This document shows, piece after piece, positions 1-64,000 of a stretch of 64,000 bases of DNA. Source of the stretch: Sacculina carcini (Eukaryota > Arthropoda > Thecostraca > Sacculinidae); the NCBI GenBank assembly GCA_916048095.2, contig OU696586.1, positions 7,426,249-7,490,248 on the forward strand, given 5' to 3'. A program made the translations under genes and the position numbers. The first letter of the stretch is position 1. Every line of letters starts with the position of its first letter. The notes under the pieces are model-generated. The model saw only the letters and a list, made by a program, of their open reading frames with translations. It ran no database searches and was not told the DNA's origin.

Positions 1-1868
1 AAATTATTTGTTTTACCATGACCTATATACAGGTGCAACCAAGTATTTCACAAATATATATATTTTCAGCACAAGTATAAGCACGGTGTATCAATTGGTA
101 TAAGACCAAGCCACCGACGAAAAAATAGTCGACCTCAAAGCAGTTATATAATTTTATCCAAAAACACTAGAAAGCGTCAATCCTATTGTGTCACACTTTT
201 TTCACTATTGAAAGATAACATGTCGATAACGTCTTATCTGTAAACTTTTTCTGACATTTCCAACACGTAGAGTCAAAATATTAGTTCAACTATTAATGTA
301 CATTAAAAAATAAAACACACACACACATATATATGATGAACGATGAACACACATCTTTTTACACTAACTTCCAGCTGACCATCACGAGGAGACGATCAAT
401 GATTCGACTAATTCCTGATGCGTCTCGATGACGCCAGTGCACACTAGTGTAAAAAACTTGTTAAGTTTTACCTTTAGTGACATAATTTATTCAAGCTTCA
501 AATACCGACATGCAAGTCATACCTCTTGTGAATATATCCAGTGGCGGTGTTAGGTAGAGGTCTTTTGGTAAAGTATCGCCCTGGAATCAACTTGTTATAA
601 CAATATACTATTGTATGACAGCGAATATTTCCAAGTTGAAATTAATAAGTATTTGAGAAGGGCAGTGATATAAGAACGCTTAGTGTTTTAACCCTATGAA
701 CTTACCGACAAAAACCGGGCCTTACGCTTACATAAACAAATCTCACATTTGTATACACTAGACTGTGATTCAGACGTCAAAATCTGGCGTGTGTGACAGT
801 ACAGCTCTCTTTGTGCAAGGGTATCCACGATTCTGTTTTGTGTCTATTCTGCTATCGACAATCAACTTTTTAAACTATGATCATACTTGTAGACTGTGAA
901 GGATACCTGCATAAGGATGACCGTAAAGAAATTGGACGAGTAGTGTTTATGATAATTGTCCTACATCCACTCCAAGCGAAAATTCAACACCGAGAGACAA
1001 GAACATTCTCTAGTTCTGACGCCGGCACTTCACGATTTAAACTTACATCACGTGCTGGCAATATGCACGGCGCAACTACCTGATCCATAGCCGGGCATCC
1101 GACAACGTCTACGTCAACCTATTGTGTACAGGTATGAACACTACATGGCACACGTTACTTGATCCAAAGCCTGGCGTCTAACGGTATCTACGCTGTCTCT
1201 ACAATGTCTTTCGACTTTCCAAATCTACTCAACAACAATCTGATTCATAGTGTCCACACTCAAATATTGAAAACATCTCGTTCGCCTATTTGTCTATGAA
1301 CATACGCGCGACAAATATATGTGATGGCTACAAACTGTTTTTGTACATTGACATGAATTAGTTCAAGTTTATGCAATGAATATATCATTGTAATAAGCTG
1401 AAAGTTTGCATGCAATGGTCAAACTCATAAAGTACTGAATAAAAAAAGTGAGCTCATAATACAATATAATAAATTCGTTATACAAATACCACTTTTAAAA
1501 GATTTGAATATAATTGAAAATGCAGTTGAAATAAAAAACTAAAATATATACACCAATTTAGAACTTTCACACCTACCTCTAACAACACCATGCATTTGAT
1601 TTAGCAAACATAACAGTAGTGGTGCCATTCAAAAAGAACAAAATAGATCAGACCAAGAAAAAAAAAAAAAACTACACGTCGACGCAATATGAGACAACCG
1701 CAGAGCGCAATAAAATAATTATTAGAATACACACACACACACACACAATCAGTACAAAGATAACCAGGTAGAGATATAAAAACTGATTACAGTGCACAAA
1801 AATACCTGAGAACAAAAACAAGTAAAAGATGAGTGTGCACTTTGAGCGGCTAAATTTTAGCATAGGGT
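1..1868. other. Non-coding AT-rich stretch, no gene seen
   Basis: No reading frame here has composition or motifs that support a gene. The DNA is AT-rich and non-repetitive apart from short AC runs near 317-326 and 1731-1747 and a poly-A tract near 1660. Confidence 0.5.
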
Positions 1869-2114
1869 TTAAGACAATGTGGGATTAAAATATTTAGAGA
1901 ACAAGTATGTGTACAGATATGAAGTGAAAGCGAAGAAAGATGGAGATAGAAGGATATGAGATGGAAGTGAATTATAGAAACGTGGGACAACAAATGACCA
2001 GGGATTTTCACACACTTTTCTGAGATATTGCAGATGATGCGAAATACGGACGTAGGGATTGGAGACTTGATATATTAAACGTACGATATATTTAGACTGA
2101 TCTTCACCGGACAT
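1869..2114 (-). pseudogene. LINE reverse-transcriptase C-terminal fragment
   Basis: This minus-strand frame of about 80 residues resembles the extreme C-terminus of CR1/L2-type LINE polymerases. It has a VPRFYNSLP segment, which is the usual 'APRxYNSLP' box, followed by a hydrophobic 'SYLYTYLFSKYFNP' tail like the LRKYLF end of the LINE A copies elsewhere in the window. No catalytic motif is present, so it is a 5'-truncated and decayed copy. No target-site duplication could be defined. The family assignment rests only on the terminal box. Confidence 0.45.
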
Positions 2115-2514
2115 ACTTCACCTGTACATCAACCGGTATGACACCTCGCGATATCAATGTATCAAATCAACACGTGATGAAAACACTAACCAAAAAGTAA
2201 TGTGCGAATGTTTATACCGAAAACTATGTTTGAAAATGGATATCGACAGACATTTAGCAACGAAACGTTCAAAATTTCTTCCATATACAAACGTCGATCA
2301 ATTCCCATGTATAAGCTATGTGATGATGATGGAAATTTGATTACCGGGACATTTTACTATCAAGAACTTCAACGTGTTTGAATACAACATGAATATTGTG
2401 CATTGTCTTTGCGACCGGTTTAGTCAAACCGTTTTTTATATATATTTCAAGTATGATTGAAAATTATTATATTCTCGTCTCTGCCAAACATCGACTTGGC
2501 GATCCCGATATAAT

Positions 2515-3090
2515 GAGTATCGTGACATAAAATAGAAATAAAGGAAAAAAATAAAAGTTGGGCATAGAATAAAGAATAAATATAATAAGAAAAGAAGAAT
2601 AAGAAATAAAAAATATAAGTTGGGTATAGAATAAAGAATAAATATAATAAGAAAGGAAGAATAAGAAATAAAACTAAAAGTTGGGTTGGGTCGGGTTAGG
2701 AATAGAATAAAGAAAAAAAAAAGTTGGGTTAGGTATACACACAAAGAAGTTAGGTTAGGTATACACAAAGAAGTTAGGTTAGGCATAGAATAAATATAAT
2801 AAGAAAGGAAGAATAAGAAATAAAAAAAGTTAGGTTGGGCATAGAATAAATATAATAAGAAAGGAAGAATAAGAAAGAAAAAAAGTTAGGTTAGGTTAAG
2901 GTTAGGTATACACAAAAAAGTTAGGTTAGGTTAAAAAAAAAAAGTTAGGTTAGGTTAAAAAACAGTTAGGTTAGGTTGGAAAAAAGTTAGGTTAGGTTAA
3001 AAAAAAAGTTAGGTTAGGTTAAAAAAGTAAAAAAAGTTAGGTTAGGTTAAAAAAGTTAGGTAAAAAAAGTAAAAAAAGTTAGGTTAAGTG
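2515..3090 (+). repeat. Imperfect TTAGG-like and poly-A tandem tract
   Basis: Two repeat styles adjoin here. At about 2525-2880, units containing AAGAATAAGAAATAAAA and GTTGGGTATAGAATAAA recur with small changes. From about 2880 to 3085 the recurring block is AGTTAGGTTAGGTT followed by 5-11 A, repeated about eight times. TTAGG is the common arthropod telomeric unit, so this looks like a degenerate interstitial telomere-like array mixed with A-tracts. The reading frame at 2436-2786 on the minus strand is a by-product of the repeat. Confidence 0.75.
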
Positions 3091-3135
3091 TGACGTCAGA
3101 GGGGGGTGACGTCAGAGGGGGGAGGGGCAAGGGGG
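3091..3135 (+). promoter_or_regulatory. Two consensus CRE sites with G-tracts
   Basis: A 16-bp unit TGACGTCAGAGGGGGG occurs twice in tandem (3091-3106 and 3107-3122), each copy holding the perfect cAMP-response-element palindrome TGACGTCA. Four G-tracts of 4-6 G lie within 3101-3135, which fits a G-quadruplex pattern. The motifs are seen directly; regulatory activity is inferred, and no transcription unit was found beside them. Confidence 0.4.
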
Positions 3136-4984
3136 ATAATGTAAACAAATGTAACAAAGTGGTTAGGCCTTCTACTGTAATCTCTAACAGGCATCACACA
3201 CACATACATACATTTCACCACTTACACAGCCAAGACTGCGTTGATATCCAAATACGCTAGCACTCACTCTCACAGGCACACACGCACAAGCATCCACACA
3301 CATACACATTTTTACATTTACATTAGGTAGATTTAATATAGCGCCCTACACCTAGACTCTAGGTGTAGGTGTAGGTGTCTAGACTAGGGTGCTGCACACA
3401 CACTTGCACACACATAGACACACACACACACAGACACACACACCAAAACAAACTGTGAAAGGTGGAGAGAGAGAAGAGAGAAAAGTACTTTATATTCATT
3501 GATAGTATATACAATGTTATATAAAGTATAATACGATTTCACCAAGAAAAATGCCTTATAGTGTCTTGAAGTGTTTTTTGAAAACAGGGGTAGAATTGAT
3601 AGAGCGTAGTGGTGTGGAGAGCTTATTGTGAATACGGTCTCCGAAGATATTTAAACAGCAATTACAGTGATAATGTCTAGAACAGTGACTCTTAAACTTT
3701 TTTCTCTGATTCCACACTTTTTAATGAGCCATCTCTTCATTTTCCACAATAGCGATAATAAATTCCATAAAGTCTGTTGTTACATCAAAGTACATGTCAA
3801 TAGGTCATTAGAAACAAATATAAACGAATTTGAATAGATAAAAGCACACATTTGTCGTTCTGTCCTACCTTTAGCTTACCACTTGATAACTCTTTCATTC
3901 CCCACCAGTGGGGAATTCCATAAGGTTACTTTACTTACTTACTTAAGGTTACTTTACTTACAATACTTTGTCTTGCAATAATTAATATATTGAAACAAAT
4001 AAAAAAAAGTGTAACCTTAAGGAGAACTTAATTATTTGTGAAAGGAACTTGACTGTACGAGGATTATGGATTCGTACATGTATTATGACAAACTAATATT
4101 TTATTTGTAATTTGTTTCTATTTCATACTTGTGTATTAATTTCAAACATCGATATATTTTGTTTTTGTCAACTCTACTGAATTTTATCGGTACCATAGCC
4201 TCAAATGAGCTGATATAAATGTATAACAGAATCAAGCAAGGCATGTGGATTTGTATAGTTTGTTACATAGACAAACGTGAGGGGAGTAGTTAAAATTTGT
4301 AAATATCACCTGATATATTGAAGTGTGACAAAGTAACAATTATGAAATGTATAATAGCATTCCAATGAGCGCCTCTCCTTTTGTTCTAGATTTGTGACAA
4401 ATGATTGTTGTTCAAATGTTGTATCGCTGTGGCAATGATGTAGATTGTACTTCTGGTGGAGAGGGGCTAAAAATTTGAATATCATTTGTAATGTAGGAAT
4501 ACGAGTTGTGATATGGTTTAGAGCACTCACAAACGTCAGGGTACCTGCAATATTGTATATAAGGTATTAAGTGCAACGTCAAGTACATGCCGTGCATGTT
4601 GAGTATGTACGTCATGCTGACAAACGGTAGCTGAAGGCAGAGTGAAACAATTCAGCCTGCAGGGTTTCCTAATACCGAAACATAGAACAATATCATCGAC
4701 TCATATCCGATTTACGAAAAAATTAGCAAGTAAATTTTCATGTTTCTATATTACTTATCAATTTTTTATTATGCAAACGTTCAAAATGTATTAAAACATT
4801 TATGTCAAGATGCACATTGCGATATGAAATGAATCAGTGTGCAACTTTTCATTTTGTTAGTGTGAAATTTACGTTTTGCAAGATTTCTGCAAAGTGCATT
4901 GTACGTTTGAATGTTGGTGGAAAAAGGTAATTCAGGGATCTACTTACTCACCCTCTACGAGCAACCTCCCAGGCGTCGTCCTGT
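3136..4984. other. Non-coding stretch, short repeats only
   Basis: No gene is supported. The region holds scattered AC-rich tracts (3196-3440), a small GTGTAGGT-type repeat at about 3345-3385, and AT-rich unique-looking sequence. Confidence 0.45.
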
Positions 4985-6005
4985 ACCTCTTGTTTGCCCT
5001 CTACTTTTCTACTCCCAAAAGTCATACTCCTCATTTTCGTCTGAACAAATTGTGCCTAGCCCACGTCTCTAATTTTCTCCATTTCGATAACACTAGCTCT
5101 CGTACTCTCCACATTATTATTTTTCTCTAGGCACCTGTCTTATCTAATAACATGTAATGTGTTCTGTATTGCTGTTTGTATAAACACTTGTTTTTTCTGT
5201 TAATATCATCAGTGCCATTTTTGCTAGCTCATATATTTTCCTGTACGAAATAGTACTCTTTTTGTAGTTACAGTGTGCGTTGCGATGCCGTCAATCGATT
5301 GCGATGATGTCACCGCCGTTGAATCACACACAGCTAGTATAGACGTATCGCGCAATCGCGCGCTGCAGGTTTGCAGAAGAAGCGCGCTAGCCTGAGTATG
5401 TATGCGTGCGTGTGTGTGCATGTGAGTCAGTGCGTGTATGCGCGTCTGTATGCGTGCGTATGCTTGTGCGTGTGTATGTACGCACAAGCAAGCGATGATC
5501 ACGTAATCATCATTGTTGCTAGGCACTATTTGTACATGCGAACGTATGTGTGTACGATTATGAGATACTCGTATACTCGTATATGAGTATGCGTATATGC
5601 GTGAGTGTGTATGTGTATGTGAGTGTGTCATCACGTCATCATCACTGTTGCCATGCATCTATATGTAGCAATGTATCTTTTGTATATTGGTACGCGCGCA
5701 TGTGTGTATGAATGTACATGTGTGTATTATTCGCGGATGTGTCATCGCTGTTATCACAAACATGTTCTTGGACATAGATAGCTTTACTATATAATGCGCT
5801 AACGGGGATGAGTGGGATGGTCTCTTGGTGTTCGCTGTGTGGTGTGGTCTTGTAGGCGCTGTCTTTTAATTGATCTGTGCGTCGAGAAATACATTGTCGT
5901 TTTCTTTTCGACATTTGATGCTACACTTTTTATATTGCATTTTATGCCCATTTTATGCACATCTGCTTTACTTGACGCTTTAAAAAATACATGTTTGTTT
6001 GCAGC
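4985..6005 (+). repeat. Dispersed repeat R, copy 1, split by an insertion
   Basis: 4985-5250 aligns by eye with 14203-14530: shared blocks include GCCCACG(T/C)CTCTAATT and TAATATCAT..GTG(C/T)CATTTTT in the same order. The downstream part of the family (ending ..AAATACATGTTTGTTTG) resumes at about 5910-6005, so 5255-5905 appears to be an insertion. I do not recognise the family. Its end, a (T/A)AAATACA block followed by GTTTG repeats, is like a LINE or SINE 3' tail. Confidence 0.5.
5258..5905 (+). repeat. GT-rich insertion, LTR-like, in repeat R
   Basis: This block interrupts repeat R. It is dominated by GT/GTAT runs (5398-5630) and ends with a GTGTGGTCTTGTAGGCGC block (5843-5859) related to the 3' part of the 447-bp LTRs at 10676 and 11798, and to the reverse-strand block at 6567-6587. 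It may be a decayed solo LTR of that group, but termini and a duplication were not resolved. The His- and Cys-rich frames across it are microsatellite artefacts. Confidence 0.35.
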
Positions 6006-6504
6006 TCTGCAATATCAAATGTCAGTATAAATCACAATTAAATGGGTGTTTATTATGTGGTCAAACAAACTAAAAGGTTAAAATCAGATTTGTATACTTC
6101 AACACTATTGTTTCAACACTATTGTTTTTACACTATTGTTTCCATAAAACTGTATTAGTAAAAGACTAGATGACGGAACTGTCAATATAAATTAAAACCT
6201 GATATTGTTTTTATGCAAATATGGTTAAAAATGGTTGAGTTATTATTGTATTAAATACACAACGCAGCATATAATTATGATCATCATTTATTTATTAGTT
6301 TCTTATTCTAAATCCTTCGAGCATTTAACTGTTTACTTTAAACAAAGCATTACGAGGAAAAAGTACAATTGCACACAACTTATTTAGTACGTAAATACAT
6401 ATTTACCTGCTTAAAATTGTCTTGAATATTTGCATGTAATTTTCGGCAATATATTTATAAAATATATTTGTAAACTGTAAACAAATTCTTGTCCGGTTCC
6501 AGAA

Positions 6505-6884
6505 TATGTATTCAAGGGACAGGGACAGAATATGTATTGAAAGACAGGGACAGCGATGTCCCACTCGCGCCTACAAGACCACACCACTCGTAGACACGCC
6601 TCAGGAACGACTCTCCATTTCCCCTAGTTACAGTGGACCGACAATACACGTTACAGTCACCAACAAAGCTCAGCACACACGCACACCAACACACGCACAT
6701 ACACACACTCACATGCATACACACACGTGCACACCATATGCCTGTATAACCAGTGCTGCGCATACAGACACGCACACATTCACAAACAAACATCTACCGC
6801 TCGCGCAAGGACCACAGCCACACAAACATGCGCACACTTTCACTCGCGCTAACATACACACTTGCATACGGAAACATCATAGCC

Positions 6885-6948
<64 letters not shown>

Positions 6949-6960
6949 TGGCTCAGCAAT
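6505..6960 (-). repeat. AC-rich LTR-like repeat, opposite orientation
   Basis: Read on the minus strand, this block contains GTGGTGTGGTCTTGTAGGCG (complement of about 6568-6587), matching the core of the block at 5837-5859, with a long AC microsatellite on the other side. It is therefore probably a second, inverted copy of the same LTR-like family. Boundaries are approximate. Confidence 0.35.
6888..6945 (+). repeat. (AC)n microsatellite
   Basis: About 29 uninterrupted CA dinucleotides. Overlapping Thr/His-rich reading frames come from this run. Confidence 0.95.
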
Positions 6961-6999
6961 ATACCACACGCCCCCGTGATATATATATCAAAATTACAG

Positions 7000-8317
7000 A
7001 TACGGTATACATTTTTCGCATTCAGACATATACTAAATGAATTAAAGTCAACATTTAAATTAAATTTTTGGCTCGTTTGTTTGAATTAACACTATTCATC
7101 CCTTATAAGTGTGAGGGCTCATTAACGAATTAACTATCCAATAGTATATTCATTTGCAGTATCTCAAATACCATTAATTTTTGTTTAAGCATACCCTGAT
7201 TGAGCGTGTTTGATTCCTTCTTGAAATCGTGGAATACCCTAGCAACATTTTGGTCAGATCGCCCGGTATTTTGACTGAGCGTATCTAGGACGGCGGGCGA
7301 TATTTAGAAAATGTGCTGATATTGGGCGATATTTTCTTGTCAGATTAAGATTAATCAGGGTCGCTGCGTGAATATCAAATCTTTATCGACAAAATTTAGA
7401 TATGCACACACATCGGCACACTATTTATTAATTTAGTAATAAATTCCGATTTGAAGCAACCACAAGTATGTATAAATATGTTTCCGTGTGCGTGTGTGTG
7501 TGATGCAAGATGATGAAATAATTTGGGACCAAAAGATACACATAGCAATAAGTTATAATGCTTTTATTGTCTAGTACCTCACACACAAACTCAACCCGAC
7601 ACAAACTCAACCCCAAGTTAGTGATCATTTTTTGACGTAGAAGAGGAGGTACCTATTCTTCGTCCACACGCTTGACTCGCTGATGGGGGACACGTGCACG
7701 TCGTCGAACTTGACCCACTTCCCGCTTGCCTCGGAGTAACAGTCGGCGGTTGTTGGCGCTTGTTGGTGTTTGGCGCCTGTTGGCCTTGGCAATGCGATCC
7801 CTTTCCTGCTCCTGGTCTCACAGGCTTGAATTGAGGTGTCTTTGATGAATTGCAGCCTGATTTTTCTGCACCTCTAGAAGCCAATGGCTGGGCATCTTCT
7901 TTACATTGTGGCGCCTCTGGTTCTTTGCAATCCTGTCCCTTTCTCTTTCTTTATCAGCCTCGATTTGTCTTGGCGCCTTGCGCGGTTTGAGACCGCATTC
8001 TCTCCCCACTCGAGTTGCTTGTACTGCAGATCCTTCCTCCTGTGTTTTGCTGAGCGGGTCTTGGCCAATGTCCTGGCAAGAGATGATTTCCCCTTCTTGG
8101 GCATGATGAAGGATCAGTTGTTGGACCTTCTCTTCGTCGTCGTCTGCAAGATGAGGTCAGGTCGCGGAGGGCAGGTGAGATTCCTGGAAAAAGATTTAGA
8201 ATTTCATTTCCTCTGTTGAATGAATGAACGAAAGTTATTCGACACTCACTTGGTCGTTGATGGCTGCCACGGGATTGAGGGTTGAGGCTAAATCCAAATC
8301 ACCGGCCTTCTCGCTCT
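7000..8317. other. Unassigned stretch with basic open frames
   Basis: Nothing is recognised with confidence. On the minus strand, 7818-8143 stays open for about 108 codons and is rich in Lys/Arg/Glu, with a RIAKNQRR segment; a related RIAKANRR segment lies in another frame near 7795. A possible 3' splice site (TGCAG, complement of 8144-8148) and a GTGAGT (complement of 8244-8249) are present. The flanking frame does not join cleanly, so I do not call a gene. Confidence 0.2.
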
Positions 8318-8466
8318 TGTCGACACGATCGAGATGAGGGGCGAATACGCGGGATGAGGGGCGAATCCGCGGGATCGGGATGAGGCCGAATCAGCGGGAT
8401 GAGGCTAAATCCGCGGGATGAGGCCGAATCCGCGGGACGAGGCCGAATCCGCGGGATGAGGCCGGT
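8318..8466 (+). repeat. GC-rich minisatellite, about 21-24 bp unit
   Basis: Imperfect units built on CGCGGGATGAGGCCGAATC recur about six times. The GC content contrasts with the flanks. No function can be assigned. Confidence 0.8.
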
Positions 8467-8649
8467 GAGGGGAGATCACTGTCTCTTTGTAATTTCGTTT
8501 GGCTCTTCCTTCTTCGAAGATTTCTCTTGAAGATTGTTGTGAATGCGAGATGCGAGCTGCCGCCGACAAAACAAAAATCGACGGCGGCAGCGTTTGGCGG
8601 AAAACGGGAACGACGACAAATCCATCGATAAACAAACAAAAAAGTCCTC

Positions 8650-8935
8650 AAACAGACACAAATGAACTCAATGACCTTGAAAATGACCTTGGAGGTCAAC
8701 AAAACCTAGCCTATGACCTTCTTGCATCCATTTTACCCCTAGGGACCAAGTTTCATCAAAATCGATCCAGTGGTTTAGGAGGAGATAGGGTAAACAGACA
8801 CAAATGACCTCAATGACCTTGAAAATGACCTCGGAGGTCAACGAAACCTAGCCTAAGACCTTCTTGCATACATTTTACTTCTAGGGACTACGTTTCATCA
8901 AAATCGGTTCAGTGGTTTAGGAGGAGATAGGGTAC
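8650..8935 (+). repeat. Tandem duplication, 142-bp period
   Basis: Two similar copies (from 8650 and from 8792) each run from AAACAGACACAAATGA to GGTTTAGGAGGAGATAGGGT. Each contains repeated TGACCT half-sites and a TTTCATCAAAATCG(G/A)T(T/C)CAGTGGTTTAG block. The latter resembles the 3' ends of RTE-type LINEs known from many invertebrates, so this is probably a retroposon 3' end or satellite unit. That assignment is from family memory, not from a search. Confidence 0.6.
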
Positions 8936-9181
8936 AAAGAGACATTTAGACAATTTGCAATCAGTGTCTACGATGATTTTTACCATCAATTCGGACCTTC
9001 GGGCCGAATTGGATAAAACAAAAACAACACATGAAACCTGTATATATGGAAAATCAGCTGAGCTGCATGTATCAGAGTATCAGCGTAGCTACATGTATGA
9101 GAGAACCAGCGCAGCTACATGTATCAGAGTGAAAATTATAAGTCATTCCCACATTACACACATTTGTGATTTCAGTACAAC

Positions 9182-9467
9182 CAGATTCATGGTCGAGTCG
9201 TCGGCGACTAAACCGGCTCCCCCACTGTTCTGCAGTGAGAAGGGTGGCTAGACAACCCACAGGTTTGAAAACAAAACCTGTTTCAAGGGCAGATGAGCTA
9301 TCTGATCTACGGCCGTCTAGCATGTTCCAGTTTGCAAAAGTGTCTTCATTTTTGTATTTTTGCTTACTCCATGCTCGCTGTGATGTTTCTGTCAGTTGTG
9401 ATTTTTCCGCACCTGTGTATACATATGTGCGCTATATTAAACATATGTTGTTGTTGTTGTTGTTGAA
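9182..9467 (+). mobile_element. Retroposon 3' end with (TTG)n tail
   Basis: The segment ends GCGCTATATTAAACATA followed by (TTG)6, closely paralleling the LINE A 3' end near 47450 (CGCTATACAAATACATT then TTG repeats) and the insertion at 40403-40800. It is therefore read as a 3' fragment of a non-LTR element or SINE. The 5' boundary is a guess based on a change in composition. Just upstream (9055-9130) a roughly 33-bp unit with GCTACATGTAT is repeated imperfectly. Confidence 0.4.
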
Positions 9468-9469
9468 AA

Positions 9470-10675
9470 TGTATAATCAGTGCTAAATAACCACATCGGT
9501 CATGAACCATCTCAAGCATTGGGAGAATTATATATTTTGCGATTCAAATATAGATTTATGCAAGCTATATTTATTTTTTAATCTTCATTTCTTCATTTTT
9601 AATCAACATTTTTTCCCAGTCTGTTTTCATTGAAGATGTATTTTTACTAAAACCCTCCTGTGTTAGACCTGCTGTCCCCCTCTATTAGTCCTGATGTCTC
9701 CCTCTTTTAGATTTGTGGCGTTTGGACTAAATGCCACAACCTAACAATGAAAAAGTAACTTTTTGTAACCTTGCAATTATTTTTCGTCATCCTATACAAC
9801 TTGTTTACGGTATTTTAGGGAGCTTATGAAAAAGTGACCTTTGGTGAAAAAGTATCGAATAATGATTTATAACCCTAATTATCAGTGTATTTTATATTTG
9901 TATAGATGAGTATAGGTATATTTTCTAGCATAGGTTGCTGATTCCCAAGTGTTTAATCGTTTAAATGCTGCAACGTATCGCAAACGCCAACGACGCACTG
10001 TGTGATAGCCTCAGGCTCTTCAGCGACCAATTCACTGGAATTACACGGCAGAGTTTCTAATCTTGTTCGATTTGTACAGCTGCTTCAGGCTGTTTTTGCC
10101 GAGCACGTGTGTGGTTGTGCGCAAACTCGTGAAGTCTGCATGCAAACTATTAGTGAACCCTATGAATGAATGATGTGCAGTGGAAAGCGGCGCGCAAATT
10201 TTCGCTTCATTTTCTAGTTGAGATCACAGCCAACTTTGTAAACTATGGTGTCTGAACTTGATGCAGGATGTGAGAAGCGTGTGGCTGCTTGTTCAGCTCG
10301 CAATTGCAATGCGGTCAGTGGCGGATGCAGAAGTTTTCAAGAATGGAATTCAAGCATGTCATCATATAGATAATTATAGAGACATTATATATATACTCAT
10401 CTTGTACCGGCACTGGGGGAGCCGACAACTGGTACTCCCTGGATTCGACGATGAACCAATGGCGCGTTGAGATACGGACAGAGAGGGGGATATTTGTTGA
10501 AATAAGTTGTTTTTCATTCATAGTGTGAAGCGCATAAGACGTTTTGTGCTTATCAGTAGCTTTGGTGTAGTTCCATATACTGGCAATATGACCAGTATAT
10601 TCGGTTATAATTTAATACCTGATGTTTAGGCACTAAAAATCGCAAAATAGGGAGGCAAAAAGGCACGTGTAATCG
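9470..10675. other. Non-coding stretch, no gene seen
   Basis: AT-rich sequence without supported genes or clear repeats. A small frame at 10258-10470 lacks recognisable features. Confidence 0.45.
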
Positions 10676-11122
10676 TGTGGTGTAATCGTGTGTAGTGAGA
10701 GAGAGAGTGTGTGTGTATGAAAGATTGTGAGTGCGTGAACGTGTTAGTGTGTCTATGTGTGATCGTGTATAGTTGAATTGTATATTGCGTGCGAGAGTGT
10801 GTGAGCGAGTGTGTCTAGTTGTTTCGGTGTGTGTGTGTGTAGTTGTTTCGGTGTGTGTGTGTGTGTGTGTGTATGCGTTTGTGAATTGTCCATGCCCCGC
10901 AGCGGCGAGTGAATGACCGGCTCGCCGCTGATTGGTTGTTGCGGCGGGTGAGGACTGTGTGTGCGTGTGTGTGTGTCCGTGTGTGCTCCCGTGTGACACG
11001 GTGTGAGCGGAGAGTCGTGTTTGTGGTGCGATCGGAGTGTGACGTCTTGTAGGCGCGCGTGGGGCGGTGATGCCCACGCGCGCCTGTCTGTAATATATTT
11101 TAGTCTCTTCAGTTTTGTTACA
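10676..11122 (+). repeat. 5' LTR of the short LTR element
   Basis: 447 bp, TG...CA. It contains GT runs, a CCCCGCAGCGGCGAG / CTCGCCGCTG pair, and near its end a perfect 13-bp stem (11051-11063 with 11073-11085) around a 9-nt loop, followed by TAATATATTTTAG. Confidence 0.8.
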
Positions 11123-11136
11123 AGCTATTTCGGCGT
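11123..11136 (+). other. Primer-binding-site candidate, 5' tRNA-Phe complement
   Basis: AGCTATTTCGGC directly after the LTR is the reverse complement of GCCGAAAUAGCU, the first 12 nt of metazoan tRNA-Phe(GAA) as I remember it. The same 14-mer AAGCTATTTCGGCG also follows the 5' LTR of element G1 (about 20001-20014). Canonical sites pair with the tRNA 3' CCA end, so this is unusual. Confidence 0.5.
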
Positions 11137-11367
11137 TTTTGTTTTGGAAATATTGTTTATCTGCGACCAGGCTTCAGCAGCGGAGATAGTGCCCTCCAGT
11201 ATTTGCAGCGGCCTGAAGGACGTGGTGGAGGTGCTCGGCGGCGTGTCAGGTTAGTGTGCAGGGGGACGGCAGGAGAGCATGGTGCCGGCAGGAAGCTGCG
11301 GGGGAGCTGTGGCCGAGGGTTGCTCGTCGTCCCACTTGTACTGGTGTTGGACTCGTCGCCGGGCAGA

Positions 11368-11769
11368 ATGAAGATCGCTGGTGGAGGCTGCTGGTTCTGG
11401 AGGGCAGGTGAGAGAAAGGAGCTGCTGAAGCCGGATGAGAAAACGAAGGAGTTGAGACGACGGCGTGGCCTGCATGTGCGGCGACGTAACGGCTGTCGCG
11501 GTAGGGTGCTGAAGAGCACCGGTGTCGACGGAAGCATGGTGGATGCTGGGGTCAAGGTGTTGTGCCCTGTCGTGGCAGCCGGTGATGAAGAGGACGGCAG
11601 GCTGCGGCGGAGCACTGAAGAGCACGGGCGGAGGCGGGAGCGTGGAGGATGCTGGGGCCTGCCGTGTTGCGCTTCGCCGCAGCCAAGGTGTGTGCGTCTG
11701 GTGGAGGCCGTCGTCGGGTTTGGTTGTTTTTGTTTGTTTGTTATGCGTTTTTTATTGTATGCTCTATAG
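11368..11769 (+). CDS. Open frame inside the short LTR element, unknown
   Basis: Within the GC-rich internal region a frame stays open from at least 11203 to 11769; its first ATG is at 11368, giving a protein of about 133 residues. It is rich in Gly, Arg and Cys, ends with a hydrophobic segment (CFCLFVMRFLLYAL), and contains an imperfect internal duplication built on LKST..G..VDAG and RSTEEHGRR. I recognise no domain. GC-rich DNA keeps several frames open by chance here, on both strands, so coding status is doubtful. If real it would be cargo rather than a retroelement enzyme. Confidence 0.2.
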   Translation: MKIAGGGCWFWRAGERKELLKPDEKTKELRRRRGLHVRRRNGCRGRVLKSTGVDGSMVDAGVKVLCPVVAAGDEEDGRLRRSTEEHGRRRERGGCWGLPCCASPQPRCVRLVEAVVGFGCFCLFVMRFLLYAL

Positions 11770-11797
11770 TTCATGTTTCTGTAAAAACAGGTGGAGG

Positions 11798-12244
11798 TGT
11801 GGTGTAATCGTGTGTAGTGAGAGAGAGTGTGTGTGTGTGAAAGATTGTGAGTGCGTGAACGTGTTAGTGTGTCTATGTGTGATCGTGTATAGTTGAATTG
11901 TATATTGCGTGCGAGAGTGTGTGAGCGAGTGTGTCTAGTTGTTTCGGTGTGTGTGTGTGCAGTTGTTTCGGTGTGTGTGTGTGTGTGTGTGTGTGTATGC
12001 GTTTGTGAATTGTCCATGCCCCGCAGCGGCGAGTGAATGACCGGCTCGCCGCTGATTGGTTGTTGCGGCGGGTGAGGACTGTGTGTGTGTGTGTGTGTCC
12101 GTGTGTGCTCCCGTGTGACACGGTGTGAGCGGAGAGTCGTGTTTGTGGTGCGATCGGAGTGTGACGTCTTGTAGGCGCGCGTGGGGCGGTGATGCTCACG
12201 CGCGCCTGTCTGTAATATATTTTAGTCTCTTCAGTTTTGTTACA
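11798..12244 (+). repeat. 3' LTR of the short LTR element
   Basis: Same length as the 5' copy. Differences are mostly in the number of GT/GA repeat units, plus one change in the hairpin arm (CTCACG for CCCACG, at 12194). Confidence 0.8.
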
Positions 12245-13080
12245 ATAAAACAGCAAAATAGACAAATATTGGCATTTCTTAAAACTGAAACAAACATTAT
12301 TATTGATCAATTAAGTTGCTCACACATAATAACCAATGTTTATACACATAAAAAATTATTTCAATGTTTTTAAGAGTTAAATTGCTTCGACGATCGTGGA
12401 ACAGATACTTGAAGAGTTAAACATTGCTGCATTGATTTGATCGGAAGGGACTTCTTCAGTTGGGCTAATAAGCTTTCAAGCTTCCAATAGCCCGGCATTG
12501 TCTGTGTGTGTGTGATATTATATTGAGTTTTTCGTGTCAATACAATAAAATGTTGGCACCTTCTGAAAGTTCTTCTAGCCCGTTCGTTCACACTAGCTCC
12601 GCTCATGTACAAACCCTACATATACGGACGCAGGCATGCAGACATACAGTACATAATCCTCGCACAGACAACCAATAATTAATCCTCGCACAGACAAGCA
12701 ATACTTAATTTATATTCAGTATTAACACAAAATATGCACATACAACTACAAGATCGAATTCAGCAACAATACACGCAGGAACTCACCGAGAGTGCATTGC
12801 TATACACGCAATACTCTGTCTCTGTCGACACGTGATCCATAGTATTCCACCCAGCAGAAGTAACATTAATTGTTCCCTGAGTGCGATCAAACATACAAAC
12901 CCGCCTAGAGATACATCCGAAAACCGGATATCGGAAGCCGGGTACCGGAGATAAACGTCAATGTAGAATATTCAATATATGTCTAGCAACACTGTCTCAG
13001 TCATGTGAATGTGAAATCAAGTCTAGCTGTATCATCTCTGTATAATATATCTGTATACTAATTTACTTGAAATCCTTCGA
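12245..13080. other. Non-coding stretch, no gene seen
   Basis: AT-rich sequence with no supported genes. Two nearby copies of AATCCTCGCACAGACAA occur at about 12655 and 12681. Confidence 0.45.
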
Positions 13081-13082
13081 TA

Positions 13083-13245
13083 TTAATTTATTATTTTTGT
13101 TTGATAAAATATTTATAATATTTATATTATTTATAATATTTATAATATTTATATTATTTATAATATTTATAATATTTATATTATTTATAATATTTATAAT
13201 ATTTATATTATTTATAATATTTTTAATATTTAAAATATTGTTTGA
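13083..13245 (+). repeat. AT-only minisatellite, 27-bp unit
   Basis: Units containing TTTATATTATTTATAATA repeat about five times with almost no G or C. Overlapping Ile/Phe- and Asn/Ile-rich frames on both strands are artefacts. Confidence 0.85.
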
Positions 13246-14127
13246 TATTTTTGACAAATTAGCAAAATGAGCATTTATCTGGAAAAAACCCTAAAATAGG
13301 CAAATATAGGCGTTTATGGCATTTAGCCTGAACATCCGGTATTTAGTTATAAAAAAACTGTTTCCAGCAGTGCATATTTGCAATATGGGCCAATCCTCGG
13401 CGATGGAGATACGGTGCGATGCATATCAACGTTGACTTATATGGCACATTCCGTGGATGCATCTGATAGTGGCGTGTGTAGTGCCTGACAATAAAGCGAA
13501 CAGGGTTCTATCTACGCCAATATTTACTCAGTTGTATGAAGCTCAGTGATTTTCAGACTACTGATGCTTACACGTGCAATTCAATTATTAAATAGCCCGA
13601 CCTATCATATACCTGTAGTCATCAACTGTATGGTGTATATGTGCTATATCAGAGCTTTATAAGAGGCATATTAATTTGATCATGCATATATATTATTTTG
13701 AAGCGAATAATTCATTCGGCGGAACAAATTTGTTTTCTCCGGCTGTTGAACTCGTGAGAGAGTTACAATGGAGAGCCTAGCCTAACCTAGCCTACTTAAC
13801 CTTTATCATCCAAGGTATATAAAGTATTGATATATTTCAGCCAACATTTACAGATCGTCTCGCATAGCCAACATATATATTCAGTGAAAATATTTATGCA
13901 TTCGGGCAATGGGTTGTTGAGTTACAGTTATGTTCCCACGTGGGAACACTATGAACACAGCGATCGAAATGTACCGTATATTCTTGACATGTTGAAATCA
14001 GTACATAAATGATACAATCTGAGCTTCTATTGATCAAATAAGTTAATTTATACTGATCATCAACTAATAATGATATAAAACAATTATTTTGAGTCAATTC
14101 AATATTTTTTACGGAATTGTTATTCTT

Positions 14128-14194
14128 GTTAGGTTAGGTTAGGTTAGGTTAGGTTAACCTAACCTAGGTTAGGTTAACCTAACCTAACCTAACC
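14128..14194 (+). repeat. Head-to-head TTAGG/CCTAA telomere-like repeats
   Basis: Five TTAGG units turn into CCTAA units, then back to TTAGG, then to CCTAA again within 67 bp. The short inverted arrays have at least two head-to-head junctions. TTAGG is the arthropod telomere unit. A shorter plain run lies at 20607-20635. Confidence 0.9.
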
Positions 14195-14202
14195 CCAAGT
14201 CA

Positions 14203-14610
14203 TTCTACTTTTCTGTTCACGGTCTATATTATTATTTGTCTCCTCGTGTTCTGAACTTAAAATCATACTCGTCATATTCTTCTGCTCTGCAAAAATTTGT
14301 GTTGTTTTTGCCCACGCCTCTAATTCCACCATTCAAACAGCATTAACACTAACTGTCATCTCTACATTCTTTTTTTGGCAGCAGACACCGTTGTTAGATA
14401 TCACATAATGTGTAATGTATTCCTATAAATGTTTGTATCTTTTCTTTTAAATTTTTTTCGTAATATCATTTGTGTCATTTTTACTCGCTCATTTATTTTT
14501 CCCTCAATGAACTATTACTCTATTATTTTGTTAGCACCAGTTTTACTGTTTTGCGCGCCTCTGTTTTACTTGGCACTATATCAAATACACGTTTGTTTGT
14601 TTGTGAAATT
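14203..14610 (+). repeat. Dispersed repeat R, copy 2
   Basis: Co-linear with 4985-5250 plus 5910-6005 but uninterrupted. It ends ATCAAATACACG(TTTG)n, like a non-LTR 3' tail. Overlapping frames are not conserved between the copies, so it is treated as non-coding repeat DNA. Confidence 0.5.
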
Positions 14611-16252
14611 GTCTTCTGACAATCTGCTTGCGGCATTGATAGCCTGCATCTACCAACCTACCTTTCATCTACCTGCATATAAGCATTGAGAGTCAACTGG
14701 CAGTTATGCTGCTCTACTTCCAGCTATATGTGTGCATGTCGTTGCATTATTCATCAGGCAGGCTGTTACTTCTCTTCTGAAATTCATATGGGAAATGGAA
14801 TTATCTACGAGTTTATAATACAAGAGCCACACAACAGCTGCAGACAAACCGACAGTATTAGAGAACAATGACCAATACCATTCTACATCTTATTTATCTT
14901 ACACATCTTAAACAATGTCGGTATGTGACCAAGACACGATCCAATATATGAACACTATGCCTATCTTAATTTTATTTGGGCACCAGAAAGTGGCTGCTTT
15001 AACTTGATGCTTGATACAACTTGATGCTTGATACCTACATGTATGCTGATTGCTGGAAATATTAACAGTATAGCTGTTTTTCCATTTACAAATACATACT
15101 TCGACATCACAGAGGAAATCAAAATGCTCTCTTCCACTGTCATATTTTCCAAAGCTGCATTTGATTTTGTCAGCCTGGCCGCACCAGCAGTTCTGTGTTC
15201 TTGAATTCGTCTAGTAGATTTGAAGTTGTGCTCGGCACGTGACTTCAATAGAGCGTACCACCACATAATTTTTCTAAATACACCTTATATCTAGCTATTC
15301 CAGAACAACAGCGAATAATGGTACTCGCGAATAATAATAATCATACACTCTTGTGTCCAGTGGAAACTAGCCAATGATCTTGTTCTATCCCTCTGCTCAC
15401 CATCAGCATGTGTGGGAAATCATCATTATCGCATATTGTCTATATTTTGTTGCCTAATCTACAAACATTGGCTTGTCACGAATGAACATATTTGCTTAAT
15501 GCCACACATTGAATGCCACCATTGATTCATCAATACCATGCTCGTACTTTTGAAAAATGTCATGCATCTTCAGGTTTTCATTCAGTACAAGATGGACAGG
15601 TTCATTTTAACCAATACATTTGTATGCTCTTTTCTCGCGCATAATTCTTGTTTTCCATCACATTCAGTTGACATGGATTGAACTCGCAACAGTGGCGGTG
15701 GACCACCGTTTTACGCGTCGCTCCAAAGTGAGCGTACGCTGAATAGGCTCCGACCACGGGAGTAGGCCAGGCGCGCCGAGAGGGATCGGGCTCCGCTCAG
15801 TGTGGCAAGAAAGAGTTGTGTGCCGCCACTGCAGAAAATGAGTGCAACGCTTCAATTTCCCTGCATATTGCTTAGAATTTAGTGAATTTCAAGGCCCAAT
15901 GGAGCCTAGATTGTTATTGTCGTTTTGAGATTATAGTTTAGTTTTTTTCTAAATATGATTTTTAAGGCCTTTGACGTATTTTAGACAGTCTGGAAAATAT
16001 AAATATATGTTTATTGGAGTGTTAATAACACCTTAGATATTCATTGCTTCACTTTGAACCAGAAATATGCGGGTTTAGCTGGATTGGATGTACTGGGATT
16101 CCGATGTTTTTCAACATACTAATATAAAAATTCGTTCCGACAACAATCATTTCAAAGATGATTAAGGCTCTTCTAGTGTGCTAGTATTTATATTTTTGAA
16201 TTATTTCAATATATTTCGATTTTTGTCCCACCGACAAAACAATAATATATTT
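14611..16252. other. Non-coding stretch, no gene seen
   Basis: No supported gene. A GC-rich island at about 15675-15830 contains, on the minus strand, GAGTTCAATCC, which resembles a tRNA-type B box. Neither a clover-leaf nor an A box could be made, so a tRNA-derived SINE remnant is only a possibility. Confidence 0.4.
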
Positions 16253-16432
16253 TGGTGTTTTTATTACAAAAACAATATTAACAAACACTGAATTATTAAC
16301 ACTTCTCACTGCGACACCGCAATCCTTTCTTCTCTCAAACCAACTAACTCTTCCCGACATTGTTGATTCGTCCGTTGCCATGGCAACCAGCTAGTCAACG
16401 ATTACACAAATACACGAACTGTTAACGCAACA
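16253..16432 (-). repeat. G1 3' LTR
   Basis: 180 bp, about 94% identical by eye to 20012-20191. Shared features include CCCGACATTGTTGATTCG and the CACAAATACACGAACTG block. Confidence 0.85.
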
Positions 16433-16476
16433 CGCCCACCTGATCTGAAGATAAAAAAATACATACACACAACAAT

Positions 16477-18067
16477 TCATACATAATCGTGCATCCATTG
16501 AGGAGGTCTCCTTTCTCGTATGGGATATTGCCTTTGAGGTTCTGTTGGTTCTTCATCAACCCTTTCATCATGTTCTTCTGAACAACCCGGATCAATTGGT
16601 GGAGTAATGCTTCGTACGTCCAACACGTGCCGTGGCACGCCGTCAACCGATATGTTGTTTTCTGAATTGATGTCAGTAACACAGCCTCTCCTCCAGCCAG
16701 TTGTGCATCTTGCCTGAGGCGGTTTCACCCAGACCTCGTCTCCAATGTTGATAGATTTATGCATTCTTCTGTGCTCCACGCTGGACACCGATGCCGGGTG
16801 TCTCCAGTTGTAACTGAATATAGATTTGTACGGTACACTGTCTTCCTTCAAGCCATGTTTGGTGTCATATTATACCAAAACACCGCTTCTTGTGGGCGTA
16901 TGCCTCCTCGCTCTGCGATAGCCTTAATAGTTCTGTGGTTTCGTTCAATGATTACGTTCCCACTTGGCCTATATGCTGCCCTGAACCAACTCTTGATGTT
17001 CCACCTTTCAAAAAAACTCTTCAGTTGAGTAGATCTAAAAGCGGTCGAATTATCCAGTAATACTTGATTCACTGGTCCTCTCTCCAAAAACACCTCGTGC
17101 AAATTCTTAACGATACCTTCTGCCGTCTCTTTAACTAATTCATTCCATATGGATATGCGACTAGGTCCACAATCGATCAGCGTAAGATAAACTCCACCTC
17201 TGTAGTGCGTCACGTCGATCGCTATTCGCTTCCAATTGCCTTCAACTGATAAATGACCCGTGTCATGGTGAGCAGGTGCTAGGTCAATAGATTGACACCT
17301 CTCACACCGTTGCACTACATCCTTGACCTCATCTCGCGTAACATTTTCACCAACTTTCCTGGCCAGTTATAAGGTGTGATCAACCCCTACGTGGTGCATG
17401 TTATGTAATTCTTGAACGCTCACTGCACCCACATGATTCACTATATCATTGTTGCCCTTCATCTCGCTGTCATTCAACCATTGCCGCTTCATCCTTGTCA
17501 GTTCATCCGCCTTATTTTTCGCAGATGGCACAAGTTGTATTTCCACCTCCAACTAAAACTCATCAATCAGTTGCTTCATTGTGCACAATCTACGTTTCAC
17601 AATCATCTCGGCTGCTCCTTTTGTACGGGGTCTTTTTTCCTCCGTCAAAGCCCTGTTAACCCAGCCTTGGACTGTGGCTGAGTCAGTGATTAGACTGATA
17701 TGGCGTAAACCCCATTTCAATGCAAGATTTTAACCCTTTAATATTGCTTCTAGCTCCGCAACGTTGATATGATTGTAATCGTCTTTCTTTCTCAACCACG
17801 CAGCGTCCTCAACCACATCACCATGCATCCCAGCACTACTCCAATCGCTAAATTACTGGCATCACACCATACTACTCCATGCGTTGTCTTAGGAACACTC
17901 CACTTGCCTCTCACGGGATCCGATGCTTTAATCTTTTCGACTGCTTCACGTATAATCTTGGTTGCGCCATCTCCAATAGGATCATCCCAGTACACACCCT
18001 CCGCTTTTCTCTTGATGAAACTGCTGGCTGTTCTCAACCAACCAGCGACTGGATAGTGTCCCACCAA
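16477..18067 (-). pseudogene. G1 RNase H and integrase region, frameshifted
   Basis: Pieces in different frames read in order. At 17792-18067 there is an RNase H-like piece with a CDASNLAIGVVLG box. At 17367-17552 there is a connecting piece with ADELTRMKR. At 16848-17315 lies an integrase core with CERCQ, an AIDVTH aspartate, a LLDNSTAF aspartate and a GNVIIERNH glutamate. At 16477-16851 lies an integrase C-terminal piece with PIRERRPPQW. At least three shifts or stops separate them, so no full-length product is possible. In the living family these domains copy the RNA, remove it and join cDNA to the chromosome. Confidence 0.75.
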
Positions 18068-18069
18068 TT

Positions 18070-19257
18070 TTACACATATAGATAACAGTTCCTTTCTCGT
18101 GACTGTATCAGGTATATCGGGGACCGTGTTTCCTCGCGAGAATTCCTATCTATCGAATCTATTTTTCTCAATCTTAGCCCCAGAGCTGTTCCTCCATCTA
18201 ATTGTTCCGGCTCTTTTGTTGTCAGTCCAAATTTTTCCAAATGCTCAACCACCTCATCAACACTTACCATGGACCTATTAACGAGAATGTCATCGACGTA
18301 TGAGCTTGTCGCGGCCTCGATTCTCTTGGACTTTGCCAGCACTGTTTTAAGAATTTTTGACATTATGCGAGGTGCGACACTCAAACCGAAGCCCAAGCGA
18401 GTAAGGCTGTATGTTTTACCGCGAAAATTCACCAGTTGATACTTTCTCAGTTCGTCGGCAACACAAATTTGCAAATAAGCCGACTTCAGGTCAACCAAAA
18501 TCGGTTCTCCTTCTACTTGCCTCCACTCTCTAATCTTTTCTGCACATATATCAATCTCATCGCCACCCGTGTGACTTTCCACAAACTGATTCACCTCCCT
18601 GTAATCTAGCACAGGTCGTACCTTACCCTTATTTTTCTGTTCGACCGCCATCAGTGGCAAAATTCCATATTTGATTTGACTGGACCATGGCACGAGAATA
18701 CCTTCGTCTGTCCACCTTTGTACCTCTCTCTCATATTCTTCTTTTCTCTGGGATGGTAATTCTTTCCTATAATTACTGACACAGTTCTTCAGTACAGGAG
18801 GACCTCTGTTATTCCAATGCAACCTGACGGTCCATCGTCTTCCATAAAATTGTCCATCAAAATCCTTATCTTTGATCTCACAGGCCGTTTCTGCTTGATT
18901 GAATTTTCTAGACACATTCGGCGACACTGTTGAACACTGGTTTCTGCAGAACACAACGTTTTCTCCATTCACGATCACTCCACCAAGTTCGGAAATGACA
19001 TCCATTCCAAGCACAACATCTATATTATTAACAATTTCATCAATCACCATTGCCCGTCTTCTCAGACGACTTCCATTAACACACACATTTAGCCATGTCT
19101 CAACCCTACATCGCACCCTTCTTCCGTCGAACGCACTCACTGTGCCCCCATTCATGTACTGATTTACTAGTGACGTTTTCACCATGGTCATTGTACATCC
19201 TGTATCCACTAATGCACTCACTCTCTCTTCATCAACAAGCACGTCAATAATCGGCAT
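18070..19257 (-). CDS. G1 protease and reverse transcriptase
   Basis: A 395-residue frame begins with ATG at 19257, 17 nt after the gag stop and in another frame. Near its N-terminus is a retropepsin-like site, ALVDTGCTMTMV (about residues 14-26), which has DTG rather than the DSG usual in gypsy elements. RT motifs follow: VRPVLDYREVN, a LVDLKSAYLQI box with the first catalytic Asp, LTRLGFGLSVAPRIM, and SYVDDILVN with the catalytic DD pair. The frame ends prematurely after GLRLRK, before RNase H. The LTRLGFGL-type RT is unlike those of G2-G5, and I cannot name the clade. Confidence 0.75.
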   Translation of the reverse strand: MPIIDVLVDEERVSALVDTGCTMTMVKTSLVNQYMNGGTVSAFDGRRVRCRVETWLNVCVNGSRLRRRAMVIDEIVNNIDVVLGMDVISELGGVIVNGENVVFCRNQCSTVSPNVSRKFNQAETACEIKDKDFDGQFYGRRWTVRLHWNNRGPPVLKNCVSNYRKELPSQRKEEYEREVQRWTDEGILVPWSSQIKYGILPLMAVEQKNKGKVRPVLDYREVNQFVESHTGGDEIDICAEKIREWRQVEGEPILVDLKSAYLQICVADELRKYQLVNFRGKTYSLTRLGFGLSVAPRIMSKILKTVLAKSKRIEAATSSYVDDILVNRSMVSVDEVVEHLEKFGLTTKEPEQLDGGTALGLRLRKIDSIDRNSREETRSPIYLIQSRERNCYLYV

Positions 19258-19274
19258 TTGACAAGATTGCGCCT

Positions 19275-19973
19275 TTACAGAAGCGAAGGGATGACTGTTG
19301 GCGCACCAGCACCCCTTTCCTCGTTTCCCTGTTTCCTACGGCATTGGTATGACACATGACCTTCTCCACCGCACTTGAAACACCTGACGCGTCTTTTTTT
19401 CGTGCCCTCGCGCGCCATATGCGGCCCACCACACTCAAAACATTTCCCGCTAAAACTTGATCTTCGCTCGCCTATCTGGGTGTTGGACATTGCAGCAACA
19501 TTTCCATTCACTTTTCCTGTGAGCACTCTCGCTCTGGTCAAGATATCGCTCATTGACAGCTCCAAGATGTCCTTAACTTGTTGCAGCTCTTTACTTGTGT
19601 GTTCTGGTAGTCCGTTCACAAAGGTCAACTTCAACATCTTCTCGAGAGCTTCTCCTTTGAATCCAGCTAGCCCAGCCAATCGGCGAATTTCGCTGGCAAA
19701 CGCGTCCACTGGTTCGCCAGTCCATCGCACTTGCATCAGTTTCGCATGCGCCACAAACGGGCTATCAGAGAAGGCTTCTTTAAATTTGCTTTCAATTTCA
19801 TCAGCATTTTTCTGATCAGTTTCTTCCATTTCCAGATATGTAGCGAGCGCATCACCTTCCAAATATAGCGGTAAAAGACTTGCCACTTCATCAACTTTCT
19901 GCAGCTTAGCAACCAACCTCACTTTCTTTATCCATACGACCACGTCGCCATTTCCGCTGAACGGTTTTATCAT
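19275..19973 (-). CDS. G1 Gag-like protein with zinc knuckles
   Basis: 232 residues starting with ATG at 19973, about 28 nt beyond the proposed primer site. The N-terminal two thirds have the helical retrotransposon-gag pattern (GDALATYLEM, FASEIRRLAGLAGF, FVNGLPEH). A CFECGGPHMA.. knuckle-like segment and a full CX2CX4HX4C knuckle (CFKCGGEGHVSYQC) lie near residues 182-215. It would form the particle and bind element RNA. The frame is intact although the rest of the element has decayed. Confidence 0.75.
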   Translation of the reverse strand: MIKPFSGNGDVVVWIKKVRLVAKLQKVDEVASLLPLYLEGDALATYLEMEETDQKNADEIESKFKEAFSDSPFVAHAKLMQVRWTGEPVDAFASEIRRLAGLAGFKGEALEKMLKLTFVNGLPEHTSKELQQVKDILELSMSDILTRARVLTGKVNGNVAAMSNTQIGERRSSFSGKCFECGGPHMAREGTKKRRVRCFKCGGEGHVSYQCRRKQGNEERGAGAPTVIPSLL

Positions 19974-20000
19974 GCTTTCTGATATTCTTGAAATATCGCC

Positions 20001-20014
20001 GAAATAGCTTTTGG
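20001..20014 (-). other. G1 primer-site candidate, 5' tRNA-Phe complement
   Basis: On the element strand, AAGCTATTTCGGCG lies within 3 nt of the LTR end (CACCA). It is identical over 14 nt to the sequence following the 5' LTR at 11122 and complementary to tRNA-Phe nucleotides 1-12 as I remember that tRNA. Confidence 0.5.
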
Positions 20015-20191
20015 TGTTTTTATTACAAAAACAATATTAACAAACACTGAATTATTAACAATTCTCACTAAGACACCGCAATACCTTCTTCTCCCAAACC
20101 AACGAACTCTTCCCGACATTGTTGATTCGTCCGTTGCCATTGCAACCAACTAGTCAACGATTACACAAATACACGAACTGTTAACACAACA
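20012..20191 (-). repeat. G1 5' LTR
   Basis: 180 bp. On the element strand it starts TGTTGTGTTAACAG and ends ACACCA. The downstream flank is GATATATATCC. Confidence 0.85.
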
Positions 20192-20728
20192 GATATATAT
20201 CCAAGTAATATTTATTATTGCAATATTACTTTATGAAACTTATATTTATCAGAGCTAATCAACGCACTGTTACACCGACAGTAATGAACACGTTGGCTGA
20301 ACTGCAACGTATTCGTGGACACAACACGAGGCTAACTGCCGACAATGGTACACTCATTCATACACCCCACTCTAGCACACGGACATACATACACGCTTAC
20401 ACAAGGATCATGTGTCACGAGCTTCACCGCGTGTAACCATGAACGTTCACACAGTTACACACCAACATACATACACGCTCACACAATGTTAACGCTACGC
20501 AAGTCTATCGTACATCAATGACTCACGCACGTGCAAACGTCATGGGCGTGCTGACACTACATATATACTGGCGCACTTATATTTTTGACACCTGCGTCTT
20601 CGTTGTTAGGTTAGGTTAGGTTAGGCTAGGTTAGTTACCATTTCTGCCGTCAGAGAGCGCTATTATCGTATTGGACGGAGCCAATGACGGATGGACGCCA
20701 CCTAGATACATCTATACCTTTTACAATT

Positions 20729-20830
20729 TCATTTGTCCCAACTGAAATCCAAATTGTCCCAGCTGAAATCAAAATTGTACCATCTGAAATCAAAATTGTC
20801 CCAACTGAAATCAAAATTGTCCCAGCTAGA
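20729..20830 (-). repeat. 21-bp minisatellite, left arm of element A
   Basis: About five units of the 21-bp repeat whose plus sense elsewhere begins GTTGGGACAATTTTGATTTC. Here it appears as the reverse complement (ATTGTCCCAACTGAAATCAA). The period equals seven codons, hence meaningless 7-residue repeat frames. Confidence 0.9.
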
Positions 20831-20968
20831 ACAACAATGTATGTTATTGATTTTACATTTAATATCAAATGTAATTGTTATCAGTACATTTTATTGTATT
20901 TCGCATGTTAAGTTTAACATTAGTCGAAAAACGCAGACGTGTACTACTTACTGTGTACTATACAATTA

Positions 20969-21561
20969 CCGTATTTGCCGGTGTATAAGTCGACTTTTTT
21001 CGATCAAAAATCGACCGAAAAAAATCGACCTCGACTTATACACCGAGTCATAAAATTTAACTTCGTATTCATCGCTTCAAATTTGATGGTAACCAAGGCC
21101 GTATCTCATGCAGCTCATTGTGCGTGGGTGTGCGTACGACAGGCTCATCAAACAGCGAGAAACTGAAGCATTATAAAGCACTCGTCGCATTCACACGCAT
21201 CCTCAGCAAGAATTTCAAATATTTTCGCAACAATAACGGACATCGAAAGCCAGGTAGCGACGATGACTGCTAGGGGGAAGTACTGGGTATTGAGCGAATG
21301 TGTGAGTCATCGCCTAAACGCCTGGCGTATAGATCTGCGTATAGATCTGCGTATAATGGCGTATAGATCGCTCGCTACAAACTCGCGAATTTGAACAAAT
21401 TTCGTCAATAAATATCGCATATTCCCGATTGAATTTTAAACTTTAATATAATGAAACAATTGAGCTCGACTTATACAAAGGATGTATCATAATATCGTAA
21501 ATTTCCGACAAATTTTAGGGGGTCGACTTATACGAGTCGACTTATACACCGGCAAATACGG
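20969..21561. mobile_element. MITE with TA duplication (Tc1/mariner-pogo type)
   Basis: 593 bp flanked by TA on both sides. Ends are perfect inverted repeats beginning CCGTATTTGCCGGTGTATAA and continuing through GTCGAC. The empty site is visible in element B (ATACAATT(A/G)TG..ATGGTATGTA at 39400 and, inverted, near 40225). There is no transposase frame. TA duplication and TIR style suggest mobilisation by a Tc1/mariner-pogo transposase; that part is inference. Internally a GTATAGATCTGC unit repeats (about 21329-21368). Confidence 0.85.
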
Positions 21562-21989
21562 TATGTGCTATGTTATGTACTACAATTACAATGCAGATAT
21601 GTACCGTATGTGCTTACTTTATGAGGAACTCTATCATCCAATATATCAGAGTCAGCGTATAGAGCCACTGTTCTCGGAGAGCACTCGCACACACACACAT
21701 TCGTGCACACACACACACCTACATAAACATCATACTTTCAGAGACGGTACATTCCGTCTTATGGCAAGTGTTCAGGCATCACGTGCGAATAGCGCTTGTC
21801 GTTGTTAGCCATCTGTACAAAGTTTAATATAGTACGGCATATATTTTGTATATGTTGTCTATTTGTGTGTTGGAGGTAGTGTTAGTGTATGTATGTTGTA
21901 TGCATGTGCTATGAGCGAGCGTAGTTTCTCCAAGGAGTGAGCTGTCGTTGGTGTGGGGATGCAGGGGGCTGGGCAGTGCCGCCACAGGG

Positions 21990-22550
21990 CAGTTGTTTGC
22001 ATATAACATAAAAAACAATGTATTTGTATAGCGCTCACATAGGAACAAGCGCAAGGAGACAACAATGAGAAACAACAGTACACGATATCAAGATGTGAGA
22101 AAAGAAGTAGAAAATGCACAGAAAGGAAAAAAATGGAGATAAATAAAATGAAAATAAATAAAATCATAAGTAATTGTAAATTAGACTCATAGGGAAGCGT
22201 AAGGTGTAAGAGTGCGAGAAGTAGGATCAAAAGATTTAGCAAAAAGATATTTACGAAGTGAGGTGGAAAATCTACTGAAGGATGAAGAAGAAGTGATTGA
22301 GGAAAGAAGATCATTGTAGACCCGAGGTGCATAGAAAGAGGTATGGCGGCAAGGTGTAGGATGGAGCACAAAACGACAGGATTGATTAATTATTTTTTGA
22401 AGGATTTTCAGGGAAATGTTGGTAAGAATGTAGTGGAGTGAGCTGCAATAATCAGCACGAGAAAGAACAAGAGACTGTATTAATTTAATAGAAGAAGGTT
22501 GGTCTAAACAGGATCGAATAGGGTATAGACTGCGTAAGATCAAACGACAG
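21990..22550 (-). pseudogene. LINE A 3' fragment, internally deleted
   Basis: On the minus strand the frame at 22187-22543 gives the RT C-terminal region (SLYPIRSCLDQPSSIKL, SRADYCSSLHYILTN) and then jumps from PCRHTS straight to FYAPRVYNDL. About 240 bp present in the copy at 36.2-36.45 kb are missing. The end reads TGAGCGCTATACAAATACAT before TTGTTTTTTATG, the LINE A tail. It interrupts the core of element A at GCAGTTGTTTGC / GTTCGTGCGTG. 5' truncation is typical of target-primed reverse transcription. Confidence 0.7.
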
Positions 22551-22943
22551 GTGCGCGAACGTTCGTGCGTGTTTGTTAGTGAATGTGTTTTAGTGGGCCA
22601 TGTTGCGTTGAGATTGTGTTGAGTTGTGATATCTTGCTTTTTTGCTTGAATTTAAGTGCACGCGCTGCTTGAATTCATTCAAATGGTTTCTTGTTGGCGC
22701 GCGTGAGACTGAAATGCCCCCGTACGCCCGTCTTCTAATATGTCTTTTGTCTTACATGTTGAGTGCTTTCACAAAATAACCATCCTCTAAGAGTGAGTAA
22801 CCATATAACAGTTTACATTTGAACAGGTCCTCCTAACACTCTCAAGATATAACTATTGAGAGAAAACAATTAGATAAGTCATTGAATACTGGTCATTTCA
22901 GTTTGAAAATACTTAATTGCAATTGAGAAAGTGTTAAATTCGA

Positions 22944-23060
22944 TTGGGACAAATATATATTTCAGTTGGGGCAATTTTGATTTCAGTTGGGACAATTTTG
23001 ATTTCAGTTGGGACAATTTTGCTTTTAGTTGAGACAAATTTGATTTCAGTTGGGACAAAT
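22944..23060 (+). repeat. 21-bp minisatellite, right arm of element A
   Basis: About five and a half units of GTTGGGACAATTTTGATTTC plus one base, in plus orientation, followed by GACAAATGAAATTGTAAAA. This is the inverse of the left arm. Confidence 0.9.
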
Positions 23061-23081
23061 GAAATTGTAAAATATATATAT

Positions 23082-23279
23082 TGTAATGTTGTGACTACTA
23101 TTATTTATCTATCTAATATCCGTTGTGCGGCAGTGACCCTGCAATGAGGACGTTGGTGGTGTGTTGGGACCGCGTGTAGTTTGTGGTTGTGTTTGTATCG
23201 TTATATTTGATATTCTGTCGTGCAGATAATTTATTACATCGTTGTATGAAAATATCCAGGGTGTCAATTGGGTATTACA
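23082..23279 (+). repeat. G2 5' LTR
   Basis: 198 bp, TGTAATG...GTATTACA. Confidence 0.9.
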
Positions 23280-23282
23280 AAT

Positions 23283-23293
23283 GGCGACGAGGT
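23283..23293 (+). other. G2 primer-binding site, tRNA-Ser(GCU)
   Basis: TGGCGACGAGG equals the complement of CCUCGUCGCCA, the acceptor end of tRNA-Ser(GCU). It is placed immediately after the 5' LTR. Confidence 0.75.
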
Positions 23294-23355
23294 CAAAACA
23301 ATAGTTTTTCATTGTTTTATCGAGTATCTGTCTGTTTGTTGTGAATCTATCTGTT

Positions 23356-25335
23356 ATGATGAATCTATCACCGAACCAGCTGCCGAACTTCGATGTTCAC
23401 ACCGAACCAGTGGGTCCACGATGGACAAAACGGATTACTAGATTCGATAATTATCTTATTGCGAAGGACATTACCGACGTGAAGCGTCAATGTGCATTTT
23501 TGTTGCATTTTGCCGGGGAAGATTTGCATGAAATTTATCAGACACTCAACGTACCAGAACCAACACCGACCAGTGGTATGACTGCCTACGAGACAATGAA
23601 AAGTGCATTGAAAACGTACTTTGAACCGAAACGCAATGTGCACTACGAAATATACACGTTTCAATCCGCCAGACAAGAACCGAACGAATCACTAGATGAA
23701 TTCGTCACCAGACTGCGGAAACTTGCGAAACATTGTGAGTTCACCAGCACCGACAGAGAGATCCAATACAGAATCATTCAAGGATGTGTGTCCGACAAAT
23801 TGCGCCCCAAAAAGTGGCTCGAGGAGATGTCACTATCAGCGCTTCTATCTGCAGGCCGTGCAATGGAGAACGCAGAAAGGCAGGCGAGAGAGATTGAAAC
23901 AACCGGAGTTTTGAGTTTGAGTTCAGAGTTCAGAGTTCAGATCTCCAGAGTTTGTGCTCGTAATGACCAGGAGCGCCAAAGTTATCGTAAGACACCCCAA
24001 CATATCCATCGCAACCAACACTCGAATTCTACCATCTGTGGTGTTTGCGGCGGACATTATCCACATCCTGGAGGACAAAATTCGTGTCCAGCTCGCGGAA
24101 AAAAGTGCTACTCCTGCGGAAAGAGAAGCCACTTCAGCAAGATGGGTCGTCAGCGATCATCAGTCACAAACGGTCACCAACCACCAATCATCAGCGACCA
24201 ACGTGCACAACGAAGCGTGACAACTAATCAGACTGACAGGGGGAGAAACGTCAGACAAATATCAGTCAACAGAGACTCTGATCAATCTACCTACAAGGAT
24301 CATGCTGAGTATGTGTTTTCAATCGAGCAACAATCTACAAAAACACCTATTGTTCATGTGTATATCTATGATCAGCCATTGCCAGTGCTCATCGACTCTG
24401 GAGCCAGCGCAAACGTACTCGAGAAAGGTGTCTATGACTCATTTCGACCAAGACCAAAACTTCGTTCGACCAACTCAAAATTGTACGCGTATGGATCGAG
24501 GACGCCGTTAAATGTTCTTGGAGCTGTTGATGTGCAATTGTCGAAGGGTGAGAAGTGTGTTGAAACATGTTTTTATGTGGTTAAATCTAACAACGATTCA
24601 CTTATGGGCTATGAGACCGCCACGGAACTTGGTTTACTTCAGATAGTCCGTTCTGTGCAGCAACTGTCTGACAGTGTGATTCAGAGACTCCTGAAAGAGT
24701 ATCATGTCGTCCAGGCAATCGGCAAGCTGAGAGGTCACCAAGTGAATATCCACGTCAACGAGAACGTAACACCAGTCGCTCAACCTCACCGAAGAATTCA
24801 TTTTCACATGCGGAAAGCTGTGGAAGCTGAAATCGACTTATTGTTGGAACAAGACATCATTGAACCGGTATCTGGACTGTCACCTATCGTCTGTGTTCCC
24901 GAACCGAAAAATCGGCCAAAAATTCGCATTTGTGTCGACATGCGCTGCTCAAACATGTCAATTCAGCGTGAGTGCCATATCTCTCCAACAGTGGACGACA
25001 TCATTCATGATCTTAATGGAGCCGGATATTTCAGTAAGATTGATCTTCGCAGCGGATATCACCAGCTAGAACTCCACCCAGAGCCGAGAAATCACCACAT
25101 TTGCTACCCATGTTGGACATTTCCGATACAAACGACTGAATTTTGGCATCTGTTCTGCAGCAGAAGTTTTCCAAAGAACGATCGAGCAAGTTCTCGCCGG
25201 AATTCAAAACGTACGAAGTTTTGCAGACGACATCATAATCTACGGCAAGAGACAATCCGAACACGAACAAGCCTTACGCAATGTTATTCGTCGTCTTCAC
25301 GAGAGTGGTTTAACTATTCAACCGAAGAAATGTGA
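23356..25335 (+). pseudogene. G2 gag-protease-RT frame, shifted within RT
   Basis: The first ATG is at 23356; the frame continues to 25335. The Gag domain (about residues 1-190) has the K02A2.6-like pattern (FLLHFAGEDLHEIY, FQSARQEPNESLDEFVTRL). Two knuckle segments follow (CGVCGGHYPH.., CYSCGKRSHF; the last Cys of the second is lost). The protease active site reads VLIDSGASANVLE near residue 345, and RT begins with IEPVSGLSP and FSKIDLRSGYHQLEL. After about 25130 the reading no longer matches RT. The continuation, including an FADD catalytic box near 25225, lies in another frame. Gag-protease could still be made; RT could not. Confidence 0.8.
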
Positions 25336-26045
25336 GTTTGATGTACCATATCTGACATTTTATGGATTCAAATTTTCCAAAGAAGGCATATATGCAGAGT
25401 CCGCTAAGGTTAAAGCATTATCAATCATGCCAGCGCCATCAAACGTCGGCGAAGTGCGAAGCTTCTTGGGTATGACTACCTTTCACGCTTCATCAATAAT
25501 TATGCTGACATCACTACACCTCTACGTGCTCTTACACAAAAATATACACCGTGGAAATGAAGCAGTGAAGAAGAATCGGCATTTCAGACGATCAAGACGA
25601 AATTATCTAGTCAATCAACTTTGTCGTATTTTGATCCGAGCAAGCACACATAAATAAATGTTGATGCTAGTCCACACGGCATAGCTGCTATCTTATCTCA
25701 GCGCAGTGCGGCACATGATGAAGTCACCGATATCGTAGCTTATGCTAGTCGAGCTCTATCACCCGTGGAACAGCGGTACTCTCAAACCGAACGAGAAACC
25801 ATCGCCATCGTTGTGGTCAACCTGTCACCGTTGTAACCGATCACAAACCAGTTGAACTCATCTGGAACAACCCGAAATCCAAACCACCAGCAAGAATCGA
25901 GAGATGGGGACTCCGTCTTCAGCCATACGACATCCACATCAAGTACAAGACTGGAAAATCTAATCCAGCTGACTATATGTCCCGCCACCCTATCGACGAC
26001 CTCACCAACTCATCTGAATCAAAGAATGCTGAAGAATATGTGAAC
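25140..26045 (+). pseudogene. G2 RT C-terminus and RNase H, broken
   Basis: Fragments in changing frames show the RT catalytic box (RSFADDIIIYG near 25215-25247), a YGFKFSKEGIY segment, the RSFLGMTTF joint, an RNase H VDASPHGIAAILSQ segment from about 25661 directly after a stop, and VTDHKPVELIW from about 25833. At least three frame changes and one stop separate them. In living relatives this region copies RNA and degrades it. Confidence 0.75.
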
Positions 26046-26075
26046 TAAATCATCCAAAACGTAATCGCGAAGGCG

Positions 26076-27254
26076 ATGAGGCTCGAAGAAGTGCAGTATC
26101 ACGCCGCCCGTGATCCTACCATGATTCGTGTGACAGAGCTGATAGAGTCAATTAACTGGAAGATTGACCAATCAAATCCTTATGTCGATCAGCACTTCCT
26201 GAAGAGCATGCATAACGTCAGAGATGAACTTACCTTATCGTCCGACCGGGGAACCATTCTTCGAAGCAACAGAATCATAATACCACCGTGTCTACAAGAC
26301 CGAGTGATCAGCCTGGCTCATGGTGGACATCAAGGCGTTGTGAAAGCCAAGAGTCTACTTCGTGAGAAAGTATGGTTTCCAGGTATAGACAAGAAAGTAG
26401 AAGACACCATCAGCAAATGCATGGCATGCCAATCAACCAGCAGCCCCAATAGGCCTGAGCCATTTTCAATGAGCAACCTGCCAATCCGACCATGGCGTAA
26501 AATGAGCGTTGATTTTATGGTTCATTTACCGAACGGCATATATCTGTTTGTCATCATTCACGACTATTCTCGATACCCGATATTGTATCCCACATCAAGT
26601 ACCTCATTCAATGCCACAGCACCACTTCTGGACTCAGCATTCGCCATGTTTGGCACACCAAAGATCGTCAAGACAGACAATGGTCCACCATTTAATGGTC
26701 ATCAATTCGAACTATTCAACTACCTCGGTTTTCAGCACCGTAAAGTAGCTCCCTTGTGGCCTAGAGCAAATGGGCACGTTGAACGATTCATGAAAACACT
26801 GAAACCAGGCTTGTCTGCAGCATCTGTAGAACAAAAACCTCTCCAACAAGCTTTGAATACGTTTCTACGACAATACCGATCTACAACTCATCCTTCTACT
26901 GGAAAGTCACCGTGTGAGTTGCTGTTTGGTAGGTCTGTGAGGTCTTTGTTACCTGAAAGTTTTCCACCAATGGATGACAACACAGTTCGCAATCACGACA
27001 CCTCCGCGAATACCAAGATGCAATTTTATGCCGACAAAAGAAGCAAACATCAACGACTGAGAGTGGGAGATCGAGTCCTCGTACCAGCAATAAAAAAAGC
27101 TGACTCAAAATTTCATACCGACACCGTATACTGCCGATCGAGTGAAGGGTACAATGATAACCGCTCGACGCAAACATCAAACCGTGACGCGAAACAGTTC
27201 ACTCTTCAAACCATGTCCAAACGTCAACCTGAACCGAACCACAGATTCGTCTGA
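26076..27254 (+). CDS. G2 integrase
   Basis: An open frame of 392 residues from ATG at 26076. It carries the zinc-binding HHCC motif (H82, H85, C115, C118) and the catalytic triad Asp146 (MSVDFM), Asp201 (KTDNGPPF) and Glu236 (NGHVERF), with 34 residues between the last two. A GDRVLVPAIKK-type C-terminal domain follows. The frame starts inside pol, so in an intact element it would be the C-terminal part of a polyprotein. Integrase inserts cDNA into the chromosome. The core is intact in a copy whose RT is broken. Confidence 0.8.
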   Translation: MRLEEVQYHAARDPTMIRVTELIESINWKIDQSNPYVDQHFLKSMHNVRDELTLSSDRGTILRSNRIIIPPCLQDRVISLAHGGHQGVVKAKSLLREKVWFPGIDKKVEDTISKCMACQSTSSPNRPEPFSMSNLPIRPWRKMSVDFMVHLPNGIYLFVIIHDYSRYPILYPTSSTSFNATAPLLDSAFAMFGTPKIVKTDNGPPFNGHQFELFNYLGFQHRKVAPLWPRANGHVERFMKTLKPGLSAASVEQKPLQQALNTFLRQYRSTTHPSTGKSPCELLFGRSVRSLLPESFPPMDDNTVRNHDTSANTKMQFYADKRSKHQRLRVGDRVLVPAIKKADSKFHTDTVYCRSSEGYNDNRSTQTSNRDAKQFTLQTMSKRQPEPNHRFV

Positions 27255-27454
27255 TCAAGAGGAGGAGGAAGGACTTGTGACACTGACCAGCGCCGACCAC
27301 GTTCCGGGTTATCCAACAAGCGCTTAACAAGTTCCTGACCATCCGATGGAGGAAGCAGTCGGGCCGGAGGAGACTGTCCCTGCACCTCGTCGACCTACAA
27401 GACCACGACGCCCTCCAGAGAGATATAGAGAGTTGTTTTCAAAACGGGAGTGAA

Positions 27455-27652
27455 TGTGATGTTGTGACTACTATTATTTATCTATGTAATATCCGTTGTG
27501 CGGTAGTGACCCCGCAATGAGGACGTTGGTGGTGTGTTGGGACCGCGTGTAGTTTGTGTTTGTGTTTGTATCGTTATATTTCATATTCTGTCGTGCAGAT
27601 AATTTATTACATCGTTGTATGAAAATATCCAGGGTGTCAATTGGGTATTACA
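27455..27652 (+). repeat. G2 3' LTR
   Basis: 198 bp, TGTGATG...GTATTACA, with about six substitutions from the 5' copy. Confidence 0.9.
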
Positions 27653-27725
27653 TATATCACATATATTACATGTATCTAGGTAATCTCCTTCAATCTAGAT
27701 ATATCTAGGTGGCGTTGACGGAGCG

Positions 27726-28807
27726 CGCCTGTTTGCTCCGCCTCCTTTAGCCACGCGCACTTTGCAGCGACGTGTAAATAGGGTAGTGCCCAGTGGCGGC
27801 GCCAAGGTGGAAGGGGGACTTGGAAGGGCTAATTTGTCCATACAAATGCGCCGATCCCCCTGAAGCAACCAAAATCCTGACCATGAACATTTCGAGTGTA
27901 GTTTCTCATTAGATGTAGTGTAGATGTGAATTTGTATTGAGTGAGAGCGAGAGAGCAAATGTGTGTGCTTATATATATATATAAATTTACGCATTTGAAC
28001 ACAGCAATGGAAAGGCCAATGTTCGCGTGAATTTATGCATGGGCAAAGCCTCACGGCCCCGTCTTACACACCGCAGGTCCGGCCGCACGGGTTTTGCAGT
28101 CACCGCCAGCACAGAAACTGCACGGCTGCGCGCACACAAAACCCACAATGCGACAATTGGGCTATCCCTTTCGGAAACGAACTCAAACGTTTCACCTCGC
28201 CAGGGAAACGCGTGTGTGCTTGCTATGTTTAACTGGGCCGCTTACACCTGCTATAAATGTATGTCTGTATGTATGTGCGTATGCGCGGTGAAGTGAGGCC
28301 TGGGTTTGTTATGATTGGTCACTGGATTGGCTTTGTGTTTGAGTGTCTGAACTGTGCGTGTGTATGTGGTGTGTGCGTGTGTGTACGTGTATTGAAATGT
28401 GTGCGCAGTCAGTGTGTAGGAGACATTGACGAAGGATAGTGCTGAGAGAGTCCAGTTGGTGAAGACTGGTTGCATTGTGAATACTTTTGTATATATATAT
28501 CTTTTTTGATTTTCATTTAATATAAATCAAATATTGCTACATTAGACCTGTTCAAAAACAACTTTTTTAATTTTTTACACTCTTGCACGATTTCCCATGT
28601 TTTTCGACCTGAAAAGGTTAAAAATTACAACGATTTTGTCTAAAGATCACTCCACTGAACTTATAAATATATGGAATATATGGCTTTCAAATACGTGTAT
28701 ATACGTATCTTGTCACAACCTTTGAGCACATCACTCCTGAGGATGTATACAGATTCATCACCCAGTCCAATAAACCAGCTGTAATCTCGACCCGATACAC
28801 ATTAGGT
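27726..28807. other. Unassigned stretch
   Basis: GC-richer sequence (27.73-28.25 kb) grades into GT-rich sequence (28.26-28.42) and AT-rich sequence. Small overlapping frames exist on both strands but none shows a domain or coding bias. I see no gene. Confidence 0.4.
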
Positions 28808-29096
28808 TGATTTCAGGCAGCTATCACTTTCTCACAGGATCGATAACTAGAATTATTAATACCATATTTGATGAAGGAAAACTTCCTGAATCGGAAAAGA
28901 CAGCTGTCGTGACACAATTTTTGAAAAACGAGAATTTGGATTCTTTGAATTCTTTGAATTAATTTGGATTCTCGTTTTTCAACAATTGTTTCACGACAGC
29001 TGTCTTTCCCGATTCAGGAAAGTTTACTTCATCAAACATGGTATTAATAATTCTAGTTAACGATCCTGTGAGAAAGTGATAGCTGCCTGAAATGAA
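28808..29096. repeat. Palindrome with arms of about 127 bp inside LINE C
   Basis: 28808-28933 is repeated inverted at about 28968-29096 with a few mismatches. Blocks such as CAGGCAGCTATCACTTTCTC face GAGAAAGTGATAGCTGCCTG. The spacer is about 34 bp. The left arm is in the LINE sense and the right arm is antisense, after which the LINE continues. Confidence 0.9.
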
Positions 29097-29629
29097 TCTA
29101 GTAACCCAGCGAACTATAGACTCATATCAAATTTACTGTACCTGTCAAAGCTGATGGAAAGAGCCATTTGCGAACAGCTAACGGAATATATACAAGAACA
29201 CAATCACTTATCTAACCAACAGGTCGCCTACCGAAACGGGCACTCAACAGAAACCGAAATATGCGAAATTTTCAATGAACTTATCAAATTCAGATCACCG
29301 AATATTACGGCAGTTTTGATACTTATCGACATATGGCAGCGTTCGATACAGTATTTCATCAAATTCTCCTTCAATACTTATTTTGGTGGTTTAATAATTA
29401 TTAGAAGCTTTGGTGTGAGAGAATCCGCTCTTTCTCTCATAAAATTGTACTTATACGGGAGGGGAATGTTCGTCTCCATGGAAAATGATGTATCGATAAC
29501 TGCTAGTCTAAATCAAGGAGTCCGCTTTTGTTCAACATGTACCTGGCAGATGTCTCTGAATACGTAAACCAAGCGGGAATAAGCCACTTATTATACGTGG
29601 ATACACTCAGCTCACTGAATCACATGATC

Positions 29630-30540
29630 ACCGAAAAGCAGGGTTTGAAAAAACCGTGTTTTAAAAAAACAAAAACCATGTATTTTTAGAAAAAAACAAA
29701 AAAACATTGTTTTTTTACTTATTTGGTTTTTTACACTTTGCACACACAAATCAAAAAAAGATTGTACCATGCAATTAAGTATACAGTTGAGCATATTTAG
29801 TACCACTTACCAAGACTTTTGTGAGTATTCAAAGAAGAAAAAAATAAAACCATAAAAATGTACACACAGGATCTTGAATTTAACTTTGTAGAATCTATAG
29901 GCAACGGAAGTTTTAAACCGCTTCCAATTGCGAAAGCAATCCTTTTTAAACACCCACATATGTTTGCAATGTCCAAACCAAATTTCCAGCGGTCTTATTT
30001 ATGAAAAGCTAGTGACTAAAAATCGTTTTGTCCATGGAGGTTAATTCATGTTTTCTCAAAGTAAACACAGTTTTTTTTAACTCAGAGGTTTCTATAAATA
30101 GTGTTTTTCATAGAAACTTTAATGTTTTGTCGTAAAAATTTATGATTTCTCATAAATACCAACACAATGCTTCCTCAGCAAAAACCAAAAATGTTAATAA
30201 AATGTTTCCCATATCGTGCAAGCCCATAAAATCATGCCAAAAAGTAATATTTATGAAGATTTAAAACTGTATTAATGAACTCATTTACTAATTCTGAAAA
30301 TATTTGATCATTCCTATATGAGAAAAATCATTTCTGTCAAAAAAAACAATTTAAAAAACATGTTTTTTATAAATAATACCACTTGGTTTAAACCAAACAA
30401 ACCCTGCCGAAGAGCATTTAAAATCAAATCTCAAAAAATCATCTCTTATTACATTTCCTGGCAAAAGTTCTGCATCGTTCCCTGAAAACAACATAAAGAA
30501 ATTATTTGAGTAAAACAATAATACATTTCCAATGATATCA
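29630..30540 (+). repeat. AT-rich insertion in LINE C
   Basis: Separates the palm and thumb parts of LINE C. It begins with AAAAAACCGTGTTTTAAAAAAAC- and AAAACCATGTATTTTT-type segments that resemble the tandem units at 38440-38670. No coding capacity or termini were resolved. It is probably a decayed non-autonomous element. Confidence 0.35.
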
Positions 30541-31707
30541 TGAATCAAGGTAGTGGGAGTTACCATGGTTGAATCTCTCAGTGTATTACCGCATATCAAG
30601 GAAGTAGTGCGAAAATGCAACTTTCATACCAGAAATATATACGCTATTAAGAATACCATAAGCAAAGGAAATATGATTATTTTAGTTAAAGGACTTATAA
30701 TATGCTAGTTGGATTACTGTAATTCCATTCATTCAAATGCACTGAAGAAACAAATAAAGTTATTGCGGTCGATACAGAACAAATGCTCGAGATTGGTGTG
30801 CGATATTCCACGATACGAGCACATTACCCCAATTCTGAAAAATTGCATTGGCTGCCACTCGAGGGAAGTATTCAATGCAAACTCTGTTTGATGGCGCATA
30901 AAACACTCATGTAGGGATCTCCGGAATGCTTATCACATTATCTCAACGTGATTTTTTTATCTCAACATGAACTACGCAGCAGTCATGTTAAACTGGGTGA
31001 GCCAATGGCAGCGGACGAGAGATTTCTCGCCACCCGAACTTTTGAGTACGCAGCCCCTAGGATCTATAAATCACTGCCAAACTTTCTTCGAGAGCAAAGT
31101 TTGTTATCAACTTTCCGGAAACACTTGAAAACATTTCTCTTCGAAAAATTATATAGTTGATCGAAATATGTGTACATTTTATCAAAATGTATTTGTCATT
31201 AGTCTTCATGTTGTGTGTATATGTGATAAAACACATATGATATCTTGTGTTTATAACATTTGTCTGTCTTTCTAGGATGTATTGTGTTCTTCTTTAATTT
31301 TGTTCAATATTGTTGACCTGCAGCGCATCTGAAACTGTGAAAATTTGCTCTTTACAAGTACACATTACCTTACCTTACCTTAAAATATGTCTATACCCTG
31401 CCGCATTGGACATGATGTTTTCGCACCCGATACAGCAAGAATTACGCAATTTTGCCTTGCACCGCGCAGTTGTTTCACTTGAAACTGTGTGAAAGATGTG
31501 AGAAAAGAAGTAGAAAATAAACAGAAAGGAAAAATAATAATAATGGAGATAAATAAAATCAAAATAAATAAAAACATAAGTAATTGTAAATTAGAGTCAT
31601 AGGGAAGCGTAAGGTGTAAGAGTGCGAGAAGTGGGATCAAAAGATTTAGCAAAAAGATATTTACGAAGTGAGGAGGAAAATCTAATAAAGGATGAAGAGG
31701 AAGTGAT

Positions 31708-31869
31708 TGTAAGGAGCGTTAGATGGCGCCCCATGTTAAACACTGGACCAAGCCAGTCAACCACGAGACGTCTTGGTTTGCGGGTGTCATATTGCGAGTG
31801 TTTGTGAATACCATTATGTGTGTATGCTAAGCTCATCCAATACAGTGTAACCGTTCTGTCGACATTACA
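31708..31869 (+). repeat. G3 5' LTR
   Basis: 162 bp with TG...CA ends. Confidence 0.9.
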
Positions 31870-31880
31870 TGGTGGCAGCC

Positions 31881-33038
31881 ATGGAACGACTCACGCCAAG
31901 TATGAACTGGGATGATTAAGACCGAATGAACGCGATATCCATGTTCAAGCAGAAATGCGAGCTGTACTTTTCAGTTCAGAACATCTCGACGGATAAACAA
32001 GTGGACCACATACTTCTGTTTGCCGGGGAAACAGGCATAAGGATGTACAACTCCAGGACCATGACAGAGGAAGAACGACGCGATCCGCAGCATGTATGGG
32101 AACAGCTCACGAGACAAATCCAGCCTAGTACGAGTTTTCGCATCAGTCGCTTGGAATTGCAAAGATTTAGACAAGCACCAGACAAGAACATGACGAATTT
32201 CTTGTCACGGTGAAAACTGCAGGCACTAAAACGCCGTTTCAAGGATAATAGACGGACGGTGCTCGGAATTAGAGGATCGAATTAAAGACCAAGTAATCGC
32301 TGGCACCAAACACCCCGAGCTGCAAAAAAACTCATGCACGACACGCTTAAGCTATCCGAGGTAATAGATAGTGGCAGGACAGTCGAGGCATCGTTGACTC
32401 ACATGGAGCAGCTATCCCGTATGAATACAGCAGACCAGCAGAAATATGACGCCGTGAAATGGAATGCAGCAACATCCGCGAGCAAGAAGGGCCTAGCAGG
32501 CAGACAGACAGACACACATCAGGCAGGCGACGCCGTCTGCACGCGCAGATCGGGTGATTGATTCAACGCGAGCAAGAAAGGCATGGCAGGCGCGTGGAAA
32601 GGCGGGCGCTCCGTCACATGCACGTATTGCGGAAGACAACATGAGCAGGGGCGGCGCAACTGCCACGCGTATGGCATAACATGTAATAATTGTGGTAGGC
32701 GGGATCATTGGGCTTCAATGTGTCAAGCAACGCGTCCGCGCAATGCACATGAAATCGAAAAGCATGACAAGGACATTGAAGTCGACAATCTTGTGTGCAA
32801 ACTCCGCATCGACACCGTGGACGAAGTCGAAGGCACCGAACATGAAGTGTACACAAACCTGGATACTGAACGGTTTGGCACCGTGTTCAGCATGAAATAC
32901 AAGGTGGATACCAGTGCTGCTGGCAATATTTTGCCATTGCGTATGTTCCAAAAATTGTTTCAGCGCGAGAAACCCGCCAGTGGCGACACCAGACCGTACC
33001 AGACCAGACCGCTCGGTGCTCACAGCGTACTATCATAA
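31881..33038 (+). pseudogene. G3 gag and protease, broken
   Basis: It starts with ATG at 31881, eleven bases after the primer site begins. An in-frame TAA appears after 12 codons and further stops at 32211 and 32559. Between about 32213 and 32334 the homologous reading leaves and re-enters the frame. Recognisable parts are a Gag helix region (LFAGETGIRMYN), two knuckle segments (CTYCGRQHEQGRRNC, CNNCGRRDHWASMC) and a protease active site altered to VDTSAAGN. The frame ends at 33038. Gag cannot be made intact from this copy. Confidence 0.75.
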
Positions 33039-35820
33039 GTCAAGTAAACCAACGCATATCAGGCATTTCGGCCTTATGAGCTTGGTATGTCCACACGAAA
33101 ATGGCAAAACCGCTACACTAGATTTATTTGTGGTCGACACAAAACGCCCGGCTCTCCTCGACTGGCCGTCGTGCAAGGCGCTCGATAATGTGCGGGTACG
33201 TCGACATGATAAGAACGAATCACCAACAAGCAGCCAGCTGGAAAAAACGTGCGTGTTGTACACCGTGAACGACCATAGTCTGCAAGACCAAGAGTCAATT
33301 GACCGAGTGCACAGTACAGATCAACTGAAGGCACAATACCCGGACAGGTTCGACACTATCGGACACATGCCCGGGAAGTACCGCATCGTTTTGCGACCCG
33401 GAGCCCAGCCGGTGGTAGATGCACCCAGCCAAGTACCCATCAAAGTAAAAAATGATTTACAGCAGACTCTTAACGAAATGGAAGCTCAAGGGATTATTGA
33501 GCGCGTAACAAAGCCAACCGAATGGGTGAACAGTCTCACGTGTACGCGCAAAGCAAACGGACGATTGAGAGTATGTCTGGACTTAAAGGACCTCAACAAA
33601 TGCATCATGAGAACTCACCACCGCGCTCCCACACTTGATGAGATATCGCACCAGTTAGCCGGAGCTAAATTATTTAGTAAATTGGACACCAAGGACGGAT
33701 ACTGGTCAGTGGAATTGGATGATGCAAGCTCCGAACTCACGACGTTCAACACACCGTTCGGACGTTTCCCATACAACAGAATGCCATTCGGGTTGAGGAT
33801 GTCGCGGGACGTATTCCAGCAAGAAATGGATGCAATACTCGAGCAATGCCCAGGTGCCATTGGCATTGCCGACGACGTTGTGGTGTACTCCACCACTGAA
33901 GAAGAAAACGGCATCCGTCTTCACAACTTGATGAAAGTAGCAAGACACTCGGGACTGACTTTTAACAGCAGTAAGTGCTTCATAAAGTGCAGTAGCGTCA
34001 AATTCTTCGGAGCAGTTTTTGACGCAAGCGGGAAACACCCAGACCCGGATAAAGTCAAAGACTTACAGGACATGAAGGAACCACGCAACAAGACTGAATT
34101 GCAAGAATTTCTGGGTTTGGCAACCTACCTGAGCCCGTTTATAAGCGGCCTGGCTGAGAAAACGGCACCACTGCGAGACTTGCTGCGAAAGGAGGCAATT
34201 TTCAACTGGCTACCCCAGCATGCAGCAGCTGTCGAGGACTTGAAGGAAGCAATATCGAAAGAAACGACGCTGTCATATTACGACACGCAAAAACTCACCG
34301 AAATCCAAGGAGACGCGTCCCAAAAAGGCTTGGGAGCCGTGCTCATCCAAGAAGGCAGGCCGATCGCATTCACATCCAAAGCCCTGACAGATGTCGAGAA
34401 ACGATACGCAAACATTGAGAGAGAACTACTAGCAGTAGTTTTCGGATGTCGGAGATTCCATACGTATATATATGGTGGACCGGTGACGGTGTATAGCGAT
34501 CATAAACCGCTGGAGATGATTCAGAAGAAACACCTTCATGCTGCCCCTCCTCGACTGCAAAGAATGCTTCTAGCACTGCAGCCATATGACTACGAGATCC
34601 AATACGCCAAGCCAGATGCCATTACAGCGGCCGACACACTGTCTAGAGCGCCAGGGGCATGTAACGATCATATCGATCTTGATGTGCAAGTCGACCACAT
34701 CCATTTCGAACCACAGTGGATCAGAGATATTCGGAATGATACACAAAAGGACCTTGAGTTGCAAACACTCAGCGAGACAATAAACAGGGGATGGCCCGAA
34801 AGAATCGGAGACATCCGGGAGGATCAGCGTGCATACTGGCCATATCGGGACGAATTATCAATTGTGGATGGTGTAGTCATGAGAGGACAGCGCGTTGTCA
34901 TCCCATCATCAAGAACATCCATGATCCTGAAGCAGTTGCACGGGGCACATCTGGGTGAAGAAAAGTGCATGCTGTTGGCTCGGGAATGTGTATTTTGGGT
35001 AAGGATCAACAAGGACTTAGAAGACATGTGCAAGAGCTGTCCTGTTTGTAACAAATTCGCAAAGGCGCCACGGAAGGAACCGTTACTACCACATGAGGTA
35101 CCAACTCGACCCTGGCAAGTTGTTGGAGCCGATCTTTTCGATTGGGGTGGCAAGAAATACCTAGCCATCGCTGATTACTACTCGAAGTTTCCAATTGTAC
35201 GGCGAATGCCTTCGTACTGCAGCTTGACTGCAGTGAAAGATGCACTTAAGCAGACATTTGCGGAATTTGGAATTCCCGAGAAGATGGTGAGCGACAACGG
35301 ACCACAATTTAGTTCGCACGAGTTCGCACGTTTTACGGAAGAATGGAACATCCATCACATCAGCAGCTCGCCACACTACCCCCAGTCGAACGGCTTGATC
35401 GAACGCACAATACAAACGCTAAAGCAAACAATGACAAAGGTGAATGAGAGTGGAGATGACCTGCAGCTCGCTCTTTTGAATCTGAGGGCGACACCGATCG
35501 ACAGGAAACTGCCCAGCCCTGCCGAGCTCCTGATGAACAGAAGACTGAGGGGTGTCCTTCCAGGCATCGTGAGCAACCAGAATATTGACCGAGATTTACA
35601 CCGAGCGAGACTACAGGAGCGGCAAGACGAGCAGGCGACACATTACAATCGCTCGGCAGCAACTCGCCCCGATTTCAATACTGGAGAACCCATATACATC
35701 CGACAAGAGAACAACACATGGCAGCGGGGCAGAGTTGTCTCCAGATCAACCGAACACCCGAGGACATATCATTTCCTAACAGAATCCGGACGGATTTACG
35801 CCGAAGCAAAGGCTTCATAA
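32985..35820 (+). CDS. G3 pol: RT, RNase H and integrase
   Basis: An open frame in the +1 register relative to gag, first matching gypsy pol near 32985. No start codon is needed if it is expressed as a fusion. Order: RT with FSKLDTKDGYWSVEL, FGLRMSRDVFQ and GIADDVVVY (the catalytic box is IADD rather than YADD); RNase H with EIQGDASQKGLGAVL and YSDHKPLEM; integrase with an HHCC region (KSCPVCNKF), Asp in GADLFDWG, Asp in VSDNGPQFSS, and Glu in NGLIERTIQTL at D-35-E spacing. It ends at TAA 35818-35820. All catalytic residues appear present, yet gag is dead, so mobility would need help in trans. Confidence 0.85.
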
Positions 35821-36020
35821 GACCAGCTGACACCGCCACAGCATCGCCAAACAATGTCAGCGATGACCCAGGAACAAATGAAGATACGCGTTCTGGTACA
35901 CTGTCGGAAGCACGAGCAGCGACGCCGGTGGTGTTGACTCAAAACGAATCTCCGCCGATCGTCTCAAGAGCAGGCCGTGCACTCCGTCCCCCGAGTAGAT
36001 ACTCTCCGTAGAGAGGGAGA

Positions 36021-36182
36021 TGTAAGGAGCGTTAGATGGTGCCCCATGTCAAACAGTGGACCAAGCCAGTCACCCACGAGACGTCTTGGTTTGCTGGTGT
36101 CATATTGCGAGTGTTTGTGAATACCATTATGTGTGTATGCTAAGTTCATCCAATACAGTGTAACCGTTCTGTCGACATTACA
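36021..36182 (+). repeat. G3 3' LTR
   Basis: 162 bp with six substitutions relative to the 5' copy. Confidence 0.9.
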
Positions 36183-36187
36183 GTGAT

Positions 36188-37353
36188 TGAGGAAGGAAGA
36201 TCATTGCAGGCGCATAGAAAGAAAAGGATTTTGCGGACCAAGGTGACTCGTTGATAGCGCGAGGACAGTATAAAGGACGATGAACACGAGAATTAAAGTC
36301 ATTAGAAGAAACTAGAAGATCAAAAAGATAGGACGGGGAAGAGCTATTGTGCAGAATTTTATATATGAGACAACACAGCCGAAAATGAATCCTAGGAATG
36401 ATGGGAAGCCAGTGGAATTGGAACAAGAATTAAGAGGTATGACGGCAAGGTGTAGGATGGAGCACAAAACGACAGGATTGATTAACTATTTTTTGAGGGA
36501 TTTTCAGGGATTTGTTGGTAAGAATGTAGTGGAGTGAGCTGCAATAATCAAGACGAGAAAAAACAAGAGACTGTATTAATTTAATAGAAAAAGGCTGGTC
36601 TAAACAGAATCGAATAGGGTATAGACTGCGTAAAATCAAACGACAGGCGCGCGAAATAGAGACAGCATCGTTTGAAAAGGACAAGTTGGAATCGAAGATA
36701 GCACCCAAGTTTCGAACAGAGGAAGATACAGCGATTGGGAGTAATGGAGGAGAAATGCGCGGAGGGTGAAGGAGAAGAAATTCAGACTTAGAAGTGTTGA
36801 GAATGAGGCGACGAGAAGTGGTCCAGGACGTAATATCAGAGAGAATATCATTGAGAAGAGTGGCATGAGAGAAAGGACAAGGAATTAGGAGTTGTATGTC
36901 ATCGGCATAAATATGGAAAGGAATATTGTATTTACGAAGGACAGGACAGAGTGAAGACATGTAAAAATTGAACGGAGTAGGACCCAAGATAGAACCTTGA
37001 GGGACTCCAGAAATAAGAGAAGCAGATTTTGAAACAGTTGAATTAAAGTTTACTAAAACAGTGCGACCAGAGAGATAGGATTTGAGGAGAGACAATGCTG
37101 ACGAGGATAGACCCAGAGAAGAAAGATCATTGATAAGAATGGCATGATTGACAAGATCAAAGGCTAGAGACATATCGAGAAGAACAAGGAGAACTGAATG
37201 ACGATAGGACAATTGAGATAAGATTTCATGAATAACTGAAATAAGGACGGATTCCGTAGAGTGACAGGAGCGAAAGCCAGATTGGAAAGGATGAAGGACC
37301 TGGGAAATAAGGGGAGACAACTGGGAAAAAATCGCTGATTCAAGGAGTTTCAC
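36188..37353 (-). pseudogene. LINE A reverse transcriptase
   Basis: The main frame (36430-37353, 307 residues) covers the RT palm: LLVLLDMSLAFD, SGVPQGSILGP (about 115-125) and HIYADDIQLLI with the catalytic YADD at about 149-152, then TSRRLILNTSKSE. The style is CR1/L2. The frame lacks an N-terminal endonuclease because of 5' truncation and has no natural ATG. After 36430 it shifts into a C-terminal piece (36178-36426) with FHWLPIIPRIHFRL and NDFNSRVHRPLY. It is non-functional as an element, although the catalytic palm is intact. Confidence 0.8.
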
Positions 37354-37448
37354 ACGCCGGTGGTGCCGGTGGCTAGTGCTTCACACGCCGGTGGTGTTAT
37401 TGCTGAGTGTGATGATATCAACTGCACCTCATCGCTAGATGATATATA

Positions 37449-37591
37449 CCATTTACATTTTGATTTAATCCATTTGCATTTGGATTTCATCCATTTGCAT
37501 TTTGATTCGCTCCATTTGCATCTTGATTTAATCCATTTACATGTTAATTTAATCCATATGCATTTTGATTTAATCTATTTGCATTTTTGAG
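37449..37591 (+). repeat. 21-bp tandem array of octamer-like sites
   Basis: Seven units in exact 21-bp register starting at 37449, 37470, 37491, 37512, 37533, 37554 and 37575. Each is built on CCATTTGCATTTTGATTTAA. Four units carry the perfect POU octamer ATTTGCAT (ATGCAAAT on the other strand); the others differ by one base (ATTTACAT, ATATGCAT). The 7-residue protein repeats seen in translation are artefacts. Confidence 0.85.
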
Positions 37592-37783
37592 TATATATGG
37601 ATGATTAGCTGCAATTAAGAAACAAAGATTCCTCTGATTGTGTATAAATTAGCAATTGGCAGCAGCATGAATGATATGCTGAGCAGAAATTTAGTGAAAT
37701 ATTATACGTCTTCATTGGTCACAGTTTTTCATTGTGCAAAGTCGCTGAAAATTTTATATACTATTTCGCCTGATTAATAAATA

Positions 37784-38113
37784 ATGAAATATAACAAGAC
37801 AAGTTTGCAGGATAGGAAAATCATAATTGATGCGTATAACAATGATCGCAATTGGATGGCAGTGGCTAAAACACTGGGCGTCAATGAGAAGACCGCCTAT
37901 AAATGGTTGAAAAAACAACCAGGATTCACCACAGCAGCGGGGAGGAAAAAAATGAAAACAAAGGAAAAAAAACAATGTGAAGAAAATTCCCCAAATAGTC
38001 GAAACATGAACAACCGCTGTGGAGAAGAGACCGTCTTTCACACTGAGTGAGCTGCAGGCCATAGTCACAGCTAGTGATGCAAAAAACCGTTCTTTGGTTG
38101 CGGTTTTTTGCAA
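37784..38113 (+). pseudogene. DNA-transposase N-terminal helix-turn-helix fragment
   Basis: About 60 residues from the ATG at 37784 have a helix-turn-helix pattern (LQDRKIIIDAYNNDRNWMAV then LGVNEKTAYKWLKK), followed by a basic AAGRKKMKTKEKK linker. Such domains open Tc1/mariner- and pogo-type transposases. A TLSELQAIV segment just beyond, in another frame, continues the similarity. There is no catalytic domain, so only a 5' remnant survives. Confidence 0.5.
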
Positions 38114-38439
38114 AAAAACCTGTTGTTTTAATTGTTTACGTTGTTATGGATTTTATAGAATTAGCCCCAATTGTCGTCGGATATTGGCTTTTAGTACATA
38201 TACATGAGTTTTATTGACTTTTTGTACACCTTTAAGTGTCATATTTCAAGGATAATTTGATAATAGTACATAAAACAAAAATATTTATCAATAAATACCT
38301 CATGGGACTGTTTGAAAGTGCATCCGGGTCCGGTGGTTTAGGTTTCTTTCATTGAGAAAACCCGTGTTTTTAAAGATGGTTTTTATGATGAGGATATTTG
38401 AAATAATTTGTCAGCAGAACAAAACAAATTCCTTGAGTA

Positions 38440-38670
38440 ATCATGTGTATTTTTCAAAAGAAACCATGTTTTTTTCAAAAGAAACCACGTTTTTTTTCAA
38501 AAGAAACCATGTTTTTTTTCAAAAGAAACCATGTTTTTTTCAAAAGAAACCATGATTTTTTCAAAAGAAACCATGTTATTTTCAAAAGAAACCATGTTAT
38601 TTTCAAAAGAAACCATGTTTTTTCAAAAGAAACCATGTTTTTTATAAAAGAAACTATGTTTTTTAAATAA
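38440..38670 (+). repeat. AT-rich tandem repeat, about 22-bp unit
   Basis: About ten units of CAAAAGAAACCATGTTTTTT with variable T-tract length. Related AAACCATG segments occur at 29650-29690 and 41085. Frames on both strands across it are artefacts. Confidence 0.9.
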
Positions 38671-38883
38671 ACCATATTTTTTATGAAATAAAGCAATGAT
38701 GTTTATCAAATTGTTTTTAAATTCGTTATAATAATGTACAGATTCAGAAAATGTTGACAGCAGAACAATACAAGTTAATTGGTTGGTCAAGTGTTTTTTA
38801 ACAAGGGTTTATTTAAACTAACGCTTCTTTAATGAAACAATGCTTTCTATGGATTATCTGATATCTTACCTTTGACAATTTCA

Positions 38884-39240
38884 TTTGTCCTAACTGAGAT
38901 CAAAGTTGTCCCAACTGAAATCAAAGTTGTCCCAACTGAAATCAAAGTTGTCCAAACTGAAATCAAAGTTGTCCCAACTGAAATCAAAGTTGTCCCAACT
39001 GAAATAAAAGTTGTCCCAACTGAAATCAAAGTTGTCCCAACTGAAATCAAAGTTGTCCCAACTGAAATCAAAGTTGTCACAACTGAAATCAAAGTTGTCC
39101 CAACTGAAATCAAAGTTGTCCCAACTGAAATCAAAGTTGTCCCAACTGAAATCAAAGTTGTCCCAACTGAAATCAAAATTGTCCTAACTGAAATGAAAGT
39201 TGTCCCAACTGAAATGAAAGTTGTCCCAACTGAAATCAAA
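38884..39240 (-). repeat. 21-bp minisatellite, 17 units
   Basis: Seventeen tandem units (GTTGTCCCAACTGAAATCAA plus one base), mostly identical, in strict 21-bp register. The right-hand array at 40801-40945 has fewer units in inverse orientation. Confidence 0.95.
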
Positions 39241-40402
39241 ATTGTTCCAGCTAGAACCACAATGTATGCTATTGATTTTACATTGAATATCAAACTGAAT
39301 TGTTATTTGTTAAAGTACATTTTATTGTATTTCACATGAAAAGTTTAGCATTAGTCGTAAAACATAGATATGTACTACTTACTATGTACTATACAATTGT
39401 GGCTATGGTATGTAGTACAATTACAATGCAGATGTGTACCGTACGTACTTACTTTATGAGGAACTCCCAATATGAGGATCAGCCAATATATCAATGTCAG
39501 CGTATATACCACCAGCGCGTGTACTTAAATTCTAGCAACAAAGAAAGATATCACAACTCAACACAATCACAACGCAACATGACCCACTAAAACACCTTCA
39601 CTAACAAACACGCACGAACGTTCTGCGCAAACAACTGCCCTATGGCGCGCACTGCCCCATGGCGCTCTGCCCACCCCCTGCATCCCCCTGCTCGCTCATA
39701 GCACGTGCATACAACATACATACACTCACACTACCTAGCAAACACAAATAGACACCATACACCAATATATATATACCGTACAAAATTAAACATAGTACAG
39801 ATGGCTAGCAACGACAAGCGCTATACACACGTGATGCCTGAACACTTGCCATAAGACGAAAGGTACCGTCTCTGAAAGTGTGATGTTTCTGTAGATGTGT
39901 GTGTGTGTGTGTGTGTGTGCACGATTTGATCGCGAGTGCTCTCCGAGAACATTGGCTCTATACGCTGACACTGATATTGGCTGATAGAGTGCGCGCCATA
40001 GGGCAGTTGTTTGCGCAGAACGTTCGTGCGTGTTTGTTAGTGAAGGTGTTTTAGTGGGCAATGTTGCGTTGTGATTGTGTTGAGTTGTGATAGCTTGCTT
40101 TGTTCCTAGAATTTAAGTACACGCGCTGGTGGTATATACGCTGACATTGATATATTGGCTGATAGAATTCCTCATAAACTAAGTACGTACGGCACATATC
40201 TGCATTGTAATTGTAGTACATACCATAACACATAATTGTATAGTACATAGTAAGTAGTAAATATCTGTGTTTTACGACTAATGTTAAATTTTTCATGTGA
40301 AATACAAAAAATGTACCGATAACAATTAAGTTTGATATTAAATGTAAAATCAATAACATACATTGTGGTTCTAGCTGGGACAATTTTGATTTCAGTTGGG
40401 AC

Positions 40403-40760
40403 TGTTAGGACAATATCCTAAATTTTCCTGACCAGACAATTCTTATATCCTATGCTTTTTTATTCTATATTCCCATTCTATATTTTCTTTCTTTCCATTA
40501 TATGCTCTATTACATTACATTATTCATATATGTATATGTGTATGCATGTGTATGTGTATATATGTGCGTGTGTATGTTTCGTGTGCATGTGTATGTGTTT
40601 GTGTGTATGTGTGTATGTATGTGTTCAATTTTGCAAGCACCCATGTACCTTCTGTCGATTTGTGCTCCATATTTTTGTCCTCATACCGCTCTGTGTCTAC
40701 ACTTTATTACCCTGCTCCTGCTCGCGCCTTTGTCCTCGAAAGTGTGCTATTTTCAATACA

Positions 40761-40800
<40 letters not shown>
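40403..40800 (+). mobile_element. Retroposon with (GTT)n tail in the minisatellite
   Basis: Inserted between two copies of GTTGGGAC (40395-40402 and 40801-40808), which may be the target duplication or simply the tandem unit. It starts TGTTAGGACAATATCC and ends AATACAT followed by about 13 GTT units. The tail parallels LINE A and 9182-9467. Body identity is not established. Confidence 0.55.
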
Positions 40801-40803
<3 letters not shown>

Positions 40804-40945
40804 GGGACAATTTTGATTTCAGTTGGGACAACTTTGATTTCAGTTGGGACAACTTTGATTTCAGTTGGGACAATTTTGATTTCAGTTGGGACAACTTCGA
40901 TTTCAGTTGGGACAATTTCGATTTCAGTTGGGACAAATGAAATTG
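40801..40945 (+). repeat. 21-bp minisatellite, right arm of element B
   Basis: Six to seven units in plus orientation, ending GGGACAAATGAAATTG. Confidence 0.9.
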
Positions 40946-40967
40946 TAAAAGGTATAGAACAGTCTCT

Positions 40968-41759
40968 ATGGAAGATAGATTTGATTGATGTGCGTTCAAA
41001 TACCTTTTGTATACCAAGTAGCCTGCTGGTATAAGCGGCTGGTTAACCCACTTGATTTAAACTGTTGTTTTTAACCATGGTTTTTATTATAAAAAAAATT
41101 TCAACGGTTTTCGTAGATGTACAGACTTAGAAAAAAATTGGCGGCAGATCAAGGAAAGCTGAGCCAAATTTATTGGGTTTTTATAAGTAACCTGTTTTTA
41201 GAACTGGTCTTATGGATGATGGTTTATTTGATGTAGTTATTTGTTGTGTTCAAATACCTTTTTGTACATTAAGTATATTTCCTCAGTAATTTTTTTCCTA
41301 CACGAAAATATTGACCGTTTTTATGGTCAGGATTGTCACTCTGATTAATGCTATTATTCGTAGTCTCATTAGGGAAACTAAGTTTGTGTGCATATTTGTA
41401 GTATTTGTGTATATATTTGCAGTGTTTGTACTTTGATATTTGCAAATAATTGATCTGCTGCATGAAATGATGAAACATAATATAATCAACGTAGTTCATT
41501 TCTGTTAGGAAAAAAGTAATATGTAAAAAATATAATATTATGCCACCTGTTGTTTTTTTAAAACAGTTTCAGATTTTAGCATATATCTTCCCTAAAAATT
41601 CCCATAATTATATCTTCCCTCAAAATGTCCTTCTCTCCGGCTGATCCTATTAATTTAAGAGCTATCTATCCTTATCTAGCTATCTATCTATCCTACTCAT
41701 CATTTCTTCATGGCCAATTCCTATCTGATAAACATGCCATCACCATGCTATCCTTAAAA
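40968..41759. other. Non-coding AT-rich stretch
   Basis: No gene is supported. An AACCATGGTTTTT block near 41076 and a GTACAGACTTAGAAAA block near 41120 resemble sequences at 38.4-38.8 kb, suggesting another decayed AT-rich dispersed repeat. Confidence 0.4.
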
Positions 41760-42298
41760 AACCTACATTAAATCCATCTGAATGCGCTAATTACCGTCCT
41801 ATATCTCTTCTCAGCTTTCCTTCAAAACTCCTTGACTCAGCGATTTTTTCCCAGTTGTCTCCCCTTATTTCCCAGGTCCTTCAACGTTTCCAATCTGGCT
41901 TTCGCTCCTGTCACTATACGGAATCCGTCCTTATTTCAGCTACTCATGAAACCTTATCTAAATTTTTCAATCGTCTATCAGTTCTCCTTGTTCTTCTCGA
42001 TATGTCTCTAGCCTTCAATCATGCCATTCTTATCAATGATCTTTCTTCTCTGGGTATATCTCCGTCAGCATTGTCTCTCCTCAAATCCTATCTCTCTGGT
42101 CGCACTTTTTCAGTAAACTTCAATTCAACTGTTTCAAAATATGCTTCTCTTATTTCTGGTGTCCCTCAAGGTTCTATCTTGGATCCTACTCTGTTCAATC
42201 TTAACATGTCTTCTCTTTGTCCTATCCTTTGTAAATACAACATTCCTTTCCATATTCATGTGGATGACATACTAAGCAATGATGAGAAACAGACAGCT

Positions 42299-42411
42299 TT
42301 TATTATTATTATTAATTACAGGCAAATCCAGTAGCATGGGAAGAGTGCAAGCACTATTACCACCCTAAGGTGGCCCCATGTACCGGAAGCGCCCAAAAAG
42401 CGCCCAAAGCT
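42299..42411 (-). mobile_element. SINE-like 113-bp insertion in the G4 LTR
   Basis: Present in one G4 LTR and absent from the other. It is flanked by AGCT (42295-42298, and 42408-42411 at its end). On the minus strand it ends CCTGTAATTAATAATAATAA, an ATT-type tail like those of CR1/L2-mobilised SINEs. It is probably a 5'-truncated SINE. No A/B boxes remain. Confidence 0.55.
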
Positions 42412-42893
42412 GATAAATATATGACATATATTCCTGAAAGGATGATAGCTGTATGTTCTTATCAGTAACAAATCAAAATAACAACAAGTCTGAACTACAC
42501 AAGCCACCAACCAACAACAGAGATCAACCACGACGCCCTTTAGCATAAATGAAGCAAATGCGCAACCATTGTATATCTCCCCCTTCATGGACAAGCGATA
42601 TACACATATTGCGTTAATGAGGAGAAAATATGATGTAGTCGTCAAATCGGCAATTCCGCCTAATGGTGCGCGTCGAACGGCGAACACCTCGATCAGCGGT
42701 AACCGGCGATCTGCCAGCAGGAGCGTCGCCACCCGCAACCTGGGGTGTTGGGTTGTCCACATCAGAAGAGGACTCCTCTGGACGCCTAGTTGACGGAATG
42801 GCTGGCGCCGGAGGTGATGCTGTAGGTCCAGCAGGGTGAGATACAGCAGAACGTTCGGCTACAGGTGATGTTATACCGCAGGCAGTATCCTGG

Positions 42894-43326
42894 TTAGGCG
42901 CACCGGTTACTGGTTAGGCGGACCGGTACTGTACTCGGTTGATGGTATTTCATCGTGTGAATAGTTCGACGATGGAGTAGACAGGAAGGTAGGGGGGCGC
43001 GGTGGTGGACAGCCAGGAGCGTACGGTGTAAAGCGGCGCAGGAACTTCCGATTCCTGTACGACAAACGACGAGAGCCGTCCATACATACGCCATACTAGT
43101 CATGTTGCCGCACTTCCACGATGATACCAGACCGGTCCCAACGTCGAGGGTGGTTGCCGATTTGGTTTTGGACGTACACATGGTCGCTCACTTTCAGCGG
43201 CGGTAGTCTGACGATGTGTTCAGACAGAACCTCATTTTGACGGATGAAGCCGCGTTCAATGCCTGTAGATCTACAGTACGACGCGGGCTGCCGTCTTTTT
43301 TCTCCATTGTCACCATGCGGGCACAC
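42894..43326 (-). pseudogene. G4 integrase C-terminal remnant
   Basis: Minus-strand pieces show VSDHVYVQNQIGNHPRRWDR, IVEVRQHD, then a TAG, then DGSRRLSYRNRKFLRRF. This is the C-terminal module of K02A2.6-like integrases. No catalytic core is present. Upstream it abuts RT motifs, which marks the deletion. Confidence 0.7.
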
Positions 43327-43940
43327 CAGGTTACTGGGGAGCCGAGCGGGACGGGTTCGATGACGCCGAGGTGGACATCTCTGTCGATAGCAGCCTTCAC
43401 GTCAGCACGCCAGTTCACTGGAACGGGAATCGGAGTGTGCACCGCGTGAGGTTTCACAGTGGGGTCCACATGAATGTGCAGTGATGAACCAGTCATCGAT
43501 GGGAGGGGTTGATGTCCGCATGTGTTGAACACACTCTCACTGTAATATTGTAGGATGCATTTCTCTAGTCGCTCTCTGTTTGCTTCAACCAGGGCCATCG
43601 GCGGCCTTGCCGGTGTTTGTGGCGCGCTACGTCGACGAGGACAGTCACACGTGTGGGGCTCCTGTGTTGTCTGCTCTTGAACCGAATCTGCTGTTGCCAG
43701 GGCGGATACTGATGATGAACCACCAGCTTGTGGAAAATCGTGGGATGTGATACCAAGCTGTGCACACGCCTGCCGACTAAGATATAAAGCATTAGGTTTG
43801 TCTGCCTGAACGTGGCACAGTTGGTGAGTTACACGATGATCGCCGTTTTTGTCGGCCGCTCTTATAGTCAGAAAGACACCACCGAGAATTCGCAGCGCAG
43901 ATCGATTAGCGCCACACAATTCTTGTCTAACAGGAACCAA
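43194..43940 (-). pseudogene. G4 protease-RT N-terminal remnant
   Basis: A 248-residue frame holds the linker after protease (HQLCHVQADKPNALYLSRQA) and the start of RT (HTPIPVPVNWRADVKAAI, VTWCARMVTMEKKDGSPRRT, VDLQALNA). It then switches abruptly to unrelated residues, where the RT palm, RNase H and integrase core should be. This places the deletion junction near 43260. Confidence 0.7.
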
Positions 43941-44057
43941 ACCGTGTGGGTGGATCCTGAGAGCATGCAGCAGCTGCGTGCCACAAACTGTGGTCCGTGC
44001 GCCTGTGTCAGCAATAGCGCTACAGTTTGTTGGACGATGAGATGGAGGCTGAACTTT

Positions 44058-45263
44058 TTATTGCTGGCACGCGTCCGTGCACACAGATATTTGCACTCGA
44101 ACGCTGGGTTCGTTTTGAATACACGAAGCGTGACACCCGAGCAGTCCGTCATGTTCCTCGTGGCCCAGAAAGATTGTCTTGACCGGTCGGCACCCGCTGG
44201 TGCGTTTTGACGTTCTGATGTCGGCCAAAATGCCGATGCTGTTCAGCAGGAAAGCCTCCTCGACGGTGGCGTTGCTCGCTGCGCTAGCGTTTTGGCCGCT
44301 TTGAAAGCGCGCTGTATCGCGACACATTTTGTCAAAATTACCGCGGCGGCCGCAGCGTTGGCAGGTGTGGTCGAATGCGGGACAACGCTGTTGACGCACT
44401 TTGAACGAAGATTTCGCACCATGACCGTCTTGGCCGCACCATTGGCATGTAGTTTCGTCATGTTCGCTGCTTTTATTTTTTGTATCGCTATGCGGATCGC
44501 TGCGGATACTCATCTTGTTGCGCTTATATATCGACGGCGCGCGGCGAGATTGTATGGAGCTTGTGTTTGCGGTGTCTGTGAGAACATGCTGTGTTCGTTT
44601 GCTTGTCTCTCGCGCCTCCACAAATGCCACTACTTCTCGCAGATTCATATTCTGATTTGATGTGGCGAGCAGGTCCTGTTGAATCTCCGGGTCGGCCAGG
44701 CCTTTACACAGCTGGTCCTTCACTTCAGACTCGGTGCAAGAGACCGTACAGTTACACGAAGTGTTGGGACATTGTACTGTGTAATTGCATGATTCTGCTT
44801 GACCACGGAGTCAACTGACGAAATGCTGCACACCTTCGTCGTGATCTTGAGTAATTCCGCGCAAAATCGTACGATTTACCAGAAGGTTTTCTGGTGGGAC
44901 GGAAAATTCTTTAATGGTGGACAGGACGTCAGTTTCAGATTTTGTGTGGGCATCCGCACCCAGCACCCGGTACACATGCAGCTGAACTTCATCGTCGAAA
45001 CACTCTAAGAGCTGGCTGGAAGAGCACTCAGTGGGGATAGAGGCCATACTCTTATATCGCTGCCACTTGCTCAGAAAATGCGACCATTTCTCTGATGAAA
45101 TGCCTACTCCAACTGTAGGTCGTTTCGGTTTATCCAGGAGCGAGGTCTGTATAGGTGGTGCGGAGACTTGAGTAGCCGCGCGTACAGCCGTAGAAATTAT
45201 TTGATCCAGTGCCGTTTGTGATATGGTGATGTTCGATGGTGTACGGGTTTCCTCATCAGACAT
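44058..45263 (-). pseudogene. G4 gag, frameshifted
   Basis: Two frames: 44811-45263 (ATG at 45263, 150 residues, with EKWSHFLSKWQRYKSM and ECSSSQLLECF) and 44058-44723 (221 residues, with CKGLADPEIQQDLLA and two zinc-knuckle segments, CQWCGQDGH.. and CQRCGRRGNFDKMC). They are separated by a frameshift near 44750. This Gag would assemble the particle and bind RNA. The gene starts about 30 nt inside the 5' LTR end. Confidence 0.75.
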
Positions 45264-45295
45264 GTTTGAATTCAGTATCTAAGATACAGCTATCA

Positions 45296-45485
45296 TAAAC
45301 AATGATGAGAAACAGACAGCTGACAAATATATGACATATATTCCTGAAAGGATGATAGCTGTATGTTCTTATCAGTAACAAATCAAGATAACAACAAGTC
45401 TGAACTACACAAACAACCAACCAGCAACAGAGATCAACCACGACGCCCTTTAGCATAAATGGAGCAAATGCGCAACCATTGTATA
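45296..45485 (-). repeat. G4 5' LTR
   Basis: 190 bp, uninterrupted. It aligns with 42273-42575 once the 113-bp insertion is removed, with only a few differences. Confidence 0.85.
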
Positions 45486-46011
45486 CATACAACTCCTAAT
45501 TCCTTGTCCTCTCTCTGATCCCACTCCTCTCAATGATACTATCTCTGATATTACATCCTGGACCGCTTTTCGTCGCCTCATTATCAACACTTCTAATTCT
45601 GAATTTCTTATCTTTCACCCTCCGCGCATTTCTCCTCTATTACTCCCACTCGCTATATCTTCCTCTGTTCGAAACTTGGGTGTTATCTTTGATTCCAACT
45701 TGTCCTTTTCAAACAATGTTGTCTCTATTTCGCGCACCTGTCGTTTGATTTTACGCAGTCTATACCCTATTCGATCGTGTTTAGATCATCCTTCTTCTAT
45801 TAAATAAATACGGTATCTTGTTGTTTCTCGTCTTGATTATTGCAGCTCACTGCACCACACTCTTAACAACAAATCCCTGAAAATCCTTCAAAAAATAATT
45901 AATCAATCCTGTCGTTTTGTGATCCTTGCCGCCATACCTCTCAATTTGTGTTCCAATTCCACTGGCTTCCCATCATTCCTAGGATTCATTTTCGGTTGTG
46001 TTGTCTCATAT

Positions 46012-46997
46012 TGTTACGCGAAGCTCGTTCAGAGCGCGCACATAACAAAGAGCGGTGTAGCACAACATATATATTATAAATACACAGTAACAGTAGTACA
46101 ATGAATATCACAAGGCCGGAGACGAGCAAAACCTCGGCATGAAGGCCGCGGCACAGAATTCCGTAACAGTGGTGTAGCGAGTCATCCACTGAAACAGCTA
46201 CTGCACCGTTACAAATAATACAGATAATAATCGCGCAATAAATATCAAAGGCCGGAGACCAGCAAAACCTCGGCACTAAGGCCGCGGCACAGAATTCCGT
46301 AACAGTGGTGTAGCGAGTCCTCCACTGAAACAGCTACTGCACCGTTACAAGTAATACAGGTAATATCCTAGGCCAATGCGCGACAATCGCAACGAGCACG
46401 TTGTCCAACACAAGGTGTCGGACGATGCTCGAGTCGAACTGACACAAGGCGAGCGAGATACAGAGAGTAGCCCTGTCAGTCAAGCTATTGCCAAAGTCCC
46501 AGTCCAACTGCCCGCGCACCGAGGCGACGGGACTTAAATAAACTTGGCCGTTCGTGTGCATCGACCCGACCGCGTATGAACATTGGAACACAATTGGCCA
46601 GGCAATAGCAAAAGACAAATGTAACCACCCGATTGGTAGCTAAGTGATCACGCCAGCACGTAGGCTACTGTGATTGGCCGAACTATTTTCGCAAGCTAAC
46701 ACGCACAAACACGTCACCTAACCTACATGGAATATTCTAGAACGCATGCCACACAAGCATACAGACACATGCGGCACATACATAGAGACACATACGCACA
46801 CGTATACACATGCAACAAGCGTGTTTGCTGGTTGTACGCAGACACACGTCACCTAACATACACCGAACATTCTAGAAGGCATGCTACACAAACATACAAA
46901 CACGTGCGGCACATACATATAAACGCATACGCGCACGCATACACATTTAAATATACACACATTTATACAATGAATAAAATATGCATGACACGCCACA
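46012..46997. mobile_element. Solo LTR-like element in LINE A
   Basis: 986 bp beginning TGTTACGCG and ending ACGCCACA, with ATAT on both sides (46008-46011 and 46998-47001). The uninterrupted LINE sequence is visible near 36.36 kb as the complement of CTCATATATAAAATTC. It contains a tandem block (46104-46375, about 137-bp period) and no protein. TG...CA ends with a short duplication fit a solo LTR left by LTR recombination; TGTTACG starts are common in BEL/Pao LTRs. A decayed fragment of the same family lies at about 48925-49035. Confidence 0.6.
46104..46375 (+). repeat. Two tandem copies, about 137-bp period
   Basis: Each runs AATATCA(C)AAGGCCGGAGAC...GCTACTGCACCGTTACAA. The copies are about 93% alike by eye. 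Confidence 0.85.
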
Positions 46998-47474
46998 ATA
47001 TATAAAATTATTCACAAAATTTCTTTCCCGTCTTCTCTTTTTGATCTTCTAGTTTCTTCTTGTGACTTTTATTCTCGTGTTCATCGTCCTTTATTCTGTC
47101 CTCGCGCTATCAACGAGTCACCTTGGTCCGCAAAATCTTTTTCTTTCTATTCGCCTTGGGTCTACAATAATCTTCCTTCCTCAATCACTTCCTCTTCATC
47201 CTTCAATAGATTTTACTCCTTACTTCGTGAATATATTTTTGCAAAATTATTTGATCCCACTTCTCGCACTCTTACACCTTACGCTTCCCTATGACTCTAA
47301 TTTACAATTACTTATGTTTTTTTTATTTTCATTTTATTTATCTCCTTTTTTCCTTTCTGTGAATTTTCTACTTCTTTTCTCAAATCTTGTAATCGTGTAC
47401 TGTTTTTTCATTTTTGTCCCTTTCGCGCTTGTTTCTATGTGAACGCTATACAAATACATTGTTGTTGTTGTTGT

Positions 47475-48406
47475 ATATGTCTTCGTATTGTTGTTTTAGC
47501 TTGTTTCAATGTTCCGACATTGAAAAAAATTGAATCTCATATTTGAGTTTTTTCAGCAAATATTTTGTAATAAATCATTCACATAAAATGACATAAACGG
47601 TGAAAAATGACCACATATTTTTCCGACCTCCAGTAATAAACCATTTATCATCATCATCATCATCATCATTTATTTTGCCTTTCACAATACACAGTTTCAG
47701 TATACAATACAATACGCAAAGGGTAAGGCATGAGAATCCGAAAGGATTGTGTAGCCCGCAAATCATAATCACTATTCTCTCTATTGCACGAAATAGGGTA
47801 ATACAGTGTATGATAAACAGTATTCTCCGAATAGTTAATATGGGATAAATATTATGGTAGGTGTTGACGGCAGTATTGATGTGAACAACAGGATTGTTTC
47901 GTTTATCATATCTGACAGCAGGCACCCCCTCAACGACTTTGATGAAAACAGTGCACCATTCTCCTCACTCAATTATCATGCAGCGGGACATGGAAAGGCA
48001 CTCACGTAGACTGCATGCATCGTTTTTATAGCGTGCACAAGTCGATTTTCACGGGCTCATTTACGGGCACATTTTCCGAAATATGACAAATATTAGGCGA
48101 GTTTGGCGGCTGCCTCTATACTCGGAGACTAGGCAAACAAATTATATGAGAGTAAAAATAGAATTCGAGTTATGCATTGAAGTTTTCTCTCAATATCTAT
48201 ATATCTTGTCTATACCAACGGGTCAAATGGACCGGATTCTATCAGGCATCATTTACCATAGTTTAACATGTGCCAATTCTATTTATTTTTGTGACATCTA
48301 CTTCTTATCGACTTTGTTCCACTTGCCAATTGAGAATTTCTTGTACATATCTTCCTAATATAAATAATACTACTTTGTACATTAATTACCGTATGTGTAC
48401 ATATAT

Positions 48407-48454
<48 letters not shown>

Positions 48455-48455
48455 C

Positions 48456-48528
<73 letters not shown>

Positions 48529-49308
48529 ATATACATATATATTGGACCTATATTTCAGACATATACACTATTGTGGGTCGATTTGGATCTTTAAATGAAT
48601 TTCATATTTGTCAAAGTGGACACAAATGCAATTTTTGTGCTGATTTTGAATATGGTCAAATTAAGTATATATCTTTAACTGAATTTTGAACACATGGATT
48701 ATAAAATTAGACAAGGACTAAAATAACGCATATATCCAATGCTTTCTGGACCAATTTAATTCTAGTTTTTGTATGGTGCGAAGATGCTATAGGCTGTATA
48801 TTTACATACTTATTAAGAATAAATAACTGAATGTCCAAGTCGAATATTATTGTAGGAAATTATTTTGAATTACAGTGAAAACAGAAATTTTCCACATTAT
48901 TGTGGTAGACATAAGAATTGTTATGCGATAGCTTGTCCAGAGCACGCACATAACAAAGAACGGCGTAGCATATCATATATCTATTATAAATACACGGTAA
49001 CAACAGTACATTGGATATCACAAGGCTGGAGGCCAACTATTAGACTTGTTAGCCTGGTTGCGCCCTTGAGCATACACGCGCTCACTTAGGTGCTATGCGC
49101 GCGCGTGTGTGTGTCCAATCAATCAATCAATCAATCAATGCTTTATTGCAATCGCTGGGCACGCGCTTTTCATTGCAATATATACATACATCCGTCCGTC
49201 CGTCGTGTCCGTACGTATATGATGTGCGTGCGCGTGTGTGTGTCTGTATGTGCTGTGTGTGTTTCTCTCCGAGTTGTTTCTCACCGAGTTGTTCAACGCG
49301 AGACAGAG
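47475..49308. other. Non-coding stretch with microsatellites
   Basis: No gene is supported. It contains (TCA)n at 47646-47670, a TATACATACA-type array at 48408-48540, an LTR fragment related to 46012-46120 at about 48925-49035, (ATCA)n at 49119-49138 and a TCCG run at 49191-49204. Confidence 0.5.
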
Positions 49309-51224
49309 TCAGAGACTCGTGGGTCCCGCCTTCCAGTTGTCATAACAGTCTTTGAATTGTTTTATTGTCCTTTGGTCTGTTATGTTTTCCGGTATATTAT
49401 TCCACTGATTGATGCAACGGTTTGGAAAACTGTATTTCCCCACGTCCCTGCGAATCCTCTTTTGTAGAAGCTTTTCATCTTGTCCTCGCTTAGATGTTGA
49501 TATTTCTAATAATTTATCAACGTGGATGTCTTCTTTGCCTGTAAGACACTTGTAAATCATTATCATGTCTCCTCTCTCTCTTCTTTCTTTGAGTGTAGGC
49601 AAGTTCAATCTCTCCAATCTCTCCTCATATCCAATCTTTCTAAATTCTGGCATCCATTTCGTCATTGATCTTTGCACCTTTTCTAGTTTTTCAATATGTT
49701 TTTTCAGGTGTGGGCTCCACACACATACTGCATATTCTAGGATTGGTCTTATCAATATAGTCATCAATTTTGTGATCATGTCAGAATCCATGTATGTAAA
49801 CGCCATTTTCATATTTGCTACTTTGTAGTTTGCTTTTCTGACTATATCGCTTATGTGTTTTTCTGGTGTCAGATCCGAATTTATTTTGATTCCCAAATCT
49901 TTCACAACATCTGCCTCCTTCAAGACTGGTTTTTCTATTCGGTATCTCCAATTTGGCCTTCTCATTCCTTTGCCAAACCTGATGATGTAACATTTCTCTC
50001 TATTGAAATTCATTTGCCATTTTTACTCCATGAGTTCAGATTGTCCAGATATAGTTGTAACCGTTTGCAGTCTTCTTCTTTTTTGACAGTTTTTTGAATC
50101 TTTATGTCATCAGTGAACATGTTCATATATGTACAGTGGGGTTGAACTTCTTTTATATCGATTATATACACCAGAAAAATGATTGGTGCCCAAACTGTTC
50201 CTTGAGGTACTCCGCTTTTGACTGTTACCCATGATAACTTTCTTCCTCTCAAGCATGCTCTCATCATCTGATATTCTTATCCAGTTCAGTAAATTGCCTT
50301 GAATTCCTCCGTATTTGCTTAGATTGAACAACAATTTTTTGTGAGACACCTTATCAAACGCCTTTTCGAAATCCATGTAAATTACATCTACCCAGTCTTC
50401 TCTTTCTTGCACTGTCATCGTTATTTTTTGTAGAAACTCATCAGATTTTTTGTGGTGGATTTGCTAGTCCTAAATCCAAACTGTCTTGATGACAATATGT
50501 TATTCTTCTCCGAAAATCGCACCCAAACTCTTCGTATAATCCTCTCCATAATTTTACAAGGCACGCAGGTGAGTGATACTGGTCTGTAGTTCACAGGATC
50601 GGCTCGGTCTCCCTTATTAAACAAAGGTGTTATATTAGCCCTCTTCCAAATTCTCGGTAGTTCTCCACTTTCTAGCGAGTTGTTCATGATTTTGTGTAAT
50701 GGTGTGCTAAGCTCCTCCGCACATTCGTTGAGCACCCAGCATGATATCCCGTCGATACCACTGGCTTTGTTTTTGTCTATGCTTTTCAGTTCCTTTTTCA
50801 CTTCATTCAACGATATATGGAAATCTTTCAATTCATATTGGTCATTTTTCTCAGTCTCCCTGTCCATTTCCGTGTCTTCTATCTCATCCGTAAACACCGA
50901 TTGAAAACTTCGATTCAATATTTCACATATATTGTCTTCACTGAAATATTTTTGACCCTGGTCTTCTATATATTGAATATCGCCTTTCACTTTGGTTTTG
51001 TCGCTCACATATTTGTGGAAAAGTTTCGGGTTGTCTTTTATCTTACCCACGATATCCTTTTCGTATTGAGCTCTGGTTTCCCTAAGTATTTTGATGTATT
51101 TGTTTCTGCATTGGTTGTATTGTTCATACTCATGTTCGTTCTCTTTTTTCCTATATTTTTCCATAGTTTTCTCTTTTCTTCTCGCAGCTTGTCGCATTCT
51201 CTGTTGAACCATTGTTGTTTTCAT
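49309..51224 (-). pseudogene. LINE B reverse transcriptase, frameshifted
   Basis: Four pieces in order. 50421-51224: linker and fingers with DKNKASGIDGISCWVL, PLFNKGDRADPVNYRPVSLT and SSRQFGFRTSKST. 50110-50418: VIYMDFEKAFDKVSH with the first catalytic Asp. 50010-50267: VKSGVPQGTVWAPIIF and MFTDDIKI, where the usual FADD has become FTDD. 49309-50013: thumb and C-terminus with KDLGIKINSDLTPEKHI and PILEYAVCVWSPHLKKHI. The pieces lie in different frames. The natural stop is TGA at 49309-49311. In intact relatives this enzyme copies the element RNA at the nicked target. Confidence 0.85.
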
Positions 51225-51227
51225 ATA

Positions 51228-51424
51228 TGTACGATATATTATAGCAACGGATCTATCTCACCGAGCACTCAACACAACAATAACAATAACAATACAACAA
51301 CAATAGAATGATACAACGCCACGACACACACACCACCACTGCTGTACACACACTGGCTGACGGCCGTTAGCGTCACCCACGCCTAATACCCTCGCGCCCT
51401 CTGGCGGTGTAGGCACACACTACA
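51228..51424 (-). repeat. G5 3' LTR
   Basis: 197 bp with TG...CA ends on either strand. It contains an AACAATAACAATAACAATAC run. Confidence 0.95.
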
Positions 51425-51432
51425 TCTCCCCT

Positions 51433-54400
51433 TCAAGTGGTGGAGGGGGCGCTGTCGGCTCTGCAGACGTAATCGCTCAGATGCGACGGTGGTCTGCGTG
51501 TTCGGGCGCTCCGGCGGAATTGCGGGGTTCGTGAGGCTTCCGATGTACCGCCCACATTCTCCCCCGGCGGCGGCGGCGGTGATGCGGGTCTGCTTCTGGT
51601 CTCCTGCGACGTTAGCGGCGCCGTGCCAACAGATGGCGGCGGCTGCACTTCGAGCGGCGGCTGTACCACGGGCGAGGGTGTGTTGGCTGCTGGTCGCAGG
51701 TGTCTACGGTTGCGCCAGTAGAGACCGCCGTGAGGCAGGCGCACAGCGTACTGGCGGCGACGGCCAGTCATGGCGACCACGCCAGTCCGGTCCCAGCGAC
51801 CGGATGTCGGGTCCTGGAGAGCCACCGTAGTGCCGGGCCGCAACGGCGGCAACACCTTAGCCGACCGGTTGTATTGGGCGACCTGCTTGTTGTGTAAGCT
51901 CGCCGCTCGCCGGTCGCACTCAGCGGTGGGCGGCTGCCACTCCGGCAGAAACGAGCGTGGATGCGCGGGAACGGCGGACGACACGGGGCGGCCGTACAAA
52001 AGCTGCGCGGGGGAGCGACCATCGGCACCCGGCGCGTTGCACAGCTCCAACAGACCGGCGACAAAGGCGTCTGTGTCGATGTTCCCGTCGTGCGCCGCCT
52101 TCTGAATGAGCCGCTTCACCCGTTTCACGGCGGACTCAGCGTGCCCATTAGAAGACGGGAAGTGCGGACTTGAGACACGATGGCGTATGTGCCAAAGTCG
52201 CAGAAATTCGGCCGTGTGGCGCGCCGTGAACTGTGGACCGCCGTCTGACGACAGTATGGTCGGAACCCCCGTCATGGCGAACACATGTCGTAGCATCTTC
52301 ACCAGCTGGTGAGAGGAGGTGTCACGGCCACAGTCGAACACCAGTGGCCAGTTGGAGAACCGGTCCGCGCACACGAGGTAGGTCTTCCCTGCGTGTTGGA
52401 AAAAATCCGCGGACACCGATTCGAAAGGACGTGTCGGGTGCGGTTCCGTCAGGTATGGCTCTTTTTGCTGGCTGTCTTTGTACTGCAGACATTTTCGGCA
52501 CGATGCTACGGCAGTGGCGATTTCGTTGTTCAGGCCCGGCCAGAAGACAGTTTGCCGTGCGCGTTGCACAGTCCTGGCCTGCCCCTGGTGACCGTCGTGG
52601 AGCCGACGGAGGGTGTCCTTCCGCAAACACCTGGGCACAAGCAGGCGGCAGCCGACCAGGATCAGCCCATGGTCCGCAGTGAGCTGGTCGCGCACGCCCC
52701 AGAATGGGTGGAGACTGGCGGGCAGCAGATGTTTGTGCTGAGGGAAACCGCCCAGCACGTACGTCATCAATTGGCGACACTCATCGTCGGCCAGAGACGC
52801 AGCTCGCACCGCCTCCAGGGTGGTGTCAATCGGTGACGTGCGATGACCCAGGTCGTCTGCGTCTGTGAACGCGTCCAGCGTCTGGACGAAGAATCCAGAC
52901 GAGCACTCGTCAACGTCAGCGTCAGCATCAGCAGGCTGGGAAGGTGCGCGCGACAGAGCGTCGGCGATGTTGTGCTTTGCACCCGGTCTCCAGCTAGCGA
53001 CAAAAGTCAAGTGCAGCAGACGCTGTCGCATACGTTGCAGGCGCGGGTTGGAGATGTCTCCGAGTGCCTTCTCGTTCAGTATCGGAACGAGAGGCTTGTG
53101 ATCGGTGACCACACTGAACGTGGGGAGGCCAGCCAGATACTGATGGCATTTCTGACATGCCCACACAACTGCCAGCATCTCCAACTCACACACAGCATAC
53201 CTGCTTTCGGTGTCGGACACAAATCGCGACCCACACTGGATCAGCTGCCAACGGCCTTGATCATCCCGCTGGCGAAGAACGAATCCGAGACCTTTCTCAC
53301 GTGCTGCATCCGTCTCCAGCATTGTGGGCCGCGTTGGGTCGAAGTGACCAAGCACAGGAGGGCTGGCCAACGCGCGTTTTACGGCCGTGAAAGCAGCGTC
53401 GTGTTGTGACGACCACTGCCACTCGACGCCTTTGCGGAGCAGCTGGCGCAGGGGCTCAGCAGCGGAGGCGATGGAGTCCGAGAAGTCACCGAACTGGTTC
53501 GCCAAACCGAGAAAGGACCGCAGGGATGTAAGGTCCGTCGGCGCGGGAAATTCTGCGAGGGCTCGAATTTTCTTGTGGTCGACGGTGAATCCAGAGGCGT
53601 TGATGTGGAATCCACAGAAATTGGTGGAAGTGGCGGCGAACATAAATTTTTGCAGGTTCAACGTAACGCCGGCGTCGTCGAAGCGTTGTAGCAGCTGCCA
53701 GACTCGCTGCAGATGCTCGTCGTAGCTGGCGGTATACACCAGCACGTCGTCCACGATCTTGCAGGAGTCGGGTAGGCCAGACAAGGCGACGTCGCCGCGT
53801 CGGTTGAACTCGTCGCCGCTGGAGACCAGGCCCATAGGCGCGCGACAGAACCTGAATCGGCCCCACGGGGTGATGAAGGTGGTGAGGTCTCGGTGCTCGC
53901 GCCGCAAGGGCACCTGAAAGTACCCTTGTAATGCGTCCACCTGGGTGAACCACCGATTGCCGAGGCCCATACTGCTGACAGCCTCCACAGGCGAGCGAAC
54001 CGGATGCGTAGGCCGGCGAACGAAGCGGTTGAGGCGTGTGAAGTCCACCGTGAGTCGGCAGCCGTTTGGCGTGCCATCTGCCTTGCGCTTGCCGACAACG
54101 ACGATCGGTGAGCACCAGTCTGTCGGGTGGGAGACCGGCTCGATGACGCCCTGCTGCTGAAGCAGCTCCAGCTGCTGTTGTGCCTGGGCGCGATGACAGA
54201 ACGGCACGGAGCGGGGAGCCGTCACGTTGTACGGCACCGCTTCATCGCGCAGATCGATCCGCATTGCCCCGCCTTTCATCTCCCGGAGAGGACCGTCCGT
54301 GGAGAACACACGAGGGAAGGCCGCTATAAGCTGCTCGCTATGCGAACGACGATCCGCCGCTGTTGGCTGAGCTGTGTTGGTCCAGCGCGGGCATTGCTGA

Positions 54401-55833
54401 GGTGTGGCTGCCGGTCCAGCGGTCACCTGCTGCAGGTGCTGTTCGCGAGACATCTGCCGAGGGAATGCGCGGTGCAGTAGACGCAGCTCCACTGCGTCTC
54501 GCCAGCAGAGCAGAGCACAGCGCACTGACGGCACCACGTACAGAGTGGAGCGGCAGGAGGCATCACCGAGTCGCAAGACTGCCTCGCACGTGCCCAGACA
54601 CCGCAGTAACTGACCGTTGGCGACCCGCAAGCGTGACCGCGGTGGGCGCAAACTATTGTTGGCCACTCCAAGTTGCTGCGCAATCCCAGCGTCAATTACC
54701 GACACATCGGCGCCGGAATCGCATCGCCACTTAACCTCGCGCGGCGCGCGGCCCTCTGCAGAAACGGTGATGCTAATAGCGGTTACGCGCGTGTGTTTAA
54801 AGTCATCAAAAACATCGCCGATATACGAGCACAAAGCAGGTGTATTGACATTCACAACACCGTCAACATCATCATCAGTGTCATCGGCGACGTCTCTGAC
54901 GAAATTGTCCCGACGACGGCCAGCACGGGACTGTGATGAGCGGCAGACGCGCGCGTAGTGCCCGCGCTTTCCGCACCGACGACACAAGCTCTCCGCGGCG
55001 CGGCACGGGGCCGACTGGTGATGCTGCCCACACCGCACACAAGGGGCGGAGCCATCGTCGCGATCTGACTGCCGGCTCAGTTGACTGCGCATGCGCGGCT
55101 GCTGACGGCGTACAGCCGCGACCTCTGTGCGGGGAACCGGGGAACCAGTCACATCGGCCGAGGCGCTTCGCATAGCTGCAGCGTTGAAGCGGGCTGACTC
55201 AGCCGATTGGCACATTTTGAGTGCCTTGTCCAACGACAGGTCCCTGTGCGCGACTTGCAGGAGCTGGTGCAGAGCGGCAGAGTCGGACGTCCCCATAACA
55301 AGCTGGTCACGCAAACGCTCGTCGCGGCAGGCAGCGCAAAAATCGCAGCTGGCAGCAATTTCTCGCAGCGAGCGCAAGAATTCGCCCACATTTTCGCCGT
55401 CCTGCTGTCGACGGGCGAAAAAGCGCCGGCGTTCCACCAGCACATTCTGCTGCGACTGCTGATGCTCCTCCAATAGGCGGATGCAGGCGGGCAAATCAGC
55501 CGTCGCCGGCAGCATCAGTGAGTGGCGGATGACGCGGCACCACTCGTCGTCCAGCAGTGTCGTGAGCAGCGCTTGCTGCTGCGCAGGGCTCAGGCTATCA
55601 CTGCCTGACAGTGTGGTGTGTGCCAGCACGCGCTCCTTCCAGGAGGTAAAGTCGGCTGCCGATGCTGCGTAGGCCAGACGGGCTGGTGGCTGACAATGAG
55701 CCATGGTGTGTGGGGCGACTGCGGACGAGCTGGCGGGGGCTGCCATTGCAAGCTGCTGGCGAGCGAGTTGAGTCACCAACTCTGTGAGCTGGTCCAGCTT
55801 CTGCTGTTGTTCGTCTCGCAGCGGCTGCGCCAT
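51433..55833 (-). CDS. G5 gag-pol polyprotein, single open frame
   Basis: 1,466 residues, ATG at 55833 to TGA at 51433-51435. Gag occupies about 1-300 with two zinc-knuckle segments (C265..C277-type, and CRRCGKRGHYARVC at 284-297). Protease: CDSGADVSVID with DSG at 372-374. RT: D633 (TQVDALQGYF) and the DD pair 695-696 in KIVDDVLVY (VDD in place of the common ADD). RNase H: D842 (LETDAAREKGLG) and VVTDHKPL. Integrase: H1079, H1082, C1112, C1115, then D1143, D1197, E1233 with D-35-E spacing; a basic tail follows. No stop separates gag from pol, so no frameshift is needed for expression. All catalytic residues are present, consistent with an autonomous element, probably mag-like by its serine-tRNA primer site. 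Confidence 0.95.
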   Translation of the reverse strand: MAQPLRDEQQQKLDQLTELVTQLARQQLAMAAPASSSAVAPHTMAHCQPPARLAYAASAADFTSWKERVLAHTTLSGSDSLSPAQQQALLTTLLDDEWCRVIRHSLMLPATADLPACIRLLEEHQQSQQNVLVERRRFFARRQQDGENVGEFLRSLREIAASCDFCAACRDERLRDQLVMGTSDSAALHQLLQVAHRDLSLDKALKMCQSAESARFNAAAMRSASADVTGSPVPRTEVAAVRRQQPRMRSQLSRQSDRDDGSAPCVRCGQHHQSAPCRAAESLCRRCGKRGHYARVCRSSQSRAGRRRDNFVRDVADDTDDDVDGVVNVNTPALCSYIGDVFDDFKHTRVTAISITVSAEGRAPREVKWRCDSGADVSVIDAGIAQQLGVANNSLRPPRSRLRVANGQLLRCLGTCEAVLRLGDASCRSTLYVVPSVRCALLCWRDAVELRLLHRAFPRQMSREQHLQQVTAGPAATPQQCPRWTNTAQPTAADRRSHSEQLIAAFPRVFSTDGPLREMKGGAMRIDLRDEAVPYNVTAPRSVPFCHRAQAQQQLELLQQQGVIEPVSHPTDWCSPIVVVGKRKADGTPNGCRLTVDFTRLNRFVRRPTHPVRSPVEAVSSMGLGNRWFTQVDALQGYFQVPLRREHRDLTTFITPWGRFRFCRAPMGLVSSGDEFNRRGDVALSGLPDSCKIVDDVLVYTASYDEHLQRVWQLLQRFDDAGVTLNLQKFMFAATSTNFCGFHINASGFTVDHKKIRALAEFPAPTDLTSLRSFLGLANQFGDFSDSIASAAEPLRQLLRKGVEWQWSSQHDAAFTAVKRALASPPVLGHFDPTRPTMLETDAAREKGLGFVLRQRDDQGRWQLIQCGSRFVSDTESRYAVCELEMLAVVWACQKCHQYLAGLPTFSVVTDHKPLVPILNEKALGDISNPRLQRMRQRLLHLTFVASWRPGAKHNIADALSRAPSQPADADADVDECSSGFFVQTLDAFTDADDLGHRTSPIDTTLEAVRAASLADDECRQLMTYVLGGFPQHKHLLPASLHPFWGVRDQLTADHGLILVGCRLLVPRCLRKDTLRRLHDGHQGQARTVQRARQTVFWPGLNNEIATAVASCRKCLQYKDSQQKEPYLTEPHPTRPFESVSADFFQHAGKTYLVCADRFSNWPLVFDCGRDTSSHQLVKMLRHVFAMTGVPTILSSDGGPQFTARHTAEFLRLWHIRHRVSSPHFPSSNGHAESAVKRVKRLIQKAAHDGNIDTDAFVAGLLELCNAPGADGRSPAQLLYGRPVSSAVPAHPRSFLPEWQPPTAECDRRAASLHNKQVAQYNRSAKVLPPLRPGTTVALQDPTSGRWDRTGVVAMTGRRRQYAVRLPHGGLYWRNRRHLRPAANTPSPVVQPPLEVQPPPSVGTAPLTSQETRSRPASPPPPPGENVGGTSEASRTPQFRRSARTRRPPSHLSDYVCRADSAPSTT
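55822..55832 (-). other. G5 primer-binding site overlapping the start codon
   Basis: TGGCGCAGCCG begins one base inside the LTR end. The gag-pol ATG uses the last LTR base (A, 55833) and the first two primer-site bases (TG). The upstream frame inside the LTR has a TAA, so initiation within the LTR in this frame is unlikely. Confidence 0.7.
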
Positions 55834-56029
55834 GTACGATATATTATAGCAACGGATCTATCTCACCGAGCACTCAACACAACAATAACAATAACAATAC
55901 AACAACAATAGAATGATACAACGCCACGACACACACACCACCACTGCTGTACACACACTGGCTGACGGCCGTTAGCGTCACCCACGCCTAATACCCTCGC
56001 GCCCTCTGGCGGTGTAGGCACACACTACA
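55833..56029 (-). repeat. G5 5' LTR
   Basis: 197 bp with no difference seen from the 3' copy. Confidence 0.95.
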
Positions 56030-56099
56030 ATATATATTCTTGTTTTTGTGGAACAAATCTTCTCAGGGCACCACTAAGCACGTCACAAAATGATCCATA

Positions 56100-56902
56100 C
56101 TATTCGTTGATGTCCCTGTTTTTTAACACTGTATTCCATTCAAATTCTTCAAAATATTCTTTCATTTTTTTGTAGTTTCCTTTTTTGAAATTCATCTTTT
56201 CTGAAGTACTCGGTGTCATATACAGTATTTTTCTTTTCACAACGAAGTCAAATTTGATAGTATAATGATCACTTCTTCCTAGAGGAGGATCATAGCACAT
56301 ATTTTTTACTTGATTGTCTTGTCTCGTTAGTACTATATCCATTAGTGATGGACGATCACTTCCTCTCTTTCTTGTGTTCTCCTCAATGTGATGTGGCATA
56401 AAAAAGTTTTGAACCAAGTCGTATACTCTTTCTGTCCAATTTCCCTCTCTCTCGGTCTGCATTTCTAGGCATCTGATATTGCAGTTCATATCGCCTGTAA
56501 TTACAAGATTTTTTAGCTTTATTTCCGCTTTCACTATGATCTCCTCTAAGCCACTTATTGTTTGATCCTGTAAGTTGTGTAGTTCATCTTTCCACCACGC
56601 CCTTGTTTTAGGTGGCACATAACCTACCGCTACGATTGTGGTCACATCCTCACCCATTATATCCACCGCGAGCAGCTCAACGTTGTACTGGATGTCCACA
56701 TTCGTCGGATGTAGTTTTAGTTTCTTTGATGCCATGATTAAAACTCCTCCACCACTTTTATCCAATCGATCCTTCCTCCAGATATCATAACATTTGCAGA
56801 TAATTGCCTGGTTCGAAATTGTTTGGTTCAATTTCGATTCTGTCATACAAATAATATCCGGTTTTTGGATTGAAACCATTTCCTTCAACTCATCATTTAG
56901 AA
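56100..56902 (-). pseudogene. LINE B endonuclease domain
   Basis: A frame of about 270 residues has apurinic-endonuclease-like (EEP) motifs: KPDIICMTESKLN with the catalytic Glu, VITGDMNCNIRC (a variant of GDFN), and GRSDHYTIKF with the terminal SDH. This enzyme nicks target DNA for LINE integration. The frame ends at a TAG (56100-56102) although homologous sequence continues to the G5 insertion, so the stop is a mutation. The N-terminal strand of the domain is on the far side of the hAT, at about 60871-60960. Confidence 0.8.
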
Positions 56903-56932
56903 CAGTGTTCTTCAACCTTTTCTAAGATCATG

Positions 56933-56973
56933 CACCCTTCCGGGAGCTCTTGAAAAATTCATGTACCCTAGCG
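56933..56973 (+). repeat. Subterminal CATG(T/C)ACCC motifs, left end of hAT
   Basis: CATGCACCC (about 56929-56937) and CATGTACCC (about 56960-56968). Five further copies occur at the right end (60771-60846) in the same plus-strand orientation. Such subterminal repeats bind transposase in other hAT elements. Confidence 0.6.
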
Positions 56974-57052
56974 CCGTCGACAAAAAAAAAAAATAACATT
57001 GTTTTTTTATTTTTAAGACCGAAAATATATAAATAAAAGTATTAGGCCTCTA

Positions 57053-57820
57053 TCTATAATAATAAAGCTCAACGTACATGTGTGAGTGAGTGAGTGAGTG
57101 AGTGTGTGTGCAGAACGGCACATTGGTGTATATTGGTGTGTGTGTCTGTGTGTCGATATGCCATGACTCACGTGCATTGCAGCGAGCGTTTGCAGCGAGC
57201 GTTTGCAAATGCCCAGTGGCGTGCAGAGTGCGTAGTAAAACAGAGTGTTTAAATAAGTACATTGTCGTGCATGTGCGTGTTCCACAGGCTTTTTTCGAGT
57301 GGATATGTGTAGCTTACCAATATTGTAATTGTTATTAACATTTATTTTTCTACTGGTGTTTGTTTTTCACCATTATTCTACACACTGCGCCATTCAGTTG
57401 AGCGATTGCTAGAAACGCCCATGCGAGATTGCCACCTCAGGCACACACACACTCACATACACACTGACATACATGCACACACACACACATACACACTGAC
57501 ATAGATGCACACACACACACACACACACATACACATACAGGTACACGTACACACACACACACATACATACACAGTGTACAGAACGGCACACTGATGTTGC
57601 AGCACCGCTTGCTGTGGTGTTGCAACATCCTTGCGACACCATTTGTTTGCATTGGCCTTGACGTTTGCTTCAAGTGCATTATCATCATATTTGCATTGCT
57701 ATCCCAGACAAAACTCAAGGCGACCGCATCACTTACAATACTACAAACGAAGCTACGAGACGCACGTAGTGCGGATCTACTAGCGACCATAACCGCACGA
57801 AGTGCGGAACTTGTCGCTAG
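57053..57820. mobile_element. Non-autonomous Helitron inside the hAT
   Basis: Starts TCTATAATAATAAAGCTC after a host A (57052) and ends CTAG before a host T (57821), as Helitrons inserting between A and T do. A perfect 6-bp stem with a 3-nt loop (CCGCACGAAGTGCGG, 57793-57807) lies 9 nt before CTAG, the usual terminator hairpin. There are no terminal inverted repeats or duplication, and no Rep/helicase frame. The interior is GT/AC-rich. Confidence 0.8.
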
Positions 57821-58034
57821 TTTTAAATATAAAAAATAGCTACTTGGTCCTAAACAATTATATAGGTGGTAACTGTATAATAAAACAATATAATTATATG
57901 TGTATACCTTTTGTATTTCTATTTTTAAATGTACAAATAATGTGATTTTTCAAATAGTTTGAAAAAAAATACAAATGGAATATCACATTGTATACACACA
58001 AGTTATAAAACAGCAAATTAAAAAGGTTTTATAT

Positions 58035-60089
58035 TCAGTGGCTGGGTTGCTGCTGCATTGTTCCAACAATCTTTTCAAAGCGAGGTTTTATTTCACTTTC
58101 CAGTGCCCCCCTCATCAGAGAATCCACATCTTGTAACTGGTTTCGCTTTTTTGTTTTAATATCCACCAGATTAGAGAAGCCTTTCTCTGCCAGATATGTT
58201 GTTGGCATCCGCACTAGATAAGTCATGGCCATTCGTGCAAGTTCTTGGTACTCTGGAATTCCTAAAAGTGAGCACCAGAAATATCCATAGTAGGATAATT
58301 CATGGAATGATGACTTCTGTGCAAAATCAGTGGACAGTTCTAGCAAAGTAGGTGTCAATGATTCCAGATTGGCTAATCTGGTATTAGCTGAGACAAAGGG
58401 GTTCACAATCCACATACATTCTTCGAGTGCTCTTGCCTCTTGATCAGGGAAATAGATACTAAACTTCTTTTCCAGACTGTCCAGATGAAAAATAACAAAA
58501 TCCTTAATATTTTCTTCCAGCGAAGGAGATAGCACTTCCCAGTTGCACTCTTTCAAGAACTCATCAAGGAAGGAGAAACTACCGAAGTCCTTAGTTTCAA
58601 CTTTTCTTTTCCATAACCCAATCTTTAACTTGAAAGCTTCAATCTTGCCAGTGACATCAAAAATATCCCCACCAAAGCCTTGAAGGGATAGGTTTAATTG
58701 ATTCAGTTTCTCAAAGATACAAGCCATGTATGATAATCTGGCAATCCAGTAGTTGTCCTGGAGCTTGACAGCCCTTTCGTCTTCTTCTTCTGTCAGAAAT
58801 ACACACACTTCTTCTCTTAGTGTTAGAAATCTGTTCAACACTTTGCCACAAGACAACCAACGAACTTCTGCATGAAGTAGGAGCTTAGAAAATTCTGCAT
58901 CCATTTCCTTGCAAAGCTGTTCAAACATGCGACTCTTTTTTGCTTTTGCACGGATATTATTCACTATCTTTACCACATCACTGATGATTTCGTCAAAACC
59001 ACTTTCCCCCACATTTGACAGTAAATTCTTGGCAGCCAATGCCTCCCGATGTATTATACAGTGAATAGAACAGCAGCTGGGAGCAACATCCTTATTTTTC
59101 TTAACAACACCTTTCTTACTTCCAACCATTGCTGCAGCCCCATCTGTGGTAACACAAGCACATTTTTTCCAGCTAAGATTATTCTTGACCATAAACTCAT
59201 TTATCTTGGTGAATATTTCCTCTGCTGTTGTCTGCACACCTAGTGGTAAACAAAATAGGAAATGTTCTACAATTTTCTTGGACTGACTGTCAGGAAAGCG
59301 GCAGTAAGCTAAAAGTTGAGCAACATTTACAATGTCAGTGGTTTCATCCAACTGCAAACCAAACCAGGGTGCTGCCCTGAGCCTCGTAAGTAGCTGATCC
59401 TTCAAATCTTCAGCGACTGCCACAGATCGACGTTTCATTGAGGAGTCTGAAAGTGGAATACTCCGAACCTTATCACGTGGTTTCTTGCCTCCATGAAGAT
59501 GCTGGGCAGCTATTTCTAAGCATGGAAGAATGACTGTCTCAGCTAAAGTGAAAGGTTTCTTATTTTTCATAAGTATATATGCTATTTCCATTGATGTCAT
59601 TAGAAGGGACTTCTCTTCCTTTTCTTGATGGACCATAATGCTATCGAAGGAGCGTTGTTGCTTTTTGAGTTCAGCTCGAGTTGCTTCAAAGAACTCCTTT
59701 GACTTTTTTTTATGCTCACTGTGTTGCATTTTGAGATGGGACAGTAGCTTGGAAGGTACAAGATTTGAATTTTTATACTTCGCAGAACAGAAGAGACACT
59801 GAGTAGCTGGATAAGGATTCTGCTCCTCTTCATTTGGCAAATAAAATCCATACTTCACATAGTCATTATTCCACTTCCTTCGCTTTGATTTCAATTGAAT
59901 GGACGTACTTGATGGATGATGCCTTTTTTGCTTGAAGCTTGCACCGCCATTCTTCGGTGTTGGTAAAACTGATCCAGTTGGGTGATCTTCCTGTCCATTT
60001 TCATCACTTGTTGTTTGCCTTTTATCCAGTTCCTCAGGTCGTAGTTCATCAGTAACACCGGGTTTCTTGAAGTACTTGAGCAAAGCCAT
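58035..60089 (-). CDS. hAT transposase, ZBED5/SCAND3-like
   Basis: 684 residues, ATG at 60089. A BED-type zinc finger lies at about 75-125 (C98, C101, H118, H123). The RNase H-like core has Asp248 (LQLDETTDI), Asp316 ([11 protein letters not shown]), a CxxH segment ([11 protein letters not shown]), the insertion-domain [10 protein letters not shown] motif and a C-terminal Glu in LAEKGFSNL near 640. Length and motifs match the hAT group that also gave rise to ZBED5, ZBED8 and FAM200 host proteins. It would excise and insert the element in the nucleus. The frame has no lesion. The surrounding TIRs and duplication show it is an element copy, not a domesticated gene. Confidence 0.92.
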
Positions 60090-60177
60090 CTGCAGGAAAA
60101 AAACAAATTCTCCAATAAGCTTTGTTTTATTACAAATCTACCATGCTATATTCTGCCATCTCAGTATATTCCCGCAT

Positions 60178-60225
60178 AATAATAATAATAATAATAATAG
60201 TAATAATAATAATAATAATAATAAC
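60178..60225 (+). repeat. (AAT)n microsatellite in the hAT
   Basis: About 16 AAT units with one variant, upstream of the transposase start. Near 60585-60715 an AC run followed by TTCACTTGCACGCGCAGA occurs twice. Confidence 0.9.
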
Positions 60226-60870
60226 TACTCTAGTTTTAGCCTCGTCTATCCTGGTAAAATATCCTATGAGTGCCCCTGAAAATAATTACATTACACTTAC
60301 AATTTTCTTCCTAAAACACCTTTTCGTAGTGTGCATTCTTGTACACACTAGCCTTGTGTAAAAAGACGGTTTCGATGACAGATTCAATTGATATATTTAA
60401 ATGCACAGAAACGATTAAATTATGATGGCAAAACAGGATTAAACGCAGCACGCAAAAACTCTCCAACGACAGACAGAAAAAACAGCACTACGTCAACTCG
60501 TCCAACAACAACCACACCGCATCAACGCGCTTACCACTCTGCCGCCTCAAATTCACGCTGACGCGATCAACCGTCATTCGCACACACACACACACACACA
60601 AATATGTTCACTTGCACGCGCAGATATTCGAGACGACTCCAGTAGCGCGCGCACACACACACACACACACCTGTTCACTTGCACGCGCAGACATTACACC
60701 TCCAGTAACGCGCTCAAGGACACGCTCAGCCGTGCACACGTACATTTACAATTCACTCACACCTTGTCATGTACCCCTCCATGTACCCCATTATTTCCAT
60801 GTACCCTTTGAAAAAAATCATGCACCCTGGGGTGAACCATGCACCCAGGTTGACTATCACTGATTTAGAA

Positions 60871-61790
60871 CATATGCCGTCGACATTTGCATACATAATT
60901 CTTAATTTTTCCTTTTTCATAATTTTATCAACATATTTCGGTCTATTATTGCTTGTGCCCACGTCACAACTTGACTTCTGTTTTTGAACCATTTTCTCAC
61001 TTGTAGGCCCACCACCTTGTAAAAAATGATTCACCTCTTTTTCAGTTCTTTCATCATTTTTCTTTTTGGCCTCCGTCACCATTTGCTTCCGTTTTTCCCT
61101 GTCTTCTTTGTTGAGACACCTGCTGATCCACACATCTTTCATTTTGTCATCTTTCTTTACATTCTTTGCATTTCCCATCAGTGTTTATATTTTAATTGTA
61201 CTCCTCAGTGTCACCTTCAGCGGTCTGTCCTTTCCTTTCTCAAATAGACTTATTCTGTAGAATTCCTCTACTGCCATCGCTTCGTCTACATTGTCCATTG
61301 TCCGTCTCCATTGTCATACAGCGCTCATAATGCCCTTGATGTTTTGCATCTCGACCTTGTCCTTCTCTATCCTGTTTGGGATATCCATTTCCTTCACTCC
61401 GAAAATCACAATAGATCTGTTCATGTCTACTGTTTCTCTGATTAACTTCGGGTTTTTCCTGATCACATCTTTCACCTCAGTTCTCAAGTCTTTCTGACTC
61501 TCTACCACTTTTGAAAAGCCCTGGATGCGTTCTTCGTAACCTTCATTTTTTTCATCCTCTCTTCCATTTTGGATATTTTTGCCTTGTTTTCCGCCATTTC
61601 CTCTTTCAGATCCTTTATTATCTTGTCTTTCCTCTCGTTCTCGTCTTTTATCATCTCATTCTGCGTTTTACCTCTTCCAATGTTTTTTGATGGATGTCAA
61701 ATCATTTTCAAATTCCTCTAACTTCTCTATCATCCCCTCTAGTTTTCCTTCATCGCTTTTTCTTACTTTGTTCTTGTTGGCGGGACCCAT
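60871..61790 (-). pseudogene. LINE B ORF1-like region
   Basis: From ATG at 61790, minus-strand pieces show a charged coiled-coil-like N-terminus (MGPANKNKVRKSDEG, rich in Lys/Glu), then SIVIFGVKEMDIPNRIEKDK, which resembles an RRM-type strand in LINE nucleic-acid chaperones. MKDVWISRCLNKEDREKRKQ and KEVNHFLQGGGPTSEK follow, then KLRIMYANVDG, the start of the endonuclease. Stops and shifts interrupt it. Whether ORF1 and ORF2 are separate or fused in the family cannot be told from this copy. Confidence 0.6.
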
Positions 61791-62290
61791 TTTGGCTCAC
61801 CTGTACCAGTTGAGCTGTTCGTACACACCCTTCAATAGCACTGATTCACTCTATACACACACTTTCAATCGATAACGATCACCACTCGTTTACAACCTCA
61901 GACAGACACGGTCAAACACAGACTGTGTGTGTGTCTGGGTGTATGTGCTGTGCGTGCGCACGTGTGTGTATGTGTGTTCGTTGAGTCGTGTCAGCCGCGC
62001 TGTGCCTGTGGCAAATTAGGGCGTGTCATGTCGCTTCGGTGTTTCATGACATTCGGTTGTAACATTTTTGTCTTCAGTGATGATAATTCTAGTGAAGCAG
62101 GCCTCTTAACGTTGTGCGCCGCGATAACGCTTGATGTCCGATTCCAAACAGTAGTTTTGTTGAAACAATGTATTTCGTCGTGATATTGAAGGTTGCAGTT
62201 CTTAACTCTATCGTCCTAACGTTATATTCAATGTTCTATCCTATCTGTTCTGCCTGTATCTGCTAGTCTGTCTCTCCTGTCTGTCTTCCT
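61791..62290 (-). other. Possible LINE B 5' region
   Basis: Sequence upstream of the LINE B start. It contains a GT run near 61920-61976. No gene is seen, and the true 5' end of the LINE was not found. Confidence 0.3.
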
Positions 62291-62480
62291 ATCTGTTCTC
62301 TTGTTCTCCTATTCCTATATCCATACTGCCGCTGCTCTTCTATTCCTATCTCCTCCCGCTGCCGCTGCTCTTCTATTCCTATATCCCTCCTCTCTATCCC
62401 ATATCTCGACTGCCGCTGCTCTTCTATTCCTATATCCATACTGCCTATCCCATATCTCGACTGTCTATCCCCCGAATGGT
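62291..62480 (+). repeat. Imperfect CT-rich tandem repeat
   Basis: GCCGCTGCTCTTCTATTCCT recurs three times, with CATATCTCGACTG and CTATCCC sub-units, over about 190 bp. Confidence 0.8.
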
Positions 62481-64000
62481 GAAAACACTGTGCTTATATA
62501 GTGCTAACTAGCGCCGCCTACTTCATTCTGCAGCTCCTATTTGTGCACGACCTCATTATTTACGGACCGCAAGGTCACCACAATGCAACACGCCCGGCAC
62601 ACGCACATAGCTTTACACACTGGTGTGGGTGATATATGCGTGTTCCCGTGCTTCTCTGGTTTTCTCTTAATGTCTTACAGTGTATGTGTGTGTGTCTACG
62701 TGTGTGCAACCAATGCTGTGTTCTGTATTGTAACCCACTGTGTTGAGAGTGATGCATGTGTTTACGCTCACTTCCTGTCCTAACTTCTATCCTATCCTAT
62801 GTCACTTTTAATGCACAACATACAATACACAATGCACAAAACAAACAACGATTACTAAATAAAGATATAAAAATACAAGTTATATACAACACCGCATGAA
62901 ATATAAACATTGTTACACCACAACTGCGAGGTCAATCGAGCGAATGTGAGCCACTAGAGCTTATACACGGCCATTATATTGTGTGGTCAGAAGTGGGTTT
63001 TCATTGAAGAGGTGTGATGATCTTCAATTGACGAGTATTTGTACAATTGAGCCCCGCGATTGTTGTTTATTTGCACGCGTTCCGATGAGTACTTGGCTTC
63101 TTGGTACCTCGTACATGGTGGATGATTTCGGCTGATGTTGTTCACAGATGTCATCGCACAGATATACGTAATCAGGATACTGTCGCCTGCTTTTTTCACT
63201 TCGGAGTTTGGCTTGGCCGGTTTCACGCATGAATGCTGACGGTAGTTCTTTGTTCACATTGTAGAGCACCATGTACATCTTCTAATGTCATTCCCCCAAC
63301 GGTAATGAGCAACTTTACTGCGTCGATCCTTGATGTTCTTATAGTTCTGGACAATCGGTCGATTTTCACTTGCTGTTCAGTGTCGTGTATCAGCGTGGTA
63401 TCAATGAAAGGAGTAGGATTCCGTGGGATTAATAAGATTAGTTCGGAATAGGAACAGTATTCGCAGAGCCATGTATTATTTTTCACATAAATCTTGATTC
63501 GTAATTCTTCTCTCTATTTCCTCTTCTGTATTTTACCGTAATTTTATTCTCTTGTCGTTTTGATTCTATTATTCTAATTCAATTATCTAGTGGTGTCTTC
63601 TCTACAGTTCAGTAATGTCTTATACCCGGACGTTTCAAGGCCTTCATAGTAGCGGTTCATACTTTCAGTCATCTAGTCATATAGTCATCAGTCACCTAGT
63701 GGCATATCATGCCCTCACATTCCAATGCATCAATCTATGCATGTCGATACATACTCTCCTTGTTTGCTTCGTTATATCTGTCCTTGTTACCAGATATATC
63801 ATTCAATATCTCTTGTCCGTTAAGTTGCATATCAAATGCCCCAACTTAACTTCGGTATTTTCGCGGCCATATGCGAAAACCATTTACTTCGTTCTGCCTT
63901 CATTTATGTTCTCACCAGTGTATGAGAATTACGGCATATACCTTCACCTCCTCTTCCGGTCAATTCGTCAGTCTATCAGTCAGTCGGTTTGTTATGCTGG
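62481..64000. other. Unassigned stretch, no gene recognised
   Basis: Overlapping frames at 63024-63278 and 63223-63486 on the minus strand share a GGMTLEDVH segment near 63280 and could be a frameshifted pair. I recognise no domain. The rest is AT-rich, with short repeats of ATCAGTCA and AGTCATCTAGT (63665-63700). Confidence 0.3.

What the first reader, a model, noticed from the sequence alone, without database searches (positions are those of the whole stretch)
11123..11136. Primer site complementary to the 5' end of tRNA-Phe, shared with G1
AAGCTATTTCGGCG follows the 5' LTR of both the short element (11122) and the full-length G1 (about 20001-20014), although their LTRs differ. AGCTATTTCGGC is the complement of tRNA-Phe nucleotides 1-12, not of its 3' end. 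Priming by a 5' tRNA fragment would be a non-standard start of reverse transcription. A shared primer also suggests that G1 relatives mobilise the short element.
Basis: partly seen in the sequence, partly recalled or inferred. Interest (0 to 1): 0.8.

Follow-up and report, generated by a model that had tools for sequence, protein, structure and literature searches.

The report
Retrotransposons primed by a tRNA's 5' end
A large group of jumping genes in this animal genome carries a landing site for the front end of the phenylalanine tRNA, where other such elements bind a tRNA's tail, the middle of a tRNA or their own RNA, which points to an undescribed way of starting reverse transcription.

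Summary
AGCTATTTCGGC directly follows the 5' LTR of the short element (11123-11134 +) and of G1 (19998-20009 -). In the host assembly (264 Mb) YACA|AGCTATTTCGGC occurs 1540 times before A/C/T. The 14-mer ending in G occurs 151 times. Reversed controls gave 0. The 52 of those 151 sites that I read fall into 18 LTR clusters. The conserved block is 12 nt, the complement of tRNA-Phe nt 1-12. Self-priming is not supported. The five autonomous members compared (G1, L051-L054) group apart from the window's TGG-PBS elements.

No tRNA-Phe gene was found in the held assembly, so host tRNA-Phe is inferred. Other elements (one read: BEL/Pao-like) carry the ordinary 3'-end PBS. Two mosaic retroelement copies related to this group carry tRNA-Phe nt 38-67 and 38-72, apparently template switches.

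Best reading: tRNA-Phe pairs by its 5' end to the PBS and is cut after U12, so that a 12-nt 5' piece primes minus-strand DNA. This resembles Tf1's 11-nt self-primer, in trans with a tRNA. Priming, the cut and its enzyme are inferred. My paper searches listed no such primer type.

The parts
10676..12244 (+). short non-autonomous LTR element (TRIM-like, but 1569 nt)
   Evidence: two 447-nt LTRs, 440 of 443 aligned bases identical; no Pfam match in four of its frames, 165-353 aa; G1 gag and PR-RT queries hit none of the 7 fellow loci of its LTR cluster, each holding 1.5 kb past the site
10676..11122 (+). 5' LTR of short element, TGTGG...TTACA
11123..11134 (+). primer-binding site AGCTATTTCGGC, complement of tRNA-Phe nt 12 to 1
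11788..11797 (+). polypurine tract CAGGTGGAGG, directly before 3' LTR
   Evidence: similar tracts in G1 and L051-L054
11798..12244 (+). 3' LTR of short element
16251..20191 (-). G1, decayed gag-pol LTR element with the same PBS
   Evidence: 182-nt LTRs, 172 of 182 identical; broken frames
20010..20191 (-). 5' LTR of G1, TGTTG...CACCAAA
19998..20009 (-). primer-binding site AGCTATTTCGGC of G1
19275..20036 (-). G1 gag ORF with zinc knuckle
   Evidence: zf-CCHC 1.3e-4
18070..19335 (-). G1 protease-reverse transcriptase ORF
   Evidence: RVT_1 2.3e-8, gag-asp_proteas 2.1e-4 (below its cut-off)
16848..17366 (-). G1 integrase core ORF
   Evidence: rve 1e-4, below its cut-off; 47-51% identity to L051-L054
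16433..16442 (-). polypurine tract CAGGTGGGCG of G1
16251..16432 (-). 3' LTR of G1

Best explanation
AGCTATTTCGGC is the primer-binding site of a group of LTR retrotransposons with Ty3-type gene order. Host tRNA-Phe pairs with it by its first 12 nucleotides (GCCGAAAUAGCU), opening its acceptor and D stems. The tRNA is cut after U12, and the 3'-OH at U12, lying exactly at the LTR/PBS border, primes minus-strand DNA. Shown here: the site, its 12-nt extent, its place, its conservation over many families, the lack of a self-primer, and tRNA-Phe sequence copied into related elements. Inferred: that it primes, that the tRNA is cut at 12/13, and that the element's own RNase H makes the cut, as described for Tf1 after nt 11 of its own RNA.
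For: 1540 sites plus at most 151, reversed controls 0. 49 of 52 sites read have YACA just before AGCT; 18 LTR clusters and 14 internal clusters. The base after the 12 nt is free: C42, A28, T30 in the first 100 of 1540 (by eye), so the block ends at the complement of tRNA nt 1. L051-L053: LTR TGT...ACA, PPT-like tract, site abutting the LTR; TSD CAAAG in L052 and TATG in L053; 5'/3' LTRs of L051 and L053 100% identical. No complement in 1 kb upstream, 32 sites. Host tRNA-Phe 3' end attested by 33 TGGTGCCGAAACCC sites, control 0; of the 20 fetched, 17 read on as GGGA and 2 more as GGA. Two tRNA-Phe pieces, nt 38-67 and 38-72, both in mosaic copies related to this group; L101 joins the tRNA 3' strand to sequence just past the PBS through TTTCGGC, which PBS and acceptor strand share. 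tRNA-Lys control query: 5 full genes, one 22-73 piece, three 1-63 matches at 81%, no nt-38 piece. RNase H-like matches in L051-L054, in L053 below cut-off.
Against: No tRNA-Phe gene was found in the held assembly, so nt 1-12 of the host tRNA is inferred from its acceptor pairing, from relatives and from this PBS itself. No RNA or cDNA data; I know of no 12-nt fragment. A G after the block is rare (at most 151 of about 1690) although CpG is not depleted in the window (o/e 0.97); I cannot explain that beyond family sampling. The two chimeras show tRNA-Phe as a template near the enzyme, not as primer. TSDs are not clear in L051, L054, the short element or G1, and L054's LTR alignment stops 28 nt before the site.
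Confidence: 0.72

Rival explanations
1. Host-made fragment: tRNA-Phe is cut by a host nuclease (RNase P hyperprocessing or another) and the 5' piece is then recruited, as for copia and Ty5, but much nearer the 5' end. This differs from the best reading only in who makes the cut.
For: Copia uses a half-tRNA and Ty5 a 3' end made by RNase P cleavage in the anticodon loop (PMC5371799 passages). The PBS evidence is the same as for the best reading.
Against: Those cuts lie in the anticodon region, not at nt 12/13. The only tRNA-Phe fragments I saw in print are about 35 nt (PMC7038984 passages).
Confidence: 0.3
2. Self-priming as in Tf1: the primer is a piece of the element's own transcript.
For: Tf1 uses an 11-nt primer of similar length (PMC7175516 passage).
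Against: Longest complement in 1 kb upstream averages 5.9 nt, equal to the control 5.9, over 32 sites. A site shared by 18 LTR clusters would need a shared transcript start.
Confidence: 0.03
3. The primer is a different small RNA that happens to end in GCCGAAAUAGCU.
For: No tRNA-Phe gene was found in the assembly, so the match rests on conserved tRNA-Phe sequence.
Against: The 12-nt block begins exactly at the complement of tRNA nt 1. None of the 15 GCCGAAATAGCTC places is a tRNA gene; several look like PBS variants by eye. Both tRNA-Phe pieces found in the genome lie in copies related to this group.
Confidence: 0.1
4. The 12 nt bind tRNA-Phe for packaging or annealing only, and priming starts from the tRNA's intact 3' end at a second site.
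For: Ty1 and Ty3 use a bipartite PBS (PMC5371799 passage). TGGTGCCG occurs downstream in 11 of 52 sites; the median of 300 permuted 8-mers is 1 and their 95% point 8.
Against: Those 11 lie at several different distances, none reads TGGTGCCGA, related copies count repeatedly, and some permuted 8-mers reach 16. The LTR end coincides with the 12-nt block.
Confidence: 0.08

Closest known systems
Tf1/sushi self-priming (S. pombe Tf1, S. japonicus Tj1)
   Same: Very short primer (11 nt in Tf1, 12 nt here) from the 5' end of an RNA paired to the PBS (PMC7175516, PMC4600332 passages)
   Different: There the primer is the element's own mRNA; here no complement was found upstream and the match is a host tRNA
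copia / Ty5 half-tRNA priming
   Same: An internal tRNA 3'-OH made by cleavage would serve as primer (PMC5371799 passages)
   Different: Ty5: initiator tRNA-Met cut in the anticodon loop (the copia details are recalled); here tRNA-Phe nt 1-12
Elements of the same genome with a 3'-end tRNA-Phe PBS, one of them BEL/Pao-like
   Same: Same tRNA species
   Different: Ordinary PBS TGGTGCCGAAACCCGGGA for the 3' end (17 of 20 fetched places); L128 has RVT_1 (below cut-off) and DUF5641 and no tblastn match to G1
Bivalve TRIM elements
   Same: Short animal LTR elements whose site next to the LTR is unusual; in two species it resembles the central part of tRNA-Tyr (PMC6934838 passages)
   Different: No defined mechanism there; different tRNA and position

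Membership tests
LTR retrotransposon, Ty3/gypsy gene order | LTRs TG...CA, PPT, gag zinc knuckle, PR-RT-RNase H-IN order | tested here: met
   (L051-L053; L054 in pieces; zinc knuckle matched in the L051 and L054 frames scanned); G1 pieces
LTR retrotransposon, Ty3/gypsy gene order | target-site duplication of 4-6 bp | tested here: inconclusive
   seen in L052 and L053, not clear in L051, L054, the short element and G1
LTR retrotransposon with ordinary tRNA PBS | PBS starts TGG and is complementary to a tRNA 3' end | tested here: not met
   site begins AGCTATT; three of the four other LTR pairs looked at in the window show TGG at or 2 nt after the LTR end (near 55832 -, 31870 +, 23282 +), the fourth none
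Half-tRNA priming (copia, Ty5) | PBS complementary to the tRNA just 5' of an anticodon-region cut | tested here: not met
   complementary to nt 1-12
Tf1/sushi self-priming | 5' part of the element transcript complementary to the PBS | tested here: not met
Tf1/sushi self-priming | RNase H cut at the end of the primer duplex | not testable with these tools
   needs biochemistry; an RNase H-like domain is matched
TRIM (short element) | LTRs, PBS and PPT but no gag/pol | tested here: met
TRIM (short element) | under 1000 bp (PMC6934838 passage) | tested here: not met
   1569 nt, so TRIM-like only

The most novel reading that the evidence does not exclude
A fourth class of primer for LTR retroelements: the 5'-terminal 12 nt of a mature tRNA, paired to the PBS and released by the element's own RNase H. 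That is Tf1-type priming in trans with a host tRNA, used by a whole animal group of elements together with its non-autonomous short elements.
Probability: 0.42. Interest if true: 0.9.

Novelty: new variant of a known kind. Interest (0 to 1): 0.8.

Why it matters
A survey of plant elements lists three primer types: complete tRNA, half-tRNA cut in the anticodon stem, and self-primer (PMC6317226 passages). A 5'-end tRNA primer would be a fourth, and would join tRNA priming and Tf1-like self-priming in one mechanism. PBS finders that look for TGG and tRNA 3' ends would miss such elements. It also gives a role, open to test, to very short 5' tRNA fragments.

Tried and rejected
Self-priming: no complement upstream. 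Second site for the tRNA 3' end: TGGTGCCG downstream is not consistently placed. Host tRNA-Phe gene: patterns and a recalled 73-nt tRNA-Phe query found no gene; the 15 GCCGAAATAGCTC places are not tRNA genes; of 6 places fetched out of the 19, L102-L104 give no tRNA and L105-L107 are tRNA-Val. Other host tRNAs as the source: best 9 of 13 positions among tRNA-Arg, Cys, Lys, Thr, Met and Ala genes in 30 loci, of 51 tRNA matches listed; the other tRNA types were not read. The 13th base as part of the site: rejected. PDB search gave only weak reverse transcriptase matches, best E 0.0038. Paper searches (two searches found 0 papers) showed no report of a tRNA 5'-end PBS in their listings; the library lacks most subscription papers, long lists were capped, and I read passages of eight papers, no whole text.

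Full report
Observation. AAGCTATTTCGGCG is at 11122-11135 (+) and 19997-20010 (-) and nowhere else in the window with up to 2 mismatches. Aligning the LTRs puts the end of the short element's LTR at 11122 (...TTACA) and the site AGCTATTTCGGC at 11123-11134. G1's LTR ends at 20010 and its site is 19998-20009. Both elements also share a PPT of the form CAGGTGGRSG directly before a 3' LTR that begins TGT.

Scale. The window lies in a 264 Mb assembly of 43 contigs. The 14-mer occurs 151 times there (reversed control 0). I read 50 of these 151 plus the two in the window. In 49 of 52 the site is preceded by YACA (TACA 40, CACA 9); the others are AACA, TATA and CAAA, the last being G1. Clustering at E 1e-5 gives 18 LTR clusters and 14 internal clusters (15 and 11 for the first 32 sites). 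These sites were picked by the 14-mer, so conservation inside it is by construction. Two tests widen this. The pattern YACAAGCTATTTCGGC followed by A, C or T gave 1540 places, reversed control 0. A pattern that leaves the 12 nt and the next base open, fitted to one short-element subfamily, gave 198 places (reversed control 14); in the 100 listed, 80 have the exact 12 nt and 20 differ at one or two positions (by eye).

Exact extent. The base after the 12 nt was C 42, A 28 and T 30 in the first 100 places (by eye), and G in at most 151 of about 1690. The conserved block therefore ends at the base complementary to tRNA nt 1 and begins at the LTR border. The low share of G is not explained by CpG loss (CpG o/e 0.97 in the window).

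Element anatomy. In L051-L053 the LTRs run TGT...ACA (472, 573 and 257 nt as aligned), the site abuts the LTR, and purine-rich tracts precede the 3' LTR; L054 is similar but its aligned LTR stops 28 nt before the site. L052 has a 5-bp TSD (CAAAG) and L053 a 4-bp TSD (TATG); I saw no clear TSD in L051, L054, the short element or G1. The 5' and 3' LTRs of L051 and L053 are 100% identical, and L051, L052 and L053 have pol frames of 983, 1038 and 1098 aa, so the site belongs to recently active elements. Their pol matches protease, RT, a DUF7047 stretch (PF23088), an RNase H-like domain and integrase, some matches below Pfam's cut-off; L054 is broken into pieces. G1's proteins match L051-L054 at about 26-33% (gag), 35-49% (PR-RT) and 47-51% (IN) identity; G1's only matches to the window's other elements are 19% to the element at 23082-27655 and 26% to the one at 31708-36182. 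In an unrooted tree of 376 PR-RT columns, G1 and L051-L054 are split from the three TGG-PBS elements of the window with support 100 of 100 (IQ-TREE; FastTree 1.000). The L054 locus also has weaker tblastn matches to two of those three, but its RT frame has none by blastp. The site thus looks like the PBS of one group. The LTR cluster of the short element has no gag or PR-RT match in 7 of 7 fellow loci; L025, which shares its internal cluster but not its LTR cluster, does match the RT query. The short element has the same PBS, a similar PPT, and LTRs 440/443 identical in the window copy, so mobilisation in trans by this group is likely but inferred.

Self-priming. Over 32 sites, the longest match to the site's complement in the 1 kb upstream averages 5.9 nt, as for the control. 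Tf1-type self-priming is not supported.

Which tRNA. Published Drosophila tRNA-Phe probes end GAGCTATTTCGGC, the complement of nt 1-13 (PMC7038984 and PMC6542536, passages). I found no tRNA-Phe gene in the held assembly: two patterns gave 0, and a recalled animal tRNA-Phe used as DNA query gave two partial hits only. A tRNA-Lys query by the same route found 5 full genes, one 22-73 piece and three weaker matches, so the route works. The host tRNA-Phe is attested otherwise. TGGTGCCGAAACCC, the complement of its 3' end with CCA, occurs 33 times (reversed control 0). Of the 20 places fetched, 17 read on as GGGA, 2 as GGA and 1 differs; the upstream sequences are of several kinds, and I did not verify LTRs there. 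One such element, L128, has RT and DUF5641 and no tblastn match to G1; DUF5641 as a BEL/Pao mark is recalled. The acceptor 3' strand UUUCGGC implies GCCGAAA at nt 1-7.

tRNA-Phe in the reverse transcripts. The two partial hits are tRNA-Phe nt 38-67 (L100) and 38-72 (L101). L100 is a mosaic of L053-family and short-element pieces, some inverted; the tRNA piece joins an antisense internal stretch to the L053-family LTR. L101 is an inverted duplication (166 nt at 94%) that resembles the short-element family and L021 at about 70-82%. In L101 the piece runs ...GGGTTTCGGC and then into sequence like that just past the PBS of L021, so TTTCGGC can be read as tRNA acceptor strand or as PBS. Minus-strand DNA that has copied the PBS ends like the tRNA's own 5' strand and could pair with the tRNA's 3' strand and copy it. 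Both pieces lose the match at nt 37 (in L100 the A at 38 could come from either side). Position 37 of tRNA-Phe carries m1G or wybutosine, known RT blocks (recalled). I read these as template switches onto mature tRNA-Phe, which would place that tRNA near the enzyme. They do not show that it primes.

Mechanism. Given an LTR-abutting site matching nt 1-12, the primer must have its 3'-OH at U12, so tRNA-Phe must be cut. In Tf1 the first 11 nt of its RNA pair with the PBS and RNase H cuts between 11 and 12 (PMC7175516 passage). I think the same reaction in trans on tRNA-Phe is the most likely route. A host cut, as for copia and Ty5 (PMC5371799 passages), is the main rival.

Known or new. A plant survey names three primer types (PMC6317226 passages). 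The listings showed no report of a tRNA 5'-end PBS, and searches found no papers; the library lacks most subscription papers. I file it as a new variant of LTR retrotransposon priming.

Noticed in passing
G000 assembly, no window coordinates: No tRNA-Phe gene was found in the held assembly although tRNA-Phe is attested by PBS sites and cDNA-like pieces; the genes may lie in unassembled or withheld sequence.
   Followed up: partly
L100 (445-474 of its reverse strand), L101 (586-620 of its reverse strand): Mosaic, partly inverted retroelement copies that contain tRNA-Phe 3' pieces ending at nt 38; L100 also mixes L053-family and short-element sequence.
   Followed up: partly
L051, L052, L053, L054: PF23088 (DUF7047) lies between RT and RNase H-like matches in these four elements and may mark this group.
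   Followed up: no
window 51227-56029 (-): LTR element with an uninterrupted 1474-aa gag-pol frame, 198-nt LTR stretches 100% identical and a TGG-type PBS; endonuclease and RT frames on either side suggest insertion into a LINE.
   Followed up: no
window 38801-39343, 40753-41019, 20649-20897, 22917-23120: Arrays of a 21-bp unit (TTTGATTTCAGTTGGGACAA type), partly inverted to one another, flank several repeats.
   Followed up: no
window 58035-60137 (-): 700-aa open frame that looks like a hAT-type transposase by eye; no Pfam match at E 0.001.
   Followed up: no
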